A stretch of 64,000 nt of DNA from positions 124,001 to 188,000 of the forward strand of contig NZ_JAGIOP010000001.1 in NCBI RefSeq assembly GCF_017876775.1, written 5' to 3'. A model generated the notes under the pieces. The model was given only the letters and a program-made list of their open reading frames with translations, ran no database searches and was not told the DNA's origin. Made by a program: the position numbers and the translations under genes. This stretch comes from Mycolicibacterium lutetiense (GTDB taxonomy: Bacteria > Actinomycetota > Actinomycetes > Mycobacteriales > Mycobacteriaceae). Below, piece by piece: positions 1 to 64,000 of the stretch; position 1 is the first letter of the stretch, and every line of letters begins with the position of its first letter.

Positions 1-1661
1 GCACCAGCATCTCGTCACCGTCGGGTGGATCCCCGCACCAGGCCAACATTCGCTTCACCTTCAACGACGCCAACAACTACCTGGGTTCGATCATCGGGCA
101 GAACGCGGCTCGTGAGGTGATCAACCAGATCAACGCGAACATCGGCGAACGCACAGTCGGCACGGTGCTGACCGGGCTGACCGATGCCGGGGCGGGCCTG
201 GTCAAGGCGGCTGACGGCGCGCAGCAGTTGGCGACCGGGAGCGCGGCGGCCAATGACGGTGCGCACCGGTTGTCGGCTGGAGCGGACGCCCTGTCTGCTG
301 GCCTGGTCACCGCGCGCGACGGGTCCGCGCAATTGGCGGCCGGCACCAGGCAACTGTCGACGGCGGTCGATACCGCGACCGATCCGCTGCTCACGGTGCT
401 GGACCGGGTCAGCGGGCTCGGCCTGGATCCCAATGAGGTCGGCATGGCCGCGCAGCGGTTGTCGGGTGCGGTGCGCTCGACAACCGACCGGATCGCGGCG
501 TTGAACATCGACCAGGCGCAGGCGGCGGCGATTGTCGATCAGGCCGTCGGCATGCTGCGCAACAGCCCTGATCCCACGGTGCGCGACACCGGGGAGTTCC
601 TGGCCGGTGCGCAGCGGCTGCTGCAGTCCCGGGGACTCGACCCCACCACCGATGAGGGTCTGATCCGGTTGCGGGACAACGCCGCCCAGTTGGAGAACGA
701 TCTGGGTGACCCGAACAGCAAGCTGCGGGTGTTCATCACCAAGGCGCTCAACGGCGGCCTGCGTTCCGACGTAGTCAAGCTGCGGGACGGCGCGCATCAG
801 CTCAACACCGGTGCCCAGCGGCTCAACGGCGGTCTGGTGCAGCTGAGCAACGGGGGCCGTCAACTGTCCGGCGGGGCGGGCGATCTCGCCGCCGGCACCG
901 AGAAGCTCCAGGCCGGCAATCAGCAACTGGCCACCGCGCTCAAACAGGGCTCCACCCAGGTTCCGTCGTGGACCCCGCAGCAGCGCACCGAGGTGGCGCG
1001 CACCCTGGCCGCGCCGGTGGCACTGGATATCCAGACCCACAATCCGGCTGCCACGTTCGGCACCGGTTTCGCGCCGTTCTTCCTGCCGCTGGCACTGTTC
1101 ATCGGTGCGCTCATCATCTGGATGTTGTTGAAGCCGTTGCAGTCCCGTCCGGTGGTCAACGGACTGGGGGCGCTGAGGGTGGTGTTGGCCTCCTATTGGC
1201 CCGCCCTGCTGGTCGTGTTCTGCCAGGTCGTGGTGATGTACGCGGTGGTGCATTTCGGGGTGGGTCTGCAGGCCAAGTATCCGTTGTCCACCGTGGCGTT
1301 CCTGCTACTGGTGGCGGGCACGTTCCTGGCTCTGATCCAGGCGTTCAACGCCTTGTTCGGGGTGTCGGTGGGCCGGGTGGCGACACTCGCTTTTCTGATG
1401 TTGCAACTGGTTTCGGCCGGTGGCATCTATCCGGTGGAGACCACGGCCAAGCCTTTCCAGATCTTGCACCCGGTCGATCCGATGACCTACGCGGTCAACG
1501 GGCTCCGGCAGCTGATCGTGGGCGGCATCGATTCACGGTTGTGGATCGCGGTCGCGGTGCTGGCCGGTGTGCTGGCGGTGTCGCTGGCCGCCAGTTCATG
1601 GGCGGCGCGGCGAGATCGGCAGTACACCATGGACAGGTTGCATCCGCCGATCGAAGTGTGA
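1..1661 (+). CDS. YhgE/Pip-like membrane protein (5' truncated)
   Basis: The frame is open from base 3 with no start, so the gene begins upstream; about 552 codons are visible. The N-terminal part is an Ala/Gly/Gln-rich helical region with repeating patterns such as QQLATGS, ALSAGL, QLAAGTRQLS and QLSGGAGDLAAGT, typical of the long extracytoplasmic helices of YhgE/Pip proteins. The last third has about six hydrophobic segments (from FAPFFLPLALFIGALIIWML onward) ending in a basic tail, resembling an ABC-2-type permease domain. Known family members are membrane proteins linked to phage infection or export; the substrate here is unknown. It ends just before a hairpin that faces the convergent accD3. 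Confidence is good for the family and low for function. Confidence 0.8.
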   Translation, partial: TSISSPSGGSPHQANIRFTFNDANNYLGSIIGQNAAREVINQINANIGERTVGTVLTGLTDAGAGLVKAADGAQQLATGSAAANDGAHRLSAGADALSAGLVTARDGSAQLAAGTRQLSTAVDTATDPLLTVLDRVSGLGLDPNEVGMAAQRLSGAVRSTTDRIAALNIDQAQAAAIVDQAVGMLRNSPDPTVRDTGEFLAGAQRLLQSRGLDPTTDEGLIRLRDNAAQLENDLGDPNSKLRVFITKALNGGLRSDVVKLRDGAHQLNTGAQRLNGGLVQLSNGGRQLSGGAGDLAAGTEKLQAGNQQLATALKQGSTQVPSWTPQQRTEVARTLAAPVALDIQTHNPAATFGTGFAPFFLPLALFIGALIIWMLLKPLQSRPVVNGLGALRVVLASYWPALLVVFCQVVVMYAVVHFGVGLQAKYPLSTVAFLLLVAGTFLALIQAFNALFGVSVGRVATLAFLMLQLVSAGGIYPVETTAKPFQILHPVDPMTYAVNGLRQLIVGGIDSRLWIAVAVLAGVLAVSLAASSWAARRDRQYTMDRLHPPIEV

Positions 1662-1663
1662 GG

Positions 1664-1718
1664 AGCGATTTGTGCACCTCCGGTAACGGTCAGCGTTACG
1701 CAACGCACACAAATCGCT
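1664..1718. repeat. Palindromic hairpin element, copy 1
   Basis: AGCGATTTGTG (1664-1674) is the exact reverse complement of CACAAATCGCT (1708-1718). Inside lies a second stem, GTAACG (1683-1688) with CGTTAC (1694-1699) around a GTCAG loop. It sits between the convergent ends of the YhgE-like gene and accD3, so a two-way terminator role is likely. A second copy with a different inner stem is at 16996-17047. Confidence 0.7.
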
Positions 1719-1722
1719 GGTG

Positions 1723-3192
1723 TCAGAGCCCGATCCGCCGGTAGCGGTCCAGCCGGGTCTGCAGCCGCTGCTCGCCTGGCACCGCATGCAATTGGGCAAG
1801 CTCGCCGGCGATGGCCGCCGACAGCCGCTCGGTGAAGGCTCGTGGTTCGTCGGCTGCATCGGGATGTTCGGGAACGATCACGTCGACGATGCCGTGGCGC
1901 TGCAGGTCCGTCGAGCGAACCCCTTGCGCGGCAGCCAGTTCCGGGGCATGCGCGGTATCGCGGTAGACGATGGCACTGGCGCCCTCGGGTGGCAGTGGCG
2001 CCAGCCAGCCGTTGGCGGCGGCCAGTACCCGGTCGGCGGGCACCATCGCCAGTGCGGGGCCGCCGCTGCCCTGACCCATCAGTACCGACACCGTGGGGGT
2101 GTCCAGCGTGACCAATTCGGCCAGGCACCGGGCGATCTCGCCGGCCAGCCCGCCCTGCTCGGCCTCGATCGACAGGGCCGGGCCCGGGGTGTCGATCACC
2201 AGAACCAGTGGAAGCTGCAGTCCGGCCGCCAAGGCCATGCCGCGCCGGGCCTCGCGCAGTGCACCGGGCCCGACCAGTCCACCCTCACTGCGGCGCTGGC
2301 CGACCACCACCGCGGGCTGCCCACCGAAGCGGGCCAGCGCGAGCAGCATCGTGGCGGCCTCGCCCCGCTCGGTACCCGACAGCAGCACCCGGTCGGTGGC
2401 ACCGTGCCGCAACAGATACCCGACGCCGGGCCGGTCCGGCCGCCGCGAGGCCAGCACCGATTCCCAGGCCGGTACATCGGGCAGGGGCTCAGGGGCCGGC
2501 GCGGGAGGAAGCGGAACTGGAGTATCCAAGACCACCCGCAGGGTGCGGTCGAGCGTGTCGCGCAGCAGAGCCAGCGGCACCACCCCGTCGATGACGCCGT
2601 GGGCGTGCAGGTTCTCGGCGGTCTGCACACCGGAGGGGAAGGGTTCGCCGTACAGGTGCTCGTACACCCGTGGGCCGAGGAAGCCGATCAGCGCGCCGGG
2701 CTCGGCAGCGGTGACGTGTCCGAGTGAACCCCAGGACGCGAACACCCCGCCGGTGGTGGGGTGACGCAGGTACACCAGGTAGGGCAGGTGGGCCTGCTTG
2801 TGCAGTTCGACGGCTGCGGCGATCTTGACCATCTGCAGGAACGCCACCGTGCCTTCCTGCATGCGGGTTCCGCCCGAGCTCGGCGAGGCCAACAGCGGCA
2901 GCCCCTCAGCAGTGGCGCGGGTGACCGCGGTGGTGATCCGCTCGGCGGCGGCAACCCCGATCGACCCGGCGAGGAAGTCGAACTCGCAGGCCACGACGGC
3001 CACGCGGCGACCGAAGATGGTGCCCTCGCCGGTCAGCACGGACTCGTCGAGCCCGGTCTTCGACGACGCCTCGGCCAGTTCGCGCTGGTAATCCTCGGAA
3101 CGGGCGACGTCGAGGGGCGGGGCGTCCCAACTGCGGAACGAGCCCTCGTCGAGCACTGCATCGCGAAGCGCGCGGGCGCCGATCCGACTCAC
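1723..3192 (-). CDS. accD3: Acyl-CoA carboxylase carboxyltransferase, AccD3-like
   Basis: This 489-residue protein is a biotin-dependent carboxyltransferase (crotonase-fold halves), the beta subunit type that transfers CO2 from carboxybiotin to an acyl-CoA. The N-terminal half carries SPSSGGTRMQEGTVAFLQM and YLRHPTTGGVFASWGSLG, the conserved CoA/biotin-site signatures, and the C-terminal half has GPALSIEAEQGGLAGEIAR and MGQGSGGPALAM. Length and neighbourhood match M. tuberculosis Rv0904c (accD3). The start is GTG at 3192. It lies back to back with echA6 across only 26 bases. The cognate AccA biotin subunit is not in the window, so the acyl substrate cannot be stated. Confidence 0.88.
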   Translation of the reverse strand: MSRIGARALRDAVLDEGSFRSWDAPPLDVARSEDYQRELAEASSKTGLDESVLTGEGTIFGRRVAVVACEFDFLAGSIGVAAAERITTAVTRATAEGLPLLASPSSGGTRMQEGTVAFLQMVKIAAAVELHKQAHLPYLVYLRHPTTGGVFASWGSLGHVTAAEPGALIGFLGPRVYEHLYGEPFPSGVQTAENLHAHGVIDGVVPLALLRDTLDRTLRVVLDTPVPLPPAPAPEPLPDVPAWESVLASRRPDRPGVGYLLRHGATDRVLLSGTERGEAATMLLALARFGGQPAVVVGQRRSEGGLVGPGALREARRGMALAAGLQLPLVLVIDTPGPALSIEAEQGGLAGEIARCLAELVTLDTPTVSVLMGQGSGGPALAMVPADRVLAAANGWLAPLPPEGASAIVYRDTAHAPELAAAQGVRSTDLQRHGIVDVIVPEHPDAADEPRAFTERLSAAIAGELAQLHAVPGEQRLQTRLDRYRRIGL

Positions 3193-3198
3193 GGCTCG

Positions 3199-3212
3199 AG
3201 CCTATATAGGCT
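3199..3212. promoter_or_regulatory. Palindromic shared promoter between accD3 and echA6
   Basis: AGCCTATATAGGCT is a perfect 14-base palindrome exactly centred in the 26-base gap. On each strand it gives a TANNNT -10 hexamer (TAGGCT; 3207-3212 on plus, 3204-3199 on minus) followed by exactly six bases and then the start codon. That spacing is what is expected of mycobacterial leaderless mRNAs. Transcription in both directions from overlapping -10 boxes is inferred. Confidence 0.55.
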
Positions 3213-3218
3213 GGCCGC

Positions 3219-3953
3219 ATGATTGGTATCACCAGAGACGGCGATGTCCTGACCCTGGAACTGCAACGTGCCGAGCGGCGCAACGCGCTGAACTGCGAGC
3301 TTGTCGATGGCCTGCGGGAAGCGGTCGAGCATGCCGCCGAGCAGGATGTCCGCGCCATCGTGGTGACCGGGGCCGGATCGGTGTTCAGTTCGGGTGCAGA
3401 CCTGACCGACGCCGCCGGAATGGCCGAGAAGCTCCCCGACAAGGCGTTGGCGCTGAACCTGGCGATCGACAAGGCCCCGGTTCCGGTCATCGGCGCGATC
3501 AACGGCCCGGCGATCGGCGCGGGCGTCATCCTGTCGATGATCTGCGATCTGCGCGTCGTCGCCCCGGAGGCCTACTTCCAGTTCCCGGTCGCCCGGTACG
3601 GGCTGGCTTTGGACAACTGGAGTATCCGGCGGCTGACCTCACTGGTCGGCCACGGCCGGGCGCGGGGCATGCTGCTCGGCGCGGAGAGGCTCACCGCCGA
3701 GACCGCGCTGCAGACCGGCTTGGCCAACCGCATCGGCACGCTGGCCGACGCGCAGAAGTGGGCCGCCGAGTTGGCCGGGTTCGCGCCACTGGCATTGCAG
3801 CACGCCAAGCGCGTGCTCAACGACGACGGCGCCTACGAAGAGTCATGGCCGGCCCACAAGGAACTGTTCGACAAGGCGTGGAGCAGCCAGGACGTCATCG
3901 AAGCCCAGGTGGCCCGGATCGAGAAGCGGCCGCCGAACTTCCACGGGGCCTGA
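3219..3953 (+). CDS. echA6: Enoyl-CoA hydratase/isomerase family protein, EchA6-like
   Basis: This 244-residue crotonase-fold protein matches Rv0905 (EchA6) in length and position. The crotonase CoA-binding/oxyanion segments are visible: [11 protein letters not shown] near residues 66-76 and [23 protein letters not shown] near 92-114. M. tuberculosis EchA6 is reported to lack hydratase activity and to feed fatty acyl-CoA towards mycolate synthesis; whether this protein does the same is inference from orthology. The usual paired catalytic glutamates are not evident in the IGAGV and [11 protein letters not shown] region, which agrees with a non-hydratase role. It probably begins a leaderless transcript that continues into the MBL-fold gene one base after its stop. 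Confidence 0.85.
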
Positions 3954-3954
3954 C

Positions 3955-5070
3955 ATGCTGCGCGCCGCGCTGGGGTTCGGAGCCAGGTCAGCCTCCCTGC
4001 TGGCCGGTGGTTGGTTGTTGCGCGCGCTGAACGGGACCTATGCCTCGGTGGGTGCGCTGCCCCGCGATATCCGCCCGGTGGCTCAGCGGTCCCTGCAGTA
4101 CGCCGACGGTGTGTTCGTCAACATCGAGTCGGCCTCGCCCGGAATCAGCATGGGCCGCGAAGAGCGGCGCATGTTGATCGCCGAGCTGCTCGGCTCGGGT
4201 TCGGTGAGTCGGCCGAGCGGGCCGATCCCGCTGGTCGAACCTACTGAAAATGACGGCGGGGAAGCGGCCGTGTGCGCGGTGTCCTGGTACGGGCACTCGA
4301 CCGCGATGGTGGAGATCGACGGTTACCGGGTGCTGACCGATCCGGTGTGGAGCAAACGCTGCTCGCCGTCGCGGGTGGTGGGCCCGCAGCGGCTGCACGA
4401 GCCGCCGCTGCCCCTGGAGGGGCTTCCTGCCGTCGACGCCGTGGTGATCAGCCACGACCATTACGACCACCTCGACATCGAGACGATTCTGGTGTTGGCC
4501 CGCACCCAGCGCGCGCCGTTCGTGGTGCCGCTGGGCATCGGGGCGCATCTGCGCAAGTGGCGGATCCCCGAAGACCGCATCATCGAGCTGGACTGGAACG
4601 AGAGCCACCAGATCGGCGAGCTGACCCTGGTGTGCACGCCGGCCCGGCACTTCTCTGGGCGGCTGTTCCAACGCAACACGACGTTGTGGGCGTCGTGGGC
4701 TTTCATCGGGCCGCAGCACCGGGCGTTCTTCGGCGGGGATACCGGCTACACCAAGAGTTTCTCCGAAATCGGTTCGGAGTACGGGCCTTTCGACCTGACG
4801 CTGCTGCCGGTCGGGGCGTATCACCCGGCCTGGCCCGATATCCACATGAATCCCGAGGAAGCGGTGCGCGCCCATCTGGACGTCACTGATTCCGGGTTGC
4901 TGGTGCCGGTCCACTGGGCGACGTTCCGGCTGGCGCCCCATCCCTGGGCCGAGCCGGTGCGACGCCTGCTGACGGCCGCCGACCCGGCCGGCGTGCAGAT
5001 CGCCGTGCCGCGCCCGGGGCAACGGGTGGACGCCGAGTCTGCGGCGCGCGACCCGTGGTGGGAGTTCTGA
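3955..5070 (+). CDS. MBL-fold metallohydrolase (Rv0906-like, NAPE-PLD type)
   Basis: The protein has 371 residues, close to Rv0906. The zinc motif SHDHYDHLD (HxHxDH) is near residues 164-172, with further likely ligands in TPARHFSGR, GGDTGYTKSF and PVHWATFRLAPHPW. This arrangement resembles the UlaG/NAPE-PLD branch of the metallo-beta-lactamase superfamily, which hydrolyses phosphodiesters or lactones rather than beta-lactams. The N-terminus (ALGFGARSASLLAGGWLL) is hydrophobic and may anchor or export the enzyme. It starts one base after the echA6 stop, so the two are probably cotranscribed. The substrate is unknown. Confidence 0.82.
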   Translation: MLRAALGFGARSASLLAGGWLLRALNGTYASVGALPRDIRPVAQRSLQYADGVFVNIESASPGISMGREERRMLIAELLGSGSVSRPSGPIPLVEPTENDGGEAAVCAVSWYGHSTAMVEIDGYRVLTDPVWSKRCSPSRVVGPQRLHEPPLPLEGLPAVDAVVISHDHYDHLDIETILVLARTQRAPFVVPLGIGAHLRKWRIPEDRIIELDWNESHQIGELTLVCTPARHFSGRLFQRNTTLWASWAFIGPQHRAFFGGDTGYTKSFSEIGSEYGPFDLTLLPVGAYHPAWPDIHMNPEEAVRAHLDVTDSGLLVPVHWATFRLAPHPWAEPVRRLLTAADPAGVQIAVPRPGQRVDAESAARDPWWEF

Positions 5071-5134
5071 CCGCCCGCGGATGGCAAACTGACCTCTGAT
5101 CAGGACGACTTCGACGGGACGAGGACTTTCGCGG

Positions 5135-7618
5135 ATGACGACGATCAATGTCACCGGTCTCACCGACGCCGAGGTGGCCCAGCGGGTAGCCGAGGGCAAG
5201 AGCAACGACGTTCCGACGCGTGCTGCGCGCAGCATCTCGGAGATCATCCGCGGCAACGTGTTCACCCGGATCAACGCGATCCTCGGTGTGCTGTTCCTGA
5301 TCGTGATGTCCACCGGGTCGTTGATCAACGGGGCGTTCGGCCTGCTGATCATCGCCAACAGCGCGATCGGCATCATCCAGGAGATCCGGGCCAAGCAGAC
5401 CCTGGACAAGCTGGCCATCGTCGGGCAGGCCAAGCCCACCGTGCGCCGGGAATCCGGTAGTCGCGCAGTGCTGCCCAGTGAGGTGGTGCTCGACGACATC
5501 ATCGAACTCGGGCCCGGCGACCAGATCGTGGTGGACGGCGAGATCATCGAGGAGTCCAATCTCGAGGTCGACGAGTCGTTGCTGACCGGTGAGGCCGATC
5601 CGATCGTCAAGGATGTCGGCGACGCGGTGATGTCGGGCAGCTTCGTGGTGGCAGGTTCCGGCGCCTACCGGGCCACCAAGGTGGGACACGAGGCCTACGC
5701 GGCCAAGCTGGCCGAGGAGGCCTCCAAGTTCACCCTGGTGAAATCCGAACTGCGCAACGGCATCAACAAGATTCTGCAGTTCATCACCTACCTGCTGGTG
5801 CCGGCCGGCCTGCTGATCATCTACAGCCAGCTGTTCACCGTCGACCCCGAGATCCAGGACTCGCTCAAGCAGACCTACCACGACATCGTCGACAACGAAG
5901 GCGGTTGGCGGGAGTCGCTGGGAATCATCATGAGTCAGATCTTCACCACCGATGCGGTGTGGCATGAGCCGGTGCTGCGCATGGTCGGTGCGCTGGTTCC
6001 CATGGTTCCCGAAGGCCTGGTGCTCATGACGTCGCTCGCGTTCGCGGTCGGTGTGGTGCGGTTGGGCCGGCGTCAGTGTCTGGTCAATGAGCTTCCCGCG
6101 ATCGAGGGTCTGGCCCGGGTCGACGTGGTGTGTGCGGACAAGACCGGCACGCTGACCGAAAACGGTATGCGCGTCAGCGATCTGAAGACTTTCGCCGAGG
6201 GTGACGTGGCTGACGTGCTGGCCCAGTTGGCCGCCGACGACGCCCGCCCCAACGCCAGCATTGCGGCGATCGCCGAGGCCTTCGCGACACCGCCGGGATG
6301 GCAGGCCACCGCGACGGCGCCGTTCAAGTCGGCCACCAAGTGGAGTGGCGCGTCGTACGGCGAGCACGGGAACTGGGTGATCGGCGCCCCGGATGTGCTG
6401 TTGGATCCGAGCTCACCGGAGGCCGAGCAGGCTGAACAGATCGGTGCGCAGGGGCTGCGGGTGCTGCTGGTCGGGTCGTCCGATCTGGCGGTCGACGCGC
6501 CGAAGGCGCCCGGCACCGTCACGCCCGTCGCGCTGGTGGTGTTGGAGCAGCGGATCCGCCCCGATGCCGGTGCCACGATCGATTACTTTGCCTCCCAGGA
6601 CGTTACGGTCAAGGTGATCTCCGGTGACAACGCCGTGTCGGTAGGTGCGGTGGCAGGCAAGCTCGGCCTCCACGGCGAGACGATGGATGCCAGGAAGCTG
6701 CCCCAGGAACCGGAGAAACTGGCCGCGACCCTGGATGAGTACACGACGTTCGGCCGGGTGCGTCCGGATCAGAAGCGCGCCATGGTGCACGCCCTGCAGT
6801 CACGCGGGCACACGGTGGCCATGACCGGTGACGGTGTCAACGACGTGCTGGCACTCAAGGACGCCGACATCGGCGTCGCGATGGGTTCGGGCAGTTCGGC
6901 TTCGCGTGCAGTGGCGCAGATCGTGTTGTTGGACAACAAGTTCGCCACGTTGCCGTATGTGGTGGCCGAGGGCCGGCGGGTGATCGGCAACATCGAGCGT
7001 GTCTCGAACCTGTTCCTCACCAAGACCGTGTACTCGGTGCTGTTGGCGACCCTGGTGGGGCTGGCCGGGTTGTCGTCCGTGTGGTTCGGCACCGACCCGC
7101 TGTTGTTCCCGTTCCAGCCGATCCACGTGACCATCGCGGCCTGGTTCACCATCGGCATCCCGGCGTTCATCCTGTCGTTGGCCCCGAACACCGAACGGGC
7201 ACATTCGGGTTTCGTGCGCCGCGTGATGACGGCAGCGCTGCCCTCGGGCCTGGTGGTCGGCACCGCCACGTTCGTCTCCTACCTGGTGGCCTATCAGGGC
7301 CGTGCGGCCAGTTCGGTGGAGCAGACCCAGGCTTCGACGGCGGCGCTGATCACCTTGCTGGTGGCGTCGCTGTGGGTGCTGTCGGTGGTGACCCGACCGT
7401 ACGAGTGGTGGCGGGTGGCATTGGTCGCAGTGTCGGGCCTGGCGTACGTGCTGATCTTCTGTTTGCCGCTGACTCGACGTCTGTTCATGTTGGATCCGTC
7501 GAATCTGAAGGCCACCGCGGTTGCGCTGGGCATCGGCCTGATCGGAGCCGCGTTGATCGAGGTGGTGTGGTGGGTGCAGGGCAGGATGTTGGGGGAGAAA
7601 CGGCGGTTGTGGAGATAG
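5135..7618 (+). CDS. ctpE: P-type ATPase CtpE (calcium transporter family)
   Basis: This 827-residue P-type ATPase shows all core motifs: TGEAD (actuator), [11 protein letters not shown] in TM4, the phosphorylation loop [10 protein letters not shown] near residue 336, and the hinge [21 protein letters not shown]. It has about ten TM helices and no N-terminal heavy-metal domain or CPC motif, so it is not a Cu/Zn/Cd pump. In M. smegmatis and M. tuberculosis CtpE has been linked to Ca2+ uptake; transport of Ca2+ here is inferred from orthology and from synteny with Rv0908. The start at 5135 gives [14 protein letters not shown], the usual N-terminus. Rv0907 is missing between the MBL gene and ctpE. 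Confidence 0.9.
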
Positions 7619-7664
7619 CTGGCTGCGGGGACAATGGCCAGCGTTCGGTCGAAAATCGAGAAGA

Positions 7665-7670
7665 TAGGGT
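7665..7670 (+). promoter_or_regulatory. -10 box of a probable leaderless promoter
   Basis: TAGGGT lies exactly six bases before the ATG at 7677, with no room for a Shine-Dalgarno leader. This fits a leaderless transcript for the antitoxin-toxin pair that is separate from ctpE. Confidence 0.45.
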
Positions 7671-7676
7671 GGGCTG

Positions 7677-7856
7677 ATGGGATTCCTGGACAAGGCCAAG
7701 AGCCTGTTGTCGCAGAACGCTGACAAGGTTGAGCAGGCCATCGAGAAGGCCGGCGACATCGTCGACGAGAAGACGCAGGGCAAATACTCCGGCGCGGTCG
7801 ATAAGGCGCAAGAAGCGGCGAAGAACGCCATCAACAAGGAAGAACCGCAGCAGTAG
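7677..7856 (+). CDS. Rv0909-family antitoxin
   Basis: This 59-residue, charged, helical protein begins MGFLDKAKSLLSQNADKVEQ and ends KNAINKEEPQQ. Its size, the FLDKAK start and the position before an SRPBCC-type toxin match Rv0909, the antitoxin of the Rv0909-Rv0910 module. The toxin ATG follows the stop after three bases, so the two are coupled. No DNA-binding domain is obvious. Confidence 0.85.
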   Translation: MGFLDKAKSLLSQNADKVEQAIEKAGDIVDEKTQGKYSGAVDKAQEAAKNAINKEEPQQ

Positions 7857-7859
7857 CTT

Positions 7860-8306
7860 ATGGCCAAATTGTCTGTCTCCGTCGATGTCCCGTTGCCGCC
7901 GGAGAAGGCGTGGGAGTACGCCTCTGATCTCTCCCGTTTCGACGAGTGGCTCAGCATCCACCGGGCCTGGCGGTCGAAGTTGCCCGAGACCCTCGAGAAG
8001 GGCTCGGTCCTCGACTCGATCGTTGAAGTCAAGGGCATGCTGAACCGGGTGAAGTGGACGCTGGTGAGCTACAAGCCGCCGCAGTCGCTGACCCTCAACG
8101 GCGACGGCCGTGGCGGGGTGAAGGTCAAGCTGATCGGAAAGATCACGCCGGCGCCGGTCGATGGTGTCGACGGCGCGAAAGTGTCCTTCGACGTGCACCT
8201 CGGCGGGCCCGCCCTTTTCGGTCCGATCGGCATGGTGGTCGCCGCCGCGCTCAAGGGCGATATCCAGCAGTCGCTGAACAAGTTCAAGGCGCTCTACGCG
8301 TCGTAG
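7860..8306 (+). CDS. Rv0910-family toxin (SRPBCC fold)
   Basis: The protein has 148 residues (Rv0910 has about 144). The sequence has the START/Bet v 1 (SRPBCC) pattern: a first strand MAKLSVSVDVPLPPEKAWEY, the segment SDLSRFDEWLSIHRAWRSKLP, and a long C-terminal helix ALKGDIQQSLNKFKALYAS. In M. tuberculosis the homologue is annotated as the toxin of the pair, and its biochemical target is not established to my knowledge. It is cotranscribed with the upstream antitoxin and ends before a strong hairpin. Confidence 0.83.
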   Translation: MAKLSVSVDVPLPPEKAWEYASDLSRFDEWLSIHRAWRSKLPETLEKGSVLDSIVEVKGMLNRVKWTLVSYKPPQSLTLNGDGRGGVKVKLIGKITPAPVDGVDGAKVSFDVHLGGPALFGPIGMVVAAALKGDIQQSLNKFKALYAS

Positions 8307-8335
8307 TTCCTCCCACGTTTCTCCCACCTTCCTCC

Positions 8336-8397
8336 CGCGAGCAGACGTGAAAGTCCCCGGAAATACCTGTTTTGGGGTGCTTTCGCGTCTGCTCGCG
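8336..8397. terminator. Bidirectional hairpin between convergent genes
   Basis: CGCGAGCAGACG (8336-8347) pairs perfectly with CGTCTGCTCGCG (8386-8397). The stem continues through a U-G pair, GAAAG/CTTTC (8349-8353/8380-8384) and CCC/GGG. It fills the gap between the toxin gene and the convergent acyl-CoA ligase, touching the ligase stop codon, and should stop transcription from both sides. Confidence 0.7.
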
Positions 8398-9882
8398 CTA
8401 TGAGGTGAGGCGGTCGCGCAGTTCGCGCTTGAGCACCTTGCCGTAGCTGTTCTTCGGTAGCGCGTCGATGAACTCGTAGCGCTTGGGTCGCTTGAACCGG
8501 GCGATGCGTTCCAGCAGATGGGCGTCGAGGGCTGCGGCGTCGACTTCGCTTGAATCGCCGGCGACGACGAACGCCACCACCACCTCGCCCCAGTCGGCGT
8601 CGGGGGTGCCGACGACACCGGCCTCGACCACACCGGGGTGTTCGAGGAGTGCTTCTTCCACCTCGCGCGGGTAAATGTTGCTGCCGCCGCTGATCACGAC
8701 GTCCTTGGATCGGTCGCGCAGGGTGAGATAGCCGCGGGCGTCGAAGGAACCCATGTCGCCGGTGTGCAGCCACTCGTCTTTGAGGGTGGCGGCGGTGGCG
8801 GTGGGGTTGTTCCAATAGCCGGACATGACGACGTCGCCGCGGCAGACGATTTCGCCGATCTCGTCAACCGCGGCCGGGATTCCGTCCTCGGCGAGGACGG
8901 CGACCTCCACGCCTGAACGCGGATAGCCCACCGAGCCGAGCGTCGCATCGTCGGCATCTATGTGATCGGCCCGGCGCAGGCCGGTGATCGTCATGGGGGC
9001 TTCGCCCTGCCCGTAGAGCTGAACGAAGATCGGGCCGTAGGCGGCCAGCGCCTTCTTGAGGCTGTCGACGTACATCGGCCCGCCCCCGTAGACGACGGTC
9101 TTGAGGTTCTCGGGACGGGGCCTGCCGGTCTGGATCAGGCGTTGCACCATGGTCGGTGCCAGAAAGGCGGCGGTGCCGGGGTGATGGCCGCACAGGTCCA
9201 GGAACTCGTCGGGCTCGAACGCCGCGGATTCGGGCACCACCTGCCGGGCGCCGCGCAGCACATAGGGCGGGATGTACAGGCCGGAGCCGTGGGACATCGG
9301 GGCGCCGTGGATCAGGCTGCAGTTCTCGTCCGGGTCGTCGAAATCGGCCAGGTGCGCCACCGTCATCGCCATCAGGTTGCGGTGGGAAAGCATGGCGCCC
9401 TTGGATTTTCCGGTGGTGCCACTGGTGTAGAAGAGCCAGGCCAGGGCGGCCGGATCGGTCGACGGCGGGGTCGCAGGGGCCGTGGCGAACCGGGCCGTGT
9501 AGTCCGGGCTGCCGATGGTTTCGACCGGGATGTCGGTGCCGGCGGTCAGGCCTTCGGCGATCTTGGCCGACGCGAACACCTGCGCCGCACCGGAATCGAC
9601 CAGGATGTCGGCCATCTCGCGGGGATGCAGCTTGTAGTTGATCGGTACGAAAACGCATTCAGCGGCCCAGATGGCGAACATCAGCTCGACGACCTCGGGC
9701 CGGTTCTCGCTGGCGACGGCGATGCGGGTACCGCGATCGCCGAGGGCCTTCAGCGTGGTGGCCAGCCGCAGGGCCCGGTCGCGCAGCTGCGCCCACGTCA
9801 GCAGCTGGCGTTCGCCGCAGTACACCGCCCCACGGTCGCCGAAGCGTGCGGCGGCCTGATCGAGCACCGCGAAAACGTTCAT
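8398..9882 (-). CDS. Acyl-CoA ligase (AMP-forming), cluster minus arm
   Basis: This is a 494-residue ANL-superfamily ligase that activates a carboxylic acid with ATP and CoA. The P-loop motif FYTSGTTGKSKGAM is near residues 160-173, the adenylate motif is YGQGEAPMT, the hinge is HTGDMGSFDARGY with RSKDVVISGG, and the catalytic lysine context is PKNSYGKVLKREL near the C-terminus. Its ATG overlaps the TGA of the upstream SDR (ATGA), so it is the last gene of the minus-strand operon. Substrate unknown; as part of this cluster it probably activates an intermediate of a ring- or side-chain-degrading pathway. Confidence 0.88.
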   Translation of the reverse strand: MNVFAVLDQAAARFGDRGAVYCGERQLLTWAQLRDRALRLATTLKALGDRGTRIAVASENRPEVVELMFAIWAAECVFVPINYKLHPREMADILVDSGAAQVFASAKIAEGLTAGTDIPVETIGSPDYTARFATAPATPPSTDPAALAWLFYTSGTTGKSKGAMLSHRNLMAMTVAHLADFDDPDENCSLIHGAPMSHGSGLYIPPYVLRGARQVVPESAAFEPDEFLDLCGHHPGTAAFLAPTMVQRLIQTGRPRPENLKTVVYGGGPMYVDSLKKALAAYGPIFVQLYGQGEAPMTITGLRRADHIDADDATLGSVGYPRSGVEVAVLAEDGIPAAVDEIGEIVCRGDVVMSGYWNNPTATAATLKDEWLHTGDMGSFDARGYLTLRDRSKDVVISGGSNIYPREVEEALLEHPGVVEAGVVGTPDADWGEVVVAFVVAGDSSEVDAAALDAHLLERIARFKRPKRYEFIDALPKNSYGKVLKRELRDRLTS

Positions 9883-10664
9883 GACGGAAACCCATCCTCA
9901 ATCCACTTGGAGCGCAGCGCGAAATCAGACAGGTACTTCGTCGAGCTCCACCCGCCGTCGACGACGATGGTCTGTCCGTTGATGAAGCTGCCGCCGTCGG
10001 AGCACAGGAACGCCACGGTGGCGGCGATGTCCTCGACCCGGCCCAGTCGGGTGTGCGGGGTCATCTCGGTCTGCATCTTGCGGAAGCCCGGGTCGTTGAG
10101 GCGTTGTTCGACCATCGGGGTGACGGTGACGCCGGGGGCCACCGCGTTGCAGCGGATGCCCTGGGCCCCGTACTGGCAGGCGATGTGCGTGGTCAGTGCC
10201 GTCAACCCGCCCTTGGCCGCGGAGTACGCGCCGCCGCGCAATCCGCCGACAACCGCAAATGTGGAGGTGATGTTGATGATGGCCGAACCCGGTCCCATGT
10301 GCGGTATCACGTCTCGGGCCAACCGAAATGGTGCGCGCAGCATGATGCCGAGGAAGTGGTCAAGGGTTTCATCGTCGGTCTCGTGCAGGGGCTTGGGGCT
10401 GCCCACACCGGCATTGTTAATCAGAAAGTCGATACGGCCCCAGCGGGCCAGCGCGCCCTCGACGATGCGTTGAGTGGCATCGTCGGCGGTCAGGTCGACG
10501 GCCAGCGTGGCGATGAGGTCCGGATCGCGGACAGTCTTGGCCAGGTCGCCGAGTCGTTCCTCATCGCGTCCGGTCCCGAGTACGGCTATTCCGGATTCGG
10601 CTAGCGCGGTGGCGCAGCCGAATCCGATGCCGCTACTGGCCCCGGTGACGATCGCAACCTGCAT
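9879..10664 (-). CDS. Short-chain dehydrogenase/reductase
   Basis: This 261-residue classical SDR has the cofactor motif TGASSGIGFG near residue 8, NNAG in INNAGVGSP, the catalytic serine in ITSTFA, and YSAAKGG (YxxxK). The C-terminal INGQTIVVDGGWSS is the standard SDR ending. NAD(H)-dependent oxidation of a secondary alcohol, or the reverse, is expected. It starts two bases after the stop of the second acyl-CoA ligase and overlaps the first by four bases, so all three are translated as a unit. Confidence 0.88.
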   Translation of the reverse strand: MQVAIVTGASSGIGFGCATALAESGIAVLGTGRDEERLGDLAKTVRDPDLIATLAVDLTADDATQRIVEGALARWGRIDFLINNAGVGSPKPLHETDDETLDHFLGIMLRAPFRLARDVIPHMGPGSAIINITSTFAVVGGLRGGAYSAAKGGLTALTTHIACQYGAQGIRCNAVAPGVTVTPMVEQRLNDPGFRKMQTEMTPHTRLGRVEDIAATVAFLCSDGGSFINGQTIVVDGGWSSTKYLSDFALRSKWIEDGFPS

Positions 10665-10666
10665 CT

Positions 10667-12235
10667 CTAGGCACCTTTCAGCTGTGCTCGGATGTGATGT
10701 TTCAACACTTTTCCTGCGTCGTTCTTCGGCAGGGCATCCCAGATCTCCACCCGCTCGGGCGATTTGAACCGGGCCAGCCCGTGTTCGGCCAGCACCCGGC
10801 CCACATCGGCCACGTCGGGGTGCTGACCATCGGCCGTCACCAGCACCGCGCAGGCGCGTTCCCCGGTGCGTTCGTCGGGCAGGCCGACGACGGCCACCTC
10901 GGTGATGCCGAGTTCGCCGACCAGGATGTCCTCGACTTCTTTGGGGGAGATGTTCTCGCCGTTGCGGATGATGAGGTCCTTGGCGCGTCCGGTCACCTGC
11001 AGGTAGTCGCCGTCTACCCAGCGGCCGAGGTCCCCGGTGCGGAAAAAGCCGTCCTCGTCGAAGGATTCGATCTCGTCTTCGGAGTGCAGATAACCCCGCA
11101 GCATCTGCGGGCCACGGGCCCGGATCTCGCCGGAGACGAGCCGGACCTCAGCGATGCCGGTGCGGCCGTCGGTCTCGGCGGCGTGCTCGATCCTTCCCGG
11201 GTCCAGTGAGCCGACCGTGGTGACCGGTACCTCCGTGGAGCCGTACACCCGGCTGACGACGGCCCGGTCGAAGTAGTCAGCTGCGCGCCGGATGAGCGAT
11301 GGTGGCACCGACGCGCCACCACAGATGAACACCTTGAGATCGGGCAACCGGGTGCCGGCCCGTTCGGCGGCGCCGAGCAGTTGTTCCAGAAACGGTGTCG
11401 CCCCGGCCATGTGGGTGCAGCCGTGTTCGGTCATCAGTGTTGCGCCGTTCTCGGCATTCCAGCGCTGCATCAGCACCGCGGTGCTGCCCAGCAGCAGCGG
11501 GCATTCGAAGGCGTAGATCGAGCCGCCGATGTGCGCGATGGGTGAGGGCACCAGGAAGGTGTCACCCGGGTCGACCCTCCAGTGCTCGCCCAACTGGCGG
11601 ATCAGTGCGTTGATCGAGTTATGGCTGTGTAGTACGCCTTTGGGGCGCCCGGTGGTGCCAGAGGTGTACATGATCATCCGGATGTCATCGGGGTCGAGCG
11701 TCGGAAGGTCCCGATCCGGAGCGTCGCGTAGCGCGGTGAAGGCACGGTGCGGTCCCGGATCCCCGCGCAGCACCACCACTTCCGGCGGGGTGTCCAGCTG
11801 GCTGCACACCCGGGTGAGCATGGCCGCGTAGTCATGGTTGCCGAATTGGGCGGGTATGAAGATCGCCCGGCTCTGCGCGTCATCGAGGATGAAGCGCAGT
11901 TCGCGGTCCCGCAGTGAGGGCAGGATCGGGTTGACCACCATGCCGGCCAGCGTGGCGCCCAGATAGATGACCGCGGCCTCGTGCCAGTTGGGCAGCATGA
12001 AGGACACCACGCTGCCCGGTGGCATCCACGCGGCCAACTGCAGGGCCAGAGCCTGTGCCCGGGTGTGCAATTCGTGGGTAGTGAGCCTGGTGCCCGCGTC
12101 GACCAGCAGCACCCGGTCGGGCGAGCCATGCGCCGCTTCGGTCAGCGCGTCGGCCAGGGTGGTGGACACCCACAGCCCGCGGGCGTAGGCGTCCGCCGCG
12201 CGGTCTTCGTCCCATCGCACCGAGTTTCGCACCAC
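10667..12235 (-). CDS. Acyl-CoA ligase (AMP-forming), second copy
   Basis: This is a 522-residue ANL ligase with MYTSGTTGRPKGVLHSHNS, YGSTEVPVTT, TGDLGRWVDGDYLQVTGRAKDLIIRNGENI and the C-terminal catalytic lysine in PKNDAGKVLKHHI. It resembles cyclohexanecarboxylate/fatty acid CoA ligases in the arrangement of the C-terminal domain, but substrate cannot be read from sequence. It starts three bases after the GntR stop, indicating regulator and enzymes share an operon. Two distinct ligases in one operon suggest that two different acids arise in the pathway. Confidence 0.88.
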   Translation of the reverse strand: MVRNSVRWDEDRAADAYARGLWVSTTLADALTEAAHGSPDRVLLVDAGTRLTTHELHTRAQALALQLAAWMPPGSVVSFMLPNWHEAAVIYLGATLAGMVVNPILPSLRDRELRFILDDAQSRAIFIPAQFGNHDYAAMLTRVCSQLDTPPEVVVLRGDPGPHRAFTALRDAPDRDLPTLDPDDIRMIMYTSGTTGRPKGVLHSHNSINALIRQLGEHWRVDPGDTFLVPSPIAHIGGSIYAFECPLLLGSTAVLMQRWNAENGATLMTEHGCTHMAGATPFLEQLLGAAERAGTRLPDLKVFICGGASVPPSLIRRAADYFDRAVVSRVYGSTEVPVTTVGSLDPGRIEHAAETDGRTGIAEVRLVSGEIRARGPQMLRGYLHSEDEIESFDEDGFFRTGDLGRWVDGDYLQVTGRAKDLIIRNGENISPKEVEDILVGELGITEVAVVGLPDERTGERACAVLVTADGQHPDVADVGRVLAEHGLARFKSPERVEIWDALPKNDAGKVLKHHIRAQLKGA

Positions 12236-12238
12236 GAC

Positions 12239-12976
12239 TCAGCCCTTGACCCGACGCATCGTCATGGCATGCCGGAACCGGCCCGACGGATGGGTGTTGA
12301 CGGTGACCTGGGCGACCTCCCCGTCGGAGGTGGTGTACGTCCGTTGCATCTGCAGGGCTGCGGTACCGGGGACGACCTTGAGGCCCGCAGCCAGTTCGGG
12401 GGACGTGACGATCGCTGAGATCTCCTGGTGTACCTCGATGATGCTGACCCCGAACAGATCCTCGATCAGCGGGAAGATCGGGCCGGAATGCCGTTGCAGC
12501 AACCGGCCGACCCCGGCGAAGCTGCGGTTGATGTAGTACTCGGTGCGGCACACCGGCGCCGCGTCGTCATCGGCCTGGCGGTAGCCGCGCACCGCCAGCC
12601 ACTGCTCCCCGAGGGGGAGTCCGGTCCGCTCGGCCAACTCGCCGTCGATCGTGACCATGGCATTGGACTCGATGGTGAACTGTGCCCCGGTGGCGAACGC
12701 CAGCAGGTCGTTGATCGAGACCACGTCTTGGGCATAGGTATTCGCTGCGGCTCGCGGTGCCACTGTGGTTCCGGCGCGCGGTCGCGAGGTGACCAGGTTG
12801 TCGTCGCGCAACCGTCGCAGTGCTTCGCGCACGGTGTAACGGCTCACCTCGAAGCGCTCGCAGAGTTCGTATTCGGTGGGCAGTTGGGAGCCCACGGGGT
12901 AGACCCCGTCGACGATCTCCTTGCGCAGGGTGCGCGCCACCTGAAGGTAACGGTGGTCGGCCGGACTAACTGTCAT
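12239..12976 (-). CDS. GntR/HutC-family regulator with UTRA domain
   Basis: This 245-residue protein has an N-terminal winged helix (ARTLRKEIVDGVYPVGSQLP, then TEYELCERFEVSRYTVREAL) ending near residue 75, followed by a UTRA-type ligand-binding domain (residues ~95-240). UTRA members are usually repressors released by a pathway metabolite. It sits in the minus arm of the catabolic cluster, 42 bases after the SMP-30-like gene, and is the only regulator in the cluster, so it is the natural candidate for controlling the divergent promoter region at 14627-14779. Ligand unknown. Confidence 0.85.
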   Translation of the reverse strand: MTVSPADHRYLQVARTLRKEIVDGVYPVGSQLPTEYELCERFEVSRYTVREALRRLRDDNLVTSRPRAGTTVAPRAAANTYAQDVVSINDLLAFATGAQFTIESNAMVTIDGELAERTGLPLGEQWLAVRGYRQADDDAAPVCRTEYYINRSFAGVGRLLQRHSGPIFPLIEDLFGVSIIEVHQEISAIVTSPELAAGLKVVPGTAALQMQRTYTTSDGEVAQVTVNTHPSGRFRHAMTMRRVKG

Positions 12977-13018
12977 GCGGGATCCGCTCCGCTTCTCGCT
13001 GGCCTGTCATGTTCTCGC

Positions 13019-14626
13019 TCAGGCCCGGCGCAGCGCCAGCACGCTGCCGTCGCCGTCACCCGAGATGTAGAGCGTCCCATCGGCTCCCGCGGCGATCCCG
13101 GCGAACGGGCCCTGCGGGCCGGAGAACGGGGGCATGCCCTTCAGCGGCTTGGGGGTCACTCCTGGCGGCGGTCCGACCGGCAGTCCGGAGACAAGGACGG
13201 AGCGGGACGCTGTGTCCAGGTCGTAGCTGATGAGCTCCTTGCTGCCGGCGTCGACGATGTAGACGGCGCCGTCGCGCACGAGAATGCCGTGTGGCGTGTG
13301 CAATCCGTCGACCAGTGGGGCGGCGCCTCCGCTGCTCACGCGGACGACTGCGCCGGCCACCGACACCAGCGGTGCATCGTCGGGTCCGATCACCACGCCC
13401 ACCGGGGTGTCGAGGCCCGAAGCCAGCACGTCGACGGAGCCGTCGCGCACCGACAGCAGCCGTCCCGCGCCCTGTTCGACCACCAGCGCAGCGCCGTCGG
13501 GTGCCAGGGCCACCCCGCAGGGCTGGTCGATGCCGCTGGCCAGAATCTGGCTCACCCCTTCCGCGGAGCCTTCCTGGCCGCCCGGGGAATAGCGGGCCAC
13601 GGTGTCGGCGGCGGTGGTGACGATGAATTCTCCTGGGCCCGAGGCGATCACCCCGCGCAGGAAGCCCGGATATCCAGGAGAGAACAGCATCGCGACGGTC
13701 TGCAGGGCACCGTCCGGGCCGACCCGGTAGAAGTAGGTGCCGTCGGCGATGTACAACTCGCCGTCCGCGCCCACGGTCAGATCCAGCGGCCAGTTCAGGC
13801 CGCCAGGCAGTAGCGACCGGGTGCTGCCATCGAGGATCTCGGTGATCTCACCGGTGAAGTTGGAGACGAACAACCGGTCGCCGACGAAGGTGCAGTTGTC
13901 CAGGCCGGGAGTCAGCTGGGCCAGCAGTGTCTGCTCACCGTTGCGCGGGTCGATGCGCAGCACCTGGCCGCTGGCCACCTGGGTGGAGACGATGAAGCCG
14001 TCGGCGTCGAACTTGACCGAGTCCGGTACCCCCAGTCCGCCGGCCACCACCTCGGGTTGCCCGCCGTTGGGGTCGATGCGCCAGATCTCGTTGGCACCCA
14101 TCACCGGGAAGTAGAGCAGCCCGTCGGGGCCGACCTCCATGGCGTTGGGGGAGGGCACGTTCTCCAACAGGATGCGCGGGGCGCCACCGGCGAGGTCGAA
14201 TTCCATGAGCCGGCCGCCTTCGCGGCATTCGCCGACGAACAGCCGACCCTGGTGAAACGTGATGCCGTTGGCCGAGGGGATGTCGTCGCGCAGCACGCGG
14301 GTGCGGCCGTCGGCCCCGCGCACGCTGACCCGGCCGTCCATCACTTCGGTGGCATACAGGTTGCCGTCGGCGTCGAACGCGACGTCGTCCGGAGCGACGA
14401 TGTCGCCGCCCTTGGCGCTGACGGTTTCCAGTCGCCCGGTCACCAGGTCGAGGGCGCTGATCTGGCTGCCGGTCACCTGCGCGACGTAGATCCGCCCATC
14501 CGCGCCGGTGCGCAGGCCGTTCGCGCCGAAAAGCCGGCTGGGCGCGGTGACCTGCTCCAGCGTCCAACTCCCGGCGACCGTGGGGTTTGCGGTGTACCTG
14601 GCATCGGATACCGATAGCGCGCTCAT
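13019..14626 (-). CDS. SMP-30/gluconolactonase-like beta-propeller protein
   Basis: This start (MSALSVSDARYT, ATG at 14626) gives 535 residues; an upstream in-frame extension would cross the divergent promoter region and is rejected. The protein is made of repeated propeller units such as GADGRIYVAQV, DADGNLYATEV, GPDGLLYFPVMG, FDADGFIVSTQV, GADGELYIADGTY and APDGAALVVEQGAG. Sizes and motifs fit the SMP-30/gluconolactonase/strictosidine-synthase-like superfamily, which includes Ca2+-dependent lactonases. About twice the size of a simple SMP-30 domain, so it may contain two propellers or one large one. The neighbouring Baeyer-Villiger-type enzyme would produce a lactone, making lactonase a reasonable inference. 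Confidence 0.75.
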   Translation of the reverse strand: MSALSVSDARYTANPTVAGSWTLEQVTAPSRLFGANGLRTGADGRIYVAQVTGSQISALDLVTGRLETVSAKGGDIVAPDDVAFDADGNLYATEVMDGRVSVRGADGRTRVLRDDIPSANGITFHQGRLFVGECREGGRLMEFDLAGGAPRILLENVPSPNAMEVGPDGLLYFPVMGANEIWRIDPNGGQPEVVAGGLGVPDSVKFDADGFIVSTQVASGQVLRIDPRNGEQTLLAQLTPGLDNCTFVGDRLFVSNFTGEITEILDGSTRSLLPGGLNWPLDLTVGADGELYIADGTYFYRVGPDGALQTVAMLFSPGYPGFLRGVIASGPGEFIVTTAADTVARYSPGGQEGSAEGVSQILASGIDQPCGVALAPDGAALVVEQGAGRLLSVRDGSVDVLASGLDTPVGVVIGPDDAPLVSVAGAVVRVSSGGAAPLVDGLHTPHGILVRDGAVYIVDAGSKELISYDLDTASRSVLVSGLPVGPPPGVTPKPLKGMPPFSGPQGPFAGIAAGADGTLYISGDGDGSVLALRRA

Positions 14627-14779
14627 GACCTCGGACGTTAGCAAGTTCGCGTAGTCCAGACAATAGTGGTCTGAGTGTTCAGATCTCCCCTTGACGGTGC
14701 ATAAGTGCTGGGGAATAGTGTTCTCCAATATGGAAATCGCAATATTTTGTCCGGACAAATAGGCCGATAGGGGTTGAGC
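14627..14779. promoter_or_regulatory. Divergent control region of the catabolic cluster
   Basis: This gap separates the two arms. It holds a perfect 14-base palindrome TTTGTCCGGACAAA at 14746-14759; an inverted repeat CAGAC (14657-14661)/GTCTG (14669-14673); and AATAGTG at 14662-14668 and 14714-14720, each followed by KTCT. A plus-strand promoter can be read as TTGACG (14691-14696), 17 bases, AATAGT (14714-14719). The 14-mer lies between that promoter and the Shine-Dalgarno sequence, where a bound repressor would block the plus operon. The GntR protein is the likely binder, by inference only. Confidence 0.5.
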
Positions 14780-15640
14780 ATGGAGAGCTCCCTGAGCCTT
14801 GACGGCCGGGTAGTGGTGGTGTCGGGTGCCGGAGGTGGCGGCATCGGTACCACCGTCACTCGAATGGCGGCCGAGGCCGGGGCCACGGTCGTGGCCGTGA
14901 GCCGGTCGCAGGACAACCTCGACACCCACGTCGCGCCGTTGGCCGACAAGGGGTTGAACGTCGTGGCGGTGGCGGCCGACGCGTCGACGGACGAGGGTAT
15001 TGCGACCGTGCTGAAGAAGGTGCGCCGGCTCCAATCTGACGGACAGGGGACGCTCTACGGACTGGTCAATGTCGCCGGTGGAGCGGCCCCGTCGACCTGG
15101 ATGCCGGCCACCCGGGTGTCACGGGCCGACTGGCGCGAGTTGTTCACCGCGAACCTCGAAACCATGTTTTTCATGAGCCAGGCGGTGGCCTCGGAGATCC
15201 GCGCGCAGGGCAATCCCGGCTCGATCGTGTCGGTGTCCTCGATCAGCGGAATGAACACCGCGCCGTATCACGTCGCCTACGGCACCGCGAAGGCCGCGAT
15301 CGTCGCGGCCACCAGAACCATGGCCGTCGAACTGGCGGATGCCGGCATCCGGGTCAACGCGGTCGCCCCCGGCGTGACCGAAACCGCCGCCTCGGCAACC
15401 TATGTCGACGCCGACCCCGACCGTGACCAGCGCGCGATCGCGATGGGCCGGCGTGGCACACCCGAGGAACAGGCCGGCGCCATCCTCTTTCTGCTCTCCG
15501 ACCTGTCGACCTACATCACCGGCCAGACCATCCTGGTCGACGGCGGACTCAACCTCCGCTGGACCCATCTCGGCGGCGACAACACCTCGCTGTTCCTCAA
15601 GGACGAGAACTTCCGCGCGGCCATCAGGAGGCATGAGTGA
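14780..15640 (+). CDS. Short-chain dehydrogenase/reductase, first gene of plus operon
   Basis: This 286-residue SDR has VVSGAGGGGIGT (nucleotide-binding), NVAGGAAP, SVSSISGMN and YGTAKAA (YxxxK), ending TGQTILVDGGLNLRW. I chose ATG 14780 because AGGGG at 14769-14773 gives a normal six-base spacing; the in-frame TTG at 14774 would abut the Shine-Dalgarno. The stop overlaps the GTG of the Rieske oxygenase (GTGA), so the two are coupled. It may oxidise a dihydrodiol or alcohol formed by that oxygenase. Confidence 0.85.
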   Translation: MESSLSLDGRVVVVSGAGGGGIGTTVTRMAAEAGATVVAVSRSQDNLDTHVAPLADKGLNVVAVAADASTDEGIATVLKKVRRLQSDGQGTLYGLVNVAGGAAPSTWMPATRVSRADWRELFTANLETMFFMSQAVASEIRAQGNPGSIVSVSSISGMNTAPYHVAYGTAKAAIVAATRTMAVELADAGIRVNAVAPGVTETAASATYVDADPDRDQRAIAMGRRGTPEEQAGAILFLLSDLSTYITGQTILVDGGLNLRWTHLGGDNTSLFLKDENFRAAIRRHE

Positions 15641-16998
15641 CCGAACCAGAAGAATTGTCGGGCCCGACAACTATCGGGGTCGACGCCTACATCTCACCGG
15701 AATACGCCCGCAACGAACGGGATCGCCTGTGGCGCAAGGTGTGGCAGCAGGTGGGCCGGATCGAGGACCTACCGGAGGTAGGCGGCTACCTCACCTACGA
15801 CATCCTCGACGATTCGATTCTGGTGGTGCGCACAGCCGCCGGATCCGCTGCGGAATCCTTTGCCGCCCATCACAACGTGTGCATGCACCGAGGTCGGCGC
15901 CTCATCGACACACCGGACGGTGCCAAGAATGCCTGCGAACGCACTCGCAAGTCGTTCATGTGCGGGTTCCATGGCTGGACCTACGACCTCAAAGGGGCCT
16001 GCACCCACATCCGCGAGCAGGACGACTGGCAGGGCGCTCTGACCCCGGAGAACACCCATCTGGCCGGCGTCCGCGTCGACACCTGGGGCGGCTGGCTGTT
16101 CATCAACATGGACCCCGACTGTGAACCATTGGCCGACTTCCTGTTTCCCGCCGCCAAGATCCTCGATCCGTTCGGTCTGGAGAACATGCGCTACAAGTGG
16201 CGCAAATGGTTGAAGTTCGACTGCAACTGGAAGGTCGCGATGGAGGCCTTCAACGAGACCTACCACGTGTTCACCACCCACCCCGAGTTCAACAAGTTCG
16301 GCGAGTTCAAGGGTTGGGCCAAGGCGCAGGGCAAGCACTCCAACATCGGCTACGACGCGCCGAAGGACATGGAGGAGACCAAGTCCAAGATCCGGCTCGG
16401 CACGGGCGATCCGCGCATCTCCACCGCTGAGATGCAGGTCTACACCATGGAAGAGACCAACGCGACAACCACGCAGACCCTGGTCAACGCCGCCAAGCGC
16501 CTGGTCGACGAACTGCCCGAGGGCACGCCCGCCGACAAGGTGCTCGAGCACTGGCTGTCCTCGGCCCGCCGCGACGACGAGGCCCGTGGCGTGACCTGGC
16601 CGACCATCCCGCCCGACATCCTCGGGCAGAGCGGCACCGCGTGGCAGATCTTCCCGAACTTCCAGATCGGCCAGGGCCTGACCAGTGCGCTGTGTTACAG
16701 CGCCCGGCCTGACCCGAGTTACGACCCGGACAAGTGCATCTTCGAGGTGTCGGTGTTCGAGCTCTATCCCAAAGGTCAAGAGCCGCAGACCGAATGGGAG
16801 TACACCCCGCCGGACAGTCCGAACTGGCGCTCGGTGCTGCCCCAGGACTTCTCGAACATGGCCGCCGTTCAGCAGGGCATGAAGTCGGCCGGATTTCCGG
16901 GCACCAAGCCCAATCCGTACCGCGAACGCAGCACCGTCAACCTGCACTACCAACTTTCCAAGTACATGGGCGTCGGAGAACCCCAAGACATCCAGTGA
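15637..16998 (+). CDS. Rieske non-haem iron oxygenase, large subunit
   Basis: This 453-residue protein has a Rieske [2Fe-2S] domain with ligand pairs CMH (VCMHRGRRL) and CGFH (MCGFHGWTYDLKG), then a catalytic domain with the mononuclear iron motif NETYHVFTTHP (E-x2-YH-x4-H) near residues 206-216. The linker between the Rieske ligand pairs is longer than the usual 15-17 residues (CERTRKSF inserted). It belongs to the ring-hydroxylating oxygenase alpha family. No ferredoxin, reductase or small beta subunit lies beside it, so it may be a homo-oligomer that borrows electron-transfer partners, as KshA-type enzymes do. Confidence 0.87.
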   Translation: MTEPEELSGPTTIGVDAYISPEYARNERDRLWRKVWQQVGRIEDLPEVGGYLTYDILDDSILVVRTAAGSAAESFAAHHNVCMHRGRRLIDTPDGAKNACERTRKSFMCGFHGWTYDLKGACTHIREQDDWQGALTPENTHLAGVRVDTWGGWLFINMDPDCEPLADFLFPAAKILDPFGLENMRYKWRKWLKFDCNWKVAMEAFNETYHVFTTHPEFNKFGEFKGWAKAQGKHSNIGYDAPKDMEETKSKIRLGTGDPRISTAEMQVYTMEETNATTTQTLVNAAKRLVDELPEGTPADKVLEHWLSSARRDDEARGVTWPTIPPDILGQSGTAWQIFPNFQIGQGLTSALCYSARPDPSYDPDKCIFEVSVFELYPKGQEPQTEWEYTPPDSPNWRSVLPQDFSNMAAVQQGMKSAGFPGTKPNPYRERSTVNLHYQLSKYMGVGEPQDIQ

Positions 16999-17047
16999 TT
17001 TGGGTGCATCCAGCGGCGGTCAGCGCCGCCAACCGCACACAAATCGC
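16996..17047. repeat. Palindromic hairpin element, copy 2
   Basis: Related to the element at 1664-1718: outer arms GATTTG (16997-17002) and CAAATC (17040-17045), an inner stem GCGGCG (17013-17018)/CGCCGC (17024-17029) and the same GTCAG loop and AACCGCACACAAATCGC right flank. The inner stem differs from copy 1 (GTAACG/CGTTAC) but stays paired. It overlaps the Rieske stop codon and lies before the luciferase-like gene, so it may attenuate transcription or protect mRNA within the operon. Confidence 0.65.
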
Positions 17048-17064
17048 CCGATAAGGAGCGAACC

Positions 17065-18237
17065 ATGAAGGTCAATTTGGGTACGGGAGCACAGAACTCC
17101 CACGATTGGGACCGCGTGCTCGCGGGGGATTTCAGCACCCCGCCGGCCACACCGGACTACCAGTGTGTCGAGGCCGCGCTGGCACTCGGTGACCTCGCCG
17201 AGCCGCTCGGCTTCGACGGGATCTGGTTCCCCGAGCACCACGGCACGCCATACGGCATGACGCCCAACCCGATTCAGGCCCTGACCTATTTCGCCGGACG
17301 GACCGAGCGGGTCAGCCTGGGTACCTTCGTGGCGGTGGTGCCGTGGTGGAACCCGATCCGGTTGGCTACCCAGATCGCCTATCTCGACATCGTATCCAAG
17401 GGCCGCTACACCACGATCGGCCTGGGCCGCGGTGTGTCCAAGGGTGAGTTCGCCGCTGTCGGCGTGCCACGTGAGGAGAGCCGCGACCGCTTCAACGAGA
17501 CGCTGGACATCCTCAAGCTGGCCTTCTCCGGCGAGCGGTTCTCCTACGAGGGCAAGATCTTCTCGTTCCCCGAGATGTCGCTGCGTCCCGAGCCGATCAG
17601 CACCGACCTGTTCGACCGGATCTACAGCTCGTCCTCGACCGCCGAATCTCTGGAGATCCTGTCCCGGCGCGGCATGGTGCCGCTGTTCGTCGGCAACAAG
17701 CCGATCACCGATGCCGGCGAGGAAGTCCGCAAGGTCAACACCTTCCGTGCCGAAGAGGGCCTGGGACCGTGCCAGCCCAAGAACGTGATGTTCATGTACT
17801 GCGTGGGATCCGAGGACGAGGTCGCTCAGACCGAGGAGTGGATCTGGACCGCCAACCGGGACGTCAACGTGCACTACGGTTTCGCCGACGCGTCGAACTT
17901 CCAGGGTGTCAAGGGGTATGAGGCCTACGCTGCCCGCGAGGCGAGCGCGACGGCCGTGCTGGCCTCAGAGGTCGGCAACCAGAAGAAGGGCGGCCCGCCC
18001 GGATACCACGCCTCCAACCTGTTGATCGGCACGCCCGAGACGGTGTTCGAGAAGCTGAAGGCCGCGCAGGAGGCGTGCTCGTTCTGCGAGGTCACCATCG
18101 TCCCGCAGTTCGGCACCATGCCCTACGAGTTGGCCATGGAATCCACCAAGCTGTTCGCCGCCGAGGTGCTGCCCGCAGTGCACGAGATGGAAGCCCCGCT
18201 GCACGCTGCCGCGCTGCCGGAGAAGGCCAACGCATGA
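17065..18237 (+). CDS. Luciferase-like flavin-dependent monooxygenase
   Basis: This 390-residue protein belongs to the bacterial-luciferase-like (LLM) TIM-barrel family. Seen in the sequence: LGFDGIWFPEHHGTPYGMTPNP near residue 50 (typical W-x2-EHH motif), VSLGTFVAVVPWWNPIRLATQIAYLDIVSKGR, and GLGRGVSKGEFAAVGVPREESRDRFNE. Members use reduced FMN or F420. EHH at this place is typical of FMNH2 monooxygenases, but F420 use cannot be excluded in a mycobacterium. ATG 17065 has AAGGAG seven bases upstream. No flavin reductase is next to it. The stop overlaps the next gene's ATG. Confidence 0.85.
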   Translation: MKVNLGTGAQNSHDWDRVLAGDFSTPPATPDYQCVEAALALGDLAEPLGFDGIWFPEHHGTPYGMTPNPIQALTYFAGRTERVSLGTFVAVVPWWNPIRLATQIAYLDIVSKGRYTTIGLGRGVSKGEFAAVGVPREESRDRFNETLDILKLAFSGERFSYEGKIFSFPEMSLRPEPISTDLFDRIYSSSSTAESLEILSRRGMVPLFVGNKPITDAGEEVRKVNTFRAEEGLGPCQPKNVMFMYCVGSEDEVAQTEEWIWTANRDVNVHYGFADASNFQGVKGYEAYAAREASATAVLASEVGNQKKGGPPGYHASNLLIGTPETVFEKLKAAQEACSFCEVTIVPQFGTMPYELAMESTKLFAAEVLPAVHEMEAPLHAAALPEKANA

Positions 18238-20090
18238 CCCAGCCGGACACGTGCGGGCCCACCGACACTCCCACCGATTTCGACATCGACGCGATCCGGG
18301 AGAAGTACGCCGCCGAGCGGGCCAAGCGTCTGCGGCCCGAGGGTGCCGACCAGTACCTGGAACTGGAAGGCGATTTCGCCGACTTCTATGAGGTCGACCC
18401 GTACACGACGGCGACCGAGCGGGACCCCGTCAGCGAGGACGCCGACGTTGTCATCCTCGGCGGTGGGTTCGCCGGCCTGCTGGCCGGTGCGTACTTGAAG
18501 AAGGCCGGTGTCGAGGGGATCCGCGTCATCGAGATGGCCGGCGACTTCGGTGGCGTGTGGTACTGGAACCGCTTCCCGGGGATCCAGTGTGACAACGACG
18601 CGTACTGCTATGTCCCGCTGCTCGAAGAGCTCGACTTCATGCCGAGCAAGAAATTCGCCGACGGCGCCGAGATCTTCCAGCACTGCCGCAACATCGGCAA
18701 GTATTTCGGCCTGTACGACGGTGCCTTGTTCTCCACCCAGGTTCGTGAAATGTGTTGGGACGACGCGACACAGCGCTGGCAGATCAGCACCGACCGCGGC
18801 GACGATATCCGGGCCCGCTTCGTGGTCATGGCGCAAGGCTCCTACAACCGTCCGAAATTCCCAGGAATCCCGGGGATCAACGACTACCGGGCTTCTGGTG
18901 GCCACGTGTTCCACTCCGCACGGTGGGATTACGACTACACCGGCGGAGATGCCGACGGTGGCCTGAACAAGCTGGCGGACAAGCGCGTCGCCCTGGTCGG
19001 CACCGGTGCGACAGGTATCCAGTTGGTGCCGCACCTCGGTCGCGATGCCCAGGAGCTCGTCGTCTTCCAGCGGACTCCGTCGTCGGTTGACGCGCGAACG
19101 AACCCGCCGACCGATCCGGCGTGGGCGGCGTCCCTGGAACCGGGCTGGCAGGAAGAGCGGAAACGTAACTTCCACAACTGGTCGCCGTTCGTCGGCGTGG
19201 TGTTCGGCGAGCCAGATCTGGTGTGTGACTTCTGGACCGAGCTCGGGCGCAATCTGACTGCCCGGATTGCGGCCAGCGATGACCCGGCCGCGGTGACCAT
19301 CGAGCAGATCATGGCGTTCCGGGAAGAAGAAGACTTCAAGATCATGGAGCGGCTGCGGCGGCTCGTCGGCGACATCGTGGAGGATCCCGCGACTGCCGAG
19401 GCGTTGAAGCCCTACTACCGCTTCATGTGTAAGCGGCCGACGTCGAGTGAGCAGTACCTGGCGACGTTCAACCGTCCCAATGTGACCCTTGTCGACGTCT
19501 CGGCTTCGAAGGGGGTGGAGAAGCTGACCGAGAAGGGCATCGTGGCCGACGGTGTCGAATACGAGGTCGACTGCGTGATCTTTGCGAGCGGCTTCGAGAT
19601 CTCCACCGAGATCAGCCGTCGGTTCGCGATCGATCGGATCACCGGGCGTGACGGGCTCGAGCTGTTCGACTACTGGCAGAACGACTACAAGACCCTGCAC
19701 GGCATGACCAGCCGCGGATTCCCCAATCAGTTCTTCATGGGTTTCATCCAGGGCGGCGTGTCGGCCAATACCACGGCGATGTTCGAACAGCAGGCCAAGC
19801 ACATCGCCTACATCATCGCCGAGGCGCAGGCCCGGGGTGCCACCACGGTCGAGCCGAGTCAGGAGGGTCAGGACCACTGGGTCTCGACGGTCCGCGAACT
19901 GGCGATGGACAACTCGGCGTTCGAATTGTCCTGCACGCCTGGCTACTACAACAACGAGGGCCGCGGTGGCGCGGAACGCAACGGTGCGTTCCTGGGTGAT
20001 TTCTATTCACCCGGGTTCTACGCCTTCGACGAGCTGATCGCGCAGTGGCGGGACAATGGTGATCTCGATGGATTGGAGCTCACCTCATGA
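18234..20090 (+). CDS. FAD-dependent Baeyer-Villiger-type monooxygenase
   Basis: The start is ATG 18234, which overlaps the previous stop (ATGA) and yields 618 residues. FAD motif VVILGGGFAGLLAG is near residue 72; FGGVWYWNRFPGIQCD matches the [A/G]GxWxxxx[F/Y]P[G/M]xxxD signature of Baeyer-Villiger monooxygenases; SGGHVFHSARWDY occupies the FxGxxxHxxxW fingerprint position but with Ser for the first Phe; VALVGTGATGIQLVPHLG is the NADPH Rossmann motif. The length and the ~60-residue N-terminal extension match the cyclopentadecanone/steroid-type BVMO subgroup better than short FMOs. It should convert a (cyclic) ketone to an ester or lactone with NADPH and O2. Confidence 0.85.
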   Translation: MTQPDTCGPTDTPTDFDIDAIREKYAAERAKRLRPEGADQYLELEGDFADFYEVDPYTTATERDPVSEDADVVILGGGFAGLLAGAYLKKAGVEGIRVIEMAGDFGGVWYWNRFPGIQCDNDAYCYVPLLEELDFMPSKKFADGAEIFQHCRNIGKYFGLYDGALFSTQVREMCWDDATQRWQISTDRGDDIRARFVVMAQGSYNRPKFPGIPGINDYRASGGHVFHSARWDYDYTGGDADGGLNKLADKRVALVGTGATGIQLVPHLGRDAQELVVFQRTPSSVDARTNPPTDPAWAASLEPGWQEERKRNFHNWSPFVGVVFGEPDLVCDFWTELGRNLTARIAASDDPAAVTIEQIMAFREEEDFKIMERLRRLVGDIVEDPATAEALKPYYRFMCKRPTSSEQYLATFNRPNVTLVDVSASKGVEKLTEKGIVADGVEYEVDCVIFASGFEISTEISRRFAIDRITGRDGLELFDYWQNDYKTLHGMTSRGFPNQFFMGFIQGGVSANTTAMFEQQAKHIAYIIAEAQARGATTVEPSQEGQDHWVSTVRELAMDNSAFELSCTPGYYNNEGRGGAERNGAFLGDFYSPGFYAFDELIAQWRDNGDLDGLELTS

Positions 20091-20929
20091 CCACGTCAAC
20101 TGCACTCGACACCCGGGATATCAAACCGCGCATCGGAACCGAGATCCGTGCCGACAAGGCGACGCTGCTCTCCGGCGAGCATGCCGGACAGATCCGGGAA
20201 CTGCTAGAGCAGCGCGGGGTTCTGGTGTTCCCGCAGGTCGGGTTCAGCGACGACGAGCAGATCACCTTCACCGAAACCCTCGGTACGTTCGCCGCCGAGC
20301 ATCAAGGCGAGAGGCTTTACAAGGTCTCACTCGATACCGAGGTGAACAAGCATGCCGACTACCTCAAGGGTTCGCTGTACTGGCACATCGACGGCACGAT
20401 GAACGAGGTGCCGATCCGGGCCTCGCTGCTGCAGAGCGTAGCGCTGGGTAACCCGGAGGAAGGCGACACCGAGTTCTGCAATACCTACGCCGCCTACGAC
20501 GACCTGTCCGATGAGGACAAGGCGGACATCGAGGGACTGCGGGTCATGCACTCGGCGTGGAACACGTTGTTCTACTACGACCCCGAACCGAGTGCGAAGA
20601 CGCTGCGGCGCATGATGGCGATCGGTGATCGCGAGCTGCCGTTGGTGTGGACGCACCAGTCCGGCCGCAAGTCGCTGGTGCTGGGTGCCACCGCGCGCCA
20701 CATCGTCGACACCGACGGCCCGATCGACTTCAGGAAGAGCATCGAACTGCTGGTGCGGCTGCGGGATTGGGCCACCCAGCCCGATTTCACCTATCGGCAC
20801 AAGTGGACCGTCGGCGATTTGGTGATCTGGGACAACACCGGAACCATGCACCGGGCCACACCTTATGACCCGATGTCGGGCCGGCTGCTGCAGCGCACCA
20901 AGCTCGAGGGCGAGGAGCCCTTCGCTTGA
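20087..20929 (+). CDS. TauD/TfdA-family 2-oxoglutarate dioxygenase
   Basis: This 280-residue protein has the iron facial triad HID in YWHIDGTMNEVPIRAS near residue 101 and the distal His in TGTMHRATPYDP near residue 250, followed by the 2-oxoglutarate-binding Arg in GRLLQRT. TauD-like enzymes hydroxylate unactivated carbons while decarboxylating 2-oxoglutarate. ATG overlaps the BVMO stop by four bases, so its product belongs to the same pathway. Together with the Rieske enzyme, the luciferase-like enzyme and the BVMO this makes four different oxygenases in one operon. Confidence 0.87.
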   Translation: MTTSTALDTRDIKPRIGTEIRADKATLLSGEHAGQIRELLEQRGVLVFPQVGFSDDEQITFTETLGTFAAEHQGERLYKVSLDTEVNKHADYLKGSLYWHIDGTMNEVPIRASLLQSVALGNPEEGDTEFCNTYAAYDDLSDEDKADIEGLRVMHSAWNTLFYYDPEPSAKTLRRMMAIGDRELPLVWTHQSGRKSLVLGATARHIVDTDGPIDFRKSIELLVRLRDWATQPDFTYRHKWTVGDLVIWDNTGTMHRATPYDPMSGRLLQRTKLEGEEPFA

Positions 20930-21846
20930 GTACTCAGCACAGGTTCGACGACCGGGTCGCCGTCATCACCGGCGGCGGCCGGGGACTGGGCCGTGAATAC
21001 GCGCTGCTGCTGGCATCGCGGGGCGCGAAGGTCGTCGTCAACGATCCGGGTGGCAGTGTCACCGGCGACGGCGCTGATTCCGCGCCCGCACAAGACGTTG
21101 TCGACGAAATCGTCTCGGCGGGTGGACAAGCCGTAGCGGTCACCGATTCGGTGGCCACACCTGAAGGCGGCCAGGCCATCATCGACGCCGCCCTCGAGCG
21201 CTTCGGCCGGGTAGACATCCTGATCCACAATGCCGGCACGGTGCGTCGCGGCTCGCTCAAGGACATGAGCTACGACGATTTTGACGCGGTGCTCGACGTG
21301 CATCTGCGCGGCGCATTTCACGTGGTTCGCCCCGCATTTCCACTCATGTGCGAGGCCGGTTACGGCCGGGTGGTGCTGACCTCGTCGATCGGCGGGCTGT
21401 ACGGCAACCATGAGGTGGCCAACTACGCCGCGGCCAAGGCCGGGACCCTGGGGTTGTGCAACGTGGCGGCGCTGGAGGGCGCCGCCGAGGGTGTCCTGTG
21501 CAATGCGATCGTGCCGGGTGCGGTGACCCGCATGGCCGAGGGGCTGGACACCTCGGCATATCCGCCGATGGGCGCGGACCTGGTGGCCCCGGCCGTGGGC
21601 TGGCTGGCGCACGAATCCTGTTCGGTCACCGGTGAATTCTTTGTGGCGATCGCCGGAAGGCTGGCCCGTGCGGTCGTCGCCGAATCGCCTGGGGTGTACC
21701 GACCGTCGTGGACCGTGGAGGAGGTCGGGGAGCAGATGGACGCGATACGCGATCTTTCCGAGCCGGTGATCTTCCCGGTGGTTCCCGACGGGCACGCCGA
21801 TCACATCCGCTACAGCTTCGGGGCCGCTCAGGGGGTCCGATCATGA
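20926..21846 (+). CDS. Short-chain dehydrogenase/reductase (17beta-HSD4-like)
   Basis: The start is a TTG at 20926 overlapping the previous TGA; no ATG exists near the N-terminus STQHRFDDRVAVITGGGRGL. The 306-residue SDR has GGGRGLGREYALLLASRGAKVVVNDPGG, NAGTVR, SSIGGLYGN and YAAAKAG. The NDPGG segment and the ~60-residue C-terminal extension after the core are features of the (3R)-hydroxyacyl-CoA dehydrogenase domain of multifunctional enzyme type 2, suggesting an acyl-CoA beta-oxidation role. The expected hydratase partner is not adjacent. Confidence 0.84.
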   Translation: MSTQHRFDDRVAVITGGGRGLGREYALLLASRGAKVVVNDPGGSVTGDGADSAPAQDVVDEIVSAGGQAVAVTDSVATPEGGQAIIDAALERFGRVDILIHNAGTVRRGSLKDMSYDDFDAVLDVHLRGAFHVVRPAFPLMCEAGYGRVVLTSSIGGLYGNHEVANYAAAKAGTLGLCNVAALEGAAEGVLCNAIVPGAVTRMAEGLDTSAYPPMGADLVAPAVGWLAHESCSVTGEFFVAIAGRLARAVVAESPGVYRPSWTVEEVGEQMDAIRDLSEPVIFPVVPDGHADHIRYSFGAAQGVRS

Positions 21847-22982
21847 CAACGGGTCCACTGCACGGGGTTCGGGTCATCGACCTCACCGCGATGGTGATGG
21901 GGCCGTACTGCACGCAGATCATGGCCGACATGGGTGCCGACGTCGTCAAGATCGAGACACCGGCGGGCGACAACACCCGCTACATCTCGGTCGGACCGGC
22001 CCCGGGCATGAGCGGGGTGTTCGTCAACGTCAACCGCGGCAAGCGCAGCGTGGTGCTGGATCTGCGATCGGAGCAGGGCAAGGCGGACCTGCGTGCACTG
22101 ATCGCCGACGCCGATGTGTTCATCCATTCGATGCGGGCCAAGGCCATCGCCAAACTCGGGTTCGGTTACGACGACGTGGCGGCTGTCAACCCGGGCATCG
22201 TCTACACCAACTGCTATGGCTACGGCCGGCGTGGCCCGGACGCCGACCGCCCCGCCTACGACGACACCATTCAGGCCGAATGCGGATTGCCTGCCGCGCA
22301 ACAGCAATTGACCGGTGAGGCGTCCTATGTCGGCACGATCATGGCCGACAAGGTGGCCGGGCTGACTGCGCTCTACGCGACCACGATGGCGCTGTTTCAC
22401 CGGGAGCGCACCGGCGAGGGCCAGGAGGTCGAGGTCAGCATGTTCGAGACCATGGCCTCCTTCATGCTGGTCGAACATGCCAACGGCGCCATGTTCGACC
22501 CACCCTTGGGTCCTGCGGTGTACCCGCGGGCGGTCACCCCGAACCGCAGGCCGTATGAGACCAAGGACGGTCACATCGCGGCGTTGATCTACAACGACAA
22601 GCACTGGAACGCGTTCATCGATCGGGTGCAACCCAGCTGGAACAGCCCCGAGTACGCCACTTTGGAGCAGCGGGCCCGCCAGATCGACACGGTGTACGGG
22701 TTGCTGGCCCAGACTCTGAAGGATCGCACCACAGCCGAGTGGCTGGATCTGTTCACGGAGTTGGAGATTCCGGCGGCTCCGATGCTGACCCCCGATGCGT
22801 TGTTCGAGAACGAGCACCTGAATGCGGTCGGCTTGTTCGAGACGCTGGACACCCCGCACGGCCGGGTGCGGATGCCGGGTGTACCGACCTGGTTCTCCCG
22901 CACCCCCGGTCATATCGCCGGGTATGCACCGGAACTGGGAGCCGACACCGATGCGGTGCTCGCTGAGCTCGGCCCGCGATAG
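21843..22982 (+). CDS. Class III CoA-transferase (CaiB/BaiF family)
   Basis: ATG 21843 overlaps the preceding stop and gives 379 residues. Hallmarks: GVRVIDLTAMVMGPYCTQIMADMGADVVKIETP at the N-terminus, FVNVNRGKRSVVLDLRS, and the catalytic aspartate in PAYDDTIQAECGL near residue 140, followed by DKVAGLTALYATTMALFHRERTGEGQEVEVSM. These enzymes move CoA from one acyl-CoA to another acid without ATP. In this operon it would load or unload the intermediate that enters the four acyl-CoA dehydrogenases. Donor unknown. Confidence 0.88.
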   Translation: MTTGPLHGVRVIDLTAMVMGPYCTQIMADMGADVVKIETPAGDNTRYISVGPAPGMSGVFVNVNRGKRSVVLDLRSEQGKADLRALIADADVFIHSMRAKAIAKLGFGYDDVAAVNPGIVYTNCYGYGRRGPDADRPAYDDTIQAECGLPAAQQQLTGEASYVGTIMADKVAGLTALYATTMALFHRERTGEGQEVEVSMFETMASFMLVEHANGAMFDPPLGPAVYPRAVTPNRRPYETKDGHIAALIYNDKHWNAFIDRVQPSWNSPEYATLEQRARQIDTVYGLLAQTLKDRTTAEWLDLFTELEIPAAPMLTPDALFENEHLNAVGLFETLDTPHGRVRMPGVPTWFSRTPGHIAGYAPELGADTDAVLAELGPR

Positions 22983-23002
22983 ACGCGATAGAAAGGCCAG
23001 GA

Positions 23003-24157
23003 GTGGATTTCGATTTTGGTGAGGCGGCTGACACGCTGCGCGGTGAGTTGCGTGCGCTGATCGCCGACCAGGTGCCTGCCGATTTTCTCGGCGCGTTCAC
23101 CGATGACCCTGCCGATCTTGCGGTGGCCCAGCAGTTCTGCCGGACGCTGGCGCAGCAGCACTTGCTATGCAAGGCGTGGCCGGAGGAGTTCGGCGGCGGC
23201 GATGCCTCGGTGTGGGAGCAGACCGTGGTGCGCGAGGAGATGTGGGCGCACCACGAGCCGCGTGGTGCGCAGTACATGGGCGTCAACTGGGTGGGCCCGA
23301 TCATCATGCGGCATGGCACCGAAGAGCAGCAGCGTAAGCACCTGCCGCCGATCGCCAACGGCGAAGTGATCTGGTGCCAGGGCTTTTCCGAGCCGGAGGC
23401 CGGTTCCGACCTGGCCTCGCTGCGCACGTTCGCCCGTCGGGAGGATGACGGCTGGCGGGTCAACGGCCAGAAGATCTGGACGTCGTACGCCACCATGGCG
23501 CAGTGGATCTTCCTGTTGGCCCGCACCTCCAAAGGTGAGAAAAAGCAGCAGGGTATGACCATCTTCCTGGTGCCGATGGATTCGCCGGGCATCACGGTTC
23601 GCCCGATCCGCACCATGATGGGCCCGCACCATCTCAACGAGGTGTTCTTCGATGACCTCTTGGTCACCGAGGCCGATGTGCTCGGCACGGTGGACCAGGG
23701 TTGGTCGATGGTGCAGGACGTGGTGTCGTTCGAGCGTGTCGGCATCGCCCGCTACGCGCGCTGCGAGCGGTTGTTGCAGTCTGCCCCCGAGGTGCTCGGT
23801 GACACCTGGGACCGGCTTCCCGCCGAGTTGCGCGGCCGGTGGACCCGGATGCTCACGCACTGCCGCCGGGCTCGGCTGATGGCTTACCGGGTGGTGTCGA
23901 TGCAGGCCACCGGGCGGGTGAATCCCGGTGACTCCGCGGCATATCGGATCGCAGTGACCCGACTGGATCAGGAGAGCGCCGAGGTGCTCATGGAAATTGC
24001 TGCCGCCCTGCCGCGGGGCGGCAGTACCGCAGCCGAGTACTTCCGTGCCGAGGTCGAGGACCACTGGCGGTACTCGCAGGCGTCGACGGTGTCCTCGGGG
24101 AGCATCGAGATGCAGCGCATCCTGCTGTCCCGCACCATGTTGGCCGGAAAGGCGTGA
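23003..24157 (+). CDS. Acyl-CoA dehydrogenase, first of pair 1
   Basis: The start is GTG 23003 after AGAAAGGCCAGGA; 384 residues. It is a full-length FAD acyl-CoA dehydrogenase with WCQGFSEPEAGSDLASLRT (FAD/substrate loop), WRVNGQKIWTSYA, and the C-terminal RYSQASTVSSGSIEMQRILLSRTMLAG. Similar to the FadE26/FadE28 type that pairs with a second, divergent subunit to make alpha2beta2 enzymes for bulky substrates. Its stop overlaps the next GTG (GTGA), which fits a heteromeric partnership. Confidence 0.87.
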   Translation: MDFDFGEAADTLRGELRALIADQVPADFLGAFTDDPADLAVAQQFCRTLAQQHLLCKAWPEEFGGGDASVWEQTVVREEMWAHHEPRGAQYMGVNWVGPIIMRHGTEEQQRKHLPPIANGEVIWCQGFSEPEAGSDLASLRTFARREDDGWRVNGQKIWTSYATMAQWIFLLARTSKGEKKQQGMTIFLVPMDSPGITVRPIRTMMGPHHLNEVFFDDLLVTEADVLGTVDQGWSMVQDVVSFERVGIARYARCERLLQSAPEVLGDTWDRLPAELRGRWTRMLTHCRRARLMAYRVVSMQATGRVNPGDSAAYRIAVTRLDQESAEVLMEIAAALPRGGSTAAEYFRAEVEDHWRYSQASTVSSGSIEMQRILLSRTMLAGKA

Positions 24158-25083
24158 CGGCGATGATTCTCGATCTCAACGACGACGCCAAAGAGTATGG
24201 CCGCCAAGCACTCAAGGCCTTCGAGGCTGCCGGTGGTGACCAGCTGCTGGTCCAGGCCGACGCCAAACCCGATACCCGGGCCGGCCTGATCACCCCCGTC
24301 CTGGAAAGCCTGGGGGTCTTCGAGCTCGAGCCGCGCAGCGATGCGGATTCGCTGGAAGCCGCGGCCGCAGTGTGCCGCAGCGCCGGTTATTGGGCGCTGC
24401 CCTATCCGGTGGCCGAGCGGTTGGCGCGTTCGGAGGGTCTCGACGTCGACGGCCTGGTCGTGGTCGACGCCGATGTTCCCGAGGCGGCACTGCAGGGCTT
24501 GGACAACCGTTGGGCCGCAGTCACATTGGACGGTGAGCGCAGCACGGTGGCCAAGCTCGGCGGATCCGGGCCCGCGTTCGCCACCGCCCTCGAACTCTCC
24601 GCGGTAGACAGCGCAGGGGCGGGAGATGTGGCACTGGCCCTGACACTGCCGTCGTGGACGCTGCTCGGCATGTTGGACCGGGCCATCGACCTGACCGTCG
24701 CGCACGTGAGCCTGCGCAAGCAGTTCGGTCAGCCGCTGTCGTCGTTCCAGGGCGTGCAGTTCCAGTTGACCGATGCCGAGGTGGAACGCAGTGGCGTCGA
24801 CATCCTGGCCAAGTATGCGCTGTGGAGCCTTGGCGCGAACCCGGCCGACGAGGCGATCAACGATGCGTTGGCGTTGCGGCTGGCCGCCGTCGAGGCCGCC
24901 GAGGTGGTGTTCCGGGTGTGCCATCAGCTGCACGGGGCAGTCGGCTTCTGCGATGAGACCGTGCTGTCCTGGCTGTCGCGCTACAGTCAGCCGTTGCGTC
25001 GCTTGCCATTCGGGGTCTCCAAGACGCGCGACACCCTGACCGCGCGGCTGGGTCGGCACGGACTCACCGGGTTGTTCTCATGA
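24154..25083 (+). CDS. Acyl-CoA dehydrogenase, short second subunit of pair 1
   Basis: This protein is short (309 residues) for the family and lacks the EPEAGSD-type motif. It keeps the C-terminal helical half: LGMLDRAIDLTVAHVSLRKQFGQPLSSFQGVQFQLTD and CHQLHGAVGFCDETVLSWLSRY, the latter matching the HGxxG region that binds FAD in the partner. Such subunits are known in sterol-side-chain dehydrogenases, where FAD sites form between subunits. GTG 24154 overlaps the upstream stop and its own stop overlaps the next ATG. Confidence 0.82.
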   Translation: MTAMILDLNDDAKEYGRQALKAFEAAGGDQLLVQADAKPDTRAGLITPVLESLGVFELEPRSDADSLEAAAAVCRSAGYWALPYPVAERLARSEGLDVDGLVVVDADVPEAALQGLDNRWAAVTLDGERSTVAKLGGSGPAFATALELSAVDSAGAGDVALALTLPSWTLLGMLDRAIDLTVAHVSLRKQFGQPLSSFQGVQFQLTDAEVERSGVDILAKYALWSLGANPADEAINDALALRLAAVEAAEVVFRVCHQLHGAVGFCDETVLSWLSRYSQPLRRLPFGVSKTRDTLTARLGRHGLTGLFS

Positions 25084-26243
25084 GCGAGCTCGACGATTTC
25101 CGGGCCACCGTAAAGGACTGGTGCGCAAAACACGTACCGAAAGACTGGCGTCCCAACCAGACCGGCGTCGGCGACGACGAGTTCGCAGCGTTCCAGAAAT
25201 CCTGGTTCGCCGAGCTGCTCACCGCCGGATACGCCGTGCCGCACTGGCCCGCCGAATGGGGCGGCGGCATGTCCGTACCCCAGCAGATCGTGCTGTACCA
25301 GGAACTGGCGGCCCACGATGCGCCGCGCCTCGTGTTGGCGTTCGTCGGGATCCACCACGCCGCCTCCACACTGCTGGCCGCAGGTACAGACGAGCAACGC
25401 AGAAAGCACCTGCCGGCGATCCTCGACGGCGAGATCTGGGTGCAGGGCTTCTCCGAGCCGGAGGCCGGATCCGATCTGGCGGCGTTGCGCACCACGGCCC
25501 GCGCCGAGGGCGAGAACTTCGTCGTCAACGGCCAGAAGTTGTGGGCCAGTGGCGCGTTGCACGCCGACTGGTGTCTGCTGTTGGCGCGTACCGACCCGGA
25601 TGCGCCCAAGCGGCACGGTATCTCGTATTTCCTGATGGACATGACCACGCCCGGCATCGATGTGCGACCGATCAGAAATGCCGTGGGGGATTCGCATTTC
25701 TGCGAGATCTTCCTCAACGACGTCGAGGTGCCCGCGGCCAACCTGATCGGCCCGGTGAACAAGGGCTGGCAGGTCGCCCAGGCCACGCTGGGTGCCGAGC
25801 GCGGCATGACCATGCTGGAATTGTCCGAGCGTCTGGGTAATGCGGGCTTCAGGTGGCTGCTCGAAGCTGCCCCGACAGACGATCCGGTCGTGGCAGATCG
25901 GCTGGCACAGTTCGAGATCGAGTTGACCGGACTGCGTGGCTTGTGCCGGGATCTGGTGGAGCGCACGGAGGCCGGGTCGGCCGGGCCGGCCGACGCCTCG
26001 ATCGTCAAGCTGTACTACAGCGAACTGTTGCAGCGGATGACCGGCTTCGGTGCCGAGATCGGCGGCCTGCACGCCCACACCGTGATCGCCAAACCGGCCT
26101 CCAGCGGCTGGGAGTCGGGCGCCTGGATGCTCGATTTCATCGGATCGTGGGAATGGACCATCCCCGGCGGGGCCAGCGAGATCCAGCGCACCATCATCGG
26201 TGAGCGCGGCTTGGGCCTGCCCCGAGAACCGAGTGCGGTGTGA
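25080..26243 (+). CDS. Acyl-CoA dehydrogenase, first of pair 2
   Basis: This is a 387-residue acyl-CoA dehydrogenase with the full motifs WVQGFSEPEAGSDLAALRT, FVVNGQKLWASGA, and the C-terminal WEWTIPGGASEIQRTIIGERGLGLPRE. The IPGGASEIQR segment is the typical FAD-binding end of the FadE family. The ATGA overlap with the short subunit before it, and coupling to the gene after it, place it in the same translational chain. It is a paralogue of the 23003 gene and not a duplicate: the loops and lengths differ. Confidence 0.87.
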   Translation: MSELDDFRATVKDWCAKHVPKDWRPNQTGVGDDEFAAFQKSWFAELLTAGYAVPHWPAEWGGGMSVPQQIVLYQELAAHDAPRLVLAFVGIHHAASTLLAAGTDEQRRKHLPAILDGEIWVQGFSEPEAGSDLAALRTTARAEGENFVVNGQKLWASGALHADWCLLLARTDPDAPKRHGISYFLMDMTTPGIDVRPIRNAVGDSHFCEIFLNDVEVPAANLIGPVNKGWQVAQATLGAERGMTMLELSERLGNAGFRWLLEAAPTDDPVVADRLAQFEIELTGLRGLCRDLVERTEAGSAGPADASIVKLYYSELLQRMTGFGAEIGGLHAHTVIAKPASSGWESGAWMLDFIGSWEWTIPGGASEIQRTIIGERGLGLPREPSAV

Positions 26244-27289
26244 TGAGCGAATTCTCTGACATTCATGACGAGCTGCGTTCGGTGGCAGCCGATCTGCTTG
26301 CCAAGGACCTCAACAATGACCCGGGCGACTGGGCATTGTTCGTCTCGGCAGGCTGGGTCGGACTCGACACGCCCGAGGATGCTGGTGGGGCCGGCGCCAC
26401 GTTCGCCGAAGTCGCGGTGATCTGCGAGGAGCTGGGCCGGGCCGTTGCGCCCACCGGTTACCTGGGCGGCGCGGTGCTGGCCATTGGTGCCCTGAATGCG
26501 GTGCAATCCAATGATTCTCGTGACACGCTGCTGCAAGACGTGGTGTCGGGAAGTATTCGCTCCGCACTCGCCGTGCCCGGAGCGGCGGAGCCGGCGCCCT
26601 TCGAACTGGCCACCACCAGGCTGGGCTGGCGTGTCCACGGCCGGGCTGCGTTTGTGCCCGACGCGGCCGGAGCTCAGCGACTGCTTCTGCCTGCCCGTGA
26701 CGCCGACGGTGTCGCGGTGCTCGTCGACGTGAGCGCCGACTCACCCGGGCTGACGGTCTCCGAGCAGTCGGTGCTCGATGAGACCCGCCGGCTGGCGACC
26801 GTGACGGCCGAGGGTGTCGAGGTCGACGCCGATGCGGTGTGGCGATTCGACGGTGACCCCGAGGAACAGTTGCGCAAGCTCACCGAACGGGCCGCGCTCG
26901 CGGTGGCCTGCGACAGCGTGGGCGTCGCGCAGGCGATGCTCGACGCCACGGTGGCCTACACCGGGGTTCGTCAGCAGTTCGGCCGTCCGCTCGGCTCGTT
27001 CCAGGCTGTCAAGCACGCCTGTGCCGACATGCTCGTGACGATCTCGGTGGCCCGTCAACTCGTGAACGCGGCCATTGAATCTCCGGGGCCTCGCGCAGTA
27101 TCAATGGCCAAGGCCTATGCCACGGAGGCAGCCGTCGAGGTGGCCGGCAAGGCGATGCAACTGCACGGCGGCATCGGCTACACCTGGGAGAGCGGAGTGC
27201 ACGTCTACCTCAAGCGAGCCGCGCTCAACCGGTCGCTGTTCGGGTCACCCGCCGAGCACCGCGCCAGGATCGCCCAGCGCTGGCATTGA
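26243..27289 (+). CDS. Acyl-CoA dehydrogenase, second subunit of pair 2
   Basis: ATG 26243 overlaps the previous TGA (an in-frame GTG at 26240 is possible) and gives 348 residues. N-terminal GWVGLDTPEDAGGAGATFAEVAVICEELGRAVAP is the ACAD N-domain, but the EPEAGSD loop is replaced by LAVPGAAEPAPFELATTRLG, so the active-site loop is degenerate. The C-terminal half is normal: FGRPLGSFQAVKHACADML and ATEAAVEVAGKAMQLHGGIGYTWESGVHVYLKRA. It resembles FadE27/FadE29 partner subunits. Last gene of the plus operon. Confidence 0.85.
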   Translation: MSEFSDIHDELRSVAADLLAKDLNNDPGDWALFVSAGWVGLDTPEDAGGAGATFAEVAVICEELGRAVAPTGYLGGAVLAIGALNAVQSNDSRDTLLQDVVSGSIRSALAVPGAAEPAPFELATTRLGWRVHGRAAFVPDAAGAQRLLLPARDADGVAVLVDVSADSPGLTVSEQSVLDETRRLATVTAEGVEVDADAVWRFDGDPEEQLRKLTERAALAVACDSVGVAQAMLDATVAYTGVRQQFGRPLGSFQAVKHACADMLVTISVARQLVNAAIESPGPRAVSMAKAYATEAAVEVAGKAMQLHGGIGYTWESGVHVYLKRAALNRSLFGSPAEHRARIAQRWH

Positions 27290-27295
27290 GCTGCG

Positions 27296-27301
27296 TACAG
27301 T
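27296..27301 (+). promoter_or_regulatory. -10 box of a probable leaderless promoter
   Basis: TACAGT lies exactly six bases before GTG 27308, the same geometry as at 3207-3219 and 7665-7677. It suggests the small membrane protein has its own start of transcription just after the long operon. Confidence 0.4.
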
Positions 27302-27307
27302 GGCCGC

Positions 27308-27865
27308 GTGCGCGCGGTGGCTGGGCTGTTGGCGGTGTGTGGCGTCTTCCTCTGGGGCCTGGTCCTGTCCGGATTCTTGTTGTCCGACTACTACCGGTTA
27401 CGTCCGTTTCTGTTCCATCCGGTGATCTTCGGCGTCGTAGGCAGCATGGCGCTGGCGGCGGCACTCGGCCTGGTCATTCGAAATCAGGTGCTGAAGTGGT
27501 CGGCCGTCGTTCTGGTGGTCCTGGCAGGCCTGGGATGGGGCGGCATCGTGGTGTTTGCGTTGTTGGTTGCCGGCGGGCACGAGAGCGAGGAGAGACGCCT
27601 CCCGTCACCTGACGGCGGCATGGAACTGGTCGTGTTCACCGGCGGCGGGTTCACGATCGACCCGATCGCGACAGTGCGGGTGTACACCAACAACGGTCTG
27701 CTGTCGCGGGAGAGCTATCTGGGTTGCTTCAACGGCAAACGTGACGGGCTCAAAGAAGTCGAATGGACGGGTCCGCGGACGGTCCGGATCGGACGGTGGA
27801 GCGGCGGGACGACCACCATCACGCTGGACGACGGCGGGCGACCGGACCAAACGACCAGTTGTTGA
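27308..27865 (+). CDS. Hypothetical membrane protein, three TM segments
   Basis: The 185 residues start at GTG 27308. Three hydrophobic segments are visible (AGLLAVCGVFLWGLVLSGFLL, FGVVGSMALAAALGLVI and WSAVVLVVLAGLGWGGIVVFALLVAG), followed by a ~85-residue soluble domain with RRLPSPDGGMELVVFTGGGF and a beta-rich ending GTTTITLDDGG. The soluble part has two cysteines (GCFNGK and the C-terminal SC). I do not recognise the family. It is not coupled to its neighbours. Confidence 0.72.
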   Translation: MRAVAGLLAVCGVFLWGLVLSGFLLSDYYRLRPFLFHPVIFGVVGSMALAAALGLVIRNQVLKWSAVVLVVLAGLGWGGIVVFALLVAGGHESEERRLPSPDGGMELVVFTGGGFTIDPIATVRVYTNNGLLSRESYLGCFNGKRDGLKEVEWTGPRTVRIGRWSGGTTTITLDDGGRPDQTTSC

Positions 27866-27934
27866 CCCGCGATGAGTTTTCCGCGCGGAGGTGGTCAGAC
27901 CTAGCGACTGTCCATTCCGTGAAGGAGAAATATC

Positions 27935-28708
27935 GTGGTTACTCGTCAGAGCGCCCCGCTGGGCGCCCCCAACTGGATCGACCTGGCCACGTCCGACCTT
28001 GAGCGCGCCCAGCAGTTCTACGGTGCAGTGTTTGGTTGGACGTTCGAAACCGGCGGCCCCGAGTACGGCGGCTACGTCACCGCGGCCGTCGACGGCCAGG
28101 TGGTGGCCGGGTTGATGACCAATGACCCACAGTGGAACGCACCCGATGCCTGGACCACCTATCTGCACACCGCCGATGCCGACGCCACGGTGGCGGCGAC
28201 CATTGCGGCCGGCGGGAGCAACTGCGGTGGCGTGATGGACATCCCGGCGAAGGGCCGGATGGCGATGATGACCGATACTGCGAACGGATTCTTCGGTATC
28301 TGGCAGCCGGGCGGGCATGAGGGTTTCGCGGTGTTCAACGAGGCGGGTGCGCCGGTGTACCACCAGCTGACCACCAGCGACTACGCCAAGGCGTTGGACT
28401 TCTACCGGACGGTGTTCGGCTGGACCACCCAGAAAGTGTCGGATACTGACGAATTCCGGTACAGCACAGCATCATTCGATGGAGCGGAATTGGTCGGCGT
28501 GATGGACGGATCCGCGTTCATCCCCGAGGGGGCACCGTCGGACTGGGCGACGTTCTTCGGAGCCGACGATGTGGACAAGACCATCGAGGTGATCGTCGCC
28601 AATGGCGGCTCGGTGGTGCGCCCGGCTGAGGACACTCCGTACGGGCGGTTGGCCGCGGTGACCGATCCGACCGGCGCCGGTTTCAACCTGTCGTCGCTGC
28701 AGGGCTGA
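27935..28708 (+). CDS. Two-domain VOC (glyoxalase-fold) protein
   Basis: This 257-residue protein has two vicinal-oxygen-chelate repeats: GAPNWIDLATSDLERAQQFY...VFGWTFE (residues ~8-120) and PVYHQLTTSDYAKALDFYRTVFGWTTQ (~135-257). Such double VOC proteins in actinobacteria are annotated as glyoxalase/bleomycin-resistance-like, and most have no proven substrate. AAGGAG lies before the ATG. The second repeat ends GRLAAVTDPTGAGFNLSS, the usual terminal strand with the metal-ligand position. Confidence 0.82.
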   Translation: MVTRQSAPLGAPNWIDLATSDLERAQQFYGAVFGWTFETGGPEYGGYVTAAVDGQVVAGLMTNDPQWNAPDAWTTYLHTADADATVAATIAAGGSNCGGVMDIPAKGRMAMMTDTANGFFGIWQPGGHEGFAVFNEAGAPVYHQLTTSDYAKALDFYRTVFGWTTQKVSDTDEFRYSTASFDGAELVGVMDGSAFIPEGAPSDWATFFGADDVDKTIEVIVANGGSVVRPAEDTPYGRLAAVTDPTGAGFNLSSLQG

Positions 28709-28761
28709 GGGCGCGGTCGGCTACGCGGTCCTACCTGGATTCGGGGCGGACCGCGGCCGGT

Positions 28762-28784
28762 CAGCGTCGGCACAGCCGGCGCTG
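28762..28784 (+). terminator. Hairpin after the VOC gene
   Basis: CAGCGTCGGC (28762-28771) pairs with GCCGGCGCTG (28775-28784) with one G-U pair and an ACA loop, followed by the T-rich TGTGTTT. This looks like an intrinsic terminator for the VOC gene. Confidence 0.5.
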
Positions 28785-28812
28785 TGTGTTTAGCCCGTCT
28801 CATCACGATTCT

Positions 28813-28846
28813 GAGCTGGGATTTTCCGGCGACATTATCTCAGCTC
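28813..28846. promoter_or_regulatory. Widely spaced inverted repeat upstream of the nitrile hydratase-like operon
   Basis: GAGCTG (28813-28818) and CAGCTC (28841-28846) form a 6-base inverted repeat around a 22-base AT-rich centre, about 100 bases before the first gene. It could be an operator or an mRNA stem. No protein partner is evident nearby. Confidence 0.25.
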
Positions 28847-28948
28847 CCGATTCCGGCAAACATGGTCCTGATCGGGTCTAGCGTGAGTTGCACCAGAGAA
28901 TTCCGCGCCGTGGGCAGTGCCCGCGGCAGAGAAGGGAGTGGTCGCGCT

Positions 28949-29779
28949 ATGGAAACAGCTGCCGAGCGCACACAGCGGCTCGCACTCATCTCCAGGCTGA
29001 AGACGACGTTCCAGGAAGACCCGGAATGGCCGATGCCGGACCAGGTCACCAGTGAACACTTCTGGGCCTACATGAAGACCTCGCACGATGTCGGCGGTGA
29101 ACTGGACTTCCCGAAGGTCTATGAGAACAAGGAGGAGGAGCACTGGGAGCTGATGACCTATGTGCTCTGCGAAGTCCTTGGGTGGCAGGGGATCTGGGTT
29201 TCCGAGGAACGGCGTCGGCTGGCCAACGTCGACGTCGGGCGGCCCATCTACCTGGGGCTTCCCTACTACTGCCGTTGGCTGTGGTCGGTGGGTCGGTTGT
29301 TGATCGAGAAGAAGCACATCTCCTGGGGTGATCTGACCGACCGCCTGGCAGAGGTGCAGGCGCGCCAGCCGACGGGCACACATCTCGATGCCCAGCCGAA
29401 GTTCGAGGGTGACGGCGCGGATGTCGTCCGCAACAAGCACCACATCGAGGCCAAAGGCATCGGTGATCCGCAGGTTTTTGCCGGCAAGGCCGATCCGGCG
29501 AAGTTCAAGGTCGGGGATCCGGTGGTCGTGCGGGATCTGCCGGCGATGTTCTACACCCGCACCCCGGAGTATGTGCGCGGTGCCACCGGAGTGATCGCGG
29601 AGTGTGCCTACGAAAGTCCCGCCCCGGAAGACGAGACCTGGAACATCGAGGACGCCAAGCCGGAGTGGTTCTACATCGTGCGTTTCAAGCAGACCGAGTT
29701 GTGGGGGGAGTCCTACACCGGTCCTGCGAACGACACCCTCCAGACGGAAATCCCCGAGCGCTGGCTAGCGCCGGCCTGA
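28949..29779 (+). CDS. Nitrile hydratase beta-like subunit (SCNase alpha+beta type)
   Basis: ATG 28949, preceded by GAAGGGAG, gives 276 residues. The N-terminal half has HDVGGELDFPKVYENKEEEHWE, similar to the HDxGG start of nitrile hydratase beta subunits, and YYCRWLWSVGRLLIEKKHISW. The C-terminal half is the SH3-like domain: FKVGDPVVVRDLPAMFYTRTPEYVRGATGVI, FYIVRFKQTELWGE and PERWLAPA. In thiocyanate hydrolase these two halves are separate proteins; here they are fused, as in nitrile hydratase. It precedes the catalytic subunit by 44 bases. Confidence 0.8.
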   Translation: METAAERTQRLALISRLKTTFQEDPEWPMPDQVTSEHFWAYMKTSHDVGGELDFPKVYENKEEEHWELMTYVLCEVLGWQGIWVSEERRRLANVDVGRPIYLGLPYYCRWLWSVGRLLIEKKHISWGDLTDRLAEVQARQPTGTHLDAQPKFEGDGADVVRNKHHIEAKGIGDPQVFAGKADPAKFKVGDPVVVRDLPAMFYTRTPEYVRGATGVIAECAYESPAPEDETWNIEDAKPEWFYIVRFKQTELWGESYTGPANDTLQTEIPERWLAPA

Positions 29780-29823
29780 CCGTATCTGCCAACCGACATA
29801 CCCGGAGACGATAGGAACTGCTT

Positions 29824-30549
29824 ATGTCCGCACATGGGCACGATCACGACCACGCCCGCACCGTCAAACCGATGGTCGACGAGATCACCGAATTCGAGGT
29901 CCTCGAGATCGCCCTGCGTGAGTTGTGTATCGAAAAAGGCTTGTTCACCGCCGCGCAGCATCGCCACTTCACCGAGTTCGCCGAGCACATCGGTACTACG
30001 CCGGCTGCCCGGCTGGTTGCCAAGTCCTGGTTGGACCCGAAGTTCAAGGCGCTGGCGCTGAGCGACCCGATCGCGGCTTGCAAGGAGGTCGGTGTCGACT
30101 GGCTCGAACCCACCGGGTTCGGTACGCCGAGTGACTTCGTGGCCTTCAAGATCCTGGAAGACACCCCGACGGTCCATCACGTCATCGTCTGTGCACTCTG
30201 CTCCTGCTACCCGCGGCCGATTCTCGGCAACTCGCCGGAGTGGTACCGGACCCCGAACTATCGGCGTCGTATTGTGCGCTGGCCCCGGCAGGTGCTGTCC
30301 GAGTTCGGCCTCGAACTGCCCGAGGGCGTCGAGGTGCGGGTGGAGGATTCCAACCAGAAGCATCGCTTCATGGTGATGCCGGTGCGACCGGAGGGCACCG
30401 AGGGCTGGACCGAGGACCAGTTGGTCGAGATCCTCACCAGGGACTCGCTGATCGGCGTTGCCCTGCCCAAGGCTGGAGTGACCACCAACGTCATCACCAA
30501 GGCCCGGCCGGCGAACAATCCGATCGCCGCTGCCGGGGCCCCGTCGTGA
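29824..30549 (+). CDS. Nitrile hydratase alpha / thiocyanate hydrolase gamma-like catalytic subunit
   Basis: This 241-residue protein has the metal-binding motif VCALCSCYPRPILGNSPEWYR near residue 121, the claw-setting C-x-L-C-S-C of cobalt/iron nitrile hydratases. The middle cysteine and serine-following cysteine are those oxidised to sulfinic and sulfenic forms. Tyr after the last Cys fits the cobalt type (CSCY rather than CSCT). Arg in YPRP where nitrile hydratases have Trp (YPWP) and the ~240-residue length point toward thiocyanate hydrolase gamma or a related branch. The His-rich N-terminus MSAHGHDHDHARTV may help metal loading. Confidence 0.85.
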   Translation: MSAHGHDHDHARTVKPMVDEITEFEVLEIALRELCIEKGLFTAAQHRHFTEFAEHIGTTPAARLVAKSWLDPKFKALALSDPIAACKEVGVDWLEPTGFGTPSDFVAFKILEDTPTVHHVIVCALCSCYPRPILGNSPEWYRTPNYRRRIVRWPRQVLSEFGLELPEGVEVRVEDSNQKHRFMVMPVRPEGTEGWTEDQLVEILTRDSLIGVALPKAGVTTNVITKARPANNPIAAAGAPS

Positions 30550-30935
30550 GTGCTGCCCTGGAAGATCCCTCTCCCGAGGGGATGATGAACAAGCCCATCG
30601 AGATTCTTGAGGAGATCAGCGGGAGCAACCAGGCCTGGCCGGCGATGGCGGCCAAATATGGTGTGGAGAACCCGCTCCCGCCGTGGAAGACCAGCCTCGA
30701 CGCGTTGTGCGATGCGCTCGACACTGCCTCGTGCGAAGTCGAAGACCTGGACTTCACCTTCAAGGACCGGCGCGACGAGGAAGACGAACTGTCAGCGACC
30801 CGGTATCGGAACCTTCCGTACCCGGAGAACCAGCTCGTCTCGCTGGCACATTCGCTGCTCGCCCGCGGCGTGATCGACGAAGCCGATCTGCGGCAACGGT
30901 TAGCCGATATTCGCGCCCGACTGGAAGCCGAATAG
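30546..30935 (+). CDS. Nitrile hydratase accessory/maturation protein (beta N-domain-like)
   Basis: GTG 30546 overlaps the catalytic subunit stop (GTGA); 129 residues. Internal motifs WPAMAAKYGVENPLPPWKTSLDALCDALD and YPENQLVSLAHSLLARGVIDEADLRQRL resemble the N-terminal domain of nitrile hydratase beta, as do the P14K/P15K metal-loading chaperones encoded after nitrile hydratase and thiocyanate hydrolase genes. It could instead be a separate structural subunit like SCNase alpha. Being last and translationally coupled favours the chaperone. Confidence 0.72.
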   Translation: MSAALEDPSPEGMMNKPIEILEEISGSNQAWPAMAAKYGVENPLPPWKTSLDALCDALDTASCEVEDLDFTFKDRRDEEDELSATRYRNLPYPENQLVSLAHSLLARGVIDEADLRQRLADIRARLEAE

Positions 30936-30949
30936 CCACATCGGCGAAT

Positions 30950-31393
30950 TCAGCGCGACTGGCTGAGCGCGAAGTCGGCGAAGTCGAAGCCGGGCACCAC
31001 CACGCAACTGACCAGGGCGGGTTCGTCGTCGCGAGGTTTGGCGCGCTGCCAGTGGCCGGGCGGTACGAGTAGCTGGGGTTGCTGGCGGGAAGTGATATCC
31101 GGACCCAGCAGGTGTGTTGTCGCGGTGTCTCGTTCCGCGCCGATCTCCAGGACCAACGGGCTGCCCCGGTGGTGGAACCAGAGTTCGGCACTGCGGACGG
31201 TGTGCCAGGCCGACTGTTGGCCGGGCATCAGCAGGAACAGGATCGCGGTGCCTGCGCTGCGTGGTCCGGCGTAGCCGGGCGGCAGCGACGACTGCGTCAC
31301 CGTCAGTTCGCTGCGCCACGTTTCTCGGTACCACCCGCCCTCGGGGTGCGGGGCGAGGTCGAGTTGTTCGGCCCAGTCGGGAAGTTCGGTCAC
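30950..31393 (-). CDS. Cupin-5 (DUF985) family protein
   Basis: This is a 147-residue cupin with LDLAPHPEGGWYRETWRSE at the N-terminus (the family hallmark HPEGGWY), FLLMPGQQSAWHTVRSAELWFHHRG, and PPGHWQRAKP. It binds sugars or metals in structural studies of relatives, but a reaction is not known. I chose GTG 31393 (VTELPDWAEQL); a longer form from ATG 31414 would overlap the start codon of the divergent gene by two bases. Stop is 14 bases from the convergent nitrile hydratase accessory gene. Confidence 0.78.
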   Translation of the reverse strand: MTELPDWAEQLDLAPHPEGGWYRETWRSELTVTQSSLPPGYAGPRSAGTAILFLLMPGQQSAWHTVRSAELWFHHRGSPLVLEIGAERDTATTHLLGPDITSRQQPQLLVPPGHWQRAKPRDDEPALVSCVVVPGFDFADFALSQSR

Positions 31394-31399
31394 ACCCGA

Positions 31400-31405
31400 T
31401 AGTCT
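31400..31405 (+). promoter_or_regulatory. -10 box for the divergent membrane protein gene
   Basis: TAGTCT is seven bases before ATG 31413 and lies inside the 5' end of the longer reading of the cupin gene, giving a probable leaderless start. Confidence 0.35.
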
Positions 31406-31412
31406 CGTCGGC

Positions 31413-31868
31413 ATGGTTCGTCTGCGTCCAGGGTGGCTGGTGGCCCCGGGGTGGCTAATGGCCCTGTGTGCTGCGGTCCTGGTGGTGGGCGCCTGGCTGC
31501 CGTGGCTGACCACCAGCGCCCACGGTGGCGGCCGGGCCAATGCGATCGGCGGGGCGGTGGGAAGCATCGTGCCGCCCCGTGGTTTCGGCGCCGGGCAGCT
31601 GATCGTCTTGTTGGGCGCCGGGCTGATCGTGGCCGGTGCGATGGCCGGGCGCGGGTTGTCGCAGCGTTGGGCTTCGGCTGCGGGGCTGCTGATTTCGCTG
31701 GCCGTGGTGGCGCTGACGGTGTGGTACTACACGCTGAACGTCAAGGGGCTGGTCGCCGCGGGTTACGGGCTGTATGTCGGCGGTGCCATGGCGGTGCTGG
31801 CCGGCTTGTGTTCGGTGTGGTCGCTGTTGTCGACGTTTGGTCCGACGAGCGCTCGCGGAAGAGTATGA
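31413..31868 (+). CDS. Hypothetical four-TM membrane protein
   Basis: This protein has 151 residues. Hydrophobic segments: MALCAAVLVVGAWLPWL, AGQLIVLLGAGLIVAGAMAG, ASAAGLLISLAVVALTVWYY and GLYVGGAMAVLAGLCSVWSLL. The WLPWLTTSAHGGG loop after TM1 is typical of small actinobacterial membrane proteins with no known role. It is followed after eight bases by a GNAT gene in the same direction, so the two may be cotranscribed. Confidence 0.75.
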   Translation: MVRLRPGWLVAPGWLMALCAAVLVVGAWLPWLTTSAHGGGRANAIGGAVGSIVPPRGFGAGQLIVLLGAGLIVAGAMAGRGLSQRWASAAGLLISLAVVALTVWYYTLNVKGLVAAGYGLYVGGAMAVLAGLCSVWSLLSTFGPTSARGRV

Positions 31869-31876
31869 GATAGCGC

Positions 31877-32470
31877 ATGAGCGAATTCGTCACGCCGGTG
31901 ACATTGACCGGGCAGCGTTGGGTGACGCTGGAGCCGTTGACGATGGGCCACATCGCTGAGATCGACGCCGCCGCCGCGGACGGTGAGTTGGGTTCGCTCT
32001 GGTACACGATGACGCCACGGCCCGGCGGTGCCGCCGAGTGGGTACAGCGCATATTCGAGCTGCGAGCTGCCGATCACGGCGTGACCTTCGTGGTGCGCAA
32101 TCTCGAGGGCAGGCTGGTGGGGTCTTCCAGCTACCTGCATGTCGACGGGCCCAACCGGCGGCTGGAGATCGGGCATACCTGGTACACGGCTGCAGCCCGG
32201 CGCACCGGCATCAACGCCGAGACCAAACTGCTGATGCTCGGCCACGCCTTCGATGAGTTGAATTGTGTGGCAGTCGAATTCCGGACCCATTTCTTCAACT
32301 TCGCCAGCCGTGCGGCGATCGAACGGCTCGGTGCCAAGCTCGACGGGATACTGCGCAGCCAACAGTTGCTGCCGGACGGATCCCGTCGTGACACGGTCGT
32401 CTACTCGATCCTGGACATCGAATGGCCCGCTGCGCGCAATAACCTGAGGTTCCGGCTGGATCGCTGGTAG
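31877..32470 (+). CDS. GNAT-family acetyltransferase (RimJ/RimL-like)
   Basis: This is a 197-residue N-acetyltransferase. WVTLEPLTMGHIAEID is the usual RimJ/RimL start; FVVRNLEGRLVGSSSYLHVDGPNRRLEIGHTWYTAAARRTGINAETKLLMLGHAFDELNCVAVEF covers the core with the acetyl-CoA-binding segment ARRTGINAETK; then FRTHFFNFASRAAIERLGAKLDGILR. Target protein or small molecule is unknown. Confidence 0.82.
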   Translation: MSEFVTPVTLTGQRWVTLEPLTMGHIAEIDAAAADGELGSLWYTMTPRPGGAAEWVQRIFELRAADHGVTFVVRNLEGRLVGSSSYLHVDGPNRRLEIGHTWYTAAARRTGINAETKLLMLGHAFDELNCVAVEFRTHFFNFASRAAIERLGAKLDGILRSQQLLPDGSRRDTVVYSILDIEWPAARNNLRFRLDRW

Positions 32471-32550
32471 GCGGCCTGCCGGCTGCTGAACGAAACCCTG
32501 CATGACTGGGCATTCTTATTGGCCGGCGGGTTCACCTGTGTCGTTTTGAC

Positions 32551-33087
32551 CTAGAACTGGAGGCGGAAGTTGTTGGAAGCAATAGCGCTTTCGACACGTC
32601 GGATTGTCCGGTGCGCCATGTCTGTTGAGGTGTCAAGAACGTGCGGCTCGTAGTCACCTAGGGATGCGAATTGGTCCCACATCGTGACAATCGGCTGCTC
32701 GTCGACAAGTGCGTCAGGTTCGGTTCGAGCCTGGGCTCGCGCAAGGGTGGTGTCGCGGCTCGGCCGCAGTACGACGTAGTGGATGGTGATGTCAGGCGGG
32801 TGACTGTGAAAGTGATCGAGCATCCACGGCCCCACGATGCCGTCCAGCACGGTGGTGAATCCACCTGCCGCATAGGTGAAGGCAGCTCGTGCGATAACTT
32901 CCATCACGGTCTGATTCTGGGCGGCAGATGCAGGCTCGTATGGTGGGATCGCTCCGGCGACGATGTAGTGCCAGAAGTCATCGGTGTGCAGGTGCACTCC
33001 CCGGTCGAAGCCTCGGGCGAGTGCGGCAGCAATGGTGCTTTTCCCTGCTCCGGGTGGGCCCGTCAGAATGATCACGGTTCCGCTCAT
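32551..33087 (-). CDS. P-loop nucleotide kinase-like protein
   Basis: The protein has 178 residues; VIILTGPPGAGKSTIAAALARG is a Walker A motif at residues 10-17. The later segments HTDDFWHYI, FTTVLDGIVGPWMLDHF and IHYVVLRPSRDTTLARAQ follow the pattern of AAA-33/zeta-toxin-like and gluconate-kinase-like small kinases. No antitoxin lies beside it. Base composition and codon use look less GC-biased than in neighbours (for example TTGTTGGAAGC AATAGCG near its end), so horizontal acquisition is possible. Confidence 0.75.
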   Translation of the reverse strand: MSGTVIILTGPPGAGKSTIAAALARGFDRGVHLHTDDFWHYIVAGAIPPYEPASAAQNQTVMEVIARAAFTYAAGGFTTVLDGIVGPWMLDHFHSHPPDITIHYVVLRPSRDTTLARAQARTEPDALVDEQPIVTMWDQFASLGDYEPHVLDTSTDMAHRTIRRVESAIASNNFRLQF

Positions 33088-33241
33088 CTGAAAACCCGTC
33101 GTTGTATTCCGTGCTCGGTCAGCTGGCCACTCTTCTTCGAGTCGGATGACTCTGTCAACTGGAATTCATTTCCGGGTGGGGACGTGCGTGTCCCCTTCGA
33201 CACCGGCAGATTTCGGTTGCGCGATGGGGGAGAGTCTTTAG

Positions 33242-33247
33242 TAGGGT
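33242..33247 (+). promoter_or_regulatory. -10 box of the MFS leader transcript
   Basis: TAGGGT lies six bases before ATG 33254 of a 21-codon leader ORF, with TTGCGC at 33217-33222 as a possible -35 (19-base spacer). The leader would be translated from a leaderless mRNA. Confidence 0.45.
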
Positions 33248-33253
33248 GGCGGC

Positions 33254-33319
33254 ATGTCGAGCCCTGAAGCGCACAAGATGGGGGCTTTCGGTCACGCCGT
33301 CAGCCCCCTGAATCACTGA
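33254..33319 (+). CDS. Probable 21-residue leader peptide of the MFS pump gene
   Basis: The short ORF reads MSSPEAHKMGAFGHAVSPLN plus a final His, then TGA, and ends 83 bases before the pump gene. Its own reading frame contains the left and right arms of a perfect 7-base hairpin (GGGGGCT 33280-33286 and AGCCCCC 33302-33308), so a ribosome moving or stalling here would decide whether that stem forms. It fits the leader peptides of drug-inducible resistance genes that act by attenuation. No homologue was searched. Confidence 0.5.
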   Translation: MSSPEAHKMGAFGHAVSPLNH

Positions 33320-33350
33320 CTCTTCAGTTTTCTCCGCACCTATGGGGTGC
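33280..33350 (+). promoter_or_regulatory. Possible attenuator in the MFS leader
   Basis: Stem 1 is GGGGGCT/AGCCCCC (33280-33286/33302-33308); stem 2 is GCACC/GGTGC (33336-33340/33346-33350). CTCCG at 33332-33336 can also pair with CGGAG just before the pump ATG, which would hide the ribosome binding site. The mutually affecting stems and the embedded leader peptide suggest translational or transcriptional attenuation. Confidence 0.4.
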
Positions 33351-33402
33351 TGGCCGTGGTGACGAGACGCCTCCCGTTCGTTCTCTTACCTCGGAGTCCT
33401 CG

Positions 33403-34575
33403 ATGCCTCTTGCCCTATATCTTCTTGCCCTGGCTGTTTTCGCCATGGGTACCTCGGAATTCATGCTCGCCGGACTGGTTCCGGACATCGCCGTCAGCCT
33501 CGGCGTCACGGTCGGCGCCGCCGGCTTATTGACCTCAGCCTTTGCCGTGGGGATGGTCATCGGCGCACCGGTCATGGCGGTCCTCGCGCGGCGGTGGCCG
33601 GCGCGGGCCAGCCTGCTCGGCTGTGTGGCAGTTTTCGCGCTCTGCCATGTCGTCGGCGCGGTGACGACGAACTTCGCGGTCCTGTTCGGCACTCGCGTGA
33701 TCGCTGCGCTCGCCAACGCCGGGTTCTTGGCGGTGGCGCTCAGCACCGCCGCCACGCTGGTGGCGGCGGATCAGAAGGGCCGAGCGCTGTCGGTCCTGCT
33801 CGGTGGGACGACAGTGGCCACCATTGCGGGCGTGCCGGGCGGCGCAATGCTCGGTGCGCTGTTGGGCTGGCGGTCGGCGTTCTGGGCGATTGCATTGCTG
33901 TGCCTTCCCGCCGCAATCGGCATTCTGAAGGCGATACCCGGTGGTGATGAAGGGATTTCGGGTGGTGCCGCCGTTGGCCCGTCGTTGCGTCATGAGCTGG
34001 CGCAGCTCACGTCGCGAGCGCTGGGCGTTGCGATGCTGCTGGCCGCCTTGGTCAATGCCGGCACGTTCGCCACATTCACATTCCTGGCCCCCATCGTGAC
34101 CGATACTGCCGGCCTGCCAGAGCTGTGGGTCCCGGTGGTCCTGGTGCTGTTCGGGTCCGGGTCCTTCATCGGTGTCACCGTGGCCGGCCGGTACTCCGAC
34201 CACCGGCCCGGCTTCGTCATCGCCGTGGGTGGCCCGCTGCTGCTGATCGGGTGGGTTGCGTTGGTGGTACTGGCAGCCCATCCTGTGGCGCTACTGATTC
34301 TGGTGTTCGTCCAAGGGATGTCGGCCTTTGCCGTCGGAAGCACCCTCATCGCGCGGGTGCTCTACGCGGCTTCGGGCGCGCCGACCATGGGCGGTTCGTA
34401 CGCTACGGCCGCGCTCAACATCGGGGCCACCTGCGGTCCCGCGCTGGCCGCTGCGTCGCTCCCCGGGCCCGCAGGCAACCTCGGCCCGGTGTGGGTTGGC
34501 GTCGTGCTCACCGGGCTCGCACTGCCGGGGATGCTACTGATGGCAGCTAGACAACGGACACCGTGGCTCCGGTGA
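33403..34575 (+). CDS. MFS drug efflux transporter, Cmx/CmlR type
   Basis: This 390-residue 12-TM transporter starts MPLALYLLALAVFAMGTSEFMLAGLVPDIA, the characteristic N-terminus of Cmx/CmrA chloramphenicol exporters and related DHA1 pumps; LARRWPARASLLGC is the motif A loop. A CGGAGTCCTCG ribosome site precedes the ATG. Family members export chloramphenicol or other hydrophobic drugs by proton antiport; the drug here is inferred. Expression probably depends on the upstream leader ORF. The 3' end overlaps the convergent HxlR gene by 29 bases. Confidence 0.83.
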   Translation: MPLALYLLALAVFAMGTSEFMLAGLVPDIAVSLGVTVGAAGLLTSAFAVGMVIGAPVMAVLARRWPARASLLGCVAVFALCHVVGAVTTNFAVLFGTRVIAALANAGFLAVALSTAATLVAADQKGRALSVLLGGTTVATIAGVPGGAMLGALLGWRSAFWAIALLCLPAAIGILKAIPGGDEGISGGAAVGPSLRHELAQLTSRALGVAMLLAALVNAGTFATFTFLAPIVTDTAGLPELWVPVVLVLFGSGSFIGVTVAGRYSDHRPGFVIAVGGPLLLIGWVALVVLAAHPVALLILVFVQGMSAFAVGSTLIARVLYAASGAPTMGGSYATAALNIGATCGPALAAASLPGPAGNLGPVWVGVVLTGLALPGMLLMAARQRTPWLR

Positions 34576-35455
34576 GCCGCTCACCGCACTGATCGCACTG
34601 CAGCGCCGGGGAGAATCCGTGTCCGCCGGTGTGGGTGAGGATCACCGCGGGGCCTTGGGCGGAGGGGAACGATCGTTGTGCCCACGCCAGCGCCGTCACC
34701 AGAACGGGCAGGAATGCCGCGCCTTTCTGGGTCAGCCGGTATTGCGGGTCTTCGTCGGCGGTGGCGAGAATCTTGTTGTCCCGGAACGTCTGCAAGCGGT
34801 CGGCGATCGACGCGGGTGGGGCGGTCAGCGCCCGTTGAAACTCGGAGAACCGGGTGGTGCCGGTGAAAGCGGCGACCAGGATCGCGAACGCCCAGCGGTT
34901 ACCCAGCACGCTCATGGTCTGGGGGAACAATCCCGAAGGGGAGTCGAGCCGATCGTCGGAGGACCGGCGCCGCGTCGTCACCGTCGGCAGCGACCGCTGC
35001 CAGCCCCCGCTCGGCCCCCACCCGGCAGTCACGTCTCCGGACACCGTTGGGTCACCGCAACCCGCGCAGGTGAGGACCGGCGTGAAATCGGCGCCGCAGC
35101 GCAGGTGCCGCATCGCGGGCAGTGGCTCACGGTGCTCGGTCACCCAGTGGCGTTCCCACTCCCAGATGGATACCAGCACCGGCCACAGCGAGCTTCCGCG
35201 CACGGTGATCAGGTATTCGTCACGCGGGGGCCGCTCCTGATAGCGATGACGGGCCAGCAACCCCTCCTCGGTCAGGGAGCCCAGGCGGTTGGTCAGCACC
35301 GAGTTGGAGATCGGCAGCCGGGCCTTGAATTGTCCGTAGCGGGTAGCGCCCAGCATGGCCTGCTGCATGACGAGCAGCGTCCACTCGTCACCCACCAGCC
35401 CCAGCATCTGCGCGACGGCGTTGGGGCCGCCGGCCGACGCTGGGGTGCTAGTCAC
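34547..35455 (-). CDS. HxlR-family regulator with two winged-helix domains
   Basis: This 302-residue protein contains two HxlR modules: NAVAQMLGLVGDEWTLLVMQQAMLGATRYGQF (residues ~13-110) and LFPQTMSVLGNRWAFAILVAAFTGTTRFSEF (~175-270). Each module is followed by a CxxC-type cysteine pair (LTCAGCGDP and LQCDQCGERL), possible zinc or redox sites. HxlR proteins normally act as dimers of one domain, so this is a built-in tandem dimer. It overlaps the carotenoid oxygenase stop by eight bases, so both are in one operon, and it may autoregulate. Confidence 0.82.
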   Translation of the reverse strand: MTSTPASAGGPNAVAQMLGLVGDEWTLLVMQQAMLGATRYGQFKARLPISNSVLTNRLGSLTEEGLLARHRYQERPPRDEYLITVRGSSLWPVLVSIWEWERHWVTEHREPLPAMRHLRCGADFTPVLTCAGCGDPTVSGDVTAGWGPSGGWQRSLPTVTTRRRSSDDRLDSPSGLFPQTMSVLGNRWAFAILVAAFTGTTRFSEFQRALTAPPASIADRLQTFRDNKILATADEDPQYRLTQKGAAFLPVLVTALAWAQRSFPSAQGPAVILTHTGGHGFSPALQCDQCGERLTGATVSVV

Positions 35456-36899
35456 GCACCAGCCATCGGCGCAGCGCGTCGCCCGGCGCCCAGGTGGAGT
35501 GGGTTCCGCTGGAAACCCGTTCCGGCAGAGCCAGTTTGCATACCGGTCCGTCAGTTACTCGGGCTGCGTCGAATATCAGGCAGTAGGACGCGTCGTCGTT
35601 CATGTCGGTGGTGATGGTGACCAGGTAGCCATCGTCCTCGGCGGCGCTGCCCACACGAGGCGCCATCGCGGTCTCGCTGCCGTACACGCCGTCCCCGAAT
35701 TCGTAGCGCTCCTCGGATCCGGTGTGCAGGTCGTGGCGGACCAATCCGTCGAACAGGAACCAGCCCGGCTTTCCCGTGGCGGCATAGGCGTAGCGGTAGT
35801 CGCGTCCGGTGTAACCGGGGTTGATCATGCCGAATTCGGTGATGCTGTCCGACAATTGCTCCTCACGGGTTTGGCCGGTGACGAGGTTGAACCGCCAGCG
35901 GTGCAGCCTGGTCTGCATCTTGTCCAGCGCCAGCGCCGGCACCGCGTTGCCCTGGAAGAATCCGTCGAGCACGATCTCGTCGCCGTCCTCGTAGGCGTTG
36001 GTGAAGTGCAGAACATAGGTGGTGTCGGCCTCGAACCACTTGACGTCGCCGGGTGCGCCGCGGCGGGGGAGTACCGCAAACCGGGACGGCAGGTCCCGGT
36101 GCAGCTTTGGCAGGTGCACGTTGGCCTTGAGGAACTCGGGATCCCAGAACAACGGAAAGTCGTTGAGAATCACATAGTTTTCGGTGAACGCCATATCGTG
36201 GGGCATCCGCGGCCCGGGCAGTTCGACGTCTACGTAGTGCGCCAGTCGGTTGTCGGAATCCACCACTCCGTAGTGCATGAAGGGTGCCTGCTTGGAGTAG
36301 TTGAAGAACAGCAGTTCGCCGGTGGCGTCGTCGGCCTTGGGGTGCGCTGAGACGCCCCACTCGGCGGGAAAGTCTCCGCCCCAGTTTTCCTTGCCGAGGG
36401 CGTCGCCGGTGAACGGGTCGACGCGGTACAGATCGCCGCACTGGTAGAAGCTGGTGAGCGCGACGCCGCGGTGCACTGTCACATCAGTGCTGGAGGCATC
36501 CTTCATCAGGGTGCGCGCACCCCAGCCGTAGTCGCGCTGGGCCAGTTCGATCGGCTCGGCGATACCCGGCCAGAGCGGCCCTCCTGCCTCGATCTCGGCC
36601 AACAGGCCATCGGTGCGGATGAACCTGTTGCGGTAGAACGCTTTTCCGTCGCGGAACCCGACGATGTGCAGCATGCCGTCACCATCGAACGGGTGGTAGG
36701 TCTGCAACGCCGGATGCAGTGGGTTCTCGGTATTGCGGAGGTAGACACCGTCGAGGTCGGTCGGGATTTCGCCGTCGATCACCCGCAGGTCGTCGGCATC
36801 CCATTCGGTGGTCTGTGGCCGCCACGCCCCGGTGCGGTAGGGATGGTCGTCGTCCTCGGGCAGGGTGGACAGGTACTTGGCCACGACTTCGGTGTTCAT
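35448..36899 (-). CDS. Carotenoid oxygenase (RPE65/CCD family)
   Basis: This 483-residue seven-blade-propeller enzyme cleaves carotenoid or stilbene double bonds with Fe2+ and O2. Four iron-ligand histidines can be placed: SAHPKAD, RMPHDMAFTENY, YVLHFTNAYEDGDEIVLDG (with the second-shell Glu) and GTHSTWAP at the C-terminus. The N-terminus PYRTGAWRPQTTEWDADDLRVIDGEIPTDLDGVYLRNTENP is typical. ATG 36899 overlaps the thiolase stop (ATGA). Substrate unknown; no carotenoid biosynthesis genes are nearby. Confidence 0.87.
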   Translation of the reverse strand: MNTEVVAKYLSTLPEDDDHPYRTGAWRPQTTEWDADDLRVIDGEIPTDLDGVYLRNTENPLHPALQTYHPFDGDGMLHIVGFRDGKAFYRNRFIRTDGLLAEIEAGGPLWPGIAEPIELAQRDYGWGARTLMKDASSTDVTVHRGVALTSFYQCGDLYRVDPFTGDALGKENWGGDFPAEWGVSAHPKADDATGELLFFNYSKQAPFMHYGVVDSDNRLAHYVDVELPGPRMPHDMAFTENYVILNDFPLFWDPEFLKANVHLPKLHRDLPSRFAVLPRRGAPGDVKWFEADTTYVLHFTNAYEDGDEIVLDGFFQGNAVPALALDKMQTRLHRWRFNLVTGQTREEQLSDSITEFGMINPGYTGRDYRYAYAATGKPGWFLFDGLVRHDLHTGSEERYEFGDGVYGSETAMAPRVGSAAEDDGYLVTITTDMNDDASYCLIFDAARVTDGPVCKLALPERVSSGTHSTWAPGDALRRWLVRD

Positions 36900-38110
36900 T
36901 GCTGGGCTCCTCCTACGACGAAGCTGACGGTGGTGGCGGTGCTGCCGCCGAAGTTCAAGGTGCCGAACGTCTTTGCGCCCTCGACCTGGTAGGGCCCCGC
37001 GGTGGCGCTGACCTGCTTGGCGGCGTCGAGCAGCATCCGCACCCCGGACGCACCGACCGGGTGCCCGCCGCCGATCAGGCCGCCGCTGGGGTTGATCGGC
37101 AGCCGCCCGCCGATCTCGATCTCACCGTTCTCGATGGCCTTCCAGGATTCGCCGGGGCCGGTCAACCCGATGTGATCGATGGCCAGGTACTCGCTGGGGG
37201 TGAAGCAGTCGTGGACCTCGAACCCGTCCAGATCGTCGAGCGTCACCCCGGCACGGCCGAAGGCGTCCAGCACGGCGTGGCGCACGTGCGGCAGCAGGTA
37301 CGGATCTGCGGCGCTGCGGTCGAGTTTCTGTCGTAGACCCAGACCGACGGTGCGGTGGCCCCAGCCGTCGATGCGGGCGATCGGTCGGGTGTGTGGATGT
37401 GCACGCAGGTAGGCGTCGCTGACCAGCACCAGGCCTGCCCCGCCGTCGGTCATCTGACTGCAGTCGAGCCGGCGTAGTCGTCCCTCCACGACCGGATTGC
37501 TGGCGTCGTCGTCTCCGATCGGATCGGGCACCGTCCAGTCCCGGGTCTGGGCGTGGGGGTTGGCCTTGGCGTTGCGGAAGTTCAGCGCGGCGATGGCGCG
37601 CAGATGTTCGGCATTCAGGCCGTAGCGCTGGTCGTAGGCGTCGGCCACGTCGGAGAACATCGATGGCCAGACGAACTTGGCGTTGTCGGCTTCGTGACCC
37701 GTCCACGCGGCTGCGCCGAGGTGCGCGGCGGCGGTGTCGCCGGGCACCGTCTTCTCCAGTTCCACCCCGATGACCATGGCGCTGTCGTAGGCACCCGAGC
37801 GGAGGTCGGCGATAGCCGCCAGGGTCGCGACGCTGCCCGACGCGCACGCGGCCTCATGGCGAGATGCCGGCGTTTCCCACAGGTCGGGATGCACGGTGGC
37901 CGGCATGGCGCCGAGATGGGCCTGACCGGCGAACAGGTCGCCGAAGGCGTTTGCGACGTGGACGACGCCGACGCCGGTGGCGTCGACCCTGGCGCTGTTC
38001 AGCGTGTGGTCGACGACCTCGCGCGTGAGTCCCGCGAAGTCGACCTGCTCGCGGCTCAGGTTGCGGGCGAAATCGCTCTGATAGCCGCCGAGAATCCAGA
38101 CGTCCTGCAT
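36896..38110 (-). CDS. Thiolase-family protein (SCP-x/acetyl-CoA acetyltransferase-like)
   Basis: The start MQDVWILGGYQSDFARN (ATG 38110) gives 404 residues; a longer reading adds a non-family extension. Active-site Cys is in HEAACASGSVATLAAIADL near residue 85; CFTPSEYLAIDHIG carries the CxT motif; the catalytic His is in NPSGGLIGGGHPVGASGVRM near residue 350. It belongs to the lipid-transfer-type (SCP2) thiolases that cleave 3-ketoacyl-CoAs, sometimes as aldol-type lyases in sterol degradation. Coupled to the carotenoid oxygenase, so it may process a CoA-bound cleavage product. Confidence 0.82.
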   Translation of the reverse strand: MQDVWILGGYQSDFARNLSREQVDFAGLTREVVDHTLNSARVDATGVGVVHVANAFGDLFAGQAHLGAMPATVHPDLWETPASRHEAACASGSVATLAAIADLRSGAYDSAMVIGVELEKTVPGDTAAAHLGAAAWTGHEADNAKFVWPSMFSDVADAYDQRYGLNAEHLRAIAALNFRNAKANPHAQTRDWTVPDPIGDDDASNPVVEGRLRRLDCSQMTDGGAGLVLVSDAYLRAHPHTRPIARIDGWGHRTVGLGLRQKLDRSAADPYLLPHVRHAVLDAFGRAGVTLDDLDGFEVHDCFTPSEYLAIDHIGLTGPGESWKAIENGEIEIGGRLPINPSGGLIGGGHPVGASGVRMLLDAAKQVSATAGPYQVEGAKTFGTLNFGGSTATTVSFVVGGAQQ

Positions 38111-38162
38111 GCCGGAGAGGTTACTACAACTAAGAGAGTGACTGGAGCGGTTCAACGAGAAA

Positions 38163-38204
38163 ACGCCGTGGCGGGTATCCGAGTTTGGATTCCCGCCACG
38201 GCGT
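38163..38204 (-). terminator. Intrinsic terminator downstream of the secreted peptide gene
   Basis: ACGCCGTGGCGGG (38163-38175) pairs perfectly with CCCGCCACGGCGT (38192-38204), continuing with ATCC/GGAT after one mismatch. On the minus strand the stem is followed by a T-run (GTTTTCTCG). It ends the 38224-38460 gene and isolates the thiolase operon. Confidence 0.75.
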
Positions 38205-38223
38205 CAACCGTGGTTAAGCCGAC

Positions 38224-38460
38224 TTAGTCGTCGCCGTGTCCGTGGCCGTGTCCGTGGCCACGCCCGCGCCAGTTGTCGCCGTACCAGGGGCGGGCCCATC
38301 CGGGACCCTCCGCGCAGGCGCTGACGTAACCGTACGGTCCGGTCGCGCAGATCTGAGGACCTGCCGAAGCCGGAGCGGCACCTGCCACTGCGACACCGAC
38401 CGGCACTGCCAACGCACCCAGCCCGACAGCAGCGGCCTTCATCAGTTTCGAACGGATCAT
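38224..38460 (-). CDS. Small secreted hypothetical protein
   Basis: This gene encodes 78 residues with a signal peptide: MIRSKLMKAAAVGLGALAVP then VGVAVAGAAPASA, with likely cleavage after ASA. The mature part has two Cys (QICATGPYGYVSACAEG), probably a disulfide, and ends in a GHGHGHGHGDD tail that could bind metal. GGAGGT lies four bases before the ATG. Similar short Gly/His-rich exported proteins are common in mycobacteria and have no known role. Confidence 0.75.
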   Translation of the reverse strand: MIRSKLMKAAAVGLGALAVPVGVAVAGAAPASAGPQICATGPYGYVSACAEGPGWARPWYGDNWRGRGHGHGHGHGDD

Positions 38461-38768
38461 TTGCACCTCCGGGTTGTTTGCTGAGTTCAAGCTCAAGACC
38501 CCCGTCTGTAGATAACATTAGTGCATCTCACGATGTTCCTGGGAGCCGCCTGGGATGCCACGGTGCAGCCAATTTGCTCTCATCGAAGCCTTCCCGGTCA
38601 GGGCGTTGAATTCATTTGCCAACGGAAATAGGGTTCCGTGGCGTCGCCCTGGAGTGTTGCCAGCTGGCCCGTGTGACACGCGTGTCGCGTGGTGCGAACG
38701 GCGATGTCGACGAGTTTTGCCGACGTTGGCGGTCTGTATCCAAGGACCGAACGACAGGAAGGGCAGGT
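38461..38768. other. Intergenic region between secreted peptide and SDR
   Basis: This is about 300 bases with no supportable gene. It is AT-richer near 38505-38525 (GTAGATAACATTAGTG), a likely promoter for the minus-strand peptide, and contains TGTGACACGCGTGTCGC near 38670, a short inverted repeat (GACACGCGTGTC) that could be an operator for the downstream SDR. Confidence 0.35.
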
Positions 38769-39587
38769 ATGGGAGCGCTGGACGGCAGGACGGCTTTGAT
38801 CACAGGGGGAGCGCGTGGGCAGGGGCGTGCACACGCCCTCACGCTTGCGCGTGAAGGCGCCGACATCGTGGTGTGCGACATCGCTGCGCCGGTCGAATCG
38901 GTCGAGTACCCGCTGCCCACGCCGGCCGACCTGGAACAGACCGTCGAGGAGGTGTCCGCGCTGGGTCGGCGCTGCCTGGCCGTGACCGCCGATGTCCGGG
39001 ATCTGGTGGCCATGCAGTCGGTGGCGGACGCGGCGGTCGCGCAGTTCGGCGGTTTCGACGTGGTGCTCGCCAATGCCGGGATCGCCAGCAGCGAGCCGAT
39101 CGCGACGATGTCCGAGCAGCGGTGGCAGACCATGATCGACATCAACCTGACCGGGGTGTTCAACACATTCCGGGCGGTGCTGCCGCATCTGATCGAACGG
39201 CGGGCGGGGCGCATCGTCGCGACCTCGTCGATCGTCGCGGGCACCGGCGCAACCAACTCGGGTCATTACGCAGCGGCCAAGGCCGGGGTGGTGGCGCTGG
39301 TGAAATCGGTGGCATTCGAGGTGGCCGAATACGGCATCACGGTCAACGCGGTGCTGCCGTCCGGGGTGAACACCCCGATGATCCACAACCCGCACACCTA
39401 CAAGGTGATCCGGCCCGACCTGGAGAACCCGGGCCGCGATGACGTCGAGGAGATGTTCGCTCAGGGGCGCCCCCGGCCTGGCCTGCTCGAGCCGCAGGAT
39501 GTCGCAGATGCAGTGCTGTACCTGGTGTCGGATCGCGGGCGGCTACAGACCGGCGAGTCGATGATCCTGTCGAACGGATTGAATTAG
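38769..39587 (+). CDS. Mycofactocin-type short-chain dehydrogenase
   Basis: This 272-residue SDR begins [49 protein letters not shown] and the insert [21 protein letters not shown] after the second strand are hallmarks of mycofactocin-dependent SDRs, which keep NAD bound and pass electrons to mycofactocin. Catalytic residues: TSSIVAGTG and HYAAAKAG. Ends [12 protein letters not shown]. Substrate is an unknown alcohol. It stands alone, with GACAGGAAGGGCAGGT before the ATG. Confidence 0.84.
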
Positions 39588-39700
39588 CCCGCGGGGCAAC
39601 GTGATGTGGTGCCGGCGGGCTGCTCCGTGTGAGAGCTCCTGGGCGAAACTGCACGGGCAAGTAACTTGCAGCCGAGCATCGCTTGAGGGTGGAGAGCGAG

Positions 39701-39719
39701 TACCCTATGGGGGTATTCT
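39701..39719 (+). promoter_or_regulatory. CsoR-like box A overlapping the rhodanese promoter
   Basis: TACCCTATGGGGGTAT (39701-39716) is a CsoR-type operator. It overlaps the -10 box TATTCT (39714-39719), which is exactly six bases before ATG 39726, so repressor binding would block a leaderless promoter. Confidence 0.55.
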
Positions 39720-39725
39720 TTCGGC

Positions 39726-40163
39726 ATGTTCACCAGGATGCGCATCGGTGCGCTGGCGGTCGTTGTCGCCGTGTCCCTGGCATCGTGTGGCTCAACGGCC
39801 GAGGCGCCGTCGGCCGCGCCTGCCGGATCGGGGACGGTGGGCGTTACCCTCCACCGGCTGGTAAGCCCTGACGAATTCGCCACTGCCATAGCCGAATCCG
39901 GCCGGGTGACGATCAACGTCCATGTGCCCTTCGAAGGGCGCATTGCCGGCACGGACCTGTCGATCCCGTTCGATCGGATTGTTGAGCAGGCTGACCGACT
40001 GCCCGCCGACCGCGGTGTGCCGATCGCGATCTACTGCCGAACCGGCCCCATGAGCGCGACAGCCGCCGAGACGCTGAGATCGCTCGGGTACACCGACGTT
40101 GTCGAACTCCAGGGCGGAATGAAGGCCTGGCAGGCCAGCGGACGACCGCTGGTGGCAAGTTGA
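39726..40163 (+). CDS. Rhodanese-like lipoprotein
   Basis: This 145-residue protein has a lipoprotein signal: RMRIGALAVVVAVSLASC with the lipobox LASC at residues ~15-18. The rhodanese domain has the active-site loop YCRTGPMS near residue 102 and GYTDVVELQGGMKAWQASGRPL, the family's terminal helix. It should be a membrane-tethered sulfurtransferase facing the periplasm. A CsoR/CstR-like operator overlaps its promoter, so it is likely induced by copper or persulfide. Copper-sensing CsoR is 1 kb downstream. Confidence 0.82.
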   Translation: MFTRMRIGALAVVVAVSLASCGSTAEAPSAAPAGSGTVGVTLHRLVSPDEFATAIAESGRVTINVHVPFEGRIAGTDLSIPFDRIVEQADRLPADRGVPIAIYCRTGPMSATAAETLRSLGYTDVVELQGGMKAWQASGRPLVAS

Positions 40164-40172
40164 GGGGTATGA

Positions 40173-40355
40173 CGAACTGAGGCGCTACTCGACACCATCG
40201 CGCTCGCCGACAAGCAGCAGTTGAGATTGCCCAAGGATCTGCTGCGTGACGTGCGGGCAGAATGCGAGCACCGGCTGTATTTTCGGCCTGAATCGAAAAT
40301 GCGCGCCCTCGTCGACGAAACCCTCAGGCGCGTCGAGCGACGCGCCGACGGCTGA
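40173..40355 (+). other. Open stretch with no good start, possible gene remnant
   Basis: A 60-codon frame is open up to TGA 40355 with coding-like composition (ALLDTIALADKQQLRLPKDL, then RDVRAECEHRLYFRPESKMR and VDETLRRVERRADG). The only near start is TTG 40221 (44 residues). It resembles the end of an unidentified helical, charged protein. The following 120 bases are AT-rich up to the tRNA. Confidence 0.3.
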
Positions 40356-40475
40356 GTCGATCTACGCGAGTGTCAAGGATCAGTCGACACCGATGTAAAG
40401 CATCAACCGAAACACTGTCAGTCATCAATCGAAGCCAAAACGTCAAGCATCACCCGAGATAATACAAACAAAGAG

Positions 40476-40548
40476 TGCCCCCGGCAGGATTCGAACCTGC
40501 GACACCGGCTTTAGGAGAGCCGTGCTCTATCCCCTGAGCTACGGGGGC
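40476..40548 (-). tRNA. tRNA-Arg(CCT)
   Basis: On the minus strand the acceptor GCCCCCG/CGGGGGC closes a full cloverleaf with D-arm GTAGCTCAGGGGATAGAGC, anticodon arm CGGCT-CTCCTAA-AGCCG and T-arm GCAGGTTCGAATCCTGC. The anticodon is CCT, reading AGG (Arg); discriminator base A. No CCA is encoded. Confidence 0.93.
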
Positions 40549-41114
40549 GGGGACCCGTCGAAATAGACCGATGGACGATTCATAATAGTCGGCCCATCGT
40601 CAGTCGGTGGCATGGGGCTGGCGTGAGGTGAAACTCGCGCCGTTGCCGTGCTCCAACAGGCCACCGACGGCTCGGGGCGGTGGAATTCGGCGACGGTGAC
40701 ATTTCGTTTCGGGTATCGAGATGGCGACGGCGCACGCAGCCAGCTGTTGAATGGGTCGCTCCAAGCGATCTGTGCCGGCGGTCCGAGATTAGTGAACTTG
40801 ATCGGTACCGGTGCTTTTGGCGCCAGTCGTGCACGGCGGGCTTCACGAGCTCGATTTGTCAACGAAGCCTCTGTCCTGGGTGGTTGTGGACGACCCCAAG
40901 GCGCCGGCAACCCCGCCGGCGCGGATGATTACCACACCCGCGGGCTAGGTAACATGGCCACGTGACGCTGGCCGACCTCTTGCGCTGTCCCTCGGTCATG
41001 GCCCCTCGGTGGTCATCGTTGGAGTGTGCAGTCGGTGATCGGTTACGACTTGGCCCTATCGGGGCGATCATTGCGGTCGAGGCTGCCCGGTAGGGAGGAA
41101 CGCCGGGAGGCTAA
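40549..41114. other. 566-base region without a supportable gene
   Basis: Several short frames run through here but none has a start, Shine-Dalgarno and family features together. CCCTATCGGGG near 41055-41065 weakly resembles the CsoR boxes and could autoregulate csoR. GGAGG at 41105-41109 serves the csoR ATG. Confidence 0.4.
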
Positions 41115-41405
41115 ATGGGAACCACGCACGGATACTCGGCGCAGAAGGAAAACCACGCTAAGCGGCTGCGCCGTATTGAAGGCCAGATTCGCGGCATCGC
41201 CAAGATGATCGATGACGACAAGTACTGCATCGATATCCTGACCCAGATCAGTGCGGCAAACCGGGCGATGCGCGCGGTCGCACTGAGCCTCCTCGATGAC
41301 CACCTGGACAACTGTGTGACCCGGGCGGCCTCTCGAGGCGGCGACGAGGCCAACGAGAAGCTGGCCGAGGCTTCCGCTGCCATTGCACGCCTCGTACGTT
41401 CCTGA
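41115..41405 (+). CDS. csoR: CsoR-family copper-sensing repressor
   Basis: This 96-residue DUF156 helical repressor is the sensor of the surrounding island. RLRRIEGQIRGIAKMIDDDKYCIDILTQISA is the family core. Cu(I) ligands are all present: Cys38, His63 and Cys67, with C-x24-H-x3-C spacing identical to the C36-H61-C65 triad of M. tuberculosis CsoR. A CstR persulfide sensor would lack the His. Copper binding should release it from DNA. GGAGG precedes the ATG. It stands 500 bases from the tRNA and has no cotranscribed gene. Confidence 0.9.
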   Translation: MGTTHGYSAQKENHAKRLRRIEGQIRGIAKMIDDDKYCIDILTQISAANRAMRAVALSLLDDHLDNCVTRAASRGGDEANEKLAEASAAIARLVRS

Positions 41406-41510
41406 ACGCTGCGGCACGATAGGGCTGGTCTCACTTCTCAACCCGTGTGAGGACTGCCGGGACGGCGCCACTCTGGCTCGGTGCATTGCGCACCGGGCCA
41501 AGCCATCGCC

Positions 41511-41951
41511 TCACCAGACCCAGACCGACATGTCGTCAGGGGGATAGTTCATGCAGACCGAGGTGGATGCAGCGGCGACGCCCTTGTTGTTGAAGAAGAT
41601 CTTGGCCCAGTTGGGCCAGTTCCAGGCCAGCTGTTCGTAGAAGGCGTTGGTGGCGGTGGCCTCGGAGTACTGACGCCGGCCGGCGTAGTCCATGGCAAAG
41701 AACCAATGGATGCGGTCCTGGACGGCGCGATGGACCTCGGAGGACTTGTTGTTGTAATCGATCATGTAGCGCTCGTAGTAGACCGGGTTGGTGTCACGGG
41801 TGGCGGCCAGGATTTGCTCGGCCGTGCACAGGGTGTGCAGGATTCTGCGCGGGATCGGGTAGTCCTCCGTCGAGTCGGCGGATGCGGTCGCTGGGGCGAG
41901 GATCAGGGTCGCGCCGAGCAGTGCGGCCAAGCTCAGCCTTTTGTGTTTCAT
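41511..41951 (-). CDS. Secreted DUF5078-family protein
   Basis: The 146 residues start with a signal peptide, MKHKRLSLAALLGATLILAP then ATASA. The mature part has TLCTAEQILAATRDTNPVYYERYMIDYNNKSSEVH and LAWNWPNWAKIFFNNKGVAAASTSVCMNYPPDD, with two Cys likely forming a disulfide. DUF5078 is found in mycobacteria and has no known role. It lies ten bases after the DUF732 gene in the same operon, facing csoR. Confidence 0.8.
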   Translation of the reverse strand: MKHKRLSLAALLGATLILAPATASADSTEDYPIPRRILHTLCTAEQILAATRDTNPVYYERYMIDYNNKSSEVHRAVQDRIHWFFAMDYAGRRQYSEATATNAFYEQLAWNWPNWAKIFFNNKGVAAASTSVCMNYPPDDMSVWVW

Positions 41952-41961
41952 TAGTGTTCCC

Positions 41962-42288
41962 CTACTGTTGGGTGAGCAGGACGCGCTTGTCCGGGCAGTA
42001 GTAATTCATTGCCGCACTGAGGAATTGGTAGGCTTGCTCAGTGCTGGAATCGCGCTGTAGTTGGTCGGCGACGAACTTGGCCGAGTCCCTGGCAGTGGCA
42101 TCGACGCCGCGGTCGAGGCGTTTGCAGGCGATCTTGCCAATCCAGGCGTTGGAGTCCCTCTGCCCGTAGATCCCGTGGCCGTGCAACTCCCTGGCGAAGT
42201 CGCTGTCGGGATCGGCCTGCGCAGGTGCCGCGGAGGCAAACACAGCCATACCGGCGAGCAACAGGGCCCATGTCTTCTTCAGCATCAT
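41962..42288 (-). CDS. Secreted DUF732-family protein
   Basis: The 108 residues start at ATG 42288 or the adjacent ATG 42285. The signal peptide is MLKKTWALLLAGMAVFASAA then PAQA. DPDSDFARELHGHGIYGQRDSNAWIGKIACKRLDRGVDATARDSAKFV and YYCPDKRVLL fit DUF732, a family of small exported mycobacterial proteins with two conserved Cys. Function unknown. It may share a promoter with the downstream DUF5078 gene. Confidence 0.82.
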   Translation of the reverse strand: MMLKKTWALLLAGMAVFASAAPAQADPDSDFARELHGHGIYGQRDSNAWIGKIACKRLDRGVDATARDSAKFVADQLQRDSSTEQAYQFLSAAMNYYCPDKRVLLTQQ

Positions 42289-42371
42289 CAACTCGTTTCT
42301 TGCGGAGGAGTTTCCGGCCGCCATCGGCTCGGACTTCGGCCACGACACCGCGGTGTGCTTTTGTCGAATGC

Positions 42372-42878
42372 TCAGGTGTGCAGGGTGTCGGTCTCCGGGT
42401 TGCTCGACCGCTGGCGCGCCGAAACGACTGCCTCGGACGGCACGACCATGGTTGGTCGTCTTGCGTGATGGAGGACGTTTACTGAGGTGCTACCGAGCAC
42501 GGCTGACCACAGCCCGCCGCGTCCGCGGGAGCCGAGAACGATTAGAGCTGCGTCGATTTCGTCGGCAGCCTGCACGATCGCCTCCGATGCGGTGGACATC
42601 CGGGACAGCACTCGTGGCTCGGCGTCCAAACCGGCGGCGCGCGCATACTCCGCGCCTTCGAACGCGATTCGTTCGGAGGCGTCGAGGCTGGCTTTTTCAA
42701 CGCCCCGAAGGTCCTCGAGGACGCGATGTCCCTCAAGGTGAGCAGCGAGGCCTTCCAACGGCTGGCGGGCATAGAGGACAATCGCTTGGGCGCCCGGGAG
42801 CAGCCTGGCAGTTTCTGTAATCGCCGTGCGCGCGTCAGGAGAGCCGTCGTAGGCGATGAGAAGACACGCTGTGGTCAT
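42372..42878 (-). CDS. Universal stress protein (UspA family)
   Basis: This 168-residue single-domain USP has the N-terminal LLIAYDGSPDARTAI and the ATP-binding signature LIVLGSRGRGGLWSAVLGSTSVNVLHHARRPTMVV (G-x2-G-x9-G-S/T) near residue 115. ATP-binding USPs are frequent in mycobacterial stress regulons. It follows the MFS gene by 45 bases in the same direction, so it is probably in the same copper-box transcript. Confidence 0.85.
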   Translation of the reverse strand: MTTACLLIAYDGSPDARTAITETARLLPGAQAIVLYARQPLEGLAAHLEGHRVLEDLRGVEKASLDASERIAFEGAEYARAAGLDAEPRVLSRMSTASEAIVQAADEIDAALIVLGSRGRGGLWSAVLGSTSVNVLHHARRPTMVVPSEAVVSARQRSSNPETDTLHT

Positions 42879-42923
42879 GGTGATCCTGTCTTTAGAGGTG
42901 TGGGGTTCGGATTGGTCGCACCT

Positions 42924-44366
42924 TCAGGCGTGGTCTGCAGCCGATTTGCCTTCGGTAACGGGACTTTCGAGCCGCGGTGTGCGGAGTGTCAGCGCAGCGA
43001 TCACTGCGCCCGCCAAGGCAATCAGACTGGCTCCCAGGAATGCGGACGAGAAGCCGTCAGTGAGCGCGGACGGGTCGCCGAGCTGGTCGGCACCGTACGA
43101 AGCGGCAACGGCAGTCATGGCCGCTAGGCCGAGTGCGGAACCGATCTGGTAGCTGGTGTTGACGATCCCAGACGCGAGGCCCCCCTCTTCGGGCCGGGCG
43201 GACGAGATGGCGGTTCCGAGCGAGGGGATGAAGGCGAGCGACATACCAAGGGCCGCCACGAGCGATGCGGGCAGCACGTCGGCCCAGTAGTTGCCATCCG
43301 GCCGGATGAGGGACAACCAACCCATGCCGATGGCGAGAATCACCAGTCCGGCCACGATCATTGCCTTGGGCCCGAAGCGGTTGATCGCTCGCGGTGCGAG
43401 GGCGATCATTCCGATCATGATGAGGAGGGTCATCGGCAGCAGGGCGGCACCGGACGGGAAAGCGCTGTAGCCGAGAACCTGCTGCAGGTACAGGTTCAGG
43501 AAGAACCACATCGGGATCCATGCACCGCCAAGCAGCAGCTGTGCGATATTGGCCGCACCCAGGTTCGGCGTACGGAAGATGGTCAGGCGCATCAATGGTT
43601 CACGACGGGATGCCTGCATTCCGACGAAGATTCCGAGAAAGACGACGGCGAGCGCGAGCACGCCCCACGTCTCAACTGAGTCCCATCCGATTTCCGGAGC
43701 CCGGACGATGGCGTACACCGCCGCGCCAAGACCTCCGGTGACCGTGAGTGCGCCCGATACGTCGACGGTGCCCCTCGCGCCGGTGCCGCCAGCCGGCATC
43801 AGCATCGGCACGGCGACCAGCGCGAGTACAGCGACTGGAATGTTGAGATAGAAGACCCATGGCCACGACATGTACTCGGTGATCACGCCGCCGAGAAACA
43901 CGCCCGCCGTGCCACCGGCCGGGGCCGCAGCGCCGTAAAGCGCGAGGGCCTTGGTCAGCTCCCGCGGGTCTGAACCGAAGAACATCATCAACAGAGTCAG
44001 GGCTGACGGCGCGATGAGAGCTGCGCCGGCCCCCTGCACGGCACGACCGGCGAGTTCGACGCCTACGTTGCCAGCGAGGCCGGCCACTGCAGATCCGACC
44101 AGAAGGATGACCCACCCCGCGCTGAACATCCGGCGAGCCCCGAAGAGGTCAGACAGTCGGCCGCCTAGTAAGAGCAGACCACCGAGTGCGACCACGTAGG
44201 CGTTGAACACCCAGGACAGATTCTCTTGCGAGAAGCCGAGGTCCTCCTGGATGCGGGGCAATGCGACACCAATGATCGAGGTGTCCATGATGACGATGAA
44301 CTGAGCTGTGGCGATCAATGCGAGCGCCCACCAACGTCGGGAGTGGGGCGGTGATTCGACTGACAT
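42924..44366 (-). CDS. DHA2-type MFS drug exporter (14 TM)
   Basis: ATG 44366 (MSVESPPHSRRWWALALIATAQFI) gives 480 residues; a longer start at 44402 is possible but covers the ribosome site. About 14 TM helices; FIVIMDTSIIGVALPRIQEDLGFS is motif D1 of DHA2 exporters, LLLGGRLSDLFGARRMF motif A, and GAAAPAGGTAGVFLGGVITEY motif C, which marks antiporters. Drug or metabolite unknown. CsoR-like box B overlaps its promoter 105 bases upstream, and an inverted repeat TTACC/GGTAA (44371-44375/44383-44387) covers the translation start region. Confidence 0.84.
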   Translation of the reverse strand: MSVESPPHSRRWWALALIATAQFIVIMDTSIIGVALPRIQEDLGFSQENLSWVFNAYVVALGGLLLLGGRLSDLFGARRMFSAGWVILLVGSAVAGLAGNVGVELAGRAVQGAGAALIAPSALTLLMMFFGSDPRELTKALALYGAAAPAGGTAGVFLGGVITEYMSWPWVFYLNIPVAVLALVAVPMLMPAGGTGARGTVDVSGALTVTGGLGAAVYAIVRAPEIGWDSVETWGVLALAVVFLGIFVGMQASRREPLMRLTIFRTPNLGAANIAQLLLGGAWIPMWFFLNLYLQQVLGYSAFPSGAALLPMTLLIMIGMIALAPRAINRFGPKAMIVAGLVILAIGMGWLSLIRPDGNYWADVLPASLVAALGMSLAFIPSLGTAISSARPEEGGLASGIVNTSYQIGSALGLAAMTAVAASYGADQLGDPSALTDGFSSAFLGASLIALAGAVIAALTLRTPRLESPVTEGKSAADHA

Positions 44367-44823
44367 TCCGTTACCTCGTACTGGTAATGGGTATACGGCC
44401 ATCGCTGGCCAGATACCGGGAGTTCGAAAAGGTTTGTGTTGGCGTCGATCACAACTCGTAGCAGGACACCGTAAAATACCCTACCAGGGTATGGTACCCA
44501 GGCAATAGCTGCTACCGGTGGACCCTGTTGCAAGTCATGCGAATGAAGTTGGGCCGCGCCACATACCGCGGGTAGGCCCAAAGACCTTGGTGCACTGATG
44601 TTCAGCTGGCCAGCGGCGTGCCGCATTCGAGCGCGACGGGGCTGACCGCAGTGGTCGGCAAGATGGTGGCTAGGCCGGACTGCCGGCCGAGAATCCGAGG
44701 GTAAGACCGTGACGGGCGCCAGTTTCAGTAGGGACACCATTTGTGTTCCCCGGCAAGCCGGGACGACGCACGACGTGCTCGGACTATCGTGTGTTGTTTT
44801 CGTTGTGCGGCTTTGCTTTTGGC
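44367..44823. other. 457-base gap holding the MFS promoter
   Basis: It contains the MFS control elements at 44371-44506 and then 300 bases with no supportable gene between box B and the EamA stop. Codon-like composition is present on the minus strand around 44620-44740, but no family is recognisable, so it may be decayed coding sequence. Confidence 0.4.
44477..44496 (-). promoter_or_regulatory. CsoR-like box B, MFS promoter
   Basis: TACCCTACCAGGGTATGGTA differs at one base from box C (TACCGTACCAGGGTATGGTA). On the minus strand it spans TAGGGT (44483-44478), a -10 preceded 16 bases earlier by TTGCCT (44505-44500). Each half is TACCNTACC. Binding here would block the MFS-USP transcript. Confidence 0.55.
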
Positions 44824-45867
44824 TTAGGACTGCTTGGGCGACGCAGTATGGCGGATTGCTGAGGCAGCTGCGTGGGTAGCCGGTGAGCCAGCGGGTGTCT
44901 GTGTGGTGCGCGGCTTGTCGAAAGTGAGGAGAACAACGCCGGTGCTGATGATTAGCAGTCCCAGCAACAGGGCTGGGGTTAGGGGTTCGCCGAGCCAACT
45001 CACCCCGAGTCCGGCGCCGGCCACCGGAACCAGGAGAGTAACGGTGGAAGCGGCGACGGGACCGGCGTGGCGGATGATCCAAAAGTAGAGCAGGTAGCCG
45101 CCTGCAGTGGCACCCAGTCCGAGCACCGCGACCGCCGTGATCGCCGCTGCTGTCACTGGTCCTGTCGGCGCCGCCGCCCAGGTGGCGCCCACGGTCACCG
45201 GAATCAACAAAAGGGTGGCGGCTACTTGCTGGCCCAGTGCCAGGGTCATCGGTGCGGTGTCAGGGAAGGCTCGGCGGGCATAGGTGCCGCCCAGGGCATA
45301 GGACAGTGCTGCGGCCAGGGATGCCGCCGCAGCCAGGGTGGTGCCGGTGCCTGACGGCAACGGCGCTCCGCTGAGCAGGATGACAACGCCAAAGACCCCC
45401 GCGGCGACACCGAGTGTCCGGCTCCAGGTAACCCGCTGACCGAGCCAGGCCGCTGCGACCAGGATGGTGAACATCGGGGTGGTGGCGTTCAGGATCGCTG
45501 CCATCGAGGCATTGAGCCCGACGATGGCGGTGGCCACCAGCGTCAGCGGGATCGCGACGTTGAGGGCGGCCAGCAGCGCAAATGCTCCGAATCGTTGGGG
45601 CACCCCGCGCCAGAGGCCGCGGCGGACGGCGGCGAGCAGGGCGAGCACGACCGCAGCCACCGCCAACCGGATGTGGGTCGTTCCAACAGGACCGAAAGCT
45701 GGTGCCGCGACCTTGATCAGCGGGAAGGCGCTGCCCCATAAGGCGCCAAGCACAAGCAGGGCGCCGAGGATCAGTGCCCAATGGGGCTTGCCGGCGGTGC
45801 CGGAGGTGGCACCGATGGCGCGACCGCCATGGCCTCCCGGCGAGGTGCTTGGGTGTGTTGTCGACAT
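44824..45867 (-). CDS. EamA/DMT-family transporter
   Basis: This 347-residue protein has ten TM helices in two EamA repeats: LGALWGSAFPLIKVAAPAFGPVGTTHIRLAVAAVVLALLAA with LNASMAAILNATTPMFTILVA (repeat 1) and LGGTYARRAFPDTAPMTLALGQQVAATLLL with AASTVTLLVPVAGAGLGVSWLGEPL (repeat 2). DMT exporters move amino acids, purines or other metabolites. The N-terminal HPSTSPGGHGGRA is His-containing. It starts nine bases after the stop of the 71-residue His-rich ORF, so both should be controlled by box C. Confidence 0.83.
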   Translation of the reverse strand: MSTTHPSTSPGGHGGRAIGATSGTAGKPHWALILGALLVLGALWGSAFPLIKVAAPAFGPVGTTHIRLAVAAVVLALLAAVRRGLWRGVPQRFGAFALLAALNVAIPLTLVATAIVGLNASMAAILNATTPMFTILVAAAWLGQRVTWSRTLGVAAGVFGVVILLSGAPLPSGTGTTLAAAASLAAALSYALGGTYARRAFPDTAPMTLALGQQVAATLLLIPVTVGATWAAAPTGPVTAAAITAVAVLGLGATAGGYLLYFWIIRHAGPVAASTVTLLVPVAGAGLGVSWLGEPLTPALLLGLLIISTGVVLLTFDKPRTTQTPAGSPATHAAASAIRHTASPKQS

Positions 45868-45876
45868 GTCAGCGTC

Positions 45877-46092
45877 CTAAGCCATTGGTGGTGCCGTGAT
45901 GAAGTCGGCTGTTCGCGACGGCAGGGGCGCGGTCGGCGCGGGTGCGCCGCTGTAGGAGAAGCCGACTGCAGTGCGCTGGACCACTGTCTGGCGCTCAATG
46001 CGCCGTATCCGCCGCACATAGTCCTCCTTGCGGTGGATGTGGTCGTGCGAGATGTGGTGTTCGCGGGCTTGCATCTGCTGCCTCTCGATCAT
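45877..46092 (-). CDS. Candidate small His-rich protein
   Basis: This is a 71-residue frame with high GC3, beginning MIERQQMQAREHHISHDHIH and continuing RKEDYVRRIRRIERQTVVQR, then a Pro/Ala-rich tail ending FITAPPMA. The HHISHDHIH segment (residues 12-20) could bind copper or zinc. It is 9 bases before the EamA transporter and downstream of box C on the minus strand. No family recognised. A second, overlapping frame (46019-45771) has a perfect AAGGAGGA ribosome site but shifted codon composition, so the choice of frame is uncertain. Confidence 0.45.
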   Translation of the reverse strand: MIERQQMQAREHHISHDHIHRKEDYVRRIRRIERQTVVQRTAVGFSYSGAPAPTAPLPSRTADFITAPPMA

Positions 46093-46148
46093 GGGCAGGG
46101 CCGTAGCCGTACCGCGACACCGTAAGCCTCCTATAGCATTACGGTACA

Positions 46149-46168
46149 TACCGTACCAGGGTATGGTA
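46149..46168. promoter_or_regulatory. CsoR-like box C, divergent promoter
   Basis: TACCGTACCAGGGTATGGTA lies between the minus-strand His-rich ORF/EamA pair and the plus-strand Cys-rich peptide. On plus, TATGGT (46162-46167) with TTACGG (46139-46144) 17 bases before makes a promoter; on minus, TACGGT can serve as -10. One operator could control both directions. Confidence 0.55.
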
Positions 46169-46213
46169 ATCGGAGACTGGCAGTGGCTTCGCCGCTCTTC
46201 GAAAGGACCTCGC

Positions 46214-46360
46214 ATGGGCACTATTCGTTCTTTTCTCATCGCCGTCGGGCGATCCACCACCACCCGGCGCGTCCTGCGTTGCGTAGCGACTTGCGCCGTC
46301 AACATCGTGGCGGCCGAGCGTCCGACGCAGGGTCATTGCTCGTCCGACAACTGCCGCTGA
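46214..46360 (+). CDS. Candidate 48-residue Cys-rich peptide
   Basis: ATG 46214 is preceded by GAAAGGA at a good distance. The peptide has four cysteines and a nearby His: RCVATC (Cys23, Cys27), GHC (His41, Cys42) and DNC (Cys47), i.e. a C-x3-C and HC-x4-C arrangement that could hold one Cu(I) or Zn(II). N-terminus MGTIRSFLIAVGRSTTTRRV is basic. No match to MymT or other known metallothioneins is visible. Downstream of CsoR-like box C with its own -10. Short, so it may be fortuitous; the operator, ribosome site and Cys pattern together support it. Confidence 0.4.
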   Translation: MGTIRSFLIAVGRSTTTRRVLRCVATCAVNIVAAERPTQGHCSSDNCR

Positions 46361-47162
46361 TCCGGGCCGGTGCGGTCGACGCGCCTGCACGACGTTGACT
46401 ACGAGGAGGATCGGCAGATGTTTCCCGGTCGGCCCAGACGCCTGACGAACATCGAGAAGTTAGCCGCCATCGCCAGGCCTCGACATGAAACCAGTCAAGA
46501 TGCTTGTCGCCCAACCTTTTGATGGCATCGCGGTGTCCAGTGGGCATCAACGCGGTCAGGCTTCCCTCGCCACGTTGGATTGTGAAACCGTGCTGTCAAA
46601 GTGAGCGAAGGCACCCTGGGCTGAGAGGGCGGTCGATGGCGCCGCAACCGATGGAGGGTGGCCGGGACGGACAAGTCGGCCGCCACGTTACCTCTCGTAT
46701 GCCACGATCGGTTGGCGGCAAACATCTCCACATGATACCCATACCGGGTATATGGCATCCTTCCTGCGATCGGAGAACAAGTCGGCTCCGGTTGTCAATC
46801 CACGCGTAAGGACCTGCCCCCGGCGCCTGAGGGTCCGGGAGCGGACTTCGGGTGACGAAGACTGTGGAAGAAGGTTGCCGCGTCATCGGCGGATTTGTGG
46901 CTGGATTGAACACTGTATCCGCCTTGCGGCGGGTCTTGTGCTCGATAACTATTTGTCTTGCAGCACAACGGTGTTCGGTGACAAGCCGGAAACTTACCTG
47001 CCTCCCGCTGGTGCGATGATTCTTGACCCTGGCGACGCGAATGGAGAGCCGCGCGCAGCCTTCTTCGGCTGGCATCGCCATCAACGTGGCCAAATGCCGT
47101 CGCAGTAATGGGTTGCGGGCAGATATGCATCTCACGGTGCGCGATTTCGAGGCTCACCCATA
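46361..47162. other. About 800 bases without a convincing gene; contains an orphan CsoR-like box
   Basis: Frames here are short, change strand and have mixed composition, as in decayed DNA. A 34-codon ORF at 46418-46522 has a good GGAGGA site (MFPGRPRRLTNIEKLAAIAR...) and may be a gene remnant. GC is lower around 46900-46990 (GATAACTATTTGTCTTGC). Confidence 0.35.
46736..46755. promoter_or_regulatory. CsoR-like box D (orphan)
   Basis: TACCCATACCGGGTATATGG matches the TACCC-x5-GGGTA pattern of the other boxes. No intact gene follows on either strand for several hundred bases, suggesting a copper-regulated gene was lost here. Confidence 0.45.
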
Positions 47163-47180
47163 TACTCCCTAGGGGTATGG
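47163..47180 (+). promoter_or_regulatory. CsoR-like box E upstream of mmpS
   Basis: TACTCCCTAGGGGTATGG has a perfect CCCTAGGG core and the GGGGTATGG right half shared with the copZ box. It lies 107 bases before the mmpS ATG, at a place that can cover a TATGGG -10. Confidence 0.5.
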
Positions 47181-47286
47181 GGTGTACGCTCCCGGCAGGC
47201 GGTGAAACACCATGGCGCCGGAGAACGGCGCGCCAAATACTGCTGTTGTTCACGTCGGTATGGCCGACGCATTGAAGGGACGAGAG

Positions 47287-47712
47287 ATGTTTAGGGTCGT
47301 GCAGCGAATATGGATACCAGTGGTGGTGGTGATGGTGGTCGCGATCGCAGTGTTCGCGGTATCGCGGTTGCAGGGGGTGGCCGGTTCGCCTGATCAGGTT
47401 CCGGGCGCCATCAGGGATGGATCTGAGCCCGTGATTCCCAAAGACGTGACGTATGAAGTGTTCGGTCCGGCGGGAACGACGGGCCAGGCTAACTTCCTCG
47501 ACGAGCATGCTCAGCCACAGCGCGCAGATTTCGCGACACTGCCGTGGTCGCACACCATCTCAACGAAACTGATGTCGGTTTTCGCGAATGTGGTCGCGCA
47601 GGGGGACAGCGGCACGCTTGGCTGCCGGATCACCGTCAACGGCGTGGTCCGCGACGAGCAGTCGGTGACCGCCCATAACGGCCAGGTGTTCTGCTTGGTG
47701 AAGTCCGCATGA
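47287..47712 (+). CDS. MmpS-family membrane protein (box E operon)
   Basis: ATG 47287 (MFRVVQRIWIPVVVVMVVAIAVFAVSRL) preceded by GAAGGGACGAGAG gives 141 residues, the normal MmpS length. One N-terminal TM, then the periplasmic beta-domain: VTYEVFGPAGTTGQANFLDE, ATLPWSHTISTKL, LGCRITVNGVVRDEQSVTAHNGQVFCLVKSA, with two Cys. MmpS proteins assist an MmpL in exporting siderophores or lipids. Its stop overlaps the mmpL ATG. Control by a copper-type box is unusual for MmpS. Confidence 0.87.
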   Translation: MFRVVQRIWIPVVVVMVVAIAVFAVSRLQGVAGSPDQVPGAIRDGSEPVIPKDVTYEVFGPAGTTGQANFLDEHAQPQRADFATLPWSHTISTKLMSVFANVVAQGDSGTLGCRITVNGVVRDEQSVTAHNGQVFCLVKSA

Positions 47713-50591
47713 GAACCGTCATGGCCGCTGCCAAGCCGTCCCGCGTCGCGTCGGCCATCCGCCGGGTGCCCGGACTGATGATCGTGGCGTGGCTGGTGGC
47801 GATGGTGGCGGTGAGCGTCGTTGTGCCGTCGCTCGAAAAGGTGGGGCAGGCGAACTTGGTCTCGCTGGCGTCCCAGGATGCGCCGTCCTACAAGGCGCTC
47901 AAGAAGCTGGGCGAAGAGTTCGATCAGTTCGGTTACGACAGCATGGTCATGGTGTTGCTGGAAAGCGATACCGAGCTCGGCGACGAGGCGCGCGACTATT
48001 ATCGCGGCCTGGTCGCTCAGTTCAAGGATGACCGTGAGCACGTCGACCACGTTCAGGACTTCTGGGGCGACCGCGTCACCGCGGGCGGGTCGCAGAGCAT
48101 GGACGGCAAGGCAGCCTATGTGCTACTGAATATGGTTGGCGACCAGGGGACTACGCCGGCCAAGAAAGCTGTCGAGTCGGTACGCGATATCATCGATCGA
48201 AGCAATCCGCCGTCCGGGCTGAAGGTCTACGTCACCGGTCCGGCCGCGCTCACGATGGACTTGAATTCCGCCGCTGACGATAGCCAGCTGATGATGACGT
48301 TGATCACCTTCGCGATCATCGCTCTCATCCTGTTGATCATCTATCGCTCCTTCGCGACGATGTTGCTCGTCACGATCACGGTCTTCGTCGAGCTCAGTGC
48401 CGCGCGCGGAGTGGTTGCCATCCTCGGGCATTACCAGGTCATGGAACTGTCGAACCTCGCGGTGAACCTGCTGACGATGCTGGGGATCGCGGCAGCTACC
48501 GACTACGCAATCTTCTTTCTCGGCCGATACCACGAGGCGCGAGCGGCCGGCCAGGATCGTATTGCGGCGTATTACACGACATATCACAGCGTTTCGCACG
48601 TCGTCCTCGGGTCGGGTTTGGCGATTGCGGGTGCGACGCTCTGCCTGACGTTCACCCGGCTGCCTTACTTCGCAGCGGTGGGTATTCCCAACGCCGTGGC
48701 CATGCTTGTCATCGTCGCCGCGGCACTCACGCTCACTCCGGCGGTGCTGCTGGTGGGCACCCGCTTCGGGTTGCTCGAATCGAAGCGCAAGATCAAGACT
48801 CGGGGATGGCGCCGGATCGGCACCGCCCTCGTGCGCTGGCCGGGACCGATTCTGGTCGTGACGATGATTGTCTCGCTGATCGGTCTAGGGGTGCTGCCGT
48901 CGTACACGGTCAACTACAACGACCGGTATTACGTCCCAGACAGGATGCCTTCCATTCAGGGCTATCAGGCGTCGGATAGGCATTTCTCGAAGGCCAAGAT
49001 GGACCCGGACATCCTGCTGATCGTGGCCGATCAGGATCTGCGCACCCCCGCCAACATGCTGATCCTGGACAGGATCGCGAGAAACATCCTCCGCGTCGAG
49101 GGAATCAACAAGGTGCAGAGCATCACTCGGCCCTTGGGGGCGCCGATCGACCACAGTTCGATCCCGTTCCAGGTGAGTATGCAGTCGGTGTCGATGACCG
49201 AGAACCTGCAGTTTATGAAGGACCGCATGAGCGACATGCTCGGGATGACCGACGAACTCGGTTCGATGATCCGCATCATGGAACGCATGCACGGCCTCAT
49301 GCAGCAACAGGCCGGCATCACCCACGACATGGTCGGCGATGCGAAGGACTTGCAGGCGACATCCGACGAAATGCGCGACCACATGGCCAATTTCGACGAT
49401 TTCTGGCGCCCGATGCGGAATTACCTGTACTGGGAACCGCATTGCGCCAACATCCCGATCTGTTTCTCGACGCGGTCGTTGTTCGACGGACTCGACGGGA
49501 TCGACAAGCTCAGCGAGAACATGGATTCGATGCTGGTCAATCTGGAGAGAATGGACGAGCTGATGCCGCAGCTGGTTGCCCAGTTGCCGCCGATGATCGC
49601 AATCTCCAAGAGCATCCAGTCCACCATGCTGACCATGCACAGCAGCTTCAGCGGGCTGATCGAGCAGATCAGTCGTATGACCGACACGGCGACCGTGATG
49701 GGTCAGGCCTTCGACGCCGCGAAGAACGACGACTACTTCTACCTGCCGCCGGAGGCCTTCGACAACGCGGACTTCCAGAAGGGCCTCAAGCTGCTGGTGT
49801 CACCGGACGGCAGGTCCGCGCAGATGATCATCACGCATGAGGGTGATCCGGCGGGACCTGAGGCGCTCGCCACGACGCCTGCGGAGCTGACTGCGGCGAA
49901 GGAAGCCATCAAGAGCACGCCGCTGGAGGGATCCGAACTCTATCTCGGCGGTACCGCCGCGACCTATCACGACATCGAGGAGTTCACGAAATACGACCTG
50001 ATGATCGTCGTGATCGCGGCGCTCAGTCTCATCTTGATCATCATGCTGGTCATGACGAGAAGCATCGTCGCGGCCACGGTGATCGTCGGAACGATCGCGA
50101 TCTCGCTGGGTTCGTCGTTCGGGCTCTCGGTGCTCTTGTGGCAGCACATTCTCGGCCAGCAGCTGCACTGGTTCGTGCTGCCGATCACGGTCATCATCTT
50201 GTTGGCGGTGGGATCGGACTACAACCTGCTGCTGGTGTCCCGGTTCAAGGAGGAGCTGCACGCCGGCCTGAACACGTCGATCATCCGCGGGGTCGCCGGT
50301 TCCGGGAGCGTGGCCACGCAGGCGGGTCTGGTGTTCGCGATCACCATGGGCTCGATGGTCACCAACGACCTGATCGCCATCGGTCAGGTGGGATCCGCGA
50401 TCTGTCTGGGCCTGTTGTTCGACACCTTCGTGATCCGCGCGTTCATGACCCCAACCGTTGCAGCGCTTTTGGGTCGCTGGTTCTGGTGGCCGATAAAGGT
50501 GCTTCCCACCTCGGCGATCAATCGGAGGGCTACGAAACCTAACGATTCCGCCGGCGAGGACACCACCGAGATCCCGGTTCCGGCTCGCTGA
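47709..50591 (+). CDS. MmpL-family RND transporter (box E operon)
   Basis: This 960-residue protein starts at an ATGA overlap. Topology is typical: TM1 near residues 17-38, a periplasmic domain, TM2-6 with the proton-relay pair in AAATDYAIFFLGRYHEAR, a second periplasmic domain rich in Met and His (NLQFMKDRMSDMLGMTDELG, then MIRIMERMHGLMQQQAG), and TM7-12 with VGSDYNLLLVSRFKEE. The Met-rich helix (about 25 Met between residues 495 and 670) resembles copper-binding Met clusters but is also seen in MmpL4/5-type helices. It resembles the MmpL4/MmpL5 siderophore group. Confidence 0.88.
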   Translation: MRTVMAAAKPSRVASAIRRVPGLMIVAWLVAMVAVSVVVPSLEKVGQANLVSLASQDAPSYKALKKLGEEFDQFGYDSMVMVLLESDTELGDEARDYYRGLVAQFKDDREHVDHVQDFWGDRVTAGGSQSMDGKAAYVLLNMVGDQGTTPAKKAVESVRDIIDRSNPPSGLKVYVTGPAALTMDLNSAADDSQLMMTLITFAIIALILLIIYRSFATMLLVTITVFVELSAARGVVAILGHYQVMELSNLAVNLLTMLGIAAATDYAIFFLGRYHEARAAGQDRIAAYYTTYHSVSHVVLGSGLAIAGATLCLTFTRLPYFAAVGIPNAVAMLVIVAAALTLTPAVLLVGTRFGLLESKRKIKTRGWRRIGTALVRWPGPILVVTMIVSLIGLGVLPSYTVNYNDRYYVPDRMPSIQGYQASDRHFSKAKMDPDILLIVADQDLRTPANMLILDRIARNILRVEGINKVQSITRPLGAPIDHSSIPFQVSMQSVSMTENLQFMKDRMSDMLGMTDELGSMIRIMERMHGLMQQQAGITHDMVGDAKDLQATSDEMRDHMANFDDFWRPMRNYLYWEPHCANIPICFSTRSLFDGLDGIDKLSENMDSMLVNLERMDELMPQLVAQLPPMIAISKSIQSTMLTMHSSFSGLIEQISRMTDTATVMGQAFDAAKNDDYFYLPPEAFDNADFQKGLKLLVSPDGRSAQMIITHEGDPAGPEALATTPAELTAAKEAIKSTPLEGSELYLGGTAATYHDIEEFTKYDLMIVVIAALSLILIIMLVMTRSIVAATVIVGTIAISLGSSFGLSVLLWQHILGQQLHWFVLPITVIILLAVGSDYNLLLVSRFKEELHAGLNTSIIRGVAGSGSVATQAGLVFAITMGSMVTNDLIAIGQVGSAICLGLLFDTFVIRAFMTPTVAALLGRWFWWPIKVLPTSAINRRATKPNDSAGEDTTEIPVPAR

Positions 50592-50721
50592 GTTCGTTCC
50601 GGTCCGGCCAGGGTACCTGCGGGCCCTGGCCGGTCAGCCAGCGGTTCGGATTGCTGATACGAGCGGAATTGATCTGGGGCACTGGTGATTACAGAGTGGT
50701 TTGCGCCAAACCACCTTGGAC

Positions 50722-50750
50722 GCCCCGGCCGTGAAACTCACGGCCGGGGC
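50722..50750. terminator. Strong hairpin after mmpL
   Basis: GCCCCGGCCGTGA (50722-50734) pairs perfectly with TCACGGCCGGGGC (50738-50750) around an AAC loop: a 13-base stem without a T-run, typical of mycobacterial terminators. It separates mmpL from the copZ operon. Confidence 0.7.
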
Positions 50751-50909
50751 GCGGCCATCGACTGTTGCACCAGGGACGGGTTACAAACGGCCATCCGCTT
50801 GAAACGCGATGCTCACCATCGCTTCTGTGACGGTGATCCGCGAGGGCCGATAACCGAACGTCATCTCGCACGGTAGGTCCATTGCCTCAGTCGTGCGCAC
50901 TTGACGAAA
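50751..50909. other. Intergenic, no supportable gene
   Basis: A 33-codon minus-strand frame (50880-50779, MDLPCEMTFGYRPSRITVTE...) is open but has no family features; it may be a remnant. Confidence 0.3.
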
Positions 50910-50959
50910 TACCTTACGGGGGTATGGTGGTGCTAGACCATATACCCCTGGGGGGTATA
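50910..50959 (+). promoter_or_regulatory. Two CsoR-like boxes (F and G) at the copZ promoter
   Basis: Box F, TACCTTACGGGGGTATGGT (50910-50928), nearly equals the Bacillus subtilis CsoR operator and sits in the spacer and -10 (TATGGT 50923-50928) of a promoter with TTGACG at 50901-50906. Box G (50941-50959) is a perfect palindrome TATACCCC-TGG-GGGGTATA just after the expected transcript start. Two operators give tight repression of copZ-copA. Confidence 0.7.
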
Positions 50960-50988
50960 ACGAAATACGTAAACGCGAAGGGAACTCT

Positions 50989-51198
50989 ATGACTACCACC
51001 ACGTACCAGGTGACCGGGATGACTTGTGGCCATTGCGAGGGAGCGGTCACCCGGGAAGTCAGCCAGGTGGCCGGGGTTGAGCGGATCGACATTTCCGCAA
51101 CCACCGGCAGGCTCTCGGTGACCAGCGCGGGCGAACTTGACGACGCCGCGGTCTTGGCTGCCGTCGAGGAAGCCGGATACAGCGGAGTGCGCGCCTGA
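50989..51198 (+). CDS. copZ: Copper chaperone CopZ-like (HMA domain)
   Basis: This 69-residue heavy-metal-associated protein begins YQVTGMTCGHCEGAVTREVS with Cys13 and Cys16 in the GMTCxHC copper site, and ends VLAAVEEAGYSGVRA, the usual HMA finish. It binds Cu(I) in the cytoplasm and hands it to the CopA pump two genes on. GAAGGGA precedes the ATG. One base separates it from the next gene. Confidence 0.92.
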   Translation: MTTTTYQVTGMTCGHCEGAVTREVSQVAGVERIDISATTGRLSVTSAGELDDAAVLAAVEEAGYSGVRA

Positions 51199-51199
51199 C

Positions 51200-52168
51200 A
51201 TGCGCGCACCGCTAAGACTCGGGTTGTACGTCGTAGCTCTGGTTGCGATATTCGTCGCCGGCTTCGTCGGGGCCCGAGCACTCATCCCCGCAGACGCATC
51301 CGCGTCGTGGAAAAGACAAACGGAGGCAACACAAATGGATCACGGAGCACACAACCACGCCGGCACCTCAGGATCGCACTCGTCGGCTGAGATGCCGGGC
51401 CTGTCGATCGAACGTAGCGGGTATCAGATCCGCGACGTGGCAGCACCCGACGTAGTCGGAGAGGACGGCACGCTGTCGTTCCGATTGACCGGCCCCGGCG
51501 GCGTTGCGCTCACCGAGTACGACACCGCCCACGACAAAGACCTCCACCTGATCGTCGTCCGTAACGACGGCGCCGAATTCCGGCACGTGCACCCCCACAA
51601 CGACGGTGACGGCCGATGGTCGATGCCGTGGCGGTGGAATGCGGCAGGCTCCTACCGAATCTTCGCCGACGTCGTTCCCACCGATCTTGGCAGCAACGTG
51701 ACGCTGACCTCGACCACGTCGGTCGCCGGCGACTTCGTGCCGAGGCCGCTGCCGCCGGACTCCACCGTCGCCACCGTCGGCGATCTCACCGTCACCCTCG
51801 ACGGATCGCTCGGCGTCGGCACAAGCTCGACCCTGACGTTCACCGTGACCCGCGCGGGGCAGCCGGTGGATACGCTCGAACCATATCTTGCCGCCTACGG
51901 GCACCTGGTGGCGCTGCGCGTCGGTGACCTCGGGTACCTGCACGTGCACCCGATGGGGGAGCCCGGTGACGGAGTCACCCAGCCCGGTCCCGACATCGAG
52001 TTCATGGCATCCGCGCCCACCGACGGCACGTACCTGCTGTACCTGGACTTCAAGGTCGATGGACAGGTCCGCACCGCAGAGTTCACGGTCACCGCGGCAC
52101 CGGCCGCGGCTCCCGGCAATGCCACCGCCGGCTCGCCCGAGCACGGACACGCCGGCGCCGGTCACTGA
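51200..52168 (+). CDS. Membrane-anchored His-rich exported copper-island protein
   Basis: ATG 51200 gives 322 residues. One N-terminal TM (LRLGLYVVALVAIFVAGFVGA) is followed by a Met/His segment MDHGAHNHAGTSGSHSSAEM, then two beta-sandwich-like repeats with DKDLHLIVVRNDGAEFRHVHPHNDGDGRWSM and GHLVALRVGDLGYLHVHPMGEPG. The tail is SPEHGHAGAGH. Three His clusters (HNH, HVHPH, HVHP) suggest extracytoplasmic copper binding. Genes of this type are often found between copZ and copA in actinobacteria and lack an assigned function. Confidence 0.78.
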   Translation: MRAPLRLGLYVVALVAIFVAGFVGARALIPADASASWKRQTEATQMDHGAHNHAGTSGSHSSAEMPGLSIERSGYQIRDVAAPDVVGEDGTLSFRLTGPGGVALTEYDTAHDKDLHLIVVRNDGAEFRHVHPHNDGDGRWSMPWRWNAAGSYRIFADVVPTDLGSNVTLTSTTSVAGDFVPRPLPPDSTVATVGDLTVTLDGSLGVGTSSTLTFTVTRAGQPVDTLEPYLAAYGHLVALRVGDLGYLHVHPMGEPGDGVTQPGPDIEFMASAPTDGTYLLYLDFKVDGQVRTAEFTVTAAPAAAPGNATAGSPEHGHAGAGH

Positions 52169-52195
52169 CCGGCAGCACGAGGAAGGACTGATCAC

Positions 52196-54502
52196 ATGAC
52201 GACATCGCCCGCTCGGCCGCAGACGTCGGATGCAGAGAGCATCGAGCTCGACATCAGCGGCATGACCTGTGCGTCATGCGCCATGCGGATCGAGAAGAAG
52301 CTCAACAAGCTCGACGGCGTCTCGGCGACGGTGAACTACGCCACCGAGAAGGCCCGCGTCAGTACCCCGCCCGGATTCGACACCGCGGTCCTGATCGCCG
52401 AGGTCGAGAAGACCGGTTACGGCGCCGCCGTGCCGTCCGCTAAGAACTCAGTGTCGAATGCCGACGAACAGCGCGAGGATCCGGAGCTGACGACCCTGCG
52501 CAACCGTCTCATCGGCTCGATCGTGCTGTCGGTGCCGGTGATCGTCCTTGCGATGGCTCCGGCGCTGCAGTTCACCTACTGGCAGTGGGCGTCGCTGGCG
52601 CTCGCCGCGCCGGTGATCGTCTGGGCCGCATGGCCGTTCCACAAGGCCGCGTTCGCCAACCTCCGGCACGGCGCCGCGACGATGGACACCCTCATCTCGG
52701 TGGGCACCTCCGCGGCGTTCCTGTGGTCGCTTTATGCGCTGTTCTTCGGCACTGCCGGGGTACCCGGGATGACGCACGCGTTCGAGTTAACAATCGCCCC
52801 CGGGGACGGATCCGCCAACATCTACCTGGAGGTCGCCGCCGGCGTCACCACGTTCGTCCTGGCCGGACGCTACTTCGAGAAGCGATCGAAGCGCCAAGCC
52901 GGCGCGGCCATGCGGGCACTTCTGGAGTTGGGCGCCAAAGACGTTGCGGTACTGCGCAATGGCGTAGAGACCCGAATCCCAACCGAGGACCTGGCAGTCG
53001 GCGACGAGTTCATAGTGCGGCCAGGCGAGAAGATCGCCACCGACGGCGTCATCGTCGACGGCACCTCCGCGGTCGACGCGTCAATGCTGACCGGTGAATC
53101 GGTGCCGGTCGAAGTCACCGAAGGCGACACCGTGGTCGGCGCAACCGTGAACGCCGGCGGACGCCTGCTAGTGCGCGCCACCCGGGTCGGATCGGACACG
53201 CAGCTCGCGCAGATGGCCAAGCTGGTCGAGGACGCTCAATCCGGCAAGGCCGAGGTCCAGCGCTTGGCGGACAAGATCTCCGGCGTCTTCGTACCGATCG
53301 TGATCGGTATCGCTGTCGCCACCCTTGCGGTGTGGCTCGGCGGTGGGTTCGGAATCTCGGCCGCTTTCACCGCTGCCGTCGCAGTGTTGATCATCGCGTG
53401 CCCCTGCGCACTCGGCTTGGCGACCCCGACCGCGCTCTTGGTCGGGACTGGCCGCGGCGCCCAGCTGGGCGTTCTGATCAAGGGCCCCGAGGTGCTGGAG
53501 TCGACGCGCAAGATCGACACCATCGTGCTCGACAAGACCGGAACGGTCACCACCGGCAAGATGACCCTGCTCGGTGTCACGACGACCGCTGACACCACCG
53601 ACGACGAGGTGTTGCGGCTTGCCGGCGCCGTCGAGGACGCATCCGAACACCCGATCGCCCAGGCGATTGCCAAAGGCGCAGCACAGCGGGTTGGTACTCT
53701 GCCCACCCCGGAGTCCTTCAAGAACATCGAAGGCAGGGGCGTGCAGGGGATCGTCGACGGACACCTCTTGGTCGTGGGTCGAGCGTCGTTGCTCGAGGAC
53801 TGGTCAATCACAATGAACGCAGACCTGACCGCCGCCAAGGAGGCTGCCGAGAAGGCCGGGCAGACCGCGGTTGTGGTCGCCTGGGACGGAGCCGCCCGCG
53901 GCGTGCTGGTGGTCGCCGACGCAGTCAAGGACACCAGCGCCGAAGCCATCCGCCAATTCAAGGCGCTGGGATTGACCCCAGTCCTGTTGACCGGCGACAA
54001 CCGGACCGTCGCCGAGCAGGTCGCCGAGCGGGTCGGGATCGAGCAGGTCATCGCCGAGGTCCTGCCACGGGAAAAGGTCGACGTCGTGACCCGCCTGCAA
54101 GCCGAGGGCAAGGTCGTCGCAATGGTCGGCGACGGTGTCAACGACGCAGCCGCACTCGCGCAAGCAGATCTCGGCCTGGCGATGGGCACCGGAACCGACG
54201 CTGCAATCGAAGCCGCGGACCTGACCCTGGTGCGGGGTGACCTTCGATCGGCGGCCGACGCAATACGGTTGGCACGCAAGACATTGTCGACAATCAAGGT
54301 CAACCTGTTCTGGGCGTTCGCCTACAACGTCGCCGCGATCCCACTGGCCGCGCTGGGGCTACTCAACCCGATGCTCGCCGGCGCCGCGATGGCGTTCTCG
54401 AGCGTCTTCGTCGTCAGTAACAGCCTGCGACTGCGAACCTTCCGCTCCGAAGCTGACAGCACCACGAGTTTCGAGCCGCTGCCTACTCCGGCTGTCCGAT
54501 GA
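52196..54502 (+). CDS. Copper-exporting P1B-type ATPase (CopA/CtpV-like)
   Basis: This 768-residue protein has an N-terminal HMA domain (GMTCASC, Cys25/Cys28), eight TM helices, actuator TGES ([10 protein letters not shown]), the CPC membrane metal site in [24 protein letters not shown], phosphorylation motif [10 protein letters not shown], the HP motif in [12 protein letters not shown] and hinge [24 protein letters not shown]. These are the full set for a Cu(I) exporter. It is the last gene of the copZ operon, controlled by boxes F and G. GAGGAAGGACTGATC precedes the ATG. Comparable to M. tuberculosis CtpV. Confidence 0.92.
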
Positions 54503-54627
54503 AAGTGCGTTCACCGGTGGCGGCCGGGGCTGCCCTGACACTTCGGCCCCTTCTGTGACCGGGCCCCGATCGCCAGCATCCCCGAGCCATAGGGTTCGGG
54601 CACCGGGTACAGGTCGGGGGCGCGCAC

Positions 54628-57600
54628 TCATGGTCCGATGCGAATAGGGCCGGGATTCCAGAGTCCACTTCGAACGGCGGTCCCGAGCTGCAGGTGGGCT
54701 TCGGGCGCGTTGACGACGGGGGTGAAGCGGCGCAGGGAACCCCAGTCGCGGCCCCAGTCCCGCGACAGGTACGTGGGCATGACATGAGCCCGCAGCATCA
54801 GATCGGTGATACCCAACGGACCGCCGTTGTCGCCGGACTGCCAGGTGTCCGGCATTTCGATCTTGGCGGGGTAATCCGGCGAGATTCGATAGTTGGGGAT
54901 CTGCATGACGCCGTTGGCGTGCAACATGGGCTGTTGGCACGGAAACGCCAATCCCACAGCCCAATCCAGCAGCACCGGCTTCGTGGAGCCGAGATATTCC
55001 TGCACTGATCTGAGCTCGGGCAGCCGGGGCGGGGTGACGGCGACCCAATCTCCCGGGTCCAGGGAGCGGTCGTCGGCGACTATCCGGACGTAGGAGGCGT
55101 CAGCGGGGATGGCGCTGCGGGGGAAACGTAGGTTGCGCCAGGCTGGTTGCGGGCCGATGTCGGAAGGGATGAGCCGCCCGTCGGGTTGAGGTGCGCCGTC
55201 GGGGCCGGGTGTGCCGTATTCCAGGGCGACGGTCTGGGCGGTGGTGTGCCCGGAGAGGACGCTGTTGCCGGTGATGGTGCCGGCCGCGGTGATCACGATG
55301 AGTGGGTGGGCGCTGTCGGCGGCGGGAAGTCGATACCACGCGGAGGTGAGCGTGCTGACCTGTTGGGGGCCGGCTGTGAAGCTACCGGCCACTGGCACGC
55401 GGGTGGGATCAAGACCGTACGGCAACACGACGCTGGAACCGTTGACCCCGGGCTGATCCAGAGCGGTTGGCGCATCCCAGTCGTAGTCGGTTCCGGATTT
55501 CGCCTGACTCTGCCAAATAGCCTCTGCCAGTGTGTGTTCAGGTGCGCCGTTCGGGTCGAAGCCGATCGGCTCGGTGCCGCCCAATGGCCCCAGGGGGCCG
55601 TAGCGTTCGGGCAGCGGCGGGAGGAATCCGGCATTGGCGTCGGGTTCGACGAGAACATCGTCGGCCAGCCCGCAGCCACCGGTCAGCTCGCGCAGATTGG
55701 CCCAGCCGTTGGAGTAGCTGGGGTATTGCTTGACCGCTCCGGTCAGCATCGATCCGGTGCACACCAGCACCATCAGCCCGGCCGCCACGGGGACCGGTGC
55801 TGCGGTCAGCATCCGGGTCAGACGCGCGGGAGGTTGTCGCGGTGGGACCAGGTGCAGCCAGCCGGCATAGCCCGCGGCCGCCAGACACAGCCAGAGGAAC
55901 ACCGCGCTCGCGGTGACCGGTCCCCAGTGCGGACTGCTGTCGTTGAACGGCACCCCGTAGCTGGAGACGTACCAGAATCCGTTGGTGGACGCGAAGCACA
56001 GGGCGAGAATCAGCAGCACGATGGAGAGAAACGCCGCCTGATTGCGTCGTGAACGCAGCACCGTCGGGCCGAAGAGCACCGTGGCCACTGCGGCCATCGC
56101 CGCGCCGGCGGCGGCGAACAGCCCGAAATGGTGTATCCACTTGGTCGGGGCGAACGTCAGCAGGAAGATGGTGGCGAAGATAACTCCCATCAATCGCCAC
56201 ACCGGCCCGACTGCGATTCCAGGTATTCGCTTGCGGCGCAATATCAGCAGCATCGAGGCGAACAGGCACGCGATGGTGATCAAGATTCCGAAGCGGCGCG
56301 ACAAGGCGGCATCGGTGGTCGGCAGGAACAGGTAGAAATAGCGCAGGTTCTCGGTGTACCAGGGCTGCGCGGGCCCGATCGCGGTGCGCACCGCGGTGGC
56401 TTCGCGTACCGCAGCCAAGGTTTGGTCGGCGAAGATCACTGTGAGGACCACGAACCCGGCTGCCGCCAAGGGCAGCAGCACCGGCCAGATCCCCACCGAT
56501 TTCGCGCGAGTGACAATGATCCGCACGATCGGGCGACCACCCGCCAGCAGGACAGCCACAGCGATGATTCCGGTGGGCTGGATGCCGAGGGTGAACGCGG
56601 CCACCACGATCGCCAGCCCGACCGGTGTGGCGCGGCGTGTCGCAATGGCGCGTTCGACAAGGACGTAAGTGATGAGGGCGCCGGTGGCGATCTGACCTTC
56701 CGGCCGCAATCCGTTGTTGAACGGCATCCACGCCGCGATGAACACCAGCGCCGCCGTCCACACCGCGGCGCGGTTTCTCATTACCGCTCGTCCGAGCCGG
56801 GGCAGAACTTCCCGGGAGAGCAGCAGCCAACACACCAGCGCACAGACCAAGTCCGGCAGTCGCAACCACAGGCTGGCATGACTGACGTGGGTCATCGCCG
56901 CGATCAGCTCGTAGTACCAGCCGAAGGGATCTTCGGGGCTGCCGTACCAACGGAAGTAGTTGGCCATGTAGCCGGCATGACTGGAGGTGTTGGCCATGCC
57001 GAATTGGTAGCCGTCATCGGAGGATCCAGCGCCGGCGATAAACCAGACCACCGATACCACGATGACCGCGGCGTCCACCGCGGTGAAGGTGCGCCAACGG
57101 GTCGGAATGAGGCGTTGCATGCGGCGCCCGTCGAGGCGGTCAAGTCGCCACAGCGCCAGCAGCGCGATAATCGTGCCGAGGATGCCGGCGACCATCGCAG
57201 CAGTCTTCAGCGGTGAAGGGGAGCTGGTGTATCGGGTGTCGATGGTCGCGGCGAACGACAATCCGGCCGGGGCGGGACCAGCGAGGTCGGTGAACACCCC
57301 GACGATCTGGGGCCGCAAGTTCGCATCGCCGAAGCCGCTGCGCAACGGGCCGCCGGTGTCCGGATCGATCAGTCCTTCGACTGCGGCGAAGGTACCGGCT
57401 GTCGAGGAGGACAGCTCCAACCGCTGACACTGCGGGTCGATCATTCGGCTGCGTGGCACGCTGAGGATCACCACGTTGCGGGCAATCACATCGACCCGTT
57501 GGGCGGTAACTGTGATGAAGAGCCCGTTGAGCATCGCCTGCTTGCCGGCCGCCGGCACCGTGCTCAACACCACCCCGCCCGAGGTGGGCATCTCGCGAAA

Positions 57601-57873
57601 GACGCTGCAGGGCACCGACGCTTCCAACGACTCCGGGGCCAGTGCGATCAGCGGCGCGGTCACATTACCCAGGCGTCCATCCTGTGGCCACTGCAGCGAC
57701 GCGGTGGTCTGCACCACCGGCAACACCGGAATCAGAGCACTGGCCACGAACCCCACCAGTCCCGCGATGATTGCGACCCATCGGGTCACCGGCAACGGTC
57801 GGCGGCTTCGCGCTGCCGGCGCCTCGGAGAGTTCGCTTCCAGGCGCCGGGGCGACGTCCTCGACCAGGCTCAC
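54628..57873 (-). CDS. EmbB-like arabinosyltransferase
   Basis: This 1081-residue GT-C glycosyltransferase is much closer in recalled sequence to EmbB than to EmbA/EmbC: ITRWVAIIAGLVGF-like N-terminus, TAPLIALAPESLEASVPC, SSDDGYQFGMANTSSHAGYMANYFRWYGSPEDPFGWYY near residues 283-320, WMPFNNGLRPEG, GLADDVLVEPDANAGFLPPL, and the C-terminal carbohydrate-binding domain ending SGLWNPGPIRIGP. It adds arabinofuranose from decaprenyl-phosphoryl-arabinose to cell-wall arabinan. There is no embC or embA beside it. GTG 57873. The TetR gene starts 55 bases away in the other direction. Confidence 0.87.
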   Translation of the reverse strand: MSLVEDVAPAPGSELSEAPAARSRRPLPVTRWVAIIAGLVGFVASALIPVLPVVQTTASLQWPQDGRLGNVTAPLIALAPESLEASVPCSVFREMPTSGGVVLSTVPAAGKQAMLNGLFITVTAQRVDVIARNVVILSVPRSRMIDPQCQRLELSSSTAGTFAAVEGLIDPDTGGPLRSGFGDANLRPQIVGVFTDLAGPAPAGLSFAATIDTRYTSSPSPLKTAAMVAGILGTIIALLALWRLDRLDGRRMQRLIPTRWRTFTAVDAAVIVVSVVWFIAGAGSSDDGYQFGMANTSSHAGYMANYFRWYGSPEDPFGWYYELIAAMTHVSHASLWLRLPDLVCALVCWLLLSREVLPRLGRAVMRNRAAVWTAALVFIAAWMPFNNGLRPEGQIATGALITYVLVERAIATRRATPVGLAIVVAAFTLGIQPTGIIAVAVLLAGGRPIVRIIVTRAKSVGIWPVLLPLAAAGFVVLTVIFADQTLAAVREATAVRTAIGPAQPWYTENLRYFYLFLPTTDAALSRRFGILITIACLFASMLLILRRKRIPGIAVGPVWRLMGVIFATIFLLTFAPTKWIHHFGLFAAAGAAMAAVATVLFGPTVLRSRRNQAAFLSIVLLILALCFASTNGFWYVSSYGVPFNDSSPHWGPVTASAVFLWLCLAAAGYAGWLHLVPPRQPPARLTRMLTAAPVPVAAGLMVLVCTGSMLTGAVKQYPSYSNGWANLRELTGGCGLADDVLVEPDANAGFLPPLPERYGPLGPLGGTEPIGFDPNGAPEHTLAEAIWQSQAKSGTDYDWDAPTALDQPGVNGSSVVLPYGLDPTRVPVAGSFTAGPQQVSTLTSAWYRLPAADSAHPLIVITAAGTITGNSVLSGHTTAQTVALEYGTPGPDGAPQPDGRLIPSDIGPQPAWRNLRFPRSAIPADASYVRIVADDRSLDPGDWVAVTPPRLPELRSVQEYLGSTKPVLLDWAVGLAFPCQQPMLHANGVMQIPNYRISPDYPAKIEMPDTWQSGDNGGPLGITDLMLRAHVMPTYLSRDWGRDWGSLRRFTPVVNAPEAHLQLGTAVRSGLWNPGPIRIGP

Positions 57874-57928
57874 CGAGCGTCCCTCGCCCTCGTGTTCGCG
57901 CGCATCACATCATCAATATCTGAAGCAA
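57874..57928. promoter_or_regulatory. Short divergent promoter region of emb-like gene and TetR
   Basis: Only 55 bases separate the two starts, so a TetR dimer here would cover both promoters. CATCACATCATCAATATCTG (57902-57921) is AT-richer than its surroundings and is the likely promoter/operator zone. No clear palindrome is visible. Confidence 0.35.
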
Positions 57929-58522
57929 ATGTTACAGTCAAGCGTGCCGCGACCGTTCGACCGCGATAAACGCGAAGCGCTATTGGCCACTGCGGGAGCG
58001 ATTTTGGCGCGCACCGGGGTCGTTGACACCTCATTGCGTGAGCTGGCCTCCCAGATGGAGACCAGCGCTCGGATGTTGGTGTACTACTTCGGCACAAAAG
58101 AGCAACTCATGCTTGAAGTGTTGAACCGCCAGCAGCGTGCCGCGATACCGGAGACCGAGGATCTGGACCTTCCGGAGTCGATTGCGGCACACCGTGAATG
58201 GTGTTTCGAAGACTGGTACGAATGCACGCGCGGTGAGCGTCGTGACAGCCTGCGTGTCGTGCTGCAGATTTTCGGTGCCGCGTGTGGCGTCGACAGTCCG
58301 TACCGCGAATACACCTGGGACACCTTGTCGCTGTTGACGCGCAACTCCAAGGCCCGCCTTCTCGCGCTCGGGATGCCTGCCCGCGTCGCCGAGACCCGCT
58401 CGCGCATCGCGCTGGCAGCGTTCCAGGGCTTCATCATCGAATTTTTCACCGCGCCCGATCCGACCTTCGTCGACGACACGTTCGCCAGGTTCGTCGACGA
58501 ATTCCTGCTTGCGCCTTTCTAG
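57929..58522 (+). CDS. TetR-family transcriptional regulator
   Basis: ATG 57929 gives 197 residues; GTG 57944 is an alternative. N-terminal HTH: REALLATAGAILARTGVVDTSLRELASQMETSARMLVYYFGTKEQLMLEVL is the typical TetR DNA-binding domain (residues ~15-65). The C-terminal domain (REWCFEDWYECTRG onwards) binds an unknown ligand. Back-to-back with the EmbB-like gene, so it probably represses that gene and itself. Confidence 0.86.
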   Translation: MLQSSVPRPFDRDKREALLATAGAILARTGVVDTSLRELASQMETSARMLVYYFGTKEQLMLEVLNRQQRAAIPETEDLDLPESIAAHREWCFEDWYECTRGERRDSLRVVLQIFGAACGVDSPYREYTWDTLSLLTRNSKARLLALGMPARVAETRSRIALAAFQGFIIEFFTAPDPTFVDDTFARFVDEFLLAPF

Positions 58523-58541
58523 GTCGTCAACAGCTTGTCGG

Positions 58542-60761
58542 TTACCCGCGACCCGAACACATCGGTGGCGGGCACTTCGGCCCCTTCGGCGACGCGGGCT
58601 CCGATCTCGGCTGCTCCGAACGCTGCTGAGGAGCCTGCCGCGGGGCCGGAGCCTCGCGGGCCGGCGGCTCCTGCCGAGCGGGCGCCTCCCGCTCAGGTCG
58701 TTGCCGGGCGGGCGCCTCTCTCGGGGGTGCCTGCTGAGCGGGTTCCTGCCAGACGGGAGCCTGGCGTTCGGGGGTCCGATACGTGGGAGCCGGGGCCTCC
58801 TTGGGTGCCTCGCGCTCGGGCGCGGGCGCGGGTTCCTGCCACACCGGTGCCTCGCGAACCGGAGCCTGGGTCTCAGGCGTCGGTGCCTCGGGCTCAGGGA
58901 CCTGAACCTTGGGAGCCGGATCGCGCTGCACCGGAGACTCTTCCGGCTTCTTCTGTTGCTGCGGAGGCTCCTGCTGTCTCGGTGCCTCCGGAGGCGCTGC
59001 AGGTGCCTCCGATACCGGCGCCTGCGGATGGGGAGCGGTCTGTCGCGGCGCCGGGTCCTCCCGGGAACGATCGAGTGCAGGGTTGGGTGGGCTCGCCGGT
59101 TCCGGTTGGTCCGGAGATACTGCGTCGGCCGGATTCGGCCGGTCGGCCGGCGGTGGTGGTGTCGCCGGTAGCCCCGGGGAAAGATCCAGGTCCTTCTCCG
59201 GCGCCGGTGCGGTCTCGGGCTTTTCGCGCGGTTCGTCGATCGTCGGCGGCGTGTAGGCGGGCACCGGCGACAGCTTGGGCGCACTGAACGTGGGTGACAC
59301 CTTCGACGGCGGCGCGGTCGGTGCGGGTGCCGCCAAGGCCGGTGGCGCGGTTGCCGCCGCCGGCTCGAACGGTGTTCGGTGTTTTTCCTCGGGCGTATCG
59401 GGTCGTTGTCCGAGCGCCGACACCGGCTGCCACCCGTCGAGGGGATCGGTCCGCGGAGTGAGGTCCCTGGCGAAGTTACGTGCGGACTTGTCCGCGAGGT
59501 CCTTCATCAGGTGCCCGGAGTTGCGTGTCGCGGTGTCGTTGGAGATGAACTGTGTCAGTGAGGTATTCAGGCTCACCACCGGGGACGAGACGTGGATGTT
59601 GACGGACGTGTTCACCGTGACAGCCGGGGGCGCCCAATCGCGCTTGCGCGGATTGTGCCAGTCCCGGTTCCTGTTCCAGTTCTGATACAGGTGCGGGTTG
59701 AATCCGTGGGCCCGGTCCCACTGCGTACGGCGGTAGACCGGGTTGTAGTTTCGGAACTTCCACCGGTAGTGCTGCTGGTACGGGTGGTGACGGTCGTACC
59801 AGCGCTGGTTGCGCGGGTCGCCTGGGCGGTCGCGGTGTTGGCCCCATTCGTTGCGGCCATTGCGGTCCCAGCCGTGGCGGTCGTAGCCCGCCCAGTTGTA
59901 GCCGGACCAGTTGTAGCCCCAGCGGTCGTATCCCCACCTGTCATAGCCCCAACGGTCATATCCCCACCGGTCGAAGCCGATGAAGTCGTAACCGTACTGG
60001 TTGTAGCCACTGAGGTCGTAGTTGTACCAACCGCCGGAGTTGTAGCCGTAGAGCTGGCCCCAGGACTGGTCGTAGTAGCCCAGGTTTGTGAGGTTGGGCG
60101 TCGGCGGCGGATCAATGGGCTGCGGCCAATCGGCCATCGGGGAATCGGGAACGCCGAGCGGTGCCGGAACGTAGTCGTCGGACGCGCCATATCCCCAGGT
60201 CGGCGCGGTCGCGCTGGTCAGTGCCACGACGTCCTGCTGCGGGTCGGCCGGGGCAGAGGCTGGGGCGGCGGCCGGTGACTCCGGAGACGGGGCGGGCAAC
60301 GGTGCGAGTCGTAGCACCGAATCGGGCGTGTACTGCAGAAGTTGTTGTGTCAGTTGAAGATAGAGGTTCTGCAGACTGGTTCGCTCAGGTGACGACGACA
60401 AGTAGTCCAGGTCCTGCTTGGCTTGATTGAGCGCGGTGCGGGCGTCAGTCAGCTGATCGGCGGTGGGCTGCTGCCCGCTGCCGAGAATGTCCTGCGCCGT
60501 CTTCAGGTCAGCTACGACAGCGGTCAAAGCGACGTCTTGGGCGTGTCCCGGAAACACCGTCCGCGTGACGCCCCACAGAGAACCGCCGGGTGAGGTCTCA
60601 TAGGCCGCGCCGAGTAAGCCGACGACGAGTACTCCGGCCATGGCGGCGGCGACGGTTGCCTTGCCTCGGCGTGAGCCGGGAACGAATCTTCGTCGTCGCG
60701 GCAAAGGCTCGGCAAGCTCCACGACATTCTCGCGGACCGGTCGGGGGCCGAGCATCGTCAT
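58542..60761 (-). CDS. Membrane-anchored Pro-rich protein with tandem WGYDR repeats
   Basis: The 739 residues start at ATG 60761. Residues 1-55 are cytoplasmic and basic (PLPRRRRFVPGSRRGK) then one TM (ATVAAAMAGVLVVGLLGAA). Residues ~60-150 (GGSLWGVTRTVFPGHAQDVALTAVVADLKTAQDIL) resemble the extracytoplasmic region of actinobacterial anti-sigma-like DUF5667 proteins. Around residues 255-300 lie at least four WGYDR units followed by YNWSGYNWAGYDRHGWDRNG. Residues ~380-440 are a helical domain (SVNIHVSSPVVSLNTSLTQF). The last 270 residues are Pro/Ala/Glu-rich. I do not recognise the whole protein; a cell-wall or surface role is inferred. Confidence 0.72.
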   Translation of the reverse strand: MTMLGPRPVRENVVELAEPLPRRRRFVPGSRRGKATVAAAMAGVLVVGLLGAAYETSPGGSLWGVTRTVFPGHAQDVALTAVVADLKTAQDILGSGQQPTADQLTDARTALNQAKQDLDYLSSSPERTSLQNLYLQLTQQLLQYTPDSVLRLAPLPAPSPESPAAAPASAPADPQQDVVALTSATAPTWGYGASDDYVPAPLGVPDSPMADWPQPIDPPPTPNLTNLGYYDQSWGQLYGYNSGGWYNYDLSGYNQYGYDFIGFDRWGYDRWGYDRWGYDRWGYNWSGYNWAGYDRHGWDRNGRNEWGQHRDRPGDPRNQRWYDRHHPYQQHYRWKFRNYNPVYRRTQWDRAHGFNPHLYQNWNRNRDWHNPRKRDWAPPAVTVNTSVNIHVSSPVVSLNTSLTQFISNDTATRNSGHLMKDLADKSARNFARDLTPRTDPLDGWQPVSALGQRPDTPEEKHRTPFEPAAATAPPALAAPAPTAPPSKVSPTFSAPKLSPVPAYTPPTIDEPREKPETAPAPEKDLDLSPGLPATPPPPADRPNPADAVSPDQPEPASPPNPALDRSREDPAPRQTAPHPQAPVSEAPAAPPEAPRQQEPPQQQKKPEESPVQRDPAPKVQVPEPEAPTPETQAPVREAPVWQEPAPAPEREAPKEAPAPTYRTPERQAPVWQEPAQQAPPREAPARQRPEREAPARQEPPAREAPAPRQAPQQRSEQPRSEPASPKGPKCPPPMCSGRG

Positions 60762-60987
60762 GTCGTTCTCCTCAGCTACGGCCGGTGTGGCCGTGATCGC
60801 GCCGCTCCCGACCGCGCGGATTCAGATGTCCCGGTGCTCAGTGGTTCAGCCCGGTACCTAATGCCTACCACAACTGCTAAGTACGACTAAATTTTATTTA
60901 TTCCCACCACGCGCGCCGGCATCGCGCCGACATTCTCGTCAACGCGTAGCTGTCGCACAGGGATTCACTGGAAGGCGGTGTATCCGG

Positions 60988-61455
60988 CTATTGCTCGCCG
61001 GCCTCCACGACGTCCTTGATCCGTTCGAGGGTCTTGCGCATATCGCGGATGTTCCGGCGCCGGCGGAGCTGCCCGCCGAGCATCGAGAACACGGCGGTGA
61101 AGGCTCCCGGCGACATCCGGAAGGATTCGGTGACATCGGTCTCGGGTCCGGCCGGTTCCAACCGGTAGTGCCAGTTGTTGACCGGCCGGTCGCCGACCAG
61201 GACCGCGAACCCGAACTCACGTCCGGGTTCGCAGGCCGTCACCTCGCACGTCGTCCAGTAGATGGGGCCGATCTCGTTCCGTTTTACGTGCCCGCGGAAC
61301 CGCGCGCCGAGGGCGGGGCCGGTGGCGCCGCCGAGCCATTCGGCTTCCATCACCTCCGGTGAGAACTTCCCGGTGTTGCGCACGTCGGCGATGAGATTCC
61401 AGATGCGGTCCGCCGGCGCGGCCATCCGCACGGTTACCGAGCCTTCCATGGACAT
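60988..61455 (-). CDS. SRPBCC-family protein
   Basis: This is a 155-residue polyketide-cyclase/START-like protein: SVTVRMAAPADRIWNLIADVRNTGKFSPEVMEAEWLGGATGPALGARFRG is the usual first half, then NNWHYRLEPAGPETDVTESFRMSP, and a C-terminal helix ERIKDVVEAGEQ. ATG 61455 (MSMEGS) or 61449; GAGGAGG is nine bases before the first. A lipid- or ligand-binding role is likely, no reaction known. Separate from its neighbours. Confidence 0.82.
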   Translation of the reverse strand: MSMEGSVTVRMAAPADRIWNLIADVRNTGKFSPEVMEAEWLGGATGPALGARFRGHVKRNEIGPIYWTTCEVTACEPGREFGFAVLVGDRPVNNWHYRLEPAGPETDVTESFRMSPGAFTAVFSMLGGQLRRRRNIRDMRKTLERIKDVVEAGEQ

Positions 61456-61530
61456 GGCGTCCGCCTCCTCGGGGCAATGGCGTCAAGGTAACACCGGCCT
61501 GGGCCAGGACTGCGGGTTTTCCGGGCCGCG

Positions 61531-62001
61531 CTAAGCATCGGTGCTTGCATGGGTGTCGGCGATCTCGCGCATCTGGTCGACCAGTCGTCCCGCGACCTGG
61601 GCAGCGAGCCACAGCGCCATTTGGTCGTCATCCGACAAGCCCGCCAACAGTTCGGCGATGCGCTGCTTGCGTAGAACGGCCCGCTCTTCCCACAGGCGCC
61701 GGCCGCCCTCGCTGACCTTGACCAGGCAAGCCCGCCCGTCATCGGGGTCGCTGCACCGCTCCAGCAGGCCTTGCTGTTCCAGGCGCTGGACCAGTTGCGT
61801 CATGCCCGACTGGCTTGCGCCCTCGGCCTCCGCGAGCGCGGTGACCCGCATCGGCCCTTCGCGGTTGAGTCGGACGAGGACGAGCGTCGCGCTCGCGCTC
61901 AAGCCCTTGCGATCGGCGAGATGCCGCCACATCAGGTCGGCGCTCGCCACGAGCATCGACGATACGGCTTCCACGTTGCTGTCGAAGGGTTCGCTGCTCA
62001 C
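61531..62001 (-). CDS. MarR-family transcriptional regulator
   Basis: This is a 156-residue winged-helix regulator starting at GTG 62001. RVTALAEAEGASQSGMTQLVQRLEQQGLLERCSDPDDGRACLVKVSEGGRRLWEER is the recognition helix and the wing with the DxR motif. TATAAA lies six bases before the GTG on the minus strand, suggesting a leaderless start. It is divergent from the mmpS/mmpL pair with 227 bases between, and it is the likely repressor of that pair. Confidence 0.86.
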   Translation of the reverse strand: MSSEPFDSNVEAVSSMLVASADLMWRHLADRKGLSASATLVLVRLNREGPMRVTALAEAEGASQSGMTQLVQRLEQQGLLERCSDPDDGRACLVKVSEGGRRLWEERAVLRKQRIAELLAGLSDDDQMALWLAAQVAGRLVDQMREIADTHASTDA

Positions 62002-62181
62002 CGTTCATTTATATCAGTTGGAGGATGTAATTGGGCGAAAGCGGTGCGGCTGGCCTACTGGTGGCGCGGATGCCGGCCGTGGCGTTCATCTGCAGTTGTA
62101 CGCACTGCTAAACGCAGTAACCCAAGTAGTCATCGCGCTTGACTCAGCTGTCAATCTGCTGTGAATGCAAGGCGGTTGTTC

Positions 62182-62203
62182 ATGTACGGCTTGAGAAGTA
62201 CAT
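62182..62203. promoter_or_regulatory. Inverted repeat upstream of mmpS, candidate MarR operator
   Basis: ATGTAC (62182-62187) and GTACAT (62198-62203) form a perfect 6-base inverted repeat with a 10-base spacer, 25 bases before the mmpS ATG. The rest of the 227-base gap includes TTGACT at 62140-62145, a possible -35. Confidence 0.4.
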
Positions 62204-62228
62204 CCCATATGCGATATATCTGTCGGTC

Positions 62229-62693
62229 ATGATCGGGGAGCAGCGCGCGGGCGATCGCAGACGACGAAACCGAACGCTCCTGCAGATCGGATGGCTTCCC
62301 GTCGTCACGGTCGTCGCAGTGGGCATGGGAGCGTTGGGTGTCTGGAAGGTCCACCAGATGTCGGAGCCCGGCCCTGTGCCCACCGTTCTTGCCGCGCAGG
62401 CGCCCGAACAGTTCACCCCCAAACAACTCACCTACGAGGTGTTCGGCTCCGTCGGCGACGGCGGGATGCTGAGCTACGTCGACATCGACGGGCACCCGCA
62501 CAAGGTCGATGTCACCGAGCTGCCCTGGACACATACCGAGACGACGACCCTCACTGTGGTCTCCGGCAGCATCTCGGTACAGGTCAACGGCGGCGAAGTC
62601 GGGTGCCGAATGCTGGTCAACGGCGTTGTGCGCGACGAACAATCGTCCACCCATGCCGAAGCTGACGTCACCTGCCGGGTGAAGTCCGCATGA
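62229..62693 (+). CDS. MmpS-family membrane protein, second locus
   Basis: ATG 62229 (MIGEQRAGDRRRRNRTLLQIGWLP) gives 154 residues, with a TM at residues ~18-38 and the periplasmic domain LTYEVFGSVGDGGMLSYVDIDG, ELPWTHTETTTLTVVSG, GCRMLVNGVVRDEQSSTHAEADVTCRVKSA. It shares the VNGVVRDEQS...KSA ending with the copper-island MmpS but differs elsewhere, so they are paralogues. Stop overlaps the mmpL ATG. Confidence 0.87.
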   Translation: MIGEQRAGDRRRRNRTLLQIGWLPVVTVVAVGMGALGVWKVHQMSEPGPVPTVLAAQAPEQFTPKQLTYEVFGSVGDGGMLSYVDIDGHPHKVDVTELPWTHTETTTLTVVSGSISVQVNGGEVGCRMLVNGVVRDEQSSTHAEADVTCRVKSA

Positions 62694-64000
62694 GCACTCA
62701 TCGGACCAACCGACCCTTCGTCGCGCGGACCGTGCGCATCCTGGCGGTGCCGATCATCGTGTTCTGGGCGCTGCTCGCCGTCGCCACCAATACGTTCATC
62801 CCGCAGGTCGAGCGGGTCGCCGAGGAACTCGCGGGCTCGATGATCCCGAGCTACGCACCGTCACAGGTCGCGATGCTGCGCATCGGGGAGAAGTTCCAGG
62901 AGTCCACGTCCACCAGCCTCACCATGCTGGTGTTCGAGGCCGATCGCCCGCTCGACGACGGTGACCACCGGTACTACGACGACTTGATGAACCGGCTCAA
63001 GCAGGACCCCGGGCACGTGCAATACGTGATGGACCTGTGGGGTAAGCCGATCACCGCTGCCGGAGCCCAAAGTGTCGACGGCAAGTCGACTTTCGTGCTG
63101 TTGCGACTCGCCGGAAACATCGGCCAGCTTCAGGCGAACGAGTCCGTGAACGCCGTGCGGGACATCATCGCCAACGACACCCCGCCACCGGGCCTCAAGG
63201 TCTACGTCAGTGGTGCTGCGCCACTGGCGGCGGACACCCTCGCGATCGCCAACTCCAGCCTCAACAACATCACGATCCTGACGATCATCCTCATCGTGAT
63301 CATGCTGCTGGTGGTCTACCGGTCGGTCGCCAACGTACTCGTGCCGCTCGTCAGCGTTCTGATCGAAATGCTTGTCGCCAAAGGCGTCATCGCGACGCTC
63401 GGCCACTTCGGCGCCATCCCGCTGTCGTCGTTCGCGGTGAACATCGTCGTCGCACTGACATTGGGGGCCGGAACCGACTACGGCATCTTTTTGATGGGGC
63501 GGTATCAGGAGGCCCGGCAGGACGGCGAGAGCCGTGAGGATGCGTTCTTCACCGCGTACCGCAGCGTCGCGCCCATCATCATCGGCTCCGGGCTGACGAT
63601 CGCCGGCGCGTGTTACTGCCTGAGTCTGGCGCGGCTGGACTACTTCCACACCATGGGGCCGGCGGTCGCCATCAGCATGCTGTTCACCATCGCTGCCGCG
63701 CTGACCCTCGCGCCCGCGCTGCTCACCTTGGGCAGCCTTTTCGGTTTGTTCGACCCAAAGCGCATGATCAAAGGGCACCTGTACCGGCGGATCGCGACGA
63801 GCGTGGTGCGTTGGCCGAAACCCGTCTTCGTCGCAAGTACCGCCGTCGTGATGATCGGAGCGGTGTTCGTCCCCACCTTCCAGGTCAGCTACGACGACCG
63901 CGCCTACCAACCTGCCGATGGCGCAGCCAATCTCGGTTTCGAGGCCTCCGATCGGCATTTCTCGCAGAGCAAGTTGTTCAGCGAGATGTTGATGGTCGAG
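62690..64000 (+). CDS. MmpL-family RND transporter (3' truncated by window)
   Basis: 437 codons are visible and the frame is open at the window end. TM1 (ILAVPIIVFWALLAVATNTFIP), the first periplasmic domain, and TM2-6 are present with GAGTDYGIFLMGRYQEAR carrying the proton-relay Asp-Tyr. The segment YDDRAYQPADGAANLGFEASDRHFSQSK begins the second periplasmic domain, parallel to YNDRYYVPDRMPSIQGYQASDRHFSKAK in the other MmpL. MarR-controlled export of a lipid, siderophore or drug is likely; substrate unknown. Confidence 0.88.
   Translation, partial: MSTHRTNRPFVARTVRILAVPIIVFWALLAVATNTFIPQVERVAEELAGSMIPSYAPSQVAMLRIGEKFQESTSTSLTMLVFEADRPLDDGDHRYYDDLMNRLKQDPGHVQYVMDLWGKPITAAGAQSVDGKSTFVLLRLAGNIGQLQANESVNAVRDIIANDTPPPGLKVYVSGAAPLAADTLAIANSSLNNITILTIILIVIMLLVVYRSVANVLVPLVSVLIEMLVAKGVIATLGHFGAIPLSSFAVNIVVALTLGAGTDYGIFLMGRYQEARQDGESREDAFFTAYRSVAPIIIGSGLTIAGACYCLSLARLDYFHTMGPAVAISMLFTIAAALTLAPALLTLGSLFGLFDPKRMIKGHLYRRIATSVVRWPKPVFVASTAVVMIGAVFVPTFQVSYDDRAYQPADGAANLGFEASDRHFSQSKLFSEMLMVE

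Follow-up and report, generated by a model that had tools for sequence, protein, structure and literature searches.

The window analysed here, a 64-kb stretch of DNA (G000:C1:124001-188000) from a 6.35-Mb assembly of three contigs, contains an island with genes for a rhodanese-domain lipoprotein, a CsoR-family repressor (RicR2), an MFS exporter followed by a universal stress protein (USP), an EamA-family transporter, a short cysteine-containing peptide (CysPep), an MmpS/MmpL pair and a copZ-copA operon, among which seven copies of one palindromic box were found (Table 1). Family models match both partners of the MmpS/MmpL pair, whose genes are adjacent, and the solved structures closest to the island MmpL are MmpL4 (PDB, 1193.5 bits) and then MmpL5. 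The MFS exporter is assigned to the DHA2 type by resemblance only, because its TIGR00711 score lies below the cut-off. A homologue of the rhodanese lipoprotein (54%) lies beside a boxed copZ gene at C2:396 kb. A second copper cluster was observed at C2:388000-402000. Its boxed copZ is accompanied by genes for a rhodanese lipoprotein, a DUF1942 protein, an MFS protein and a cysteine-synthase-like product, and the cluster resembles the segment lpqS-cysK2-Rv0849 of the M. tuberculosis RicR regulon. The window also encodes a DUF5078 protein (41511-41951) and a DUF732 protein (41962-42285) on the minus strand, and relatives of one or both were found near mmpS-mmpL at three other loci (L100, L102 and L107), which suggests that these families may be recurrently linked with MmpS/MmpL. 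A tRNA-Arg(CCT) gene at 40475 sits between the rhodanese gene and ricR2. None of the tRNA-Arg(CCT) loci in 14 other genus genomes (0/14) had the neighbouring genes of the window within up to 1.5 kb per side, but insertion of the island at this gene is not claimed, given the position of the tRNA inside the island and the fact that the only repeats of at least 20 nt in 38000-58000 were the boxes and one local palindrome.

Table 1. Features of the island and box positions elsewhere in the genome (positions are those of the window unless a contig, C1 or C2, is given)
Feature	Position	Strand	Remarks
RicR-type box	39700-39716	+	GTACCCTATGGGGGTAT; 9 bp 5' of the rhodanese lipoprotein gene
Rhodanese-domain lipoprotein, 145 aa	39726-40163	+	PF00581 E 1.1e-10; lipoprotein call by eye
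RicR2, CsoR-family repressor, 96 aa	41115-41405	+	NF052430.1 176.2 bits, cut-off 175
Universal stress protein	42372-42878	-	3' of the MFS gene; PF00582 E 2e-21
DHA2-type MFS exporter, 492 aa	42924-44402	-	PF07690; TIGR00711 207.2 bits, cut-off 230.2
RicR-type box	44476-44492	-	ATACCCTACCAGGGTAT; 5' of MFS-USP (putative)
EamA-family transporter, 347 aa	44824-45867	-	PF00892 E 4.2e-30
Truncated CsoR-family relic ("His-rich ORF")	45877-46092	-	15/30 residues match the N-terminus of the G191 CsoR-family protein
RicR-type box	46148-46164	.	ATACCGTACCAGGGTAT; between the divergent relic-EamA unit and CysPep
CysPep, 48 aa	46214-46360	+	C-x3-C-x14-C-x4-C; conserved in relatives
RicR-type box, orphan	46735-46751	.	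ATACCCATACCGGGTAT
RicR-type box	47162-47178	+	ATACTCCCTAGGGGTAT; 5' of mmpS-mmpL
MmpS-family protein, 141 aa	47287-47712	+	ATG at 47287; PF05423 E 1.4e-45
MmpL transporter	47709-50591	+	TIGR00833 950.6 bits, cut-off 874.7; PF03176
RicR-type box 1, copZ promoter	50909-50925	+	ATACCTTACGGGGGTAT; in spacer, overlaps predicted -10
RicR-type box 2, copZ promoter	50942-50958	+	ATACCCCTGGGGGGTAT
CopZ-like copper chaperone, 69 aa	50989-51198	+	NF047957.1 E 2.1e-16, 60.1 bits, below cut-off 85
copZ-copA operon protein, 322 aa, no family	51200-52168	+	hydrophobic N-terminus by eye; kept in relatives
CopA-type copper P-type ATPase, 768 aa	52196-54502	+	TIGR01511 540.3 bits, cut-off 397
Boxes outside the island at copper genes or ricR	C1:707648; C2:396135, C2:396167; C2:411160, C2:3574333; C2:3114780		copZ; copZ; copper ATPases; ricR
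Boxes without an evident copper gene	C2:562554, C2:1285002, C1:818476, C1:1257771, C2:1694470, C2:3148211		not called functional

Measured against the pattern ATACCC-N5-GGGTAT, three of the seven island boxes are perfect and four carry one mismatch. All seven CsoR-like operators claimed in the initial annotation are therefore present with at most one mismatch each, the last coordinate being off by 1-2 bases. The seven boxes are genuine and their number is far above chance: none occurred when the 11.3-kb stretch was dinucleotide-shuffled 400 times, and shuffling of the intergenic DNA (3.1 kb, n=2000) gave a mean of 0.005 boxes and a maximum of 1. When up to two mismatches were allowed, the 64-kb window yielded the same seven boxes only, compared with 0.89 (sd 0.97, largest 4) in the shuffles. 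At the copZ promoter, box 1 lies between the predicted -35 element TTGAC and the predicted -10 element TATGGT. The overlap with a -10 box that had been noted for most of the sites is clear at copZ, and on the plus strand a TANNNT motif (a predicted -10) stands directly 3' of the box at four of the seven, as counted by eye. The boxes at 46148 and 44476 were assigned to their putative target genes from gene order.

Four genomes carrying the island were compared, namely that of the window and those of Mycolicibacterium peregrinum (L096), M. houstonense (L097) and G191 (L089), the two named species carrying the island's closest named counterparts, so that the host most likely belongs to the M. fortuitum group; G021 (L088) and G230 (L090) are apparent duplicates of the M. 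peregrinum/M. houstonense assemblies. CysPep, which has no Pfam match, shares 65-83% identity with its counterparts in the three relatives, and its four cysteines are invariant in the four genomes. Its pairwise differences by codon position 1/2/3 amount to 52/46/92, highest at the third. A search of 248 genus genomes gave matches in 7, of which one is the window's own and three are weak, and a 5.8-billion protein set contained six matching proteins, one being identical to the M. peregrinum protein and five of the six having all four cysteines. In G191, CysPep is encoded between the MFS and USP genes on the same strand. In each of the three relatives an AhpD/CMD-like gene (PF02627) follows downstream, its place in G191 being behind USP; a tblastn search for it in the window gave a best E of 0.81.

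Two small features of the initial annotation had to be redefined. The first, a small His-rich ORF next to the EamA gene, has no match by Pfam alone but matches a full-length member of the CsoR family encoded at the corresponding pre-EamA place in G191 (E 3e-8, in a single comparison). Because it is without the Cu triad and most of the fold, this ORF is a relic, the remaining N-terminal part of a CsoR-family gene. The second, a cysteine-rich peptide placed behind the orphan box (position 46736 in that annotation), corresponds to orf46752, which is unconserved (its best match in 10 related loci, those of the three relatives with the island among them, had E 0.097); the conserved cysteine-rich peptide is CysPep. 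The orphan box itself has counterparts at L096:9189, L097:9022 and L089:12855. Two candidates for a target behind it were rejected: by eye, no reading frame of a hidden peptide is conserved in the four genomes, and a small RNA found no Rfam match and only a weak consensus fold (-3.0 kcal/mol). Across 39500-51100, Rfam returned only the tRNA and, on the strand opposite to it, a match below threshold.

In the whole genome, boxes with at most one mismatch were found at 19 places, nine of them perfect, and the pattern read backwards was found at none. A looser pattern, TACCY-N5-GGGTA, was unclean, giving 15 forward and 12 reverse matches versus 6 and 6 for the backward control. Besides the seven places in the island, six precede copper genes or ricR and six have no evident copper gene. 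One of the latter, the one-mismatch box at C1:1257771, lies 129 bp 5' of a gene for the HrcA heat-shock repressor (TIGR00331 292 bits, cut-off 197), where chance is a possible explanation. One palindromic box is common to dispersed promoters that include those of ricR and of copper pumps, the arrangement that defines a RicR regulon; the label "RicR-type" used here rests on this gene link. Across the genus, 246 of 248 genomes contain perfect boxes, whereas the backward control gave counts above zero in 6 of them. The highest perfect-box counts per genome are 13, 12 and 11, compared with nine in the window's genome, so a large regulon is unusual, not unique. Among 30 RicR loci, a non-random sample consisting of the best matches to RicR2, 17 have a box (at most one mismatch) within 200 bp upstream of the LRRxEGQ motif and an 18th has one at 358 bp; the 13 loci without a box within 200 bp comprise all five of the island type and 8 of the 25 others. 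In G180 (L091) and G078 (L095), a RicR-type gene was observed among boxed copper-ATPase-like genes, in a different copper cluster of similar plan.

The repressor gene of the island had been described as a single CsoR with the Cys-His-Cys copper triad. The triad is present (C38-H63-C67, aligned to the solved CsoR 4adz), but the protein fits the NCBIfam RicR model, although it passes narrowly (Table 1), and it is not the only one of its family, since the genome has three CsoR-family genes. Canonical ricR is located at C2:3114477, adjoining ilvD (TIGR00110 710.8 bits, cut-off 618); its product passes the RicR model with 192 bits (cut-off 175), and its promoter carries the box GTACCCCACCGGGGTAT (C2:3114780). 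RicR2 shares 78% identity with canonical RicR over 92 aa. No box with at most one mismatch was found within 400 bp upstream of its LRRxEGQ motif, where one would be expected for autoregulation, and RicR2 was therefore filed as a paralogue rather than an orthologue of RicR, which has a box of its own. The third gene, at C1:1220263, encodes a protein whose triad is without the histidine, and adjoins a sulfate-ABC-transporter ATPase gene (TIGR00968). In the genus, RicR-like matches at E<=1e-15 were found in 243 of 248 genomes, with two or more in 64 (hand count); CsoR instead of RicR may account for part of these.

We propose, with a probability of roughly 85%, that the island belongs to a RicR regulon spanning the genome and that its boxes are controlled by RicR-type repressors. 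At low copper, these repressors would bind ATACCC-N5-GGGTAT at each promoter and block transcription, the bound repressor at copZ occupying the spacer and the -10 element. Binding of Cu(I) to the Cys-His-Cys triad would release them, and copper would thereby turn on copZ-copA, mmpS-mmpL, MFS-USP, EamA, CysPep and the rhodanese lipoprotein together. Canonical RicR and RicR2 probably bind the same sites, because in the N-terminal helix region only 5 of 40 residues differ between them, four of these conservatively. Counting against the RicR reading are the narrow pass of RicR2 on the family model, the 13 of 30 RicR loci that are unboxed, the 6 of 19 places without a copper gene, and the orphan boxes. 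The multi-operon copper response suggested by the initial annotation thus looks sound in outline, with a RicR-type repressor in place of a lone CsoR.

It is also possible, though rather unlikely, that regulation is split, with canonical RicR serving the core copper genes and RicR2 dedicated to the island at a different copper set point. The four island RicR2 proteins (those of G191, M. houstonense, M. peregrinum and the window) group together in a 32-row tree with a support of 90/87 and sit in the same islands, and the island ricR2 genes are unboxed, whereas 17 of the 25 other RicR loci are boxed within 200 bp. However, the arms are the same in the boxes inside and outside the island, the differences in the N-terminal region are few and mostly conservative, and the remaining eight of the 25 loci are unboxed as well. 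Moreover, G180 RicR falls outside the island group in the drawn tree, and the island type together with G180 forms one group in only 11% of the bootstrap trees, from a bootstrap that had not settled; a single origin of island-type RicR2 including G180 may nevertheless apply.

Less probable still is that only copZ-copA and a few other sites are active, the other boxes being neutral palindromes or leftovers of island rearrangement. The orphan box without a conserved target and the decay of one island CsoR gene are consistent with this, but the conservation of the boxes argues against it. In ungapped alignments on the box, covering two, three or four genomes per site, invariant positions over all boxes amounted to 81/84 in the arms, 16/35 in the spacer and 131/420 in the flanks. 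The footprint is sharpest at the orphan box itself, with 12/12 arm positions and 1/60 flank positions invariant in four genomes; the values at copZ box 2 are 12/12 for the arms and 7/60 for the flanks (four genomes). At the mmpS box (arms 12/12, flanks 22/60), the ATACTC variant itself is kept in 4/4 genomes, which likewise speaks against neutrality. At copZ box 1 (arms 11/12, flanks 18/60), TTGAC and TATGGT are kept in 4/4 genomes, and the position of the box between and over the predicted -35 and -10 elements is the layout expected of a repressor site. The MFS-USP box has all 17 bases the same in three genomes (flanks 19/60), and the box at 46148 has 10/12 arm and 21/60 flank positions invariant (three genomes). 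The footprint at the rhodanese box is weak, because the flanks are also conserved (43/60, arms 12/12) and two genomes only, those of the window and M. houstonense, could be aligned.

The sites also keep their genes. In M. peregrinum and M. houstonense, boxes precede copZ (two) and mmpS, as well as MFS, and lie in the gap between the relic-EamA unit and CysPep and at the place of the orphan box. The rhodanese box recurs in M. houstonense, not in M. peregrinum, in whose stretches no match to the rhodanese lipoprotein was found. In G191, where the island is rearranged, boxes still stand 5' of EamA and MFS, of mmpS and of copZ and at the orphan place, and two further boxes (L089:6001 and 6025) have no assigned gene. 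The idea of one CsoR-family operator type repeated through the island is thereby borne out for at least five promoters in 11 kb, with sites kept in relatives.

CsoR-family paralogues can share GC-rich operators, and the boxed rhodanese gene together with the sulfate-transport gene adjoining C1:1220263 might hint that the boxes belong to this third protein, perhaps a persulfide-type sensor with the rhodanese as client; this is very improbable, however, since the protein reaches 42 bits on the RicR model against a cut-off of 175, no box with up to two mismatches was found in the surrounding 15 kb, and the boxes accompany copper pumps and ricR.

The preferred reading, control by RicR-type repressors, has its closest parallel in the M. 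tuberculosis RicR regulon. According to excerpts of the papers cited here, RicR keeps several loci repressed when copper is low, and Cu(I) releases it (PMC10470581, PMC10961391); it acts on five loci or operons, or six promoters (PMC10470581, PMC10141476, PMC9048740), and its clients include lpqS (lipoprotein), mymT (metallothionein), socAB (small ORFs), Rv2963 (permease), Rv0849 (transport protein), mmcO (multicopper oxidase), cysK2 and ricR (PMC10470581, PMC10961391, PMC10141476). A CsoR-family Cu(I) repressor, here a predicted one, and several dispersed promoters are common to both systems, and with lpqS, Rv2963/Rv0849 and socAB among the clients in these excerpts, the transporter, lipoprotein and small-ORF clients of the island have precedents. 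Different from the M. tuberculosis regulon, seven boxes are gathered here in 11 kb, and a second RicR without a box is present. M. tuberculosis CsoR, in the excerpted sources, controls a single four-gene operon (PMC9048740, PMC4801387); the island protein shares its family and the C-H-C triad, but fits RicR instead. The contrast drawn in the initial annotation, that known CsoR regulons comprise one or two operons, consequently loses its force, since the island protein is of the RicR type, for which multi-operon control is already described in those excerpts.

MmpS/MmpL, EamA, the universal stress protein and the rhodanese lipoprotein are absent from the RicR client lists in the excerpts of PMC10470581, PMC10961391 and PMC10141476, and the literature on RicR, MmpL and mycobacterial copper, as far as its excerpts extend, reports no RicR-controlled MmpS/MmpL. 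The nearest precedent for a copper role of such a pair is TbD1 mmpS6-mmpL6 in M. bovis, where, in the excerpted account, a mutant phenotype, not RicR control, links the pair to copper tolerance under hypoxia (PMC9048740). In named genomes, 10 of 12 related mmpL loci have no box (at most one mismatch) in the stretches of DNA analysed, the exceptions being M. peregrinum and M. houstonense, so that no mmpS-mmpL pair outside the four island genomes was seen with a box. At one related locus, in M. genavense (L104), the MmpL gene was observed between a segment resembling the CopA metal-binding N-terminus and a CopA-like gene, with no box of RicR type. The mmpS leader of about 110 nt (47179-47286) is far better conserved than the DNA 5' of its box. 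A regulatory hairpin in this leader was considered and rejected; it appeared in 3/4 single folds, but the z values were -0.37, -0.57, -0.38 and +1.22, and 1 of 29 pairs showed a two-sided change.

The island is real and well conserved, and what makes it notable is the set of unusual apparent clients together with the second RicR without a box. A tentative extension, which we consider more doubtful than the regulon itself and on the whole unlikely, is that unboxed RicR2 travels with the island and puts the MmpL4-like MmpS/MmpL pair under copper control, that the pump exports copper, lipids damaged by it or a molecule that binds it, and that CysPep is an accompanying Cu(I) binder. If the boxed genes do respond to copper, mycobacterial copper defence would gain an RND-type MmpL pump and genes absent from the client lists of PMC10470581, PMC10961391 and PMC10141476, as excerpted. 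Such a response would give an MmpL4-like pair a concrete role and would suggest that RicR regulons grow via acquired islands that bring their own spare repressor.
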